From positions 1 to 36,241 of IMG/VR virus record IMGVR_UViG_3300025759_000275: a stretch of 36,241 nt of DNA; one strand, given 5' to 3'. Numbering within the stretch: position 1 is the stretch's first letter; each line of letters opens with the position of its first letter. The notes beneath the pieces are model-generated. The model had not been told where the DNA came from, made no database searches, and was given only the letters and a program-made list of their open reading frames with translations. Of this stretch, positions 1 to 36,241 are shown piece by piece. Position numbers and translations under genes: made by a program. The stretch comes from a virus.

Positions 1-193
1 GAAAATCATTAATAAACTCAAGACAGTCATCAAAAGATGCTCTCTGATGCCCAAAGCAGATGTCAATGCCATGACCACAGACAATGAACACTGATTCAGT
101 ATCATGTTTGTGAATGTCAAAGCATCTGCCAGATTGATGCTTGACAACTGTCTTGGTGTGAGTGCCAAAGGTGTGCTGTGATATTACTTGCAT
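1..193 (-). CDS. Truncated second copy of small early protein
   Basis: This is the first 64 codons of the same 71-residue protein encoded complete at 35282-35497; the window edge cuts off its 3' end. The ATG is at 193-191. The only difference I found from the complete copy is a synonymous glycine codon change. The protein is rich in histidine and cysteine and has no family I recognise. It should be treated as the same gene seen twice because the window ends overlap, rather than as a separate paralogue. Confidence 0.75.
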   Translation of the reverse strand, partial: MQVISQHTFGTHTKTVVKHQSGRCFDIHKHDTESVFIVCGHGIDICFGHQRASFDDCLEFINDF

Positions 194-278
194 GGTTGAA
201 AGTTTTGTGATTAATTCAAATCTTCTTGATACTGTCAATGTTTTTATCTTTGTTTGTTTGATAATGTAAGGTTTTTAT

Positions 279-443
279 TTACCTAACTCTCTTTACTCCC
301 ATCCAACACAAAGGTTTTTTGTATGGAGATTCACTCCAAAAACCATTTTTAGCAAACTGTAATTCTTCACGTGAATTAACAGTTACTACTTTCTCTTGCT
401 TTAATTCGTGTCCTTTAAAAATACTTAGCTTAAAAGTTTTCAT
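279..443 (-). CDS. 54-residue variable-locus protein, allele A
   Basis: A complete 54-codon frame starts with ATG at 443-441 and stops with TAA at 281-279. The product is basic, beginning MKTFKLSIFKGHELKQEKVV and ending in an arginine/lysine-rich stretch. I do not recognise it. Support for a real gene comes from its place: a TATATTTG promoter box lies at 467-474, about 24 nt upstream, and the equivalent place in the other end of the window (35548-35820) holds a different gene behind the same promoter. Its base use (more TA, and isolated CG such as in CACGTG) differs from the phage backbone, suggesting acquired cargo. Function unknown. Confidence 0.6.
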   Translation of the reverse strand: MKTFKLSIFKGHELKQEKVVTVNSREELQFAKNGFWSESPYKKPLCWMGVKRVR

Positions 444-466
444 CGTGTTTGTTGTTTTTCAATACT

Positions 467-474
467 CAAATATA
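467..474 (-). promoter_or_regulatory. Candidate -7 box, promoter of allele A cargo gene
   Basis: The minus strand reads TATATTTG, a match to the Bacteroidota -7 consensus TAnnTTTG, about 24 nt before the ATG at 443. It is conserved in the other copy at 35841-35848. I could not identify a clear -33 element at the usual spacing. Confidence 0.55.
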
Positions 475-478
475 CTAC

Positions 479-511
479 TTTTTCACAAAGTTGTGCAATT
501 CAAGTGAAAAA
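479..511. promoter_or_regulatory. Inverted repeat TTTTTCAC/GTGAAAAA
   Basis: Eight-base perfect arms (479-486 and 504-511) surround a 17-nt centre. It lies between the end of the membrane-protein gene (525) and the cargo promoter and is fully conserved in the second copy (35853-35885). With A/T runs on both sides it could end transcription in either direction, or be an operator next to the cargo promoter. The sequence alone does not decide. Confidence 0.5.
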
Positions 512-524
512 ATATATAATTTTT

Positions 525-911
525 TTAATCCACAAGCCTCAGCACTCTGAAAGAGATATTGAAAACAAGTAAGCCCAGAACATACAAAATCAAGAAATCA
601 ATCACAGTTGATTCAACAACAAGCCATGCAAGCCAGACAACACACACATGACGAAATGTGCCAAACAGATGCCAGAGATCAGTGAACATCACCAGAAATG
701 TTGCTGAGAATGGAAATCTCTCTTGATATTTTAGTCCATTGATTTTGTGATACAATTTCCAAAGTTTGTTCTTGATCTTATCAACTGGCACTTTTGGTGA
801 CTTGTACTTGGCATCTGGATCAAAGCCATGCCCATCAGACATGATTGCATCTTGTGCTGCTTTTGTGAACCAATAAACAACAAATGGAATGAGCCAAATA
901 TCAATGAGCAT
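525..911 (-). CDS. Membrane protein, last gene of the lysis-side cluster
   Basis: A 128-residue protein with three likely membrane segments: residues about 3-17, a long hydrophobic block about 70-100 rich in Phe, Trp and Val, and about 104-122. A polar loop with DGHGFDPDAKYKSP lies between the first two. The start overlaps the end of the 53-residue gene at 901-1062 by 11 nt, so the two are probably translationally coupled. A second allele at the right end (35899-36241) is nearly identical except for a replaced loop (here VDKIKNKLWK) and scattered changes. Function unknown; its position after holin-like and endolysin genes makes a role in lysis or envelope modification possible, but nothing in the sequence proves it. 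Confidence 0.75.
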   Translation of the reverse strand: MLIDIWLIPFVVYWFTKAAQDAIMSDGHGFDPDAKYKSPKVPVDKIKNKLWKLYHKINGLKYQERFPFSATFLVMFTDLWHLFGTFRHVCVVWLAWLVVESTVIDFLILYVLGLLVFNISFRVLRLVD

Positions 912-1062
912 CTTTCTCTCTTTTTCTGATCCAATTGAAAAAGATCAACCATGCAAGAAACACAGCACCAGCAATCACTGCCTCTGTATATTGACCAACA
1001 ATCACTGCTGAGATCAGCACACCAAGTGTGATGCCAATTACTATCAAAGGAAATTTTTTCAT
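901..1062 (-). CDS. Small membrane protein, 53 residues
   Basis: A short frame with ATG at 1062-1060 and TGA at 903-901. The product starts MKKFPLIVIGITLGVLISAV, has two hydrophobic stretches (about residues 5-22 and 28-43) and ends in a basic tail (IRKREKDAH). It begins directly after the stop of the holin-like gene (TAG at 1066-1064) and its own stop overlaps the next start by 11 nt, so it fits the operon exactly. A small holin, antiholin or other membrane accessory is plausible from the neighbourhood but unproven. Confidence 0.7.
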   Translation of the reverse strand: MKKFPLIVIGITLGVLISAVIVGQYTEAVIAGAVFLAWLIFFNWIRKREKDAH

Positions 1063-1063
1063 G

Positions 1064-1603
1064 CTAATTATTTTTACCTTGTTTTCTCATTTCTCGTTCT
1101 TCTCTCATCACTTCATTTTGGTCACTTGTATCTTTATTAGCACCAAAAAAGAACATCATAATGGTCGTGACTGTTGCTGATAATGCACCAAATGCAGTGT
1201 AAAATATTTCTTTATTTTCTGATGGTATTACATAAAATACTATAATATAAAGCATTATCAAGAATTGCAACACCACTGTGATTGCCAATAAATACGGAGT
1301 GTTTTTTGCAAGCCAGCTTGCACTCTTAGACCTTTGAATGCCAAGATTCATATTTCTGGCATTTGCTTTATCTGCCAAATATGCTTTGTCCATCTCAAGA
1401 GCAGCTTGCTCTGCATCTGCTTGCATTTGCAACTTGAATTGTTCAAGCTCTTGTTGACCCTCAGCAATTGAAATCTTGCCATCTTGCACTTTGGTGAATA
1501 TCTCAACACCTTTGTCAGCCATGATGCCAAGAGTGTTTTTCAAACCTTCCTTGACCATGCCAGATGGTGAAAAGCTTTTGATGGTGTCCAAAATTTTGCT
1601 CAT
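1064..1603 (-). CDS. Holin-like protein with coiled region and two membrane helices
   Basis: A 179-residue protein. Residues 1-30 are amphipathic and glycine-containing (a possible third weak helix), 35-90 form a charged helical region (EGQQELEQFKLQMQADAEQA), then come two clear membrane helices at about 104-127 and 134-155, ending in a highly charged tail (REEREMRKQGKNN). This architecture matches the 3TM gene-transfer-agent/phage holin family (GTA_holin_3TM). Its position a short distance after the M15 endolysin supports a role in membrane permeabilisation at lysis. Alternatives are an antiholin or a structural membrane protein. Confidence 0.7.
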   Translation of the reverse strand: MSKILDTIKSFSPSGMVKEGLKNTLGIMADKGVEIFTKVQDGKISIAEGQQELEQFKLQMQADAEQAALEMDKAYLADKANARNMNLGIQRSKSASWLAKNTPYLLAITVVLQFLIMLYIIVFYVIPSENKEIFYTAFGALSATVTTIMMFFFGANKDTSDQNEVMREEREMRKQGKNN

Positions 1604-1604
1604 T

Positions 1605-1877
1605 TTACCATTTTACTTTGTTTGACCAATATGCTGCACTCATCTTTCCTTTTGCAATATTCTTTGCATGACGAACTTTGAATGATTTTCTCTTTGATTT
1701 CATTGCTGCACTTTCATTTTTCTTTGGCTTGCCAGCAGTCTTTGCACCTTGTTGACCAAATCTGATGAGCTTTTCTTTGCCATTCTCACAAGCTTTGACA
1801 ACATGAGACTTTGTTGGGTGATTTGGTGTTCTCTTTGGCTTGTTGCAAGACAAATCTTTTTTGCTCAACCTTGCCAT
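1605..1877 (-). CDS. Small basic conserved phage protein
   Basis: A 90-residue, strongly basic protein with motif HPTKSHVVKACENGKEK in the first half, then RFGQQGA and a C-terminal RHAKNIAKGKMSAAYWSNKVKW-type signature (residues about 69-90). I recognise this pattern as a short protein that recurs in many unrelated tailed phages, usually near structural or lysis genes, but I know of no established function (DUF-type). The start ATG lies inside the end of the endolysin gene (13-nt overlap). The positive charge would suit nucleic-acid or virion binding, which is inference. Confidence 0.8.
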   Translation of the reverse strand: MARLSKKDLSCNKPKRTPNHPTKSHVVKACENGKEKLIRFGQQGAKTAGKPKKNESAAMKSKRKSFKVRHAKNIAKGKMSAAYWSNKVKW

Positions 1878-2317
1878 TGCTCATATTTTGTTTTGCTATC
1901 AATCTTGACAGCTCTCAAAATTTGTTTTCTGTTTCCACTCACTTTGTATGACACATGAACCCATGCTGGATTGACATCATCACCAAACTCCCAGATCATT
2001 TGATCAAAGTCAAGATTCAATCTGATGTAATCAAACAACATGAAATTTTCATCACCAACATCAAGATCAAGTGCCTCACCTTTGCAATGCTGACTGCTCA
2101 AACTGCCATTGATAGCTTGATTGAGCTGTGGTGATCTGTATCCACTGCTCACAGTGATTGGCTTGCCATACCAATCTCTCAATGGCTGAAATACTGCTTG
2201 AGCAATTGCAATCAAGTTGTCTTGATGTCTGAGTGATGGTCTGTTGTCAATGTTTTTTCTGATCGCTGTCTGACTCTTGATAACCTCAGCCAATGACAAG
2301 TTTTTGCTCAACATCAT
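1865..2317 (-). CDS. M15-family peptidoglycan peptidase (endolysin)
   Basis: A 150-residue single-domain protein of the zinc D-Ala-D-Ala carboxypeptidase type (Peptidase_M15_3). Visible family marks are SSGYRSPQLN (residues 58-66), the zinc-binding segment SQHCKGEALDLDVG with His77 and Asp84, and WVHVSY with the last ligand His121. There is no signal peptide, so it would need the neighbouring holin-like protein to reach the cell wall. The start forms an ATGA-type overlap with the gene before it. It would cut peptide cross-links of host peptidoglycan at lysis. Length is typical of stand-alone phage M15 lysins. Confidence 0.88.
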   Translation of the reverse strand: MMLSKNLSLAEVIKSQTAIRKNIDNRPSLRHQDNLIAIAQAVFQPLRDWYGKPITVSSGYRSPQLNQAINGSLSSQHCKGEALDLDVGDENFMLFDYIRLNLDFDQMIWEFGDDVNPAWVHVSYKVSGNRKQILRAVKIDSKTKYEQWQG

Positions 2318-2541
2318 AATTCAAAAAATCCTTTGATTGTTTTCCAATGTGAGAGAAGAGCTCCCAAACCTACACCACCAGCACCCATCCAAAAGTATCT
2401 TTTTGCAGTGTTCTGAGTTTTTTCAATGTCATTAACTTTTGAAATCAAGCCATCATGATAATCATTTCCAACCAAAGCCTTGTGAATGTCATTCACTTTC
2501 TCATGGACAGTGTCAAGCTTTTCAATGTATTCTTTTTCCAT
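2314..2541 (-). CDS. Coiled-coil protein with C-terminal membrane helix
   Basis: From the ATG at 2541 the product has 75 residues: a charged amphipathic helix (MEKEYIEKLDTVHEKVNDIHK) followed by a glycine-rich hydrophobic segment at about 50-65 (WMGAGGVGLGALLSH) and a short basic end. This is the layout of XhlA-type lysis accessory proteins, a coiled coil with one tail anchor. An earlier in-frame ATG at 2574 would add 11 residues and overlap the upstream stop by 14 nt, so the start is uncertain. Its place directly before the endolysin supports a lysis role. Identification rests on architecture only. Confidence 0.65.
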   Translation of the reverse strand: MEKEYIEKLDTVHEKVNDIHKALVGNDYHDGLISKVNDIEKTQNTAKRYFWMGAGGVGLGALLSHWKTIKGFFEL

Positions 2542-2560
2542 ACTAAAAAAATTAACATTA

Positions 2561-2779
2561 TCATTCAAATTCATTATTTGCAAATTCACTCGGCAAAGAT
2601 TCACTCAATGTCATATTGCTATGATCATATTGATCATGCTTAATAACTGCATACTTTTCAGCATCTTCAAATGATTGCAAAGGCTTTGCCCATGTAGATG
2701 TTGTACCATTGTATTGTTCACCATCATCAACCTTGCTGATGTAATATTGAACTTGTGATTTTGTGCCTGTGTAGTACAT
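2561..2779 (-). CDS. Small hypothetical protein after the receptor-binding gene
   Basis: A 72-residue protein beginning MYYTGTKSQVQYYISKVDDG, with an aromatic, Thr-rich first half that could form a short beta structure and an acidic end. Its ATG overlaps the stop of the preceding fibre-like gene as TAATG, so the two are probably translated together. I do not recognise a family. Such small proteins following tail-fibre genes are sometimes fibre chaperones or fibre parts, but here that is only positional inference. Confidence 0.7.
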   Translation of the reverse strand: MYYTGTKSQVQYYISKVDDGEQYNGTTSTWAKPLQSFEDAEKYAVIKHDQYDHSNMTLSESLPSEFANNEFE

Positions 2780-3882
2780 TATGTGTAGATATTATAGAAA
2801 TCATTAATATTCGTATTAATACCATTAATATCATCCAATTCATTAGGATACAGTATAACCTCTTGAAATTGATAATTAGATGCTAAAGCTCCCCCTGAAT
2901 TCAAAGCGGCTATTGTTAAGCCTCTAAATGCTCTATTTGTTGGTGTATTAGGAGTTACGCTTTGTTGGCTGTTGTCCTTGTATAAATATGCAACATTATT
3001 AGGAGCGTCCAAAATAGTATTAAAAACGTGTTGATTAGTGTCGACCTGACCATCAAACCCGTTAAATCCGCATTGAATCAATAGATTTCTTGGCGTACTA
3101 TTGTCGAATAATAATCTTGCTTCAAGATTTTGGTTCGCCCATATACCATCGAAAGCGTCGGGAGTCGCTGTATTTGACTTCCCTATATGAGTTACAGACC
3201 ACGGTTGCGCTATTCCGTCCGCTACATCAAGGCTAATCGTATTCATCCAATTCGATCCGTCAAAATTAAGTGAAGCCTTAGAGTTAAGCACATTTAACGA
3301 ACCGCCGCTTACAATCTGCGGTTGGGCACTTGCTGAACTCTGCGCTAAATCTAAACCAAGAGAATTTTCGGTTTGTTCATACCATTTCACTATGTATCCA
3401 TCATTGCTTCCAATCCAATTGCCGAGCCTTGTATTACCACCATCTTCACTGTCAAGACTTAACTCATTGTTTGAATCTGCATAAAAGTCTTTCTCTGGCT
3501 GTCCTCCTGTGTCTTTTCTAATTCTCACAAGAGGTCCAGAATAAGTTGAACTTAACAAACGAACAGAATAAGCTGCTGACGCATTAGGGTAATCATCAAG
3601 TAAATAAGCAAAATCAGCCAAATCACCAGTCAATGTTCCTTGACCAGCAATGCTTGCATCAAGCTGTTTAATGTTGCTTAAATCAGCACTAAAAGATCCA
3701 GAGCCAACAAAATCAGCACTGAAATCTCTCAAACTACCAGCCAATTGACCAAAAAGAGAACCAACTCCGTTGAATCTGACTCTCAAACCTCTGCCAGTGT
3801 CATTCGTTTTGCGAAGATTACCAAAACCAATCGCAATGTTGCCAAACTTAAATCTGTTAAACTTGCCTTTGCAACATCTCAT
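2779..3882 (-). CDS. Receptor-binding/tail fibre protein with LamG-like C-terminal domain
   Basis: A 367-residue protein. The first about 115 residues hold a basic start and imperfect short beta repeats of the form G-x-G-[ST]-x-x-[AG]-x-L (for example VGSLFGQLAGSL and SGSFSADL). From residue about 120 it becomes a concanavalin/LamG-like sandwich with hallmarks AYSVRLLSS, VRIRKD, GYIVKWYEQTENS, QPQIVSGG and LNFDGSNWM, a pattern known from Bacteroidota adhesins and phage receptor-binding proteins and related to arabinofuranosidase-B-like catalytic domains. A role in binding host surface glycan is inferred. From residue about 134 on (positions 2779-3480) base composition changes sharply to many CG and TA steps, so the C-terminal domain looks newly exchanged. 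Confidence 0.75.
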   Translation of the reverse strand: MRCCKGKFNRFKFGNIAIGFGNLRKTNDTGRGLRVRFNGVGSLFGQLAGSLRDFSADFVGSGSFSADLSNIKQLDASIAGQGTLTGDLADFAYLLDDYPNASAAYSVRLLSSTYSGPLVRIRKDTGGQPEKDFYADSNNELSLDSEDGGNTRLGNWIGSNDGYIVKWYEQTENSLGLDLAQSSASAQPQIVSGGSLNVLNSKASLNFDGSNWMNTISLDVADGIAQPWSVTHIGKSNTATPDAFDGIWANQNLEARLLFDNSTPRNLLIQCGFNGFDGQVDTNQHVFNTILDAPNNVAYLYKDNSQQSVTPNTPTNRAFRGLTIAALNSGGALASNYQFQEVILYPNELDDINGINTNINDFYNIYT

Positions 3883-4272
3883 TTAGTCCATTTTAAATGT
3901 CAAATTGCCAGCAGAGAATTTCACCTCATCAGCAGCAGAAATCGTTTTGCTTGATGCCAAAGTTTCTCTTGCCAACTCATTGCCACCAGTCTGTGCATCA
4001 TGTACACTTGCAGACACTGCTGTTGCTCCACCAACTGCACTTGCAGTGAATGTGATGTCTGTTGAATTTGCCATGATTCTGCCAGTGCCATCTGTGGTGA
4101 TTGTGCCAAATGTGATTGACTGTCTGTTTGCTGATCCAGTGATTGTTGAAAGAATTGAGTTTCCAGATCCATCAAGTAAATCAACATAAACATTCGTTGG
4201 TGCTGATGCAAAGGTTGTTCCTTTCAACCAATTCAAAATCTGATCTTCTAAATACTGAGTTAAGCTTGCCAT
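3883..4272 (-). CDS. Gp80-like tail fibre/virion protein
   Basis: A 129-residue protein with the pattern of the phage tail-fibre Gp80-like family: helical start MASLTQYLEDQILNWLKG, then VYVDLLDGSG, RQSITFG, a Thr/Ser-rich beta part, a VHDAQTGGNELARETL segment and a C-terminal KTISAADEVKFSAGNLTFKMD. These small beta proteins usually sit next to the receptor-binding protein, as here (the fibre gene follows directly). It probably forms part of the fibre attachment or a virion-surface decoration. Assignment rests on remembered motif similarity. Confidence 0.65.
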   Translation of the reverse strand: MASLTQYLEDQILNWLKGTTFASAPTNVYVDLLDGSGNSILSTITGSANRQSITFGTITTDGTGRIMANSTDITFTASAVGGATAVSASVHDAQTGGNELARETLASSKTISAADEVKFSAGNLTFKMD

Positions 4273-4290
4273 TTTTTATTTTTTAAAATT

Positions 4291-4824
4291 TTAACATGAT
4301 TTAATATTGTCGCACTCAAGATCCAGATCAAGAATGATGTCAAGAGTCAAGCTGATCATGATCTGACTCAACTTGAATCTCATTTCATTTTCACTGAAAT
4401 CTCTTTCAAATATCTCTGTTTTATCATGCAAAGCCTCAGTCATCTGAATCTTTGCACCTTGTAATGCACCAGAGTCAGTCACAAGTGCTGGATCATTATT
4501 GGTCACAATCTTTTGACTCACTTGATAAATCTCATCAAGCTCTGGCAATTCACATCTCTCTTTAAATATCACCAAGTTGACTGGATATGTTAATCTTTGA
4601 ACATAGCCACCACCAACATCACCATCAATCTCCTCTGCTGTCACTGTGCCATTTGGTAATATGTATGAGCATGAGCTGACTTTTGCAAAGTCAATGATTG
4701 CACCATTCTCACCAAGCTGCTTCACAACTGATCTCTCATCAATAGTCACTTTCTCACAAAGACCATAATTCACATTTATGTCAGTGAGCTTGTTGTTGAT
4801 GTATGTCACAATTTGATCAATCAA
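4291..4824 (-). CDS. Probable tail-terminator-like connector protein
   Basis: A 177-residue protein starting MIDQIVTYINNKLTDINVNY. The size, the opening helix, and the position after a gp10-like connector and before fibre genes match head-tail joining or tail-terminator proteins of siphoviruses. It contains a mixed beta region with VQRLTYPVNLVIFKERCELPE and a C-terminal acidic region. The ATG overlaps the upstream stop (ATGA at 4824-4821). No catalytic motif is visible. I infer the role mainly from gene order; an unrelated structural protein is possible. Confidence 0.6.
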   Translation of the reverse strand: MIDQIVTYINNKLTDINVNYGLCEKVTIDERSVVKQLGENGAIIDFAKVSSCSYILPNGTVTAEEIDGDVGGGYVQRLTYPVNLVIFKERCELPELDEIYQVSQKIVTNNDPALVTDSGALQGAKIQMTEALHDKTEIFERDFSENEMRFKLSQIMISLTLDIILDLDLECDNIKSC

Positions 4825-5339
4825 TTGCCTTTCATTTTTCTGTTGAGAACTTGCTCAACAAGTTTATTGAAATTTTTTGTTTCAGTCTTTGAAAACTCAA
4901 AAACTATATCACCATATTTTTTCAAAATGCCACCAATTTTGTCAAGATTCTCATTTCTCTTCACACCTTCTGTCCACTCTCCAGAACGCCAAGTCAATGA
5001 TGTTCTGAAATCTCGCTCAAGATTTCTGAAAACAACAAGATTCACTTTTGCACCTCTGCCAATAAATTGCTTAAAATCTTTATAGCCACCAGCAAAGTAT
5101 TTTGTCTTACCACCAAGCTGTGTTGGTGAGTTTTTCTGTGAGATTCTGATTGGCTTTGTTGAGTAAGTGCCAATATTTCGCCCATTGGCATTCAATCCTC
5201 TGATGAATATTCTGTCAGCTTTCTTTTGATTCACATCTTGTGCTGCATTGAATGCAATCTCTTTCTGAAGAGACAATATCTCTCTGGCTCTTGCTGTCAG
5301 AGCTGCTTGATATGCATCTATGGAGTCAAAATTTGCCAT
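4821..5339 (-). CDS. HK97-gp10-like head-tail connector/tail completion protein
   Basis: A 172-residue basic protein with N-terminal helical region (ALTARAREILSLQKEIAFNA), then GRNIGTYSTKPI, a KYFAGGYKDFKQFIGRGAK segment, a beta strand VNLVVFRNLERDF and LTWRSGEWTEGVKR. This combination recurs in flavophage genomes at the connector position and resembles gp10-type proteins that finish the tail or join it to the head. It lies four bases after the 346-residue protein and overlaps the next gene. No enzymatic motif is visible. Confidence 0.65.
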   Translation of the reverse strand: MANFDSIDAYQAALTARAREILSLQKEIAFNAAQDVNQKKADRIFIRGLNANGRNIGTYSTKPIRISQKNSPTQLGGKTKYFAGGYKDFKQFIGRGAKVNLVVFRNLERDFRTSLTWRSGEWTEGVKRNENLDKIGGILKKYGDIVFEFSKTETKNFNKLVEQVLNRKMKGN

Positions 5340-5343
5340 CAGA

Positions 5344-6384
5344 TCATGGAATCATCACTTTTCTTTTGACAGTCTTTTTGCATTTGAAACAAATGTCATT
5401 TGGCAATGCAATCTGATCAAGCAAACCTTTTTTGATTTTTCTGCCATTATCATCAAATGCACCAAACATTGCCATGTTGTATTCACTCTCAAATCTCTCC
5501 ATCATTTCTCTGGCATCACCACGAAAGATGATTGTGGTTGAGTTTTGATTCTTTGAGAACAATATCTCCTCAGCCAGTTTTGCACCTACCAAATAGAGCA
5601 ATGAATATTGCAATCTGTTTTTGATTGAGCATACAAAGTTGTCCAAGCTGCAATTCAATGAGTAGATGATTGATACACCTTGAGTCTGACCACCAAGATT
5701 TAAATTGCTCTTGCTCAATGTCTCTGATGAGCCAATTGTTGCACCTTGTCTGTGCATAAAACCATCATAAGTTGAACCAAATATGCATGAACTGCATCCT
5801 CTTTGGCTGATTTGTGATCTGTATGTTGTCACATTCTGCTGAGGATAAGCAATGAAAAGCTGAGTTTTTTGTCCATCTGTTTTGAATGTCTGATCAACAT
5901 CAACATCTGTGATTGTGCCAGCATTGGTTGTCACTGATTGAGTGAACAGTTCTGCACCAGTCATCACATCAAAGATTTTGAGATCAAATGTCTCAGCATC
6001 TTTTGTGAATATTCTCACTTTGTCAATGTAGATTTCAAGATATGGATATTTGTTGACCTCTAAAAACAAGCCACCTAATGTGTCAGCAGTGTGACTCTCT
6101 TCAACTCTATTCTCTTGATAATAGCCAGCAACACCATTTGAGAGAACTGTGTTGCGCTCAAGCTTGCCATTGAAATGTGTCTCAACATGATTCTTAATGA
6201 TCTGCTGACAAAAGCCAATTTTGTTATTGACCAATGATGATGCATTCTCATCAATATCATTGCCATCAGTCACATCTTGCAAGCTGACACCAATATCATC
6301 AAGGTACATCACACCACTCTGTCTTGTATTAGAGCAGTTTCCAACAATATCAACAAGATTGTTCAAACAAGAAATCAATGACAT
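5344..6384 (-). CDS. Cysteine-rich probable virion structural protein
   Basis: A 346-residue protein of unknown family, first gene after the major capsid protein and its hairpin. It has about ten cysteines in pairs: C6 and C17 near the start, RGCSSCIFG in the middle, NCSLDNFVCS, and a C-terminal CFKCKK. The middle (residues about 95-190) looks beta-rich and contains a jelly-roll-like TFDLKIFDVMTGAELF; the C-terminal third is helical (LVGAKLAEEILFSKN). The cysteines could bind metal or cross-link the virion. Gene order suggests a head-tail connector or portal-vertex protein, but I cannot assign it firmly. Confidence 0.6.
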   Translation of the reverse strand: MSLISCLNNLVDIVGNCSNTRQSGVMYLDDIGVSLQDVTDGNDIDENASSLVNNKIGFCQQIIKNHVETHFNGKLERNTVLSNGVAGYYQENRVEESHTADTLGGLFLEVNKYPYLEIYIDKVRIFTKDAETFDLKIFDVMTGAELFTQSVTTNAGTITDVDVDQTFKTDGQKTQLFIAYPQQNVTTYRSQISQRGCSSCIFGSTYDGFMHRQGATIGSSETLSKSNLNLGGQTQGVSIIYSLNCSLDNFVCSIKNRLQYSLLYLVGAKLAEEILFSKNQNSTTIIFRGDAREMMERFESEYNMAMFGAFDDNGRKIKKGLLDQIALPNDICFKCKKTVKRKVMIP

Positions 6385-6400
6385 AAACTTTTATATTTTA

Positions 6401-6429
6401 GGGATGCACAATCAATGACCATGCATCCC
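6401..6429 (-). terminator. Hairpin after the major capsid gene
   Basis: Perfect 8-base arms GGGATGCA (6401-6408) and TGCATCCC (6422-6429) flank a 13-nt loop in the 78-nt gap between the capsid gene and the next gene. There is no strong T run after it on the minus strand, so it is either a weak terminator that reduces transcription after the capsid gene or a 3' end that protects the capsid mRNA. Confidence 0.5.
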
Positions 6430-6462
6430 ATTAAATAAAACAAAACCCTCTGGAGTAGTCTT

Positions 6463-7512
6463 TTATGATGCTATTTGAGCAGTAAACTGGTTGAACAAGT
6501 TCACACCACTCATGTCATCATTTACATCAAATAGATCATCTGGTGCAACTACGAATTTGTAAGTCAAACCAACAAAGAAATTCCAAGTCTCGCACTCAAG
6601 CTTTGCACGATAATCAAAGGTTAAGCCAGAGAATGGAGATGTCACTGTGCCAACAACTGTGTCAGCTTGTGTGATCTCTCTTGCTGGTGAGCCATGACCA
6701 TATCTGTTGTATTTCAACATCTGAATGGCTGCTGGTGCAAATGCAAAGAATCTCTCTGCTCCAACAATGTCATCAATCTTTCTGTCATAGATCGGCATGA
6801 TTCGAGTGCCAGCAGCCAATGCACCTTGATCAATTCCTTTTTTGTCAATACAACAACCAGCACCAATTGCTGACCAGTATTGACTCCAAAGTTTTGATCC
6901 ACCAATGGCAACAATCTTGTCATTGTACTCCATATCCGTGAACTCATATTGAACATCCTCAATCAAGTTGGTCACCCATGCACCATCTGTGTTTTTTGCA
7001 TCAACAGTGATTGCATTTGAGTTTCCAGTGCTTCTAAAATTACCAACAAGAGCAGCAGCTTGTGTGATGCCATCTGTGTTGATTTTTCTCTCAAGCACAT
7101 TGATCATCATTTGGATCTGCTGTCCAACATAAGTTGCATCATCTTGGCAACCAGTCACCAAGTCAGTGATTGGAATTGATTTCTTGATTGAGTCACCTTC
7201 TGTCTCATCAAGATCATATGTGTAGAAATTCTCAGTCAACTCTCCACCACCAGTGCAATCATTTGAATTGCTACCAACAAAATCATTGTCAGTTTCAAGG
7301 TATCTGTTGAAGTATTTGACTGTCACACCTTTGAGCTTGCCTCTTGCTGTCAATGGCTCTTGAACACCTACTTTGGCATTCTCATCACCAACAACATAAT
7401 CAAGAAAAGGATTTGATTGGTTGAACATTCCAGATGCTGCACCAAAAAAGTTTTCATCAAGTGCTGCTTGTACATTTTCGCACTCAACAAGTGAATTAAT
7501 AGTATAACTCAT
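6463..7512 (-). CDS. Major capsid protein
   Basis: A 349-residue protein at the position expected for the major head protein, directly after a scaffold-like gene. Sequence marks are typical of HK97-fold capsid proteins of this phage group: an N-terminal helix, an acidic/polar E-loop-like stretch (residues about 55-105), a long helix around QIQMMINVLERKINTDG, and late beta strands with CETWNFFVGLTYKFVVAPDD. There is no N-terminal protease target that I can identify. It is set off by a 104-nt leader and followed by a hairpin, which fits a highly expressed gene. The assignment comes from size, order and fold-like pattern rather than a unique motif. Confidence 0.75.
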   Translation of the reverse strand: MSYTINSLVECENVQAALDENFFGAASGMFNQSNPFLDYVVGDENAKVGVQEPLTARGKLKGVTVKYFNRYLETDNDFVGSNSNDCTGGGELTENFYTYDLDETEGDSIKKSIPITDLVTGCQDDATYVGQQIQMMINVLERKINTDGITQAAALVGNFRSTGNSNAITVDAKNTDGAWVTNLIEDVQYEFTDMEYNDKIVAIGGSKLWSQYWSAIGAGCCIDKKGIDQGALAAGTRIMPIYDRKIDDIVGAERFFAFAPAAIQMLKYNRYGHGSPAREITQADTVVGTVTSPFSGLTFDYRAKLECETWNFFVGLTYKFVVAPDDLFDVNDDMSGVNLFNQFTAQIAS

Positions 7513-7616
7513 TTTAAATCAAGTTTTAAACTGTTTGAAAAAAATTGTTTTGCAATTTTCTGCTTGCCAGCACACTTGACTTTTTTCTGAGAGTCAACTC
7601 ACTTGTTGCTGAATGT

Positions 7617-8444
7617 TTATCTGGATTTGATCTTTAAGCCTTGAGCATTTTGATCAGCATCTCCAGATTTGCTGTTGTCAAATATAATTGATTTTTTTGA
7701 ATTGCCTTGACCAGCAGACATCTTGAGCAGACCAGCTTGCTTTGCCTCATCTTTGTAAATCTCAGAGAGAGTCAAGAATCTGTTGTCCTTTGCTACTCTC
7801 TGACCATTCTTATCTGTGATTCTCAATCCACTTGCATCTGAGTCATCAAGCTCAATTGTGTACTTTGATTGAATGTCATCAAGAAAACCTTTGATGGCAA
7901 GTTCTTTGGCTTTGCCTTGCAAAGTGTCAGTGAAATCAACTTCTTTGAGAGCTGCTTGCTTTTTGCTGTTGAGTTGCAAGCCCACTTTGTAATTCTGAAA
8001 CTCTGATTTGTTTTTCTCAAGCTCTTGCTCAATGTTTGACTTTTGAGATGAGATTGCATTCAAGTCACTCACTGCTTTGTTGTACTTGCCAGAGATTTCA
8101 TCAAGCTGTGCTTTGATCTCTTTGTCTGTTGCACCAGATGACTTTGCTTGTTGATTCAACTCAGCAAACTTGTTTTGCAATCTGTCAAATGCTGCATCAA
8201 AAGCTTTCTCAAAGCCAAGCTCATCAACTTCTGTTGGCTTGATCAGATTCTCATCAATGCCTTTGATTGATCTCTTGAGTTTTGTCTCAAAAGAGCCAAG
8301 AGTCTTGCCAACTATTTTGCCAACAATCTGCTTGTCCTCATGTGCCACATTTCTGCCAACATAGTTTTCATCAATTGCTGCTTTGATAGCTTGTGCCTTT
8401 TCATCATCACCAAGCTCCTCAAGAATTTTGTTCAAATCACTCAT
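7617..8444 (-). CDS. Scaffolding protein
   Basis: A 275-residue, highly charged, mostly helical protein with a central coiled coil (residues about 85-165, for example KAVSDLNAISSQKSNIEQEL) and a basic, disordered-looking end (GQGNSKKSIIF ... LKIKSR). That composition and its place immediately upstream of the major capsid gene are those of phage scaffolding proteins, which guide procapsid assembly and are then lost. No protease motif is visible, so a protease-scaffold fusion is unlikely. Confidence 0.75.
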   Translation of the reverse strand: MSDLNKILEELGDDEKAQAIKAAIDENYVGRNVAHEDKQIVGKIVGKTLGSFETKLKRSIKGIDENLIKPTEVDELGFEKAFDAAFDRLQNKFAELNQQAKSSGATDKEIKAQLDEISGKYNKAVSDLNAISSQKSNIEQELEKNKSEFQNYKVGLQLNSKKQAALKEVDFTDTLQGKAKELAIKGFLDDIQSKYTIELDDSDASGLRITDKNGQRVAKDNRFLTLSEIYKDEAKQAGLLKMSAGQGNSKKSIIFDNSKSGDADQNAQGLKIKSR

Positions 8445-8449
8445 TTGTT

Positions 8450-8866
8450 TTATTTGTATTTGGTTAAACGCTCATTTATTAACTCATTCACTTCAAAGAT
8501 ATGACCATGCATCACTTTGAGAGCTTCAAGTTTTGACTTTGATCTTGCTCTCATGATAATTGTCTTGATCTCATCAAGCTCATCTTGATCAATCTCTGGC
8601 TCTGATGCTTCAAATACTTCAACATCTTGCTCATCAGTCTGATCAGCTTTTGACTCAGCAAATGGTTGAATATTGGCAACTGGTATGTCTTGCTCAATGT
8701 GTTGTTGTCTTGGAAAGCCATTTTGATCATATTGATCACTCTCAATTGACCATCCTTTGTGAACCAATCTCTTTGCAGCAGAGAGTGCAACATCATTTTG
8801 CACTTTGTTTCCTTTTGCTATTCTGACAAACTTCTTGTTGTCATGCTTATTGATTTTCATATTCAT
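8450..8866 (-). CDS. Hypothetical protein upstream of the scaffold
   Basis: A 138-residue protein in three parts: a basic start (MNMKINKHDNKKFVRIAKG) with a short region about 25-45 (ALSAAKRLVHKGW), an acidic low-complexity middle (residues about 70-100) and a helical end (IIMRARSKSKLEALKVMHG). I recognise no family. It begins the head transcription block after the cassette and a TAAATTTG box lies just upstream (8873-8880). A head-assembly or head-decoration role is only suggested by position. Confidence 0.65.
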   Translation of the reverse strand: MNMKINKHDNKKFVRIAKGNKVQNDVALSAAKRLVHKGWSIESDQYDQNGFPRQQHIEQDIPVANIQPFAESKADQTDEQDVEVFEASEPEIDQDELDEIKTIIMRARSKSKLEALKVMHGHIFEVNELINERLTKYK

Positions 8867-8872
8867 AATTTA

Positions 8873-8880
8873 CAAATTTA
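8873..8880 (-). promoter_or_regulatory. Candidate -7 box before the head-protein block
   Basis: The minus strand reads TAAATTTG, a TAnnTTTG match, 6 nt before the ATG at 8866. It overlaps the stop codon region of the last cassette gene. It would let scaffold and capsid genes be transcribed independently of the glycosyltransferase cassette. An AT-rich chance match is possible. Confidence 0.4.
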
Positions 8881-9594
8881 ACATTTTGGTCTATACATGA
8901 ATTTTTTCTTGTCAATGGCATTCAACACAGCAGTCTGTCTCTCAGCACTTTTGGCTGCTTTGTGCCAGATGGCTGACTCTTGTGAGTTGTCTTGCTCTTT
9001 GACAAAGTCTTTTGGTCTTTGAATGCAGAGTCTTGGAATCTCTCTGTTGATGCACAGCTCTGCAACCTTGACATCAACCATGTTGTTGAAATCAGCACCA
9101 ATGTATGAAAACAAATCAACATCATCAAAGAGTGATGAGTGAAAAGCCATTGTGCCAGTGCCAAGCATGGTCACAAACTGGTCATTTTTGATCTCAGCAG
9201 AAAAGTGAACCACTTTCTGACTCCAGAAATAATCATCAACAGGATGCTTGAGATAATATGATCCATGTACACCAGCAACACATCTGTGATTCTTTTGCTT
9301 GAGCTTGAGAGCAAGTGTCTCAAAGTATTGTGGATGATAGATCAGATCATCATCACAAGTAAAATGATAATGTGGATCATCAATCATGTTGTGAGCAAGA
9401 AACTTTGATCTTGCACCATTGTCTGTCACTGGATAGCATTGAGCATCATCAATCTCTGGTGTGTAATCATTGGCAAATACATAAATTGATACTGGCACAA
9501 CAGACTGCTTGATTGATTCAATGGTCTTGATCAAGTGCTTTTCTCTTGCTTTGTGAGTTGCAATGCTCACCACTATTGGATCAAGTTTAGGCAT
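8878..9594 (-). CDS. GT-A-type glycosyltransferase
   Basis: From the ATG at 9594 the product has 238 residues. It opens with a GT-A nucleotide-binding pattern (DPIVVSIATHKAREKHLIKTIESIK) and has an acidic sugar-nucleotide/metal motif CDDDLIYHP at residues about 80-87, the DxD of this fold. A longer frame starts at 9627 but would overlap the upstream gene by 41 nt; the 9594 start gives an 8-nt ATGCCTAA overlap like others in the genome. No membrane segment, so it acts in the cytoplasm. Acceptor unknown; last gene of the glycan cassette. Confidence 0.75.
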   Translation of the reverse strand: MPKLDPIVVSIATHKAREKHLIKTIESIKQSVVPVSIYVFANDYTPEIDDAQCYPVTDNGARSKFLAHNMIDDPHYHFTCDDDLIYHPQYFETLALKLKQKNHRCVAGVHGSYYLKHPVDDYFWSQKVVHFSAEIKNDQFVTMLGTGTMAFHSSLFDDVDLFSYIGADFNNMVDVKVAELCINREIPRLCIQRPKDFVKEQDNSQESAIWHKAAKSAERQTAVLNAIDKKKFMYRPKC

Positions 9595-10228
9595 TGAACA
9601 ACTTTGTTTGGCTGGTGTGCAATTCAAATCTTTTCAAAGCAGCTTTGTGGTAATCAGCATCAATCTCACATGATGTAAGTTCAAAGCCTAAATCATGACA
9701 AGCAACTGCAATTGAGCCAGAGCCAAGATGAGAGTCAAAGATTGAATCACCTTTGTTGGCATAGTTGTCAAGCAGCCACTTGTACAACTGCACTGGCTTT
9801 TGAGTTGGATGGATTCGCAACTCTTTGTTTTTCATATCATGTTGCAGCATACCATTCCAAACAATTTCAACAATTTGAACACTTTTTATTTTTGAACAAT
9901 AAGCCAACTCAGCTCTACCAAAAGCAGTGCCTTTTTTGTCCCAGCAAATAAAACCACCACTTAAACCAAAAAAATTTGCACCCCAAACAATTTGATCTTT
10001 TGAAATTCTTTTTAATTGATTGAAATATTCAGATGATGGTTTGATGTTTTCAAATTGATGATATTTTTTTCTTTTTGCAGAATGTTTTTTTGCGTTTTTT
10101 AAATCAATAGCATCATTTGCACCATAAGGTGGATCAACAATTGCCAAATCAAATTGATTGTCAGCACACTCTCTCATGTACTCAAGACAATCAACATTCA
10201 TCATGTTTATTTTAGGCTTATGATGCAT
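9587..10228 (-). CDS. Stand-alone DNA N6-adenine/N4-cytosine methyltransferase
   Basis: A 213-residue DNA methyltransferase from the ATG at 10228 (a start at 10204 is also possible). Catalytic motif DPPYGA lies at residues 32-37, the AdoMet-binding motif late in the protein as DSHLGSGSIAVACHDLG, and the family segment RIHPTQKPVQLYKWLL between them. Motif IV before motif I marks the beta class. It probably protects phage DNA from host restriction or marks it. It is embedded between glycosyltransferase genes and overlaps both neighbours. No cognate nuclease is encoded near it. The recognition sequence cannot be read from the protein. Confidence 0.85.
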   Translation of the reverse strand: MHHKPKINMMNVDCLEYMRECADNQFDLAIVDPPYGANDAIDLKNAKKHSAKRKKYHQFENIKPSSEYFNQLKRISKDQIVWGANFFGLSGGFICWDKKGTAFGRAELAYCSKIKSVQIVEIVWNGMLQHDMKNKELRIHPTQKPVQLYKWLLDNYANKGDSIFDSHLGSGSIAVACHDLGFELTSCEIDADYHKAALKRFELHTSQTKLFNA

Positions 10229-10874
10229 TCTCTCTCTCAATGATTTGTTTGTGATATGATCTTGTTGTTTTGCCAACATATGGATCAAACAAGCTGCCAG
10301 TGTCAATTGTAGTCACTAATCTGTTGATTTGCTCATTGTTTGCAATCTCATCAATGAGAACACCAGACATCATGCCAGCACTAAACAACAGCACAAGCTT
10401 TTTGTCAAAATGCTCTGCAATGATTTTCTTGAGATGTGACCAAATCTCTTGTCTCTTTTGCCATGCATTTTTCTTTGGTATCTCAACCATGACATTGATA
10501 AAATTGAGCTTTGCAAGTGAATGATTGCCAATCATCACCACATTTCTATTGCTCAAAGCATGAAAGAGTGCTGGCATCCATCCCTTGATTGATGCATCAT
10601 GCAACACATCTGCATTGCACCACTGCTGAGGATACTTGTCAAAGTCAGTGAAAAGACCATGTTTGACTGGCTGCAAGCCAACAAAATAGTCTTGTTCTTT
10701 TTTGTATATTGCTCTCAATGCTTGACCAAGATCAACAAAGTATTTGTGATCATCGCAATTCTTGCCTTGCTTTCCAGCCATGCACATCATCTCACCATCA
10801 CCAACTCTGGCAAAGTGAAATGGCTCAAGCTTTTGCAGCTTGTCAACTATTTGATGGAATGTCAATTCTTTCAT
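10218..10874 (-). CDS. GT-D-like glycosyltransferase
   Basis: A 218-residue protein whose FHFARVGDGEMMCM motif (residues 19-32) matches the R-x-GDGE signature of GT-D-fold glucosyltransferases (DUF1792/GT-D family), where the DGE triad binds the metal and UDP-sugar. Later strands HALSNRNVVMIGNHSL and KLVLLFSAGMMSGVLIDE resemble Rossmann-like strands of that family. It overlaps the FkbM gene upstream by 32 nt and the methyltransferase downstream by 11 nt. Donor and acceptor are unknown. The family call rests on one short motif plus context. Confidence 0.6.
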   Translation of the reverse strand: MKELTFHQIVDKLQKLEPFHFARVGDGEMMCMAGKQGKNCDDHKYFVDLGQALRAIYKKEQDYFVGLQPVKHGLFTDFDKYPQQWCNADVLHDASIKGWMPALFHALSNRNVVMIGNHSLAKLNFINVMVEIPKKNAWQKRQEIWSHLKKIIAEHFDKKLVLLFSAGMMSGVLIDEIANNEQINRLVTTIDTGSLFDPYVGKTTRSYHKQIIERENAS

Positions 10875-11466
10875 TGATTCTGCTTTTCATTTTTTCAATC
10901 ATCTTTTTATTTCGCTTTTGCTGTTGTGGATGATACCAAAAATCAACCCATTTGCCAGATCCAAGCACCAAAGTTTGATATTGCCATTTCAAATCTTTCA
11001 AGTGAGTCACCTTGTGCATATCTGATCTTGCTCCAGAAAGAATGTTGAACTTGTTCCACAATTCACTCTCAATCAAATCATTGAGCAGATGCCACTCAGC
11101 ACCTTCAATGTTGTACCTCAGCACATTGAAATCACTCAAGACAATCTCTTTTCTTTCAATCAAAGTGCTAAGTTTCACACCTTGCACTTTCACAAAGTCT
11201 GTTGTCACATTGTTCTTGTCTGGAAATATCGAGTTGCCATGACCATCACTTGACTCACTCAAATACAATGGCAACAATCTCTCTGTGTTGTTGATTGCAT
11301 AGTTGAGAATCTTTGCTTGTGGATGATTCTCTTTCAATTGCTCAATGTATTCTGGATGAGCTTCAATGCCATACATGGTCACATCATGACCAAGTGCAGC
11401 AAGTTGAAACATATCAATTTCAAAGCCATCCTTGTGCAGACCTATGTCAATATATGTGATTTTCAT
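10843..11466 (-). CDS. FkbM-like SAM-dependent methyltransferase
   Basis: A 207-residue protein with the FkbM methyltransferase order of motifs: YIDIGLHKDGFE (AdoMet loop, residues 5-16), MYGIEAHPEYIEQL (acidic residue after strand 2), VQGVKLSTLIE and LRYNIEGAEWHLLNDLI. FkbM enzymes O-methylate sugars or polyketides, so it probably caps or decorates the glycan made by neighbouring enzymes. It overlaps the gene before it by an ATGA and the gene after it by 32 nt. The basic C-terminal tail (KRNKKMIEKMKSRINER) lies in the overlap. Confidence 0.8.
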   Translation of the reverse strand: MKITYIDIGLHKDGFEIDMFQLAALGHDVTMYGIEAHPEYIEQLKENHPQAKILNYAINNTERLLPLYLSESSDGHGNSIFPDKNNVTTDFVKVQGVKLSTLIERKEIVLSDFNVLRYNIEGAEWHLLNDLIESELWNKFNILSGARSDMHKVTHLKDLKWQYQTLVLGSGKWVDFWYHPQQQKRNKKMIEKMKSRINERIDIPSNS

Positions 11467-12017
11467 TTCAAATGACTTTTATCTGATGGATTCTGATTTC
11501 TGTATCTGTGAAAGACATACACACCAAGCATCAAGCCAAGTCTGCCACCTTTTGTGTACAAGTCTTTGTGCCATCTATTATCAACACCAAGCATTCCAGC
11601 ACCTTTGAATGGCACTCTCTTGAATGTTGATACTTTGGCGCAAATAAACAAGCCAGAGAGCAAGCTGAATGGTTTCATCTCTACAACTCCAAGACCACTC
11701 TCTCTCTGTTTTTTCTCTGCAATTTTTACATGATGCAAGACATCAAAGTTGTTTGACATCTCTCTTGCATGACATTGCTTGAGCTGTCCAACTCTGTTGG
11801 TCATGCAAGTGAATGCAGTGAAATCTCTTGAGTGAGCATCAATGATGGCTTGTATGTGTTGACCAAAGTTTGATGTCAAGAACATGACATCAGCATCAAC
11901 AAAGCAAAGCCACTCATCATCATCATATTTGTCAACAATTCTGTTGTATTCTTTTGCAAGCTGCTTGTCTGCACAATATGGTGACACAAAGTTGACTTGA
12001 GTCTTTGATTGTTTCAT
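11463..12017 (-). CDS. Glycosyltransferase with DxD motif
   Basis: Starting at the ATG 12017 (coupled to the upstream stop as TGATG), the product has 184 residues. It carries a GT-A type metal motif WLCFVDADVMFL at about 37-48 and a conserved-looking FSLLSGLFICAKVSTFKRV acceptor-side segment, ending with LGVYVFHRYRNQ. It is shorter than common GT2 enzymes because the N-terminal nucleotide half is abbreviated, a feature also seen in other phage cassette enzymes. Substrate unknown; acts with the neighbouring transferases. Confidence 0.72.
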   Translation of the reverse strand: MKQSKTQVNFVSPYCADKQLAKEYNRIVDKYDDDEWLCFVDADVMFLTSNFGQHIQAIIDAHSRDFTAFTCMTNRVGQLKQCHAREMSNNFDVLHHVKIAEKKQRESGLGVVEMKPFSLLSGLFICAKVSTFKRVPFKGAGMLGVDNRWHKDLYTKGGRLGLMLGVYVFHRYRNQNPSDKSHLK

Positions 12018-12625
12018 CAAATTAAGCTTTTAAATGCATCAAGACTGATTTCATTGAGCAATAATGCTCTTTTTTTCTTGTACTCATCCCAAGTAACATG
12101 ATGACCAGACCATTGTCCTTGATCATTAATTTGATTCAATGAATTAAGGAAAACACCAAGACCCTCATCAGTTGCAATGGTGAATGTTGCTTGTGGGAAT
12201 ATTTCTCTGATCTTTATCCATGCTTTGTATGTGTCACCATTCCATCTGCCAATTGGCTTTGGTCTTGGCACAACTGTCTCAAAATACACTGTTGGTGAGC
12301 AGTCATGCAAGATGATGATGCCATCCAAGCTCAAGCATTGAAAGGCATTCCAGAAATCTTTCTCAACTTGATCTGCTTGATGCAATCCATCAATGAAAAT
12401 CACATCAAACACTTGCTCATTGCTATCAAAGAAATCATCACTGGTCATCTGAAAGATTCTGTTGCTCTTGTATATTGGTGATGGATCAATGCCAGTCTTG
12501 TCAGCACACTCAACTTTGAGAAAGTTGTCACCATTGTGAATGCCTATCTCAAGGTATTTTGGATCACTATTCTCAAATTTTGTTTTTAAATAGTGATTGA
12601 TCACTTGCCATCTATGCATGGTCAT
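12017..12625 (-). CDS. Class I SAM-dependent methyltransferase (Methyltransf_24-like)
   Basis: A 202-residue protein. YLEIGIHNGDNFLKV (residues 24-38) is the AdoMet-binding loop, GIDPSP follows strand 2, and FDVIFIDGLHQADQVEKD plus IIILHDCSP are the strand-4/5 motifs typical of Methyltransf_24 enzymes. This family includes sugar O-methyltransferases. The ATG lies inside the last codons of the upstream transferase gene. Together with the FkbM-like enzyme it gives the cassette two candidate sugar methylases. Confidence 0.8.
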   Translation of the reverse strand: MTMHRWQVINHYLKTKFENSDPKYLEIGIHNGDNFLKVECADKTGIDPSPIYKSNRIFQMTSDDFFDSNEQVFDVIFIDGLHQADQVEKDFWNAFQCLSLDGIIILHDCSPTVYFETVVPRPKPIGRWNGDTYKAWIKIREIFPQATFTIATDEGLGVFLNSLNQINDQGQWSGHHVTWDEYKKKRALLLNEISLDAFKSLI

Positions 12626-13241
12626 ATATTAAAAATCTTGAACCAATCAAGTCATTCCACTCAACAATCTCTGGAGTCATGTTGTGCTTGTCAAGCAAGT
12701 ATGGCAAGAAAATCTGATCTCTGTGAGTGAACCATTTTGCATGATGAAACCAATCAAATGAGAATATGTCAACAGCTCTTGTGTTTGGTCGCATCATCAG
12801 ACCAGCAGCATACAAGCCAGCATCTTTGTTCCATCTGTACTCTCTCAACATCAATCTTGATCTCTCAAGATCAGCTCTGTTTGCTTTGCCAAGCTTTTTG
12901 CAAAGCTCAATTTCTTTGTAGGCACAATGATGAAATGGATGATTGACAATCATGAAATGTGGCAACTCATCAAGATCACAATTGACTCTGATGTTTGCAT
13001 CATGATGAAACACTTTTTTGAATGGCTCTGGATAAAACTGAGCTGCACCAAGCAACTTGAAATGTCTTGATGCAAGTTGTGGATTGCTCACTGACTCAAC
13101 TCTCTTGACTTGATACACATCAGACTTGATGTCTTGATCTGTAAAAAGCACATAAGTCCAGTCATGATTGATGTTGTCTGGCAATGGATCACGCCACACA
13201 TCTTTGTCACCAAAAAGGTATGAGTAGCAAATTTTTGTCAT
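12612..13241 (-). CDS. DUF616/TOD1-MUCI70-like glycosyltransferase
   Basis: A 209-residue protein, first gene of the cassette. NPQLASRHFKLLGAAQFYP followed by VFHHDANIRV (residues about 53-86) and MIVNHPFHHCAYKEIELC resemble the DUF616 glycosyltransferase domain, in which the D-x-N/D triplet takes the place of the DxD motif. A TATATTTG promoter box lies 21 nt upstream (13262-13269), so this gene probably starts a separate transcript covering seven overlapping genes down to 8878. The acceptor is unknown. Confidence 0.7.
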   Translation of the reverse strand: MTKICYSYLFGDKDVWRDPLPDNINHDWTYVLFTDQDIKSDVYQVKRVESVSNPQLASRHFKLLGAAQFYPEPFKKVFHHDANIRVNCDLDELPHFMIVNHPFHHCAYKEIELCKKLGKANRADLERSRLMLREYRWNKDAGLYAAGLMMRPNTRAVDIFSFDWFHHAKWFTHRDQIFLPYLLDKHNMTPEIVEWNDLIGSRFLIYDHA

Positions 13242-13261
13242 CTGGTTTGTTTTATTAATGA

Positions 13262-13269
13262 CAAATATA
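13262..13269 (-). promoter_or_regulatory. Candidate promoter of the glycan cassette
   Basis: The minus strand reads TATATTTG (a TAnnTTTG -7 match) 20 nt before the ATG of the DUF616-like gene, in the only gap between the head gene upstream and the cassette. Expected leader is about 14 nt and A-rich, without a Shine-Dalgarno match. Confidence 0.6.
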
Positions 13270-13277
13270 TAAATTTT

Positions 13278-14195
13278 TTATTCAACTGCTGGTGGCAAAT
13301 AGCCAAGACCTCTGGCTCTTTGAATTGCTGATGGTGGCACTGCTTCAATTGGCACAGCAGCAAAGACATGATCACAATTGTATCCACCAGCATATGTGAA
13401 AATAGTTGCTGGTGTTGTGCCTTTTCTGCGACCTTGCCAGCCATTTGATGTTCTACATTTGCCAAGATTTTGCAAAGCTCCCCAGCTTTCAATTTCTCTC
13501 TTGTGATAGTATTTGCTTTGTCTCTCTTGACAAAAGCATCTTGAGTCACTCACCAGTGAACCACTGTATCTGTAAAAATCAAAGCTGTATTGAGATTCAA
13601 TTGTCTTTTGATACCTTCTGTCACTCGCTGCAAAAGTATCTCTCACAAGTGTCTTTCTGTTGCCCAGCAGATTGCTCTCAACTTGCTCATTGCCCACAAC
13701 AATCTGCTGCACTGATTGAATGACATCAGTGAGTCTTGCTCCAGATGTGACAGAGTCTCTCAATGCTGATTTCAATGGCTCAATCAAAGCTTGATTCACT
13801 GCTTGCTCATCTAATAAAGCCAACACATCAAGTTGTGATTGTCTCAGCACTTGTTGAAAGATTCTCTTGTCATCAAAAGTGCCAAAAGCTGTTGTCATGT
13901 ATTCAGCAGCCAATGCACCTTGTTGCTCAAGAGAGCCAGCAAAGTCTCTCACAGCTTCAATGTATGATCCACCAAACAACACATCATTTGCTCTTGCACC
14001 AATCTTCTCAATGAGTGCAATGTTCTTTGTGTTGAGAATTACTTGCCCAGATGCATTTGTCTCAAGCTGATTGATGAGAATTGACACTTGTCTCATCACA
14101 TCTCTCTGTGCTTTCTCTATTGCTCCAAATAGCTCATTTGGTAGCTTGTCAATGTTGGCTGACCTTTGCTCAATGAGATCATTCAGTGATGCCAT
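13278..14195 (-). CDS. Minor head protein (MuF/SPP1-gp7-like)
   Basis: A 305-residue protein following the portal gene with a TAATG overlap. The first two-thirds are helical; the C-terminal third has the cysteine/histidine pattern of the head-morphogenesis MuF domain: LVSDSRCFCQERQSKYYHKREIESW, then GRRKGTTPATIFTYAGGYNCDHVFAAVP. In that family the protein binds the portal and is packaged in small numbers. There is no toxin extension after the domain, unlike some MuF proteins. Length and order agree with the assignment. Confidence 0.78.
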   Translation of the reverse strand: MASLNDLIEQRSANIDKLPNELFGAIEKAQRDVMRQVSILINQLETNASGQVILNTKNIALIEKIGARANDVLFGGSYIEAVRDFAGSLEQQGALAAEYMTTAFGTFDDKRIFQQVLRQSQLDVLALLDEQAVNQALIEPLKSALRDSVTSGARLTDVIQSVQQIVVGNEQVESNLLGNRKTLVRDTFAASDRRYQKTIESQYSFDFYRYSGSLVSDSRCFCQERQSKYYHKREIESWGALQNLGKCRTSNGWQGRRKGTTPATIFTYAGGYNCDHVFAAVPIEAVPPSAIQRARGLGYLPPAVE

Positions 14196-15949
14196 TAATC
14201 TTCAATATCATTGTCAAAGATGGTTTGTGCAGTCATGACATTTGAATTTGTCTCATCTTGTGCCATCTTTTCAAGCATCTCTCTTTGCTGATCAAATGTC
14301 AAAGACCAAAAGCTGTCATCCATTTGTGAGATATATGTGTCAAATGACCAATGCAATGTGGCTTTCCATTTAGGCAACAAGCCAGTTGCCATGATAGCAA
14401 TCACATCAGTTGTGCTTTGCAAGTAATAGTTGTCAATCTTTTGCTTGAGATCAACAGTCATTTTTAGCTTGTCATTGTTTGCAAATCTCACACTCATCAG
14501 CTCTTTGGTCATTTCACCTCTGATTGCATCTGGCAAATCTTGTGAATCTCTCAACTCAGCACTCAAGTCTGTCTCTGATCGCAAAGCAAAGCTCACTGGT
14601 GGCTTGACTGATGGTGATTGAAAATCAACGTATCTCACATTGCCAAGAATGTCAATTCCCCACTTGATGAGATTGAACATCTGATTTGAATACTTTGAAA
14701 TAAATGAGAACAGCTCCTCACGATCAATCAACTTGCCTGTTGCTGTCTCTTTGCCACTCTTTTTGTCCAAGCTGATTTCAATACCCATGAAAGAGAATGA
14801 CACAGCAACATTGTGATTCACTTCATTTCTCAATGCATCAATCATTGATGAGTCTTTCTTGACATAAGTCACTGGATCAAATGGCAATGGCTCAGAGTCA
14901 TTCATTCTGTTTGGCACTTGCACTTGAGTCACTCTCAATGGTGATTGCATTGATCTCTTTCCAGATCCATTGCATGATGGACAACTCTTTTGCTCACTAT
15001 CATCATTGATGACATATCCATCAACACATCCATCAAAGTCACACTCATCAACCCACTCAATGCGCTCCATGAATACATTTGAGACCTTGTTCACTCTCAA
15101 ATTTGTTGCATCAATCAAAGCATCATTGAGATTTGGCACTGCATCCATGAAGAGACTCTCATACCAAATTGCTCTGTCTTGTGTTTTTGCCTCACCACCA
15201 AGCATCTGCACTGGTAATTTGCCAAGATTATGCTCATAATAAAGAACAGCTTCAAACTTATAATCAAGTTTTTTGCCAATTTGCTTGAGAATCCAAATGT
15301 TTTTATGGTCATATAGTTTGAAAATCAAACCAGATTGCTCTTTTCTGTTGCCATATTCAACAACAGACTTTTCACTCATCAGCAGCAATGCCATCTCACT
15401 GTTGATGTCAATCACTTTTGGTGAGTGATACAAGACAAAGATTGGCTCAACAAGTTCTGTGTCAACAATCTCTGCATCAACAAAGTCAAGTGCAATCACT
15501 GCATTGGCATCCTCATCTTTTGCTGGCTTGACAATGTTTTCAAAATAACTCATGAGAGAGTTGAATTTTGGAAAGTCTTTTGTGAAATATGCCTCAGCAG
15601 ATTGATCAGCATATACACCAGAGTCATTGCCCCAGTCAGTAATGGAATAGTTTTGTGGATTGAAAATTCTGTTGATCTGTGTGGTTGCCTTTTTCCACAC
15701 TGGTCTTGTGATTGGCTGATATGTGGCTCTTTTGTAGTCAAACTCCTCTTGAGTCTCATTTGGTGCTGATTCACTGATCAAGACATCTGGAAATGTGTCA
15801 AGCTGTGAATGCACTTTTACTTTTTCATACAACTCAACAGCATGAGAATATCTTTCATCTGTCCACTCTTTGCTTTTGTGAACAGACTCTGCATATGGTA
15901 TCACAACACCACTCAGCAGATCATCAATCAGTGTTTCGTCAAAAACCAT
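14195..15949 (-). CDS. Portal protein with internal zinc-ribbon-like insert
   Basis: A 584-residue protein from the ATG at 15949, which follows the stop of the 20-residue gene by one base (an in-frame GTG at 15973 is less likely). Size, the place just before the minor head gene, and helical segments such as VKPAKDEDANAVIALDFV and ETATGKLIDREELFSFISKYS fit a portal ring subunit through which DNA is packaged. At residues about 303-332 there is a Cys cluster, CDFDGC then CPSCNGSGKR, resembling a DnaJ-type zinc ribbon. The C-terminal part is acidic. Confidence 0.8.
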   Translation of the reverse strand: MVFDETLIDDLLSGVVIPYAESVHKSKEWTDERYSHAVELYEKVKVHSQLDTFPDVLISESAPNETQEEFDYKRATYQPITRPVWKKATTQINRIFNPQNYSITDWGNDSGVYADQSAEAYFTKDFPKFNSLMSYFENIVKPAKDEDANAVIALDFVDAEIVDTELVEPIFVLYHSPKVIDINSEMALLLMSEKSVVEYGNRKEQSGLIFKLYDHKNIWILKQIGKKLDYKFEAVLYYEHNLGKLPVQMLGGEAKTQDRAIWYESLFMDAVPNLNDALIDATNLRVNKVSNVFMERIEWVDECDFDGCVDGYVINDDSEQKSCPSCNGSGKRSMQSPLRVTQVQVPNRMNDSEPLPFDPVTYVKKDSSMIDALRNEVNHNVAVSFSFMGIEISLDKKSGKETATGKLIDREELFSFISKYSNQMFNLIKWGIDILGNVRYVDFQSPSVKPPVSFALRSETDLSAELRDSQDLPDAIRGEMTKELMSVRFANNDKLKMTVDLKQKIDNYYLQSTTDVIAIMATGLLPKWKATLHWSFDTYISQMDDSFWSLTFDQQREMLEKMAQDETNSNVMTAQTIFDNDIED

Positions 15950-15950
15950 T

Positions 15951-16013
15951 TTATTTCTTTTTTCCGCAACCACAGCCTTTGCGTTTGTTGCTCTTGTTCA
16001 AATTCAGTTTCAT
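15951..16013 (-). CDS. 20-residue Cys/Lys peptide between glycosyltransferase and portal
   Basis: A tiny frame with ATG at 16013-16011, overlapping the upstream TGA as TGATG, and TAA at 15953-15951, one base before the portal ATG. It encodes a basic peptide ending KRKGCGCGKKK. Three lines support it: exact fit between two coupled genes, stop and start spacing identical to real genes here, and a Cys-Gly-Cys-Gly-Lys ending that I recall from other short flavophage proteins. Function unknown; metal or nucleic-acid binding is conceivable. Confidence 0.55.
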   Translation of the reverse strand: MKLNLNKSNKRKGCGCGKKK

Positions 16014-16861
16014 CAGTGTTTATATCTCATTAATTTATGAATGTCTTTTCTTGGTGACATTCCAATGATCTCTCTCCAGTTTGATCTGTTCTCTCTCTGA
16101 TACAAATCATACACAAATCTGTGATTGTATCTGTGGTTACCATAGCAACCAAGAACAAAAAAGTCTTTTTTTACATCATCAACACTTTTGTTGATATGAT
16201 AGTCAATTCTCCTTTGAAAATAGACTGGAAATCTTGTCTCAAAGTAAACATCAGCAAGATTGTTCTTGCTCATTGAGATGCCAAGATACAACTCATCTGG
16301 ATGCATACCATGAAACCACTCTGTTGCCATGTTTTCAAATGGCTCATCAATAGCTTTCAAAGCATCAGCAAAGAGTTTTTTTGTTGTCTTGCTCTTTCTC
16401 ACAAACATGATTGATGAGTTGCAACCAATTGCTTGCTTTTTCAAGTTGTATTGCTTGGCAACACCATCATGATCATCAACCCAGTGCATTGCATCTTTTT
16501 GGATCTTGAAATCTTGCTCTTGATCAAACAATGGTGAGATGTCTTGCAACACAACACCATCAACATCAAGATACAATGTTTCATCAAAATGCAAAAGTGA
16601 ATACATTGAGAGCTTGCCTTTGCCAGCTTGAATGCGTTTGTTGTCTGTGTATGCTTGAGAGCTGATGTCTGTCAGCACATCAAAGATGTTTGCTCTGTCA
16701 CCAAGCTCTTTGATGTAGTGATCATGGATGAGCTGAATTGGCACATTTGGTGAGTGCTTTCTCAAACTCAAAGCCATGTTGAATGCAAATTGAAAGAAAA
16801 TAGGTTTCCCAAAAGCTAATAAACTAACTCCTTGAGAAACCATATTTTGTTCTTTGCTCAT
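16013..16861 (-). CDS. GT8-like glycosyltransferase
   Basis: From the ATG at 16861 (TGATG overlap with the gene before) the product has 282 residues. SLLHFDETLYLDVDGVVLQDISPLF (about 88-112) contains the D-x-D metal site with the flanking pattern of GT8/GT-A enzymes, and SSIMFVRKSKTTKKLFADAL is a typical acceptor-side segment. It is separate from the seven-gene cassette, placed between a tail-protein gene and the portal gene. An inserted role in virion or host-surface glycosylation is inferred. No membrane segment. Confidence 0.78.
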   Translation of the reverse strand: MSKEQNMVSQGVSLLAFGKPIFFQFAFNMALSLRKHSPNVPIQLIHDHYIKELGDRANIFDVLTDISSQAYTDNKRIQAGKGKLSMYSLLHFDETLYLDVDGVVLQDISPLFDQEQDFKIQKDAMHWVDDHDGVAKQYNLKKQAIGCNSSIMFVRKSKTTKKLFADALKAIDEPFENMATEWFHGMHPDELYLGISMSKNNLADVYFETRFPVYFQRRIDYHINKSVDDVKKDFFVLGCYGNHRYNHRFVYDLYQRENRSNWREIIGMSPRKDIHKLMRYKH

Positions 16862-17409
16862 CAATCAAAGATTTCATCTGCATTGGATGGTGCAGCACTT
16901 GGCACTGGCAACTTGATTGTGTCCCACATTGCTTGTGCAGCATACACTTGAACTGTCTTGTCATCTGCAAGAACTTCAAGTTTTGCCATGAAATTCACAT
17001 CAATTGCATCAACAATCTTGATGGTGCTGTTTTTTGGCTCATACCATACAACTCCACCAGCAGTGTACTCATTCAAGTCATCATACAAAGTTGAATTTCC
17101 AGCAGTCACTGCTCTGTCTCTCCATGTAAGCACATGAGAGAAAGAATCAACTCTGTCTGGCAATCCGGCAACCTCAGATTCAGATGTTGTCTCTGATGCT
17201 TGAGCATATTCACCTCTGATTTCCTTGATGATTTTGACTGAGCCATCTGCAATTGCAGCATCCCACTCAGCATTGGATGTGAAATCAGTGATTGTTGTTT
17301 GATTTGGTTTGATCAAAGCAATTGACTTGATGCCACCAAACAATCTTTCATTTCCACAAATCACTTCATGATCTCCAATCTCACCAAAGCAATATTTTTC
17401 TAAACTCAT
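16861..17409 (-). CDS. Candidate major tail tube protein
   Basis: A 182-residue soluble protein with a mixed beta pattern (GGIKSIALIKPNQTTITDF, KIIKEIRGEYAQA, HVLTWRDRAV, VDAIDVNFMAKLEVLADDKTV) and an acidic end. Size and fold pattern fit a tube or other abundant tail protein. It begins a new transcript: a strong minus-strand terminator (17502-17531) and a TATTTTTG box (17493-17500) lie upstream, the only such arrangement inside the structural region, which suggests high expression. Its order after the distal tail genes is unusual for a tube protein, so another virion protein is possible. Confidence 0.5.
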   Translation of the reverse strand: MSLEKYCFGEIGDHEVICGNERLFGGIKSIALIKPNQTTITDFTSNAEWDAAIADGSVKIIKEIRGEYAQASETTSESEVAGLPDRVDSFSHVLTWRDRAVTAGNSTLYDDLNEYTAGGVVWYEPKNSTIKIVDAIDVNFMAKLEVLADDKTVQVYAAQAMWDTIKLPVPSAAPSNADEIFD

Positions 17410-17492
17410 TTTTTTGAATTTTAGAATTTGAAAAAAAATTATTCACCTTTTCTGATGGCTGGTGAGATCAAGCCACTTTCATTCAGCTTTGA

Positions 17493-17500
17493 CAAAAATA
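17493..17500 (-). promoter_or_regulatory. Candidate -7 box after terminator
   Basis: The minus strand reads TATTTTTG, a TAnnTTTG match, directly after the T run of the terminator and about 80 nt upstream of the ATG at 17409. It would restart transcription for the candidate tail-tube gene. Because it lies next to an AT-rich tract, a chance match cannot be excluded. Confidence 0.4.
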
Positions 17501-17501
17501 T

Positions 17502-17531
17502 AAAAAAAAGTCAACTCTGGGTGAGCTGACT
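17502..17531 (-). terminator. Rho-independent terminator after distal tail gene
   Basis: On the minus strand AGTCAGCTC pairs with GAGTTGACT (eight of nine pairs) around a 5-nt loop, followed directly by eight T residues (17502-17509). It is the clearest intrinsic terminator in the window. It sits in the 191-nt gap between 17601-18809 and 16861-17409. Confidence 0.8.
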
Positions 17532-17600
17532 TTCTTTGGGCATTAAGAAAATTTCAAGAATGAACTTTTGGGCTATGAATAAAATCAGAAATCAAATGTA

Positions 17601-18809
17601 CTAAATATTTCCAGAGTTTTTCACAATGCCTGTTGATTGAGCTGCTTCATAGCAAGTAAATGAGACAGCAGCTTGCTCATAACCATTGTAATTTGGTGAA
17701 TATTCATCAGCAGTCTTGACAAATCTTCTTGAATCGCCATTCAGCTCAATGGTGAAATTGTTCACATTTGTCAAATATGCCAAACATTCATGGACATACC
17801 AAGGCACAACATCTGTTGCAATAGTCACTTTTTTATTGATCTGGCTGTACAAGTTGCGCCATTGCTCAGAGCTGTTTTGATATGTCTGACCATCTTCATT
17901 TTCAAATACAGCTTGACCAACTTGCAATTTCTTGAGTCCAAATGTCAATGTGCTTGAGCTGATGTCTGACCATTTCAATCCAAAAACACCATCACCAGTG
18001 TGAGAGAACTGCATCTGATAGAACTTTTCATCAGTGATGATAAATTGAACTGACTTTCCAATGCCAGCAGATGTGTTGGAATTGAAATAATATGGTTTGT
18101 TTTCTTCCAGATTCTCAGTCAATGCATTGATTTCAAAAGTGATGTAATTCTCATCCATTGTCTCAGCAGTGATTGCAATCTCACTGTCATCACTACATTT
18201 CACAAGAATCATGTCAATCTCTTGCAATCTCACTCTTGTCATCTGCAATGCTGTGGCTGTGCCAGCAGATGTGAGTTGAAAGCCAACATCAACAGCACCA
18301 GTGCCACCAGTCCATTGAAAGAATGTCTCAAGCTCTCCTGTTGTGTTGATAGTGATTGCAGCTCTCTCTGTCCAACCACCAGCAGCACCATTGGCTGATG
18401 TCTGTATCTCAAGATCAAGATCAGATGTGGCAAATGCACAAACATCAACTTTGAATCTGTACCAGCAGCCAGTTGTCAACTCAAGTTGCTGATACAAGAC
18501 TGTTGAGTTTGATCCAGAGCCTTTTGAGACTGTGAATGAGTTGTCACCACTGCACAAGCTCACTGACCATGATGAATCAACACCAGAGTTGTATTGTGAC
18601 CAGTTTGTGAGATTTGATGGTTGATTGTTGTCAGTGAATTTTTGATTGTACCAAAGTTCATTGACTTGCTTGGTTTGAAACTTGATCAAGTCTGTTGTTT
18701 TATATAAAACTGCAAACTGAGCAAGATCAGTTTCATCAATCAGCTCTGTGTCAAACTCATCAAAGAATCTGATTGGCTGTGCTTTGATGATTGCGTCTGT
18801 TTTACTCAT
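17601..18809 (-). CDS. Distal tail protein with carbohydrate-binding-like domain
   Basis: A 402-residue protein overlapping the upstream gene by 8 nt. Residues about 60-200 form a jelly-roll-like domain rich in Gly, Ser and aromatic residues (WSVSLCSGDNSFTV, LELTTGCWYRFKVDV, GWTERAAITINTTGELETFF) resembling carbohydrate-binding modules; the rest is beta-rich with IELNGDSRRFVKTADEYSPN near the end. Following the hub-like protein, it is probably part of the tail tip and may contact the host surface. No enzymatic site is visible. Confidence 0.65.
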   Translation of the reverse strand: MSKTDAIIKAQPIRFFDEFDTELIDETDLAQFAVLYKTTDLIKFQTKQVNELWYNQKFTDNNQPSNLTNWSQYNSGVDSSWSVSLCSGDNSFTVSKGSGSNSTVLYQQLELTTGCWYRFKVDVCAFATSDLDLEIQTSANGAAGGWTERAAITINTTGELETFFQWTGGTGAVDVGFQLTSAGTATALQMTRVRLQEIDMILVKCSDDSEIAITAETMDENYITFEINALTENLEENKPYYFNSNTSAGIGKSVQFIITDEKFYQMQFSHTGDGVFGLKWSDISSSTLTFGLKKLQVGQAVFENEDGQTYQNSSEQWRNLYSQINKKVTIATDVVPWYVHECLAYLTNVNNFTIELNGDSRRFVKTADEYSPNYNGYEQAAVSFTCYEAAQSTGIVKNSGNI

Positions 18810-20592
18810 TTGAAATTGTTTTGAATTGTACTAAACCAGTTTTGATGTCAACAGACATTGAGAGAATCCACATATCTGTTGCCGTGAGACCTTCACCACT
18901 CACAGAGATTTTCACTGATGGATCTGCAACAATAGCATTGACATCAACTTGTGAGATTGGTGTTGTAAACTCATATTCTTTGTCAAGAATGATGGTGTCA
19001 TTGTCAAACTGAACTCCACCAGATGTGGCTTGTTTTCCAGTGCTGGTCATCCAATATTTTTGTCTCCAGAGAGTGCCAAGAAAAGCATTGAATGTCTTGA
19101 AAGCTGTGATCAATAAGTTGGCAACAAGAGATGGTGTGATTGGATATTCTTTTGCTCTCTGAGTGCCAGAGTCATCAAAAGTGTCAATCAAGATTGTGTC
19201 TTGATCAAAGTCAGTCTCATTCTCTTGCAATGAGTCAATTGCTTGATTGCTGGTGATAAATTCGTTTTGAGCATTGAATGAGCCTTGACCACATTGTTCT
19301 GTTGTTTGATAGCCTTTTGGCAATGTCGTATTCAAATCAGCCACAAAATAATCTCTGAAACTTGATGAATAAGATGCTGTGTCTGACTTGTAATCATCAG
19401 CACCATCTTGATGATTGATTGAGTTGAGCTTGAAATCATTGTTTCTCTTGACGGAGATATTTCTCACACCAGTGATTGTCACAGATGCTGCTGAGGCTTG
19501 ATCAAAAAATGTTTCTGTTTTCTCAAGCTTCATTGTTGGCTGACCACCATCATCAAATATTTTGAAAGTCATGTCAAACAATCTGTTCATTTCTCTTGTG
19601 AGAATTGAGAGCTTGTTTGAGATGGTTGCTGTGATGTCAGTGCCAGCATAGTTGAATCTAAATGCATTTCCTTTGATCATCATCAAGTTGCTCATTCCTT
19701 GAGTTGTATCTTGAACTTTTGATGTTGTGTTTGATGTGCCACCAACAGTTGTCACTGAGATGATATCAAATGCTGAATAAATATCATAATCATTTGCGCC
19801 ATTGATCACAAGCTGAAATGGTGCGCCCATATCAAACTCAAAGCCAGTCACAGAGCTATTTCTTGCAATCTCAGCAAATGTTGACACAATTGTTCTTTCA
19901 TTTGATGTATTGAATGCTTGAGTTGCTGTAAAAGTGCCAATCTCACTCACAATTGTGATGGTGAATGAGACACCAATGCCACCAGGCTGAATGTTCCAAA
20001 TTGCAACTTGATTGTCATCACTTTCAAACCAATCACTTTCAAACACAACTTGATTGTTGGTGATGTATGAAATCATATGACTGAAAATATCACTCACAAA
20101 GTACATTTTTACTGTGCCAGATGAGCTGAAATCAATCTTGACTGAGTTGAGTGATACTTCTGTTGGCACAAGACCAGTGATTGCAGTGCCATCAAGAGAC
20201 TTTGTTGCACCAGAGTTGACTGAGATATCTTGCCTATCAAGTATGATCTGAGTCAAATTCTGATCAACAATCTTGCATTTTGCAATCTGCTTTTGCAAGT
20301 CAAACTCTACATCATAGCTGTAAATGCGACCATTGAAAAGTGTTTGAAATGCATCATCTGGATTGACTTTGAACTCAATCAGCACATCAAACTCCCAGCA
20401 ATCAGATGCAGTGTCAAGTGCATCAATGTATGAATAAGCAGAGCCAACCCACTCAAGATTGGCTGTGTATTGATAAAATATTCCTTTGATATCATTGTCT
20501 CTCTCAATTGACAGCTCTGAGTCATTCCAATTGATCGGATCATCAACAACTTGTGGTGAGCCATCTGGGTCAAAAGTGAATCTGTATATCAT
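18802..20592 (-). CDS. Tail hub/baseplate-like protein
   Basis: A 596-residue beta-rich protein starting inside the tape measure stop (ATGA). The beginning (MIYRFTFDPDGSPQVVDDP ... NWNDSELSIERDNDIKG) and sections such as FDVLIEFKVNPDD and NGRIYSYDVEF recall the distal tail or hub proteins that cap the tail tube in siphoviruses of Bacteroidota. Central and C-terminal parts show repeated beta strands and no protease or lysozyme motif. Position right after the tape measure gene is the main support. Confidence 0.68.
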   Translation of the reverse strand: MIYRFTFDPDGSPQVVDDPINWNDSELSIERDNDIKGIFYQYTANLEWVGSAYSYIDALDTASDCWEFDVLIEFKVNPDDAFQTLFNGRIYSYDVEFDLQKQIAKCKIVDQNLTQIILDRQDISVNSGATKSLDGTAITGLVPTEVSLNSVKIDFSSSGTVKMYFVSDIFSHMISYITNNQVVFESDWFESDDNQVAIWNIQPGGIGVSFTITIVSEIGTFTATQAFNTSNERTIVSTFAEIARNSSVTGFEFDMGAPFQLVINGANDYDIYSAFDIISVTTVGGTSNTTSKVQDTTQGMSNLMMIKGNAFRFNYAGTDITATISNKLSILTREMNRLFDMTFKIFDDGGQPTMKLEKTETFFDQASAASVTITGVRNISVKRNNDFKLNSINHQDGADDYKSDTASYSSSFRDYFVADLNTTLPKGYQTTEQCGQGSFNAQNEFITSNQAIDSLQENETDFDQDTILIDTFDDSGTQRAKEYPITPSLVANLLITAFKTFNAFLGTLWRQKYWMTSTGKQATSGGVQFDNDTIILDKEYEFTTPISQVDVNAIVADPSVKISVSGEGLTATDMWILSMSVDIKTGLVQFKTISNE

Positions 20593-22568
20593 TGCAATGT
20601 TGCTGTTTTATATTTTGGCTTGGCTTTCAGCTCATCAAGCTTGTTGACAATAGTCATCACACCTTTTCTCTCAATCTTTGCAAGCTGACCATAGTCAATT
20701 GGCACACCAGATCCACCAGCTTTTCTCAATGCTTTGTAAATCAATGCAGCATCAACAAGCTCTTTGTTGCTGAGGTCTCTGCCAATTCTTGCATTGTCAA
20801 GTGTTGGAATGATTCTCTCACCATAGTTGGCAAGCACTGGAATCTGATCTTTGCCTCTTGCACCAGTCAAGTATTCTGTACCTTGATAAAATCTTGGCAC
20901 ATCTTCTGACTGAGCAATTTTTCTTGCTTGTGAGATGTTTGAAATTGTGATGGCTGTGAATGTTGCAATTGCGCCAAGTGTTGATGCAATTGCTGCTGCA
21001 TTTCCTTGTTCAGCATCCTTTCTTGCACCTTTTGATGTCGCAACAAGAAAGTTGGCAATTGCCTCAGCTTGACCAATGCCAATCTGAAAGAGAGCCATTG
21101 CTTTTGAGTTGTTGTTGAATGAGTTGAGAATGACACCAAGAGCATTGAATGATGATGCTGTGATTGATGCTTGTCTCTCATATTCCTCAAGCACATCATT
21201 GAATCTATCTTGTGAGTTCATTGCAGCAATTCTTGCATTCTCATCTGCATCAATAGTGACTTGAACTGCATCTCTGGTCACTTTTGCCATGTTTTCTGTT
21301 GTTTTTATTGTTGCAGTTTCAACAGTTGTGATCTGTTCATCAATCAACTCTCCTTGAGAACGCATCATTGCATCATATTTCTCTCTTATTGAATCAAGAT
21401 TGTCAGCTCTTTGTTGCTCAAGTTGCCATATCTTGATTTGTAATTCAGCATATCTCTCAGACTCCTCATTGAAATTCTTTTGAAATTCTTTGGTGAGTTT
21501 TATCTGTTCAGCCAATGAGCCAATTGAATCATCAGTATCAGTGAAAGTCTCTGCCAAGAGATCCATGTCAAGAGCTGTGTTTTTTATTGCATCACTCAAC
21601 TCATCCATTGCCTCTGCTGATGCTTGTGCTGCAAGCTCTGATCTTTCAAGCTCATTGTTGAGTTCAATTTGTTTTTCAACAGTCTCATCAAGCAAATCAG
21701 CAGCATCACTCAGTGCTGGATTGATTTTCAACACCACTCTCAATGCTGATTTCCACCATCCATCATTCAACTCAATGATCTGTCTTGTGTCAGTGACAAT
21801 CTCATTTAGTGATTGAATGAAATCCACCAAAGCTCCAGATGTGCCATTGCCAATGCTGACCATTAAAAGATCAACACTGTCTTTCAGCATTGAAATCTGA
21901 CCAGTGAGAGTCTTTGCAATTGCATCTGTTGCTCCAGACACACCTTCAAGCTCACCAAGACTCAACACATATTCTCTGATAGAGTCAGCAGTGAAATCAA
22001 CTTGTGTCTCAACCTCTTTGAATGTGAATGTGACTTGATCTCCTTGCTTTTGGGCTCTGATGCCAAACTCTTTGAGTCTTTCAAACTCACCAACTTGTGC
22101 ATCAATTATTGCCTCAGTTAGCTGATCAAAAGACTTGCCAGTTGATGCAGCAACATCACCAAGCTTTCTCATTTCATCTTGTGTTGGTCTGAAACCTTGA
22201 TTTGCAAGCTTGACAAAAGCATCAGTCAGCTCTGCAACTTGAAATGGTGTTGTGGCTGCAAATTGCACAATCTCAGCCATTGCCAGTTGTGCAGCACTAT
22301 TTGATCCAAGAGTGTTTGTGAGAACAGCTTCAAACTTTTGAAACTCACCAGTCACTCTGATGATCTCTTTGCCAAATTGCACAAGCTGATCAACAGCAAA
22401 TGCACCAGCAATCATGCCACCTACTTTTTCAAATGACTTTCCAATTCTGTCAGCTCTTTGAGTTGTATCTTTCTGAGTCTTGTCAAACTTTTGATTGATT
22501 TCATCAATGTCTTTCTTGAATCCATCAAGCTCAAGTCTATATTTTGCCAGTATTACATCATCAGCCAT
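20589..22568 (-). CDS. Tail tape measure protein
   Basis: A 659-residue protein that sets tail length. N-terminal coiled coil (FKKDIDEINQKFDKTQKDTTQRADRIGKS), then the conserved tape measure core AVDQLVQFGKEIIRVTGEFQKF ... QFAATTPFQVAELTDAFVKLANQG ... SFDQLTEAIIDAQVGEFERLKEFGI (about 60-180), a coiled-coil middle, a hydrophobic segment about 495-560, and a C-terminal RFYQGTEYLTGARGKDQIPVLANYGERII segment seen in many relatives. At roughly 1.5 angstrom per residue the tail would be near 100 nm, so this is a long-tailed siphovirus type. The start overlaps the chaperone frame by 8 nt. Confidence 0.9.
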   Translation of the reverse strand: MADDVILAKYRLELDGFKKDIDEINQKFDKTQKDTTQRADRIGKSFEKVGGMIAGAFAVDQLVQFGKEIIRVTGEFQKFEAVLTNTLGSNSAAQLAMAEIVQFAATTPFQVAELTDAFVKLANQGFRPTQDEMRKLGDVAASTGKSFDQLTEAIIDAQVGEFERLKEFGIRAQKQGDQVTFTFKEVETQVDFTADSIREYVLSLGELEGVSGATDAIAKTLTGQISMLKDSVDLLMVSIGNGTSGALVDFIQSLNEIVTDTRQIIELNDGWWKSALRVVLKINPALSDAADLLDETVEKQIELNNELERSELAAQASAEAMDELSDAIKNTALDMDLLAETFTDTDDSIGSLAEQIKLTKEFQKNFNEESERYAELQIKIWQLEQQRADNLDSIREKYDAMMRSQGELIDEQITTVETATIKTTENMAKVTRDAVQVTIDADENARIAAMNSQDRFNDVLEEYERQASITASSFNALGVILNSFNNNSKAMALFQIGIGQAEAIANFLVATSKGARKDAEQGNAAAIASTLGAIATFTAITISNISQARKIAQSEDVPRFYQGTEYLTGARGKDQIPVLANYGERIIPTLDNARIGRDLSNKELVDAALIYKALRKAGGSGVPIDYGQLAKIERKGVMTIVNKLDELKAKPKYKTATLQ

Positions 22569-22874
22569 TTGATTGCTTTTTTGATTCTTTGATTTTGAAC
22601 ATGATCAACTCAGTGACTTGTTCAACAGATTGTCTCAAAATTAAATCAAATTTTGCAATGTCTTGATCAGCCAATGCCCAGAGATTTGATCTCTCACCTT
22701 GCAGCTTGTCAAAAATCACTCTTTGGTGATAGAGTTCAATCTGTTTATTTTCTGACTCAGATGCTTTTGGCTCAGATCCCAAAGCTGAGAAAATTCTTTT
22801 TCTGTAAGATGTGACAAGCCCATCCATTCCAAGATATGCATCTGTTTGAGAAAGCTGAAATTGACTTTTTTTTT
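22561..22874 (-). CDS. -1 frame extension of tail assembly chaperone (T part)
   Basis: This frame is open from the A9 run at 22866-22874 to the TGA at 22563-22561, lies in the -1 frame of the chaperone gene 22716-23351, and ends just before the tape measure start. An internal ATG at 22827 would give an 88-residue protein on its own, but the upstream part is also open without a stop, so translation by -1 slippage into a long fusion fits better. This is the lambda G/GT arrangement: a short chaperone and a frameshifted longer form that recruits the tape measure. The T part is charged and helical. Confidence 0.7.
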
Positions 22875-23351
22875 GAAAGTTTCTACTTTCTGAGCCAAGA
22901 CTTTTTCATTCACTTCTGTTGGATTCTCATCATCTCTGATCAACAAGCAAGCAACCATCTCAATCAAGATGTCTGTTTGAATGATGTGACTCTCTCTCAT
23001 TCTTTTTTCATCAAGCAATGACTTGAGATTTGCAAGTTTCTTGTAATATGAGCCAAGACCTTTGTCTTTCTCAAGCTCTTGAAATAGATCATCAAGTCTC
23101 TGATCAAATAGCTGTTGCTCTTGTGCGCCCCATGCTTGAACATATTGCAGCTTTAAGGTGTCAACATAGCTCATTCTTTGAATTGGCATCTTGTAGTCTG
23201 GCTTGTATCTCCAGTATTTTGTGCCATCAGTATCAATAAAAGCCACTTCGCAATGCTCTCTCCAATCTTTGTGATTCATTGTTGTCTCATAGACAAGAAC
23301 ATTGAATTGTCTTGGTGCAAGGCTGTACAACCAGTTGATGAATTTATTCAT
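22716..23351 (-). CDS. Tail assembly chaperone (G-like)
   Basis: A 211-residue mostly helical protein directly upstream of the tape measure gene, the position of tail assembly chaperones. N-terminal part with NWLYSLAPRQFNVLVYETT, a middle coiled coil (LFDQRLDDLFQELEKDKG), then KVETFKKKVNFSFLKQMHIL around the slippery run. Its stop lies 155 nt upstream of the -1 frame stop. No homology is asserted; the call rests on position, the overlapping -1 frame and the slippery site. Starts with ATG overlapping the TGA of the 37-residue gene. Confidence 0.7.
   Translation of the reverse strand: MNKFINWLYSLAPRQFNVLVYETTMNHKDWREHCEVAFIDTDGTKYWRYKPDYKMPIQRMSYVDTLKLQYVQAWGAQEQQLFDQRLDDLFQELEKDKGLGSYYKKLANLKSLLDEKRMRESHIIQTDILIEMVACLLIRDDENPTEVNEKVLAQKVETFKKKVNFSFLKQMHILEWMGLSHLTEKEFSQLWDLSQKHLSQKINRLNSITKE
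22866..22874 (-). promoter_or_regulatory. Slippery A9 site for -1 frameshift
   Basis: Minus strand carries nine A in a row read as AAA-AAA-AAA (three lysines) in the zero frame of the chaperone gene, an A AAA AAA type slippery heptamer. The -1 frame is open from here to 22561. I did not identify a stable downstream pseudoknot by eye. Confidence 0.65.
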
Positions 23352-23461
23352 GATTTTGTTTTATATGCTTTTTGTGATCGCTCACATGATGATTTGCTTT
23401 TATATCTGCAAGATGATGATCCAAGTCTCCACTTGCCATTGGCACACTTAATACAAGGCAT
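23348..23461 (-). CDS. 37-residue CxxC protein
   Basis: A short frame with ATG at 23461-23459 overlapping the upstream stop as TAATG and a TGA overlapping the chaperone start as ATGA. The product begins MPCIKCANGKWRLGSSSCRY and ends in a Lys/Ser/Arg-rich tail with a further cysteine. A CxxC at the start followed by NGKW and GSSSC is a pattern I recall from tiny phage proteins in tail clusters. It may bind zinc. Function unknown; gene structure is the strong evidence. Confidence 0.6.
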   Translation of the reverse strand: MPCIKCANGKWRLGSSSCRYKSKSSCERSQKAYKTKS

Positions 23462-23757
23462 TATTCTGGCACTATTTGAGCAATGATGCCATTGAGAATA
23501 CTCACAACTGGCATTGCAATGATGATTTGAATCACTGGAATTGGCTCTGATGCTGAGAATGTCCACAAGAGCCAAACAAGAGCAGTGTGAGCTGATGCCA
23601 TGCAAAATATGCATCCAAGTAATGGCTTGTACAAGAATGATGGCAACTTGCTCAACAGCTTGTCAAGTGGCTCAAGAATCATCTCTGGAAAGCTTGAACG
23701 ATATACACCAAGACACCAGAGTGATGTGATAAGAGAAAAGATCAGAAAGTCAATCAT
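23461..23757 (-). CDS. Small membrane protein in tail cluster
   Basis: A 98-residue protein with hydrophobic segments at about 2-19 (FLIFSLITSLWCLGVY), 44-66 (PLLGCIFCMASAHTALVWLLW) and 72-95, so two or three membrane helices. It overlaps its upstream neighbour by ATGA and the next gene by TAATG. Membrane proteins in a tail gene cluster can help genome entry or exclude superinfection, but nothing in this sequence identifies the role. Confidence 0.65.
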   Translation of the reverse strand: MIDFLIFSLITSLWCLGVYRSSFPEMILEPLDKLLSKLPSFLYKPLLGCIFCMASAHTALVWLLWTFSASEPIPVIQIIIAMPVVSILNGIIAQIVPE

Positions 23758-24128
23758 GGTTTCAATGTTAAGATTGCAGATGTTGGTGTTGTTCCATCAA
23801 TGACATTGTTGAATGTCAAAACACCTTTTGTGAATGGATATGTTGTTGCTCCAATTTGAGCAGCATTGAATGACACAGCACCTTTTTGCTGTGAGTCAAG
23901 TGTATCAAATATTTCAAACTCATAAGGCACACCAACATCAAATGTGGTTGTGATGCTTGCTGCAACAAGCTCATTGACATCACCATCAATTGTGATAAAC
24001 CAAGACTTTTTGGTGTTTGGATTGGTGATCTGGATCTGATATCCAGCAGATGGTGTTTCAACCTCAGCAAATGTGATTGTGTCAACAGAGCAGTTGATGT
24101 TTTGAAAGTATGCTATTTCACAAGACAT
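23754..24128 (-). CDS. Beta-rich virion protein, candidate tail component
   Basis: A 124-residue soluble protein made of short beta strands (AGYQIQITNPNTKKSWFITI, YEFEIFDTLDSQ, FTKGVLTFNNVID) with few charges. The immunoglobulin-like or tube-like pattern and the place upstream of the chaperones and the tape measure, where siphoviruses usually put the tail tube gene, suggest a tail or decoration protein. It is small for a tube subunit. I cannot decide between these. Confidence 0.6.
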   Translation of the reverse strand: MSCEIAYFQNINCSVDTITFAEVETPSAGYQIQITNPNTKKSWFITIDGDVNELVAASITTTFDVGVPYEFEIFDTLDSQQKGAVSFNAAQIGATTYPFTKGVLTFNNVIDGTTPTSAILTLKP

Positions 24129-24137
24129 GATTATGTT

Positions 24138-24383
24138 TTAATTGTTGTCAATCACAAATCTACAACCAAAAAGATTGATGATGGCTCTGTGATGCTTGAC
24201 ACCATTGTATGACATTGAATTGTCTTTTGCATACTGGCTTGGAGTTGTGAGATTTAGAAATGATCCAGCTTGTTCAATTATTTGCACAAGACCAGCATTT
24301 GAGAGCTTTCCAGACATGACTGCTGCTTGCATTCTCTCAATGCTTTTTTGCTCAAAATCGCTTAATTGCTCAAATTTGCTCAT
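24138..24383 (-). CDS. Small hypothetical protein
   Basis: From the ATG at 24383 the product has 81 residues (a TTG at 24389 is less likely). It begins MSKFEQLSDFEQKSIERMQA and ends with HHRAIINLFGCRFVIDNN. Helical first part, a YAKDNSMSYNGVKHHR stretch that could be the recognition part of a helix-turn-helix, and a short hydrophobic end. I do not recognise a family. It lies between the foreign insert and the tail genes. Confidence 0.6.
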   Translation of the reverse strand: MSKFEQLSDFEQKSIERMQAAVMSGKLSNAGLVQIIEQAGSFLNLTTPSQYAKDNSMSYNGVKHHRAIINLFGCRFVIDNN

Positions 24384-24433
24384 GTTCAATTTTTTGAATG
24401 TTTTATATTAGCTGTTGGGGCAACATTAGGGCG

Positions 24434-24667
24434 CTATTGCGGTAGCTTTTTGCAAAAATCACATTGCGATGGGCAAGCTCCACTTTCATTATCAATTTCA
24501 AAGTCGATGCAGCGCCCAAACGATTGCCCAACATCGGTTATGCTTAATGCTAAGTTCTCTAACTCTTGCACCATTTTTGGTAAATCTTCCACATCAAATT
24601 CAAGATGTGCTATACCTTGGCAGTATCCTTCAATTATTTTAGTTGCCTTTTCTTTAAAGTTTTCCAT
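24434..24667 (-). CDS. Foreign-composition small protein, insert gene 2
   Basis: A 77-residue acidic protein beginning MENFKEKATKIIEGYCQGIA with a helical body and a C-terminal cysteine cluster (CPSQCDFCKK). Base composition is clearly unlike its neighbours, with frequent CG and TA steps, as in the gene before it. It follows that gene by 48 nt with a TTAACAATGG start context. The pair interrupts the usual order terminase to tail and looks like inserted cargo. Function unknown; the cysteines may bind metal. Confidence 0.6.
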   Translation of the reverse strand: MENFKEKATKIIEGYCQGIAHLEFDVEDLPKMVQELENLALSITDVGQSFGRCIDFEIDNESGACPSQCDFCKKLPQ

Positions 24668-24715
24668 TGTTAAGTTTTTAAGTTAATTAATCGCACTAAG
24701 CATAACCAAGAGCAG

Positions 24716-24916
24716 TTAGCAAACATTTTGCCAGTCACAATCATTGTTCATACATATGCTGGACCCGTGAAAAGTGAATATCTCATCACATCCACATTTG
24801 GGGCAAAACGATTTGCTAACACCCAATAAAACACATATTTGGTGTGCTAAATAGGTTGCGTTCTCGTTATCACTTTTAAGCCAGTCAACTATCAGTTTTT
24901 CTACTTCGTCTCTCAT
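24716..24916 (-). CDS. Foreign-composition zinc-ribbon protein, insert gene 1
   Basis: A 66-residue protein: an acidic helical start (MRDEVEKLIVDWLKSDNENA) and a C-terminal zinc-ribbon-like part with CPKCGCDEIF and CMNNDCDW. Behind its own TATATTTG promoter box (24940-24947), just after the large terminase gene. The cysteine arrangement recalls small Lar-type restriction alleviation proteins, though I would not assign that function from this alone. Composition is foreign to the phage backbone. Confidence 0.6.
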   Translation of the reverse strand: MRDEVEKLIVDWLKSDNENATYLAHQICVLLGVSKSFCPKCGCDEIFTFHGSSICMNNDCDWQNVC

Positions 24917-24939
24917 ACGTGTTTTATTTTCTACGTTAG

Positions 24940-24947
24940 CAAATATA
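24940..24947 (-). promoter_or_regulatory. Candidate promoter of the foreign insert
   Basis: The minus strand reads TATATTTG, TAnnTTTG class, 23 nt before the ATG at 24916, in the 39-nt gap after the large terminase stop. An independent promoter is typical of moron cargo. Confidence 0.6.
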
Positions 24948-24955
24948 TAAAAAAT

Positions 24956-26248
24956 TTATATATACTTTTTTGGCTTGATGACGAAATCACCCATGAAAGC
25001 ATTGAGTAAGTATCTGAAAGCATCAGCATGATCAGCTCTCTGGCTCTCTTTGTTTCTGTTCTTTTTCAAAATGTTGCCTTCATCATCTGCCTCCACATAT
25101 TGACAATCAATCACCAGCTGTGGACACTTGTCTGCATTGATCATCACATCTGGATGCTGACTCAATATGAAATTCACCAAGTGTCTATTCTCAGAGACTC
25201 TTGGGTTTGATCTTGGAACAGCCATTCTCTTGCTTGACACATTGAGCTGTGATCTGATCATCTGCCAAGCATCAATGTTGTTCTGTTGAGTGATCTCTTT
25301 CTTTCGCTGCATGGCATCACCAGTGAAATAAGCTCTGGAGAGTTGAGCAGTTGAGAACTTTGATTTGATTCTCTGACACATCTTGTGAACATCACCATCA
25401 AAGAGAGTCAGCTCATCAAGCACATGAACATGATGTCCAGAGCTGTCTCTATATATCTGAGCAATGATGCACACAAATGGATCAACATTGAAGTCAAAAG
25501 AGAATATGAGTGGAAATCTGTCATCAAGCTCAACATTGCCAGTGTGCTTTGCCAGCTCAAAGTTGTAGAAATATGGTGATTGCACCTCAGCTCTACCCCA
25601 TGCACCTTGATAAAAAATTCTGTAATAATTTGGATTTGATTTTGCCATCATCTTGACTTCAGAGATGTACTCTTGATCAATGAATGGATTGTCAAGCATT
25701 GTTGAGTGATGCACATGATCACCATCTCTCTGCTCATCAAGTCTTGCTTTTGACCAGTGTCTCTCATCAACTGGATTGAATGTGCAAATCACTTGTTTAT
25801 AGAATGGTGTCTCACCACGCAATCTCAAGATGAGCTGATCAAAGCTGTTCTTGTCAACTTCTGGACACAGCTCCTCAATCCAGATGCCAGTGATCTTTGC
25901 AAGTGACTTGAGTTTCTCTGGGTCATCAAGACCATATGTGATGATCTCAGAGCCAGTTGGCTTGTAGAGCAATTTCATCTCAGTCTTGTTGATATCAAAG
26001 AATTGATTGAGATTCATCTCAGAGATTCTCATGGTCAGCTCTTTGAACACAGATTCTCTGATTGTCTTGGCAACTTTTCTCACAGCCACAAATCTGTGAT
26101 TTGGCTCAGTGATGCATCTCAAGATAAGCTTGAATGATGCAAAGACTGACTTGCCAGATCCAGCTCCACCAAGGATGAAAAGATATTTGCTGTGGTTGTT
26201 GGTGAGATTGACAAATTTCTCTGGCAGCTTGAAATTTACATCAGCCAT
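24956..26248 (-). CDS. terL: Terminase large subunit
   Basis: A 430-residue DNA-packaging motor of the Terminase_3/PBSX type. ATPase: Walker A GGAGSGKS at residues 27-34, Walker B GIWIEE at 121-126 with the catalytic Glu. Nuclease: IFSFDFNVDPF with the first metal Asp near 250 and HADAFRYLLNAF near the C-terminus carrying the last Asp. Length is normal for the family. It cuts concatemeric phage DNA and drives it into the procapsid through the portal. Its ATG overlaps the small-subunit stop by 8 nt. Confidence 0.93.
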   Translation of the reverse strand: MADVNFKLPEKFVNLTNNHSKYLFILGGAGSGKSVFASFKLILRCITEPNHRFVAVRKVAKTIRESVFKELTMRISEMNLNQFFDINKTEMKLLYKPTGSEIITYGLDDPEKLKSLAKITGIWIEELCPEVDKNSFDQLILRLRGETPFYKQVICTFNPVDERHWSKARLDEQRDGDHVHHSTMLDNPFIDQEYISEVKMMAKSNPNYYRIFYQGAWGRAEVQSPYFYNFELAKHTGNVELDDRFPLIFSFDFNVDPFVCIIAQIYRDSSGHHVHVLDELTLFDGDVHKMCQRIKSKFSTAQLSRAYFTGDAMQRKKEITQQNNIDAWQMIRSQLNVSSKRMAVPRSNPRVSENRHLVNFILSQHPDVMINADKCPQLVIDCQYVEADDEGNILKKNRNKESQRADHADAFRYLLNAFMGDFVIKPKKYI

Positions 26249-26612
26249 CTATGTCATCAGCAATTTGGTTTGCAGCAACTGATATGATGTTGACAGCAGT
26301 TGGTGGAGTGATAGTGTGATCAATCTCTTGCTTTTCAACATAACCTCTTGACTTTCCTTGAGTCTTGAGAAAGAATATCAATGCAGTTGTATCACCATCA
26401 TTGATTTTCGTTGCAAGTTTATTTTCAGCCAGATCAAGCATTTGCTCTCTACCTTCACGCAATGATGTGTCAAGATTATGCATCTTGATCCATTTATACA
26501 ATGTGGGTCTTGCAATGCCAAGACTTCTTGATGCCACTGTGAGATTGCCAAATGACTTAACAATTGCTTTTTCAATGGTTTGTTTTGATGGCTTTTTGAT
26601 GGCTTTGTTTAT
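26241..26612 (-). CDS. terS: Terminase small subunit, possible non-AUG start
   Basis: Small DNA-recognition subunit. The frame runs to 26241 and contains AENKLATKINDGDTTALIFFLKTQGKSRGYVEK, the family core, after a helix-turn-helix (SFGNLTVASRSLGIARPTLYKWIK). The first conventional start, GTG at 26537, would cut the helix-turn-helix, while its helical lead (KKPSKQTIEKAIVK) is encoded upstream. The frame is open back to a TGA at 26624-26622, with an ATA at 26612 that overlaps the methyltransferase TAA exactly where this genome normally has ATGA. I therefore extend the gene to 26612 (about 123 residues), with the start codon uncertain. Confidence 0.75.
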   Translation of the reverse strand: MNKAIKKPSKQTIEKAIVKSFGNLTVASRSLGIARPTLYKWIKMHNLDTSLREGREQMLDLAENKLATKINDGDTTALIFFLKTQGKSRGYVEKQEIDHTITPPTAVNIISVAANQIADDIDG

Positions 26613-27781
26613 TTGTATTTTTCACCATTTATTTTGATCTCAATACTCTCATCAAGTTTTTTCATTCTGTCTATTATTACTTGACAGTATTTTGGATCAA
26701 GTTCCATGCCATAGCATTTGCGTTTGAGTTGATGTGCTGCTACCATTGTTGAGCCAGAACCAAGAAATAAATCAAGGACTAAATCACCTTTGTCTGACCC
26801 GTTTTCAATCGGGACTGAAATCATTTCAGTTGGTTTCTGTGCATTGTGTTCTCTATTGGATGTTACTCTTGGAAATCTCCAAATGTTTGGAACACCATTT
26901 ACTGTTCTAACTCCAGCTTTAACCGTGTTCATTGTTGTTTTGTTTGTCGGAGAATTGTCAAAAAACCAAACTATTTCATAACACTGTTGATACATTGCTC
27001 CAACACCGCCATCACCTTTATCCCAAATACACATATTCTTTGCCTTAAGTTCAACTTCTCTTGCGCAAGCTTCGATTGAAAATGCAGAATGCCAATCGCA
27101 ACACATATAAATGTGCCCATAGTTGATTGTGTTTCTTTTCAGCATATTCATAATTGACTTAAAAAATGGTCTTACCATATTGTCATCTGTTATTCCAGCA
27201 ACTCCTGTACTATTGCCAAATAAAGCATAAGGAGGGTCAGTAAAGACCATATCAGCTTTTTTTCCATTCATCAACTTTGCAACTTGGTCGCTGTTTGTAC
27301 TATCCCCACAAAGCAAACGATGATCACCAATTTCAATCAAATCGCCCAGTACAACATCCACTTGCAAATCATCTGGCTCTTGATAATCATCTTCTGATGC
27401 TTCAACAACCTCATCATTTTCAAATTGTGGAATTTCCAATCCCCAATCAGAAAGCTGATCAACATCCCATTCTGCTTTTAACATTTCAAAATCATGATCA
27501 CCAAAGCCAACATTGTCTGCAATGATGAATCTTTTCTGCTCATCTTCTGTCAGCTCATCAGCTCTTTTCACCCATTCATCTGGAATCTCTTTGTATCCCA
27601 AGTGTTCCAGAGCTTTCAGTCTCATGTTGCCTCCAAGAACAATATTGTCACCATTGATGACCATTGGTCTGAGTTTCATCATCTTTGGAAACTGTTCAAT
27701 TGAATTGACCAACTTTTGAAATTTGTCATCCTTGATGACTCTTGGGTTGTTTGGGTTTCGTTTTATTTCTGATAACTTCAT
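26609..27781 (-). CDS. ParB-like domain fused to DNA adenine methyltransferase
   Basis: A 390-residue fusion. Residues about 1-110 are a ParB/Srx-like domain (NPNNPRVIKD, NGDNIVLGGNMRLKALEHLGY), then an acidic linker (about 120-140), then a beta-class methyltransferase with TDPPYALFG at 181-189, AQKPTEMISVPIENGS, and DLFLGSGSTMVAA near the end. This fusion is common next to phage terminases and probably methylates phage DNA against restriction or at packaging. Composition of the catalytic part (positions about 26680-27350) has many CG steps, unlike the ParB part. The start overlaps the preceding gene by ATGA. Confidence 0.9.
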   Translation of the reverse strand: MKLSEIKRNPNNPRVIKDDKFQKLVNSIEQFPKMMKLRPMVINGDNIVLGGNMRLKALEHLGYKEIPDEWVKRADELTEDEQKRFIIADNVGFGDHDFEMLKAEWDVDQLSDWGLEIPQFENDEVVEASEDDYQEPDDLQVDVVLGDLIEIGDHRLLCGDSTNSDQVAKLMNGKKADMVFTDPPYALFGNSTGVAGITDDNMVRPFFKSIMNMLKRNTINYGHIYMCCDWHSAFSIEACAREVELKAKNMCIWDKGDGGVGAMYQQCYEIVWFFDNSPTNKTTMNTVKAGVRTVNGVPNIWRFPRVTSNREHNAQKPTEMISVPIENGSDKGDLVLDLFLGSGSTMVAAHQLKRKCYGMELDPKYCQVIIDRMKKLDESIEIKINGEKYK

Positions 27782-27972
27782 AATTCAGTAAAATGGGTTT
27801 TGATTAATTTTTCAACTGTTCTGCAATATGTCTTTCTCTCTTTTCTCAGAAAGACACCAGCCTTTCCATTCCACAAAGTTTGATGCTTGAGTGGTCTGCC
27901 ATGCCTGTTGTACACAGTGCCAAGCTCATCAATGTGATAGTCATCAAAATCTTTGATTGGTCTTGTTGTCAT
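27778..27972 (-). CDS. Small DNA-binding-like protein with near-leaderless promoter
   Basis: Taken from the ATG at 27972 (64 residues), because the longer frame to 27996 uses a TTG and would overlap the TATATTTG box. The protein, with DYHIDELGTVYNRHGRPLK and LRKERKTYCRTVEKLI, resembles the NUMOD4-type DNA-binding half of homing-nuclease-like proteins without the nuclease part. It could be a small DNA-binding or regulatory protein. Overlaps the methyltransferase gene by ATGA. Confidence 0.6.
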   Translation of the reverse strand: MTTRPIKDFDDYHIDELGTVYNRHGRPLKHQTLWNGKAGVFLRKERKTYCRTVEKLIKTHFTEL

Positions 27973-27977
27973 GTTTG

Positions 27978-27985
27978 CAAATATA
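27978..27985 (-). promoter_or_regulatory. Candidate promoter directly before ATG
   Basis: The minus strand reads TATATTTG with only CAAAC between it and the ATG at 27972. A start of transcription at the usual distance would fall at or beside the ATG, so the transcript may be leaderless. It could drive the methyltransferase, terminase and following genes. Confidence 0.55.
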
Positions 27986-27992
27986 TAAATAA

Positions 27993-28328
27993 TCAATGCA
28001 CATCTGTAAACTCAAGACTTGCATATCTGTGTGAAATCAAGTCAATGAGCTTGTTGAATTGTTCTTGTGATGATCCAGTCATCAGCTCATGCTTTTGAAA
28101 ATACCATGTTCTGCTGATGTTCCATCTCTTGTTGTGCCAAAAGTATTGAGCAATCACAAGTCTGTCATCAGAGAATGCTTTGCCACCAACCATCTGCTTT
28201 GTTCTCAGCAAATTGATAAATTCATTCTTGATGATTATGTTTCTTGAGAAATTCAAGCAAAGTTGTTCAATCACTTGAATATTTCTTGAGTTTTTGCGCT
28301 GCTGCTTGAGTTCTTCAAGTCTTTTCAT
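27993..28328 (-). CDS. Hypothetical protein
   Basis: A 111-residue basic protein beginning MKRLEELKQQRKNSRNIQVI, with a possible helical segment and aromatic FWHNKRWNISRTWYFQ region. I recognise no family. Clear ATG start, in the early region between the VRR-NUC-like gene and the packaging block. A DNA-binding role would match its charge but is unproven. Confidence 0.65.
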   Translation of the reverse strand: MKRLEELKQQRKNSRNIQVIEQLCLNFSRNIIIKNEFINLLRTKQMVGGKAFSDDRLVIAQYFWHNKRWNISRTWYFQKHELMTGSSQEQFNKLIDLISHRYASLEFTDVH

Positions 28329-28344
28329 TTTTTATATTGATAAC

Positions 28345-28482
28345 TTATGTAAGCAGAATTAAATTTTGTTTAGTGTCATTCGTGCGTTTTAAGAGCATCA
28401 AATCACTCTCAGCATACAAACACATCAAAAAAGTATTTGAGAGCAGTGAGCAATCTGCAAAGTGTGCAAAACAAGCAATCAT
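28345..28482 (-). CDS. Possible 45-residue coupled gene
   Basis: An ATG at 28482-28480 overlaps the TGA of the VRR-NUC-like gene as ATGA, the standard junction here, and the frame runs 45 codons to TAA at 28347-28345, filling a gap of 150 nt that would otherwise be empty. The product is hydrophobic in the middle (SNTFLMCLYAESDLMLLK). No family is recognised. The gene is supported by junction and fit only, so a non-coding gap is the alternative. Confidence 0.4.
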   Translation of the reverse strand: MIACFAHFADCSLLSNTFLMCLYAESDLMLLKRTNDTKQNLILLT

Positions 28483-28823
28483 TGTTTTTCTTTGTTTAGC
28501 ACTCCATTAATGAGCATTTGAAACTGGCTGAGTGATCTGATCTCATAGCATTTGCCACCATGCATCTCAATGAGTTTTTTCCAAGTGAGTTGTTTCTTGC
28601 TCAATTTATCAAAGCCAACTTTGATATCAAATGCATAGAGACAGCCATGATGATAAAACAACAGATCAAAGACACCAGCAATCATGCCAATGGCTTTTCT
28701 CTTTGCTCCATCTCTTTTGTTTCTGGGTGAGTTGTCATTCGCCCACATCAATCCACGCACATCAGAGTGATTGTTGTGAAACCATATGAAACATTGAGAT
28801 TGCAGTTGATCGTGTTTGGTCAT
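28479..28823 (-). CDS. VRR-NUC-like nuclease
   Basis: A 114-residue protein with the PD-(D/E)xK/VRR-NUC pattern: GMIAGVFDLLFYHHG (first acidic residue), LYAFDIKVGFDKLSKKQLTW with D-x-K in place of the usual E-x-K and the following LS-x-x-Q-x-x-W. Small single-domain VRR-NUC enzymes in phages act on branched or recombining DNA. It lies next to the repeat array 28823-29088 and is preceded by three tandem 8-nt repeats at its start codon. Confidence 0.75.
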   Translation of the reverse strand: MTKHDQLQSQCFIWFHNNHSDVRGLMWANDNSPRNKRDGAKRKAIGMIAGVFDLLFYHHGCLYAFDIKVGFDKLSKKQLTWKKLIEMHGGKCYEIRSLSQFQMLINGVLNKEKQ

Positions 28824-29088
28824 TTTTGACTTTTTGACTTTTTGACAAATTTTGACTTTAGAAAGTCAAGGTGTAAGTGATTGATTATTAAATATATATA
28901 TATGTATTTTGACTTTTTCTTTCTTTTTTACTATTTCATTTATTTAGTGTACATTTTTCTATACACTATCATCATTTTTTTTCTTACTTACAAAGAAACT
29001 GGTCAAAAAGTCAAAATTTAGTATTAACTAACTGACTGTCAATGTGTTGCACCTTGACTTTGCTTTGACTTTCTTTGACTTTTTTGAC
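28823..29088. repeat. AT-rich array of GTCAAA repeats, candidate origin or operator region
   Basis: This 271-nt gap has no gene. On the plus strand TTTTTGAC occurs three times in tandem at 28823-28846, TTGACTTT and its perfect inverse AAAGTCAA flank 2 nt at 28852-28869, another copy lies at 28907-28917, two inverted copies at 29002-29016, and four copies at about 10-nt steps run 29054-29088. Between lie an AT run (28890-28910) and an inverted repeat AGTGTA/TACACT (28946-28967). Iteron-like repeats beside AT-rich DNA and next to a primase-helicase gene are the pattern of a replication origin; a multi-site operator is the alternative. Confidence 0.55.
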
Positions 29089-29094
29089 CATTTT

Positions 29095-31347
29095 TTATTT
29101 TCTTGATTTCATCAACTTCACACAAGCATTGTCTTTCTTGAGATGATATTCAACTGCTTGTTTGCTATTGTATCCAACCAATTGAGCAATCTCATCATAT
29201 TTGATTGATCCATTGTATTGCTTGAAAAGCTCAATTGCTTGCTGTTTTTTAGTTGTTGCACCTTTCATCTTGAGATACTTCAATGTCTGCATCTTTTCAA
29301 GATCAACACTCTGCTTTTTCCGAGTGTGAATGCCATGTTGCTCAAAAAAGTTCATGATCAGCTTTGCTCTCTGAACTGATGTCACATCAACATGAGCTGA
29401 GACTTGACCACCTTGATGATCATGCATCTCATGCATCAGATGGCAAAGAGCTGTGAGTCTGTGAATGTATGCTTGAGACTTGGCAAACATACCATCAAAG
29501 CCAATCATGTCACCAGCATTCATGTTTGTTCTTGCTTGATTGCAAAACTCTCTGATCTCATCTTTTGCATCATCATTCAAGTACATGATTGAGTTTCTCT
29601 TGAGCTTTGTCATTGTCTCAAATCCTTTGATCATGTGATTGATGTATTGTCTTTCAATGTGGTTGCTCATCTCAAAGTCATTGAGCATTGGCATCTCATC
29701 ATAATTGGACACAAAGAGAAAGCGATCAACAAAGCCAGATGACTTGTTCTCATCATCAATGATTGAGTGAATGATATCTGGTTGAATGCCGCCAATCAAT
29801 GGCACATACACATTGCTGATTCTTGCTTTCTTGGCTTGCTTTCGTCTGAGCTTTAATGCACCACCATTCCAAATCTCAAGCCATTGAGACATATCATTGT
29901 CACCTCCACTGTATTTGTTGAACTGAGTCATCATGCCTTTCAGCTCATCTTTGATGTATCCAACACCATGCTCATTATTCTGCAAGTCATCTGCAAGAGC
30001 TTCAAATGTTGTATTCTCAACATAGATGATGTGATCAATTGGCTCTGCATCCTCAGCAGTTTTCTGACCTTTCTTTTGATTCTCTTGAGCTTGCTTGTAC
30101 TTTCTCATCTCATTGATGAATGTCTTGTGCATTCGCTCTTCAATTTCAATCAATGGCAAGATGGCTCTCTTGATTGCTGGTGACTTGAATCTGCCAGTGC
30201 CAGTGATTAAGCAAATCCAGATTGCTGGAAATTGCACACCACCAAAGATTGTTCTGATGCCAAATGTTGTGCCACAGATGACTGAATACACAAAGAGAAT
30301 TGCTGAGGCAAGAAAGTCAACTGGCAATCCAGACTCTTTGTGAACAGCATTGATGTACTTAATCACTGGCTGAGGAAATATCTCAACAGGAAATCCATCA
30401 GATGATGGCATCTCAACTTGCTCAATCTCTGTTGTTGGTTTTCTGTCACCATAGCCTTGATCATAGAGATACTTGGCACACTCAGCAAAGTCACCATTGA
30501 AATCTCTGTGAGCAAGACAAGCTGATGGTGAGAGTCCAATCTCTGCTGGAAAGATTGAATTGCCAGAAAACAAGAACATGATATTTCTGTCTGTGTAAAT
30601 ATATCCAGAGTGATGTGATGACTTTGATCCACCAATCCTCTTGATTTGATATCCTTTTGGAGTCTTGCCAACTATGTCAAAGATGCTCTGTACTACTTCA
30701 AAAACATCAGTCTTGCTGTCATAGTCATCCCAAGGTGTGACAGTTGATTGTGAGTGTTCTTTGATGGCTTTTTTTGAGACTTTCTCATGTGCCAGTTTTT
30801 CATTGAATGACTCACAACAATGCATGATGATATCTCTCTCATGAGTTGTGATCTCTGGAATGTTGAAAGCAGAGCCAAAAATGTTCAGATTCTTGTATAT
30901 GCCAAAGTAGCCACCAGAGCCACGAGTCTCAATGAGACATTCAAACTTGTCTGACTCTGTTTCAACAAAAGCAATCTTTTTGTTGCTCTCTGTGAATTTG
31001 CATTTGTAAACAATATGAAATCCTTTGGATGGTGTACGTTGAACAAAGAATTTCTTGTGAAAGTCATCAATTTGATCAGCAAAGAATGTGATCATTTTCT
31101 TGAACTCAGAGTCTCTTTTGCTCTCTGGTAATATCTTGAGATCAACATCAATGCACTCAATGTTGTTGGTGCAGACAATGCCAGTGATCTTTGCATCAGC
31201 TTTCTTGTAGTATCTTGAGAACTGTGTGAAAGTGATTTGTTTTGATTGCCATGCTGACCACAATGGCTTTTTGTATTGATCAGCAACAACAACAGAGATG
31301 TTGTTTTCAATCAATGTTTTGCACTCTGAAAGTGTATATTTGCTCAT
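29095..31347 (-). CDS. Prim-Pol/DUF3987 replicative primase-helicase
   Basis: A 750-residue replication protein. Residues about 1-160: archaeo-eukaryotic Prim-Pol-like domain with IECIDVDLK (metal Asp pair, 63-71), TPSKGFHIVYKC and IETRGSGGYFG. Residues about 210-300: middle domain containing KGYQIKRIGGSKSSHHSGY. Residues about 330-640: DUF3987 ATPase with a modified Walker A (LITGTGRFKSPAIKRA) and GVGYIKDELKG as Walker B. C-terminal helix-turn-helix (KYDEIAQLVGYNSKQAVEYHL). It would start phage DNA synthesis, likely at the repeat region just downstream, and unwind DNA. Confidence 0.85.
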   Translation of the reverse strand: MSKYTLSECKTLIENNISVVVADQYKKPLWSAWQSKQITFTQFSRYYKKADAKITGIVCTNNIECIDVDLKILPESKRDSEFKKMITFFADQIDDFHKKFFVQRTPSKGFHIVYKCKFTESNKKIAFVETESDKFECLIETRGSGGYFGIYKNLNIFGSAFNIPEITTHERDIIMHCCESFNEKLAHEKVSKKAIKEHSQSTVTPWDDYDSKTDVFEVVQSIFDIVGKTPKGYQIKRIGGSKSSHHSGYIYTDRNIMFLFSGNSIFPAEIGLSPSACLAHRDFNGDFAECAKYLYDQGYGDRKPTTEIEQVEMPSSDGFPVEIFPQPVIKYINAVHKESGLPVDFLASAILFVYSVICGTTFGIRTIFGGVQFPAIWICLITGTGRFKSPAIKRAILPLIEIEERMHKTFINEMRKYKQAQENQKKGQKTAEDAEPIDHIIYVENTTFEALADDLQNNEHGVGYIKDELKGMMTQFNKYSGGDNDMSQWLEIWNGGALKLRRKQAKKARISNVYVPLIGGIQPDIIHSIIDDENKSSGFVDRFLFVSNYDEMPMLNDFEMSNHIERQYINHMIKGFETMTKLKRNSIMYLNDDAKDEIREFCNQARTNMNAGDMIGFDGMFAKSQAYIHRLTALCHLMHEMHDHQGGQVSAHVDVTSVQRAKLIMNFFEQHGIHTRKKQSVDLEKMQTLKYLKMKGATTKKQQAIELFKQYNGSIKYDEIAQLVGYNSKQAVEYHLKKDNACVKLMKSRK

Positions 31348-31380
31348 GTATGTTTTGTTTTGCTTTTGCTAATTTATAAG

Positions 31381-31400
31381 AACCCAGAGAAATCTGGGTT
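31381..31400. terminator. Hairpin between helicase and primase genes
   Basis: AACCCAGA (31381-31388) pairs with TCTGGGTT (31393-31400) around 4 nt. Six T follow on the plus strand, while on the minus strand only CTTAT follows, so as a minus-strand terminator it is weak. It may lower transcription between the two genes or be an mRNA end. Confidence 0.45.
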
Positions 31401-31402
31401 TT

Positions 31403-32836
31403 TTAATTCAATTTGTTTTGTGATCTAATCTTGCCAAGTGACCACATCACCCATCCTTTTTTATACCCTTTGATTTTTGCAATCTTGTGCAGCATTGGCA
31501 ACCATCTGTCTGCTGGCATCTGTCCAACTTGATACACAACCCATGAGATTGAATAAGACTTGCCATGTTGTTTTGATCCAAGTGCAGCTCTTGCAAGCAA
31601 CTCATCAGCAGTCATCTCATTGACTGGCTTTCTCAGCTCAGTTGGCATCTGATCACCATACTTGAATGTCTGCCATGTGGTTGCTTTGAGTTTCTCTTTC
31701 TTTGGATCTGGAAAGATGTATGTGCAATCAAATGCTTTGCACACTTTTGCAGTTGTGTGATTCAAATATCCACATTTTGGACACTCTTTCACTGGAGCAA
31801 CACCATCAGTGATCTTTCTGCCTTGAGTCATCATGATTTGTTGCCAGTTATGCTCTTGATGCCATTGTCCAAGTCTCTCAACATTGCCACCAAGATCAAC
31901 AATGTGAAATTTGTGTTTTTGACCATTGACAACTCTTGAGCCTCTGCCACACATCTGCAAGAACAATGGCAATGATGTGGTTGCTCTGTAAATGATCACA
32001 GTTTCAATCATCGGTGCATCAAAGCCAGTTGTGAGAATGCCAGTGTTGACAATTGCTTGACCATCATTCTTGAAATGATCAATCCTGTCATCTCTCTCTT
32101 GTTTTGAGATGTTTGAGTGTACAAATGGAATGTTGAATCTCTGAGCAACTTGCTCAGTCATTTCATTGTTTGGTGTGAAAATCACTGTCTTGCCAACTCT
32201 CCTCAGCCATGCATCATCAATTGAGTGCAAGAGTGTTGTCTGATTGAAGAGATCATTTTGTGAGCTGTTTGAAAAGTCACCAGTTGAGTCTTTGACAAGT
32301 GAGCTGGTGTCAACTTTTGCAATGTGATATGTTGGTTTTGATAGATAGCCCAAGCCAATCAAATCATTGATTGAGATGGTCTGTGATACATCATCAAATG
32401 TCTGCCACAATGGTTTCTTTTTTGATGCAGCCATTGGAGTTGCTGTCACGCCAATGAAATATTTCTCTCTCTTTGGATCTGAAAGCTCCATGAACTTTCT
32501 GAAATTTCCAATGTGAGCCTCATCAATGATGCACAAGTCAAAGCTTGGAATCTTGTGTGGTGATCTCACCATTGTCTGCACAGTGATCAACTCAAGATTT
32601 GTGAAATCAGCACCAAGATCATTGAGATTGTCAATCAGTTGATCAAGAATCTCAGCTCTGTGTGCTGTGATGAGAACTTTTCTGTTTTTGCTGAGTGAGC
32701 TGTGAGCAATCGCTGCAATGATGCGACCTTTGCCAGCTCCAGTTGGCAATGTCATGATTGGTCTTTTGTTGCCAGCTCTGATGATATCTTGCAATGCTGA
32801 GATTGCATCTTGTTGGTAATCTCTGAGCTTAATCAT
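31403..32836 (-). CDS. DEAH-box superfamily 2 helicase
   Basis: A 477-residue SF2 helicase. Q-like start MIKLRDYQQDAI, Walker A PTGAGKGR at 31-38, DEAH at 105-108, GVTATPM near 130, and motif VI QMCGRGSR near 285; a C-terminal zinc-ribbon-like CPKCGYLNHTTAKVCKAFDC at about 350-370. Similar proteins in phages assist replication or recombination. Overlaps the HTH gene by ATGA. No nuclease domain is fused. Confidence 0.88.
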   Translation of the reverse strand: MIKLRDYQQDAISALQDIIRAGNKRPIMTLPTGAGKGRIIAAIAHSSLSKNRKVLITAHRAEILDQLIDNLNDLGADFTNLELITVQTMVRSPHKIPSFDLCIIDEAHIGNFRKFMELSDPKREKYFIGVTATPMAASKKKPLWQTFDDVSQTISINDLIGLGYLSKPTYHIAKVDTSSLVKDSTGDFSNSSQNDLFNQTTLLHSIDDAWLRRVGKTVIFTPNNEMTEQVAQRFNIPFVHSNISKQERDDRIDHFKNDGQAIVNTGILTTGFDAPMIETVIIYRATTSLPLFLQMCGRGSRVVNGQKHKFHIVDLGGNVERLGQWHQEHNWQQIMMTQGRKITDGVAPVKECPKCGYLNHTTAKVCKAFDCTYIFPDPKKEKLKATTWQTFKYGDQMPTELRKPVNEMTADELLARAALGSKQHGKSYSISWVVYQVGQMPADRWLPMLHKIAKIKGYKKGWVMWSLGKIRSQNKLN

Positions 32837-33003
32837 GAGATGAATTTCAGCTCTTTCAATTTGTCAAGCTCTTGCTGAGTCCAGTTGTTGAACTCCATTC
32901 TGTAATATAGCAACCTTCTACTCATGCCAAGTTGCCCAGCAAGCCAAGTGAACTTTCTGCCTTGCACTTTTATATTTCTGTCAATCTGCTCTTTGATTGT
33001 CAT
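32833..33003 (-). CDS. Small helix-turn-helix protein
   Basis: From the ATG at 33003 (a TTG at 33030 would lie in the hairpin) the product has 56 residues. FTWLAGQLGMSRRLLYYRME is a helix-turn-helix similar to small XRE-like regulators, and the tail is charged. An 11-bp inverted repeat (33021-33054) lies just upstream. It may bind such sites, perhaps as an early regulator, but this is inference. Overlaps the helicase start. Confidence 0.7.
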   Translation of the reverse strand: MTIKEQIDRNIKVQGRKFTWLAGQLGMSRRLLYYRMEFNNWTQQELDKLKELKFIS

Positions 33004-33020
33004 GGTTTTGTTTTGAGATA

Positions 33021-33054
33021 AGTGGCTCAAGCCTCTCTATTTTCTTGAGCCACT
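33021..33054. promoter_or_regulatory. 11-bp inverted repeat upstream of the HTH gene
   Basis: AGTGGCTCAAG (33021-33031) and CTTGAGCCACT (33044-33054) are perfect arms around 12 nt. It lies between the SSB stop and the HTH start. On the minus strand only TATC follows, so it is not a strong terminator; an operator for the neighbouring HTH protein or an mRNA processing hairpin are the alternatives. Confidence 0.6.
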
Positions 33055-33075
33055 TTGGTTGAAAAAAATTAATGA

Positions 33076-33471
33076 CTACAAATCAAAATCATCATCTGCT
33101 GGTGCAGACTTTCTTGCTGGCTTTTTAACAGCTCTTTTTGGCTGTGCTTGTGGCTCATCATTGCTGTCTTGCTTTGGTGATGCAATCAAGTCAACATTGT
33201 AAGAGATGATGTCTGTTGTGTATACAGTGTCACCATCATTGTTCTCATAAGAACCATATTCAATGCGACCCTCAACAAGCAGTTGATCACCTTTTTTGAC
33301 ATACTTATCAACTATCTCAGCAGCTTTGCCAAAGACCACACATCTGTGCCAGTCAGTTTCATCTTTGTTTTTGCGAGTTGCAAGTGAAAATTTGCACATC
33401 TCTGTGCCACTGTTTAGAGTTTTGAACTCTGGGTCAGCTCCGAGTCTGCCCATTAAAATGACTTTATTCAT
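33076..33471 (-). CDS. ssb: Single-stranded DNA-binding protein
   Basis: A 131-residue SSB. The OB fold (residues 1-100) opens MNKVILMGRLGADPEFK and includes DWHRCVVFGKAAE and KKGDQLLVEGRIEYGSYE; a Pro/Lys/Ala linker follows, and the acidic tip ends DDDFDL, the partner-binding tail. It coats single strands during replication and recombination, together with the ERF protein encoded upstream. Length normal. Confidence 0.93.
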   Translation of the reverse strand: MNKVILMGRLGADPEFKTLNSGTEMCKFSLATRKNKDETDWHRCVVFGKAAEIVDKYVKKGDQLLVEGRIEYGSYENNDGDTVYTTDIISYNVDLIASPKQDSNDEPQAQPKRAVKKPARKSAPADDDFDL

Positions 33472-33481
33472 GGTTAAAAAT

Positions 33482-33655
33482 TTACAAGGTTGAATTTTCT
33501 GAGTGAAATCTGGTCTTGTTTAGTTTGTACCAGCTCACTTTGAATCTGTTTTTTTTGAGCTTTTGAAAGCTCTCATATTTTATCATCTTATCCCAAAGCC
33601 AAGACATCACATGACCAGCGATTGATGACATAATGATTAAAAATATGTAATTCAT
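33482..33655 (-). CDS. Small protein with N-terminal membrane segment
   Basis: From the ATG at 33655 the product has 57 residues: a hydrophobic segment (YIFLIIMSSIAGHVMSWLW) followed by a basic tail (KLKKNRFKVSWYKLNKTRF). A longer frame to 33664 uses TTG and would start inside the promoter box. Only six bases separate TATATTTG (33662-33669) from the ATG, so the transcript may be leaderless. Function unknown; a membrane-anchored basic peptide could interact with DNA or the envelope. Confidence 0.6.
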   Translation of the reverse strand: MNYIFLIIMSSIAGHVMSWLWDKMIKYESFQKLKKNRFKVSWYKLNKTRFHSENSTL

Positions 33656-33661
33656 AATGTT

Positions 33662-33669
33662 CAAATATA
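33662..33669 (-). promoter_or_regulatory. Candidate promoter directly before ATG
   Basis: The minus strand reads TATATTTG, then AACATT, then the ATG at 33655. This is the second case in the window where the -7 box almost touches the start codon. It could drive the 57-residue gene, SSB and the replication genes below. Confidence 0.55.
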
Positions 33670-33679
33670 CGTTAATTGC

Positions 33680-33973
33680 TCAAGATTGTGAATCATCACT
33701 TGGCTGTCTTTGCTGCAAGAATGTGATTGATTGTTGCATTGATGCCAGCACTTGTGCCACACCTTCAAGAAGTCTCAGCTTGCCATTGTACTTGCCAGAG
33801 AGATTGCCATCATCTGGATCTGCAAAGTGACTCATTGCATCTTTTGCTGCTGTGTGAGCAACTTCAAAATATTTTGTTGCCAATTCTTTTCTGATCTCAA
33901 GCACATCTGCAAGAGACTCATCAGTGATTGTCATCTCAGACCAGTCAGTGATGATTTCAGTGAGTTTTCTCAT
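33680..33973 (-). CDS. Hypothetical helical early protein
   Basis: A 97-residue acidic protein, largely helical (LADVLEIRKELATKYFEVAH, EGVAQVLASMQQSITFLQQ), with a Gly/Asp-rich bend in the middle. ATGA overlap with the preceding gene. It sits between recombination genes and SSB, so a role in early DNA metabolism is possible. No family recognised. Confidence 0.65.
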   Translation of the reverse strand: MRKLTEIITDWSEMTITDESLADVLEIRKELATKYFEVAHTAAKDAMSHFADPDDGNLSGKYNGKLRLLEGVAQVLASMQQSITFLQQRQPSDDSQS

Positions 33974-34353
33974 TTAATCGGTTTAATGTTGAAATTAAGT
34001 TGCCAATACTGCCAAATCTCATACTTATCAACCCAAGCCAGAATGCCATTCATTGGCTCTGGAATTGCAAGCATGGTCTTGTTTTTTTTCATCTCTTGCA
34101 TTGGATATGTCTGCAAGATGAATTGTCTTGTTGTTTGCATTTTCATGTAGTTCATCTTGATTGAATCAGCATGAATCTTGAGTGGTATGTTGAGAAAATT
34201 GCCAATGATGTCCAGATCATACAGCTCATCAGTTGGTGCAGATTTGTTCAATTTTGCATAAGCAGCTCCAATGATGTCAAGCAAATCAAACTGTGGCAAT
34301 TCGCGACCAGTGGCTCTTATAAGCTCAAATAATGTATCTTTTTTTACTCTCAT
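33970..34353 (-). CDS. Hypothetical early protein
   Basis: A 127-residue protein from the ATG at 34353, which follows the ERF stop with one base between (a frame from 34371 uses TTG). Mixed composition with DLLDIIGAAYAKLNK and a C-terminal aromatic part (YEIWQYWQLNFNI). I recognise no family. Position between the ERF protein and another early gene suggests DNA metabolism. Confidence 0.6.
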   Translation of the reverse strand: MRVKKDTLFELIRATGRELPQFDLLDIIGAAYAKLNKSAPTDELYDLDIIGNFLNIPLKIHADSIKMNYMKMQTTRQFILQTYPMQEMKKNKTMLAIPEPMNGILAWVDKYEIWQYWQLNFNIKPIK

Positions 34354-34354
34354 T

Positions 34355-34969
34355 TTACTCAGCATTTTCAATCTCTCTCAATTTCTTTTCAGCTCTTGCA
34401 GTGAGATTGTATTTGGTCAATATTTTGTCAACAGTGATGTCACCAGAGATCACTTTCACAACAGCAGAGTCATATTTCTCATCACCAATGTCAATGGCAT
34501 TGGATGCTTTTTTTGCTGGTGGTTGCTCAATCTCATCTGAGTGATAGTCATCAGCATCATCAATCTCACCAGCAGCAACCATGAAAGTGTACATGAGAGC
34601 ATATTTCATTGCATAGGTTGATGCTTTGCCAGCACCTTTGTCAGCATTATCAACAGAGTGACCAATGCCAGACAGTTCAATGCTCTCACCAGACTCATGC
34701 ATGAGAGTGAACTTGCTTGTCACTTTGGTGAATACTTGCATTTTTGGCTTTCCATTTTTGTCTGTGTATCTCTCAATCTCTGTTGACTCATCAATGTGAG
34801 TTGGAAAGATTGCAAGACCATTCTCTCTCATTGATCTTGAGAGCATCAGCTTGAGTTCTGAGTCTTTGACACCTTTGTACGCATAAGAGCCAGAGCCAAC
34901 TTTTGATGACTTGTCAATTGTTGTGCATTCAGTCATCACTTTGTTGACTGCTTTGATCAAGTTTTTCAT
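34355..34969 (-). CDS. ERF-family single-strand annealing recombinase
   Basis: A 204-residue protein of the ERF superfamily. The core motif is YAYKGVKDSELK (29-40) and GIGHSVDNADKGAGKASTYA followed by KYALMYTF (101-129), which is diagnostic. An acidic, low-complexity linker and a short C-terminal domain follow. It anneals complementary strands in phage recombination, likely with SSB (33076-33471). Overlaps the previous gene by 41 nt. Confidence 0.9.
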   Translation of the reverse strand: MKNLIKAVNKVMTECTTIDKSSKVGSGSYAYKGVKDSELKLMLSRSMRENGLAIFPTHIDESTEIERYTDKNGKPKMQVFTKVTSKFTLMHESGESIELSGIGHSVDNADKGAGKASTYAMKYALMYTFMVAAGEIDDADDYHSDEIEQPPAKKASNAIDIGDEKYDSAVVKVISGDITVDKILTKYNLTARAEKKLREIENAE

Positions 34970-35285
34970 GTATGATTTTGTTTATGATTTGAAAATTGTT
35001 TGATTGAAGTGAGCAGAGATGCTCAATGTCTTGCTCATCAAATGTCCAGTCAAGTCTTGCTTGAGCTTGAGCAATTGCTTGCTTGATGGTAATTGAGCCA
35101 CCAAAGCTTTTGATGATGTCAGACATCAGCTCATCAGAGATCATTGGAAAGATGCCAATGATCTTGAACTTTTCGCTGGTGGCTTTGCAATAGTTTGAGA
35201 AATGTTTCTCAGACTCAAAGTCACTCACCTTTGAAAAGTATGAGCCATAGTGAGTTTTGAGTTGGAGCAAATATTTCACTTTCAT
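34929..35285 (-). CDS. Hypothetical early protein
   Basis: A 118-residue mixed protein starting MKVKYLLQLKTHYGSYFSK, with KIIGIFPMISDELMSDIIKS and a C-terminal Gln/Ser/Asp-rich end. The ATGA overlap with the preceding 71-residue gene supports the start. No family recognised; it is the second gene of the early operon, before the ERF gene. Confidence 0.65.
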   Translation of the reverse strand: MKVKYLLQLKTHYGSYFSKVSDFESEKHFSNYCKATSEKFKIIGIFPMISDELMSDIIKSFGGSITIKQAIAQAQARLDWTFDEQDIEHLCSLQSNNFQIINKIIHEKLDQSSQQSDD

Positions 35286-35497
35286 ACTCTGTTGTATTTG
35301 ATGTGAAAATCATTAATAAACTCAAGACAGTCATCAAAAGATGCTCTCTGATGCCCAAAGCAGATGTCAATGCCATGACCACAGACAATGAACACTGATT
35401 CAGTATCATGTTTGTGAATGTCAAAGCATCTCCCAGATTGATGCTTGACAACTGTCTTGGTGTGAGTGCCAAAGGTGTGCTGTGATATTACTTGCAT
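35282..35497 (-). CDS. Small His/Cys-containing early protein
   Basis: A 71-residue protein beginning MQVISQHTFGTHTKTVVKHQ, rich in His, with two short clusters VVKHQSGRCFDIHKHD and VCGHGIDICFGHQ that could bind metal. First gene after the variable cargo locus and its terminator. The other frame over the same stretch (35221-35472) is a shadow. The same gene appears truncated at the left edge of the window (1-193). Function unknown. Confidence 0.7.
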   Translation of the reverse strand: MQVISQHTFGTHTKTVVKHQSGRCFDIHKHDTESVFIVCGHGIDICFGHQRASFDDCLEFINDFHIKYNRV

Positions 35498-35511
35498 GGT
35501 TGAAAGTTTAA

Positions 35512-35535
35512 AAGCCCAACATTGCTGCTGGGCTT
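35512..35535 (-). terminator. Terminator after allele B cargo gene
   Basis: On the minus strand AAGCCCA pairs with TGGGCTT around a 10-nt loop and runs into a short T stretch. It lies 12 nt after the stop of the cargo gene and before the next early gene. It is missing from the other allele. Confidence 0.65.
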
Positions 35536-35547
35536 GGTTGATTTATT

Positions 35548-35820
35548 TTATTCAAAAATCCAGCTGGTTAATGTTTGATATTCAGTTTCAGAATATTCGC
35601 ATCCAGATATTGGATTGACTGTTCCAACTCTTGATTTGTCAAATCTTGGGTTTTTTATTGTTTCTAATAACAGCCCAGTAACTTTTGAAAATCCCAATTT
35701 TGAAACCACTGTTTTTTTAATGGTAGATTTCATTGGTTTTGAACATTGTTCAAGATTATGCTCAATTGATTCATAGTGATTTTTCAACTCTTTTACTGGT
35801 ATAATTTGTGACTTTTTCAT
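35548..35820 (-). CDS. 90-residue variable-locus protein, allele B
   Basis: A 90-residue basic protein beginning MKKSQIIPVKELKNHYESIE, with a middle segment KTVVSKLGFSKVTGLLLETI and an acidic/aromatic end (TLTSWIFE). It has its own promoter box (35841-35848) and terminator (35512-35535) and occupies the place of the unrelated 54-residue gene in the left copy. No family recognised. One promoter, one gene, one terminator at an exchanged locus is the layout of a phage cargo gene, for example a small inhibitor or exclusion factor, but this is inference. Confidence 0.65.
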   Translation of the reverse strand: MKKSQIIPVKELKNHYESIEHNLEQCSKPMKSTIKKTVVSKLGFSKVTGLLLETIKNPRFDKSRVGTVNPISGCEYSETEYQTLTSWIFE

Positions 35821-35840
35821 TTTTGTTGTTTTTCAATACT

Positions 35841-35848
35841 CAAATATA
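35841..35848 (-). promoter_or_regulatory. Candidate -7 box, promoter of allele B cargo gene
   Basis: TATATTTG on the minus strand, 20 nt before the ATG at 35820, identical to the box at 467-474 in the other allele. Confidence 0.55.
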
Positions 35849-35852
35849 CTAC

Positions 35853-35885
35853 TTTTTCACAAAGTTGTGCAATTCAAGTGAAAAA
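35853..35885. promoter_or_regulatory. Inverted repeat TTTTTCAC/GTGAAAAA, second copy
   Basis: Same 8-base arms and the same 17-nt centre as at 479-511, preserved although nearby genes differ between the copies, which argues for function as terminator or operator. Confidence 0.5.
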
Positions 35886-35898
35886 ATATATAATTTTT

Positions 35899-36241
35899 TT
35901 AATCCACAAGCCTCAGTACTCTGAAAGAGATATTGAAAACAATCAGACCAATCACATACAAGATCAAGAAATCAAGCACAGTTGATCCAACAACAAGCCA
36001 TGCAAGCCAGACAACACACACATGACGAAATGTGCCAAAGAGATGCCAGAGATCAGTGAACATCACCAAGAATGTTGCTGAGAATGGAAATCTCTCAACA
36101 TATCTCAAGCCATTGATCTTGTGGTACAAATAATATGGATAAAAGAAAATATTTGAAATTGGCACTTTTGGTGATTTGTACTTGGCATCTGGATCAAAGC
36201 CATGCCCATCAGACATGATTGCATCTTGTGCTGCTTTTGTG
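35899..36241 (-). CDS. Second allele of membrane protein, truncated at window end
   Basis: Same protein as 525-911, cut by the window edge after about 113 residues; the reading continues upstream of the internal ATG at 36216 as in the complete copy, so that ATG is not the start. The two copies agree in most of the hydrophobic segments but differ in the loop before them (ISNIFFYPYYLYHKING here). It supports the view of two strains joined in one contig. Confidence 0.7.
   Translation of the reverse strand, partial: TKAAQDAIMSDGHGFDPDAKYKSPKVPISNIFFYPYYLYHKINGLRYVERFPFSATFLVMFTDLWHLFGTFRHVCVVWLAWLVVGSTVLDFLILYVIGLIVFNISFRVLRLVD

Follow-up and report, generated by a model that had tools for sequence, protein, structure and literature searches.

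An island of seven open reading frames at positions 8878-13241 of the 36,241-nt viral record IMGVR_UViG_3300025759_000275 from IMG/VR (the whole analysed stretch, hereafter the window) probably encodes a late-expressed, soluble glycosylation pathway, which would modify the virion proteins of the phage itself. The virus infects bacteria, with a host probably belonging to the Bacteroidota. All seven frames lie on the minus strand with overlapping ends, as the first-pass annotation had described, and the enzyme classes it named are borne out by Pfam and PHROG matches and by motifs. The presence of this set is not due to chance. A core unit of four glycosyltransferases (GTs) and one Methyltransf_24 enzyme is kept in all window-type relatives spanning the island, and the two other genes, encoding an FkbM-type methyltransferase and a DNA methyltransferase, are exchangeable. 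A fifth GT gene, which was overlooked when only four transferases were counted, is located at 16013-16864, just upstream of the portal gene. The cassette proteins contain no strongly hydrophobic segment, the highest KD mean over 19 residues being 1.76. The single promoter previously proposed for the cassette was abandoned, since the scan gave 21 promoter-like matches where 28.2 +/- 4.6 were expected, fewer than in shuffled sequence, and among the matches listed none lies in the 36-bp gap upstream of the first island gene.

The five GTs, all on the minus strand, belong to different families. The first island gene (12612..13241, 209 aa) encodes a TOD1/MUCI70 (DUF616-type) enzyme with a TOD1_MUCI70 Pfam match at 4.4e-6, which is homologous to the N-terminal half of gp40 of Cellulophaga phage phi12:1 (itself matching TOD1_MUCI70 at 7.4e-7) and is found in the related contigs L003, L004, L005, L008 and L058; a PDB sequence search with this protein gave only a spurious weak match. 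The second, a compact GT-A enzyme of the core (11463..12020, 185 aa), is assigned to phrog_14179 at 7.2e-30, and its D42xD44 motif is invariant over 27 sequences. Its AlphaFold model, for which window and viral-contig sequences were the only input, reached a pLDDT of 89.5. The best PDB matches of this predicted fold are polypeptide GalNAc-transferases, ppGalNAc-T2 first, at a TM of 0.55 that denotes general GT-A resemblance only, and many other GT-A enzymes score nearly as well; the top BFVD match is a GT of Cellulophaga phage phi18:2. The third core enzyme (10218..10874, 218 aa) is GT-D-like, matching PF22882 at 9.6e-8 and GT-D itself (PF08759) only below the cut-off; it has a conserved RVGDGE motif and is present in all window-type relatives that cover its locus. 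The fourth (8878..9627, 249 aa), also in the core, is a GT2-like GT-A enzyme with a weak GT2 match (0.0099, below cut-off) and a TCDDDL motif, whose CDDDL is invariant in four homologues. Its N-terminal part has diverged from that of L004 and the remainder is 93-100% identical at the nucleotide level, the N-terminal part having been recombined. The fifth enzyme (16013..16864, 283 aa), directly upstream of the portal gene, is GT8-like: its Nucleotid_trans match (4.8e-4) falls just under the cut-off, it has an LDVDGV DxD motif, the protein is conserved in L003-L005, and its profile reaches the GT8 structures of Skp1 galactosyltransferase, glycogenin and LgtC at E values of 0.005-0.09. PDB sequence searches returned no match for the GT-D-like, FkbM, Methyltransf_24, phrog_14179 or portal proteins.

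The core methyltransferase (12017..12625, minus strand, 202 aa) is a class I SAM O-methyltransferase with a Methyltransf_24 match at 1.7e-8 and FIDGLH and HDC motifs, and is homologous to phi12:1 gp39; the O-methyltransferase gp33 of mycobacteriophage Catdawg falls in the same Pfam family (5e-9). A DNA-methyltransferase function, as annotated for phi12:1 gp39, is not supported: neither the window and L005 Methyltransf_24 proteins nor that of phi12:1 has the DPPY/NPPY catalytic motif. The FkbM-type gene (10843..11466, minus strand, 207 aa, Pfam 8.1e-8) occupies an exchangeable slot, being precisely absent in L003 and L008 and replaced in L005 by another Methyltransf_24 enzyme. Compared with L058, most of this gene is 90-98% identical in nucleotides and its flanks only 47-70%, which marks a recent transfer between phages.

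The N6/N4 DNA methyltransferase gene (9587..10306, minus strand; N6_N4_Mtase 3.1e-17, DPPY motif; start near 10240 in relatives, giving 217 aa) is missing in L004, which is 98% identical to the window, and in L005, both of which keep all GTs, and it arrived together with the recombined half of the fourth GT. For these reasons it is probably a passenger, and not the constant working part of the glycan system that had been assumed. Its interleaving in the island might suggest that the GTs glycosylate modified phage DNA bases alongside this enzyme, and a related GT of L051 weakly resembles, below the cut-off, the TET-associated GT family. Such DNA hypermodification is nevertheless very unlikely, given the retention of all GTs in close relatives devoid of the DNA methyltransferase, the lack of DPPY in Methyltransf_24, and the finding of no TET/JBP, hydroxymethylase or other base-hydroxylating enzyme among the scanned proteins of the window, a possibly incomplete contig. 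Base glycosylation of the T4-like or TET-associated kind was accordingly rejected, its required partner genes being missing.

The window, L003, L004, L005 and L058 have inherited the four GTs and the Methyltransf_24 enzyme together and in one order, and the methyltransferase slots vary although the probable major capsid protein (MCP) of L004 and L008 is 100% identical. The tested genes are under purifying selection, with dN/dS of 0.16-0.28 against L005 (dS saturated) and of 0.05-0.20 against L003. A megablast against phage records gave no match. Relatives differ in whether they have the DNA methyltransferase and FkbM genes, and L008 and L058 contain intergenic insertions; both findings could be expected if the island were mobile cargo ('morons') collected between head genes at a point that tolerates insertion, its genes sharing no target and serving diverse moonlighting roles. 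The constant order of the co-inherited core, the purifying selection and the fusion of TOD1 to a GT in other lineages make this very unlikely.

The island is situated between a probable minor head gene and a probable scaffold gene, in an overlapping, in-operon layout. The position given in the first-pass annotation is correct, but the head labels, derived from the order and length of the genes, are only probable, as no significant Pfam or PHROG match was obtained for the portal, minor head, scaffold or MCP of the window. All of these genes are on the minus strand. The probable portal protein (14195..15973, 592 aa; 670 aa in L003/L004), named by position and length, had no Pfam, PHROG or PDB sequence match, and the probable minor head protein (13278..14195, 305 aa), named by position, is conserved in L005 and L058. 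On the other side lie a small, fast-evolving head-region protein (8450..8866, 138 aa; 39% identity to L005, with neighbours at 71-88%), the probable scaffold protein (7617..8444, 275 aa; position and coiled-coil-like weak matches) and the probable MCP (6463..7512, 349 aa; 88% to L005, 100% to L004/L008). The capsid structure prediction from two sequences reached a pLDDT of 28 and gave no confirmation of the head identity. A conserved 182-aa protein (16861..17409, minus strand; 90% to L005, 100% to L004), whose gene overlaps the GT8-like gene by 4 bp, is a candidate abundant virion protein, perhaps the tail tube, and a candidate acceptor. A search for Ser/Thr-rich acceptor stretches, which were richest in 3883-4272, 17601-18809 and 18802-20592, gave no convincing candidate.

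Phages with another head type also carry the core, placed between portal and protease/MCP genes: Cellulophaga phages phi12:1/17:1/18:1, a Chitinophaga eiseniae prophage and about 25 contigs. Most of them have TOD1 fused to the phrog_14179 GT. Profile comparison, with thin profiles, detected no homology between the portal, MCP and minor head proteins of the window and those of the Cellulophaga type. In a position-blind scan, 39 of the 47 phrog_14179 GT loci adjoin head genes by our own count, and no head gene was seen at about eight. Since the Cellulophaga phages and most related contigs have one common head type, the recurrence represents only two to three independent events, the mycobacteriophages being the third. 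Of 299 genomes from the Chitinophaga order, only that of the prophage carrier has the phrog_14179 GT, which is therefore regarded as phage-specific and not as a host polysaccharide enzyme.

These observations bear on whether the GTs and methylases instead act on the host surface, remodelling LPS or capsule at a late stage of infection so as to exclude superinfecting phages or to keep progeny from adhering to debris. LPS-core-type soluble GTs can work in the cytoplasm, which would accommodate this view, and E. coli phages such as ukendt carry a phrog_14179 family GT outside the head module; in ukendt it lies by lysis/primase genes with three other GTs. LPS modification was also among the roles that the phi18:1 authors put forward for the GT of that Cellulophaga phage (PMC11946311). 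Host-surface remodelling is nonetheless unlikely: the island stands in the head operon of two unrelated head types, the key GT is phage-specific, the slot matches that of the mycobacteriophage virion-glycosylation set, and no Gtr-type membrane genes, flippase or polymerase are among the family matches. GtrA flippase, GtrB bactoprenol glucosyltransferase and membrane Gtr found no match in the cassette, structural and replication proteins of the possibly incomplete contig, and Gtr-type serotype conversion was rejected because these required partners are missing. Of the two acceptors first suggested, the virion is thus best supported, and host polysaccharide much less so.

The building and capping of a short glycan on the virion, already proposed in the first-pass annotation, is the best-supported reading in light of the enzyme families, the head-gene slot and the likeness to cluster O mycobacteriophages. 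The island would be transcribed together with the head operon, and one GT-A enzyme would attach the first sugar to an amino-acid side chain in an abundant structural protein, most likely the capsid or tail tube; candidates for this step are the phrog_14179 GT, whose fold is closest to polypeptide GalNAc-transferases, and TOD1, which relatives carry fused to that GT. Host nucleotide sugars would serve as donors, the remaining GTs would lengthen the glycan, and the sugars would be O-methylated by Methyltransf_24, joined in phages that have one by FkbM or a second Methyltransf_24. Methylation would be the variable part, since methyltransferases are gained and lost around a constant set of GTs and an unaltered capsid protein, and the glycans of sister phages would carry different caps in a serotype-like manner. 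The probable benefit is an altered particle surface chemistry, such as resistance to glycosidases of polysaccharide-degrading hosts, or changed adhesion.

If virion glycosylation holds for these (probably) Bacteroidota phages, sugar-coating of particles would be widespread and convergent, natural variants with identical capsid and different methyl caps would be at hand for testing the purpose of the coat, and Cellulophaga phage labels (DNA methyltransferase; GT thought to act on LPS or in regulation) would be corrected. The C. baltica phages phi12:1, 17:1 and 18:1 and the C. eiseniae DSM 22224 prophage offer cultured test systems. More tentatively, and with a little less than an even chance, the portal-to-capsid interval may be a recurrent site where unrelated phages independently assembled swappable glycan islands, whose exchange would switch the virion sugar coat with the capsid protein untouched, like bacterial O-antigen clusters. 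Exchanges within that proposal would comprise the FkbM transfer, the alternative methyltransferases and the recombined N-terminal, probably donor-binding, part of the GT2-like enzyme.

The earlier statement that no described system has this composition proved too strong, as core homologues exist in the Cellulophaga phages and cluster O has a comparable set. In phi12:1 (also phi17:1 and phi18:1; Helsingorvirus), gp39-gp40 comprise homologous Methyltransf_24, phrog_14179 GT and TOD1 domains and, as in the window, lie between head morphogenesis and prohead protease/MCP genes. Unlike the window, phi12:1 has two genes only, with TOD1 and GT fused, no GT-D, GT2, FkbM or GT8 member, and unrelated portal and MCP; these genes were annotated as DNA methyltransferase and GT, with LPS modification among the proposed roles (PMC11946311). 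The C. eiseniae DSM 22224 prophage island (L062) likewise has the order portal, Methyltransf_24-like, GT2-like, phrog_14179 GT, protease and HK97 capsid, with portal, protease and capsid matching Pfam, but differs in another first GT (GT2/GT7C-like), extra genes between and an HK97-type head. In streptococcal Fap1 glycosylation, a GT-D-type enzyme (dGT1, DUF1792) extends a protein glycan through sequential GTs (PMC5063993); that is a bacterial adhesin system, and the window protein matches the GT-D-like PF22882.

In the cluster O mycobacteriophages (Corndog, Catdawg, Firecracker; compared through the Catdawg and Firecracker sequences), the same slot reads portal, O-methyltransferase, three GTs, protease and MCP, with overlapping genes, several small soluble GTs and an O-methyltransferase of the Methyltransf_24/TylF type as at 12017-12625. 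The window GTs gave no significant match to Catdawg gp34-36 in blastp and HMM comparisons, and tblastn of TOD1, GT-D, GT2 and FkbM against 50,697 phage records gave none; as the GTs lack homology to the mycobacteriophage ones, membership by descent is not claimed. Cluster O differs further in its Actinobacterial host, its other head genes and the absence of matched TOD1, FkbM or GT-D members. Its O-methyltransferase and three GTs are made in infected cells and were not found in virions (PMC4351075), and glycans on capsid and tail tube are reported for these mycobacteriophages (PMC12619734, PMC11600133); a glycan has thus been detected there, and one is predicted for the window system. Both systems nevertheless share GTs inside the structural operon (the window head genes being named by synteny), an O-methyltransferase beside them and a slot between portal and capsid maturation genes, so that the layout linked to reported virion glycosylation in mycobacteriophages recurs here with different enzymes.

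The window corresponds to one IMG/VR virus record, whose genes lie on the minus strand. An island of seven overlapping open reading frames occupies positions 8878-13241; in the direction of transcription, it follows the probable minor head gene (13278-14195), precedes the probable scaffold gene (7617-8444) and encodes, in order, a TOD1/MUCI70 glycosyltransferase, a Methyltransf_24 enzyme with FIDGLH/HDC motifs, a phrog_14179 glycosyltransferase (GT14179, 11463..12020) whose DxD motif is invariant across 27 sequences, an FkbM methyltransferase, a GT-D-like enzyme bearing RVGDGE, an N6/N4 DNA methylase bearing DPPY, and a GT2-like enzyme bearing CDDDL. The promoter that the first-pass annotation had assigned to this cassette found no support in a promoter scan, and its first gene starts 36 bp after the end of the minor head gene. 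An extra GT8-like enzyme (16013-16864, LDVDGV motif) is encoded just before the portal gene, and its gene shares 4 bp with the gene for a highly conserved 182-aa protein. The small protein directly after the island (8450-8866) shares 39% identity with its counterpart in the relative L005, versus 71-88% for its neighbours, indicating much faster evolution.

No significant Pfam or PHROG match was obtained for the window's portal, minor head, scaffold or capsid genes, and their names, which are probable, rest on gene order and size. The head-region labels gain independent support from two genes with matches, tape measure (20589-22568) and terminase (24956-26248), and from other phages, in which these enzymes are flanked by annotated or Pfam-matched portal, protease and capsid genes. 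At its 3' end, the window portal gene (14195-15973) is missing about 220 bp, giving 592 aa versus 670 aa in L003 and L004; L002 (99.97% identical) has this short form too. The genome encodes another DNA methyltransferase, a ParB-N/DNA-methylase fusion upstream of the terminase (26609-27781).

The island is real and well conserved, and its four glycosyltransferases and Methyltransf_24 are kept in every window-type relative spanning it, the dN/dS of this core being 0.05-0.20 against L003 and 0.16-0.28 against L005 (dS saturated). Close relatives provide a natural experiment. L003 and L008 (97-98% identical) precisely lack FkbM, so that GT14179 directly joins GT-D. L004 (98%) lacks the DNA methylase and differs in the N-terminal part of GT2, so the methylase came in with a recombined GT2 piece. 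L005 (75% portal identity) carries no DNA methylase and a Methyltransf_24/TylF-like enzyme in the FkbM position. L058, at 57-62% in head genes and 35-57% in most cassette genes, carries the four glycosyltransferases, Methyltransf_24 and FkbM, the last at 90-98% nucleotide identity to the window over most of the gene and between flanks of 47-70%; as judged by sequence comparison, this shared FkbM gene is a recent transfer. The capsid protein is 100% identical in the window, L004 and L008 despite their differing cassette content. Two further features are absent from the window. In L008:59-760, about 700 bp with minus-strand ORFs separate the TOD1 gene from the end of the minor head gene; the minor head protein L058:710-2179 has an ADP-ribosyltransferase domain at its C-terminus (ADPrib_exo_Tox 5.2e-20, ART 3e-9).

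Relatives of GT14179 were gathered irrespective of genomic position, and 39 of 47 loci adjoin head genes by our own count, comprising six window-lineage contigs, Cellulophaga phi12:1, 17:1 and 18:1, L021, 25 related contigs around L036, L051, L014/L015 and L027. TOD1 and GT14179 are joined in a single protein in the L036 group and the Cellulophaga phages, which independently supports joint action. The L036-type order is portal, methyltransferase, a 216-aa gene, fused TOD1-GT, protease and major capsid protein; the 216-aa product (L036:6730-7380) looks glycosyltransferase-like by eye (YAHCKGVTRP), with no Pfam match and no relative among phage records. The prophage of Chitinophaga eiseniae DSM 22224, whose genome is the only one of 299 from the Chitinophaga order in which GT14179 was found, encodes portal, Methyltransf_24-like, GT2-like, GT14179, protease and HK97 capsid. 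Profile comparison, albeit with thin profiles, revealed no similarity of the window portal, capsid and minor head proteins to Cellulophaga-type proteins, so that this slot holds the same enzymes in two head types. We infer Bacteroidota as the host phylum from the island's Cellulophaga and Chitinophaga relatives rather than from the window itself. Cellulophaga phi12:1 gp39 (L009:10886-11353), annotated as a DNA methyltransferase, carries FIDGDH, a Methyltransf_24 motif, and no DPPY, and is probably an O-methyltransferase; the phi18:1 paper lists a DNA methyltransferase among the structural-module genes (PMC11946311). Beside GT14179, L051:46-1407 encodes a GT2-like protein that matches TET-associated glycosyltransferase (TAGT) below the threshold.

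The favoured reading of the island is glycosylation of virion proteins, capped by exchangeable O-methylation. The solved structures nearest to the GT14179 model (pLDDT 89.5) are polypeptide GalNAc-transferases, followed by chondroitin polymerase, the lysyl hydroxylase glycosyltransferase domain and collagen galactosyltransferase; these matches fit a protein acceptor but prove only the GT-A fold. The cassette proteins are free of strongly hydrophobic segments, and family scans of the cassette, structural and replication proteins found no flippase or polymerase, which makes cytosolic glycosylation the simplest pathway: an assembling structural protein would be glycosylated in the cytosol with host nucleotide sugars, and methylation may be the variable end step.

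The initial view that no such system had been described gives way to a precedent in cluster O mycobacteriophages, whose island (portal, O-methyltransferase, three glycosyltransferases, protease, major capsid protein) was confirmed in Firecracker and Catdawg. Its enzymes were detected in infected cells and were not detected in purified virions (PMC4351075), and mycobacteriophage capsid and tail tube glycans were reported by Freeman et al. 2023, as cited in PMC12619734 and PMC11600133. The Catdawg O-methyltransferase and the window Methyltransf_24 belong to the same Pfam family, whereas the Catdawg glycosyltransferases have no detectable similarity to those of the window; in our analysis, the window thus resembles the cluster O system by layout and enzyme classes rather than by a claim of descent.
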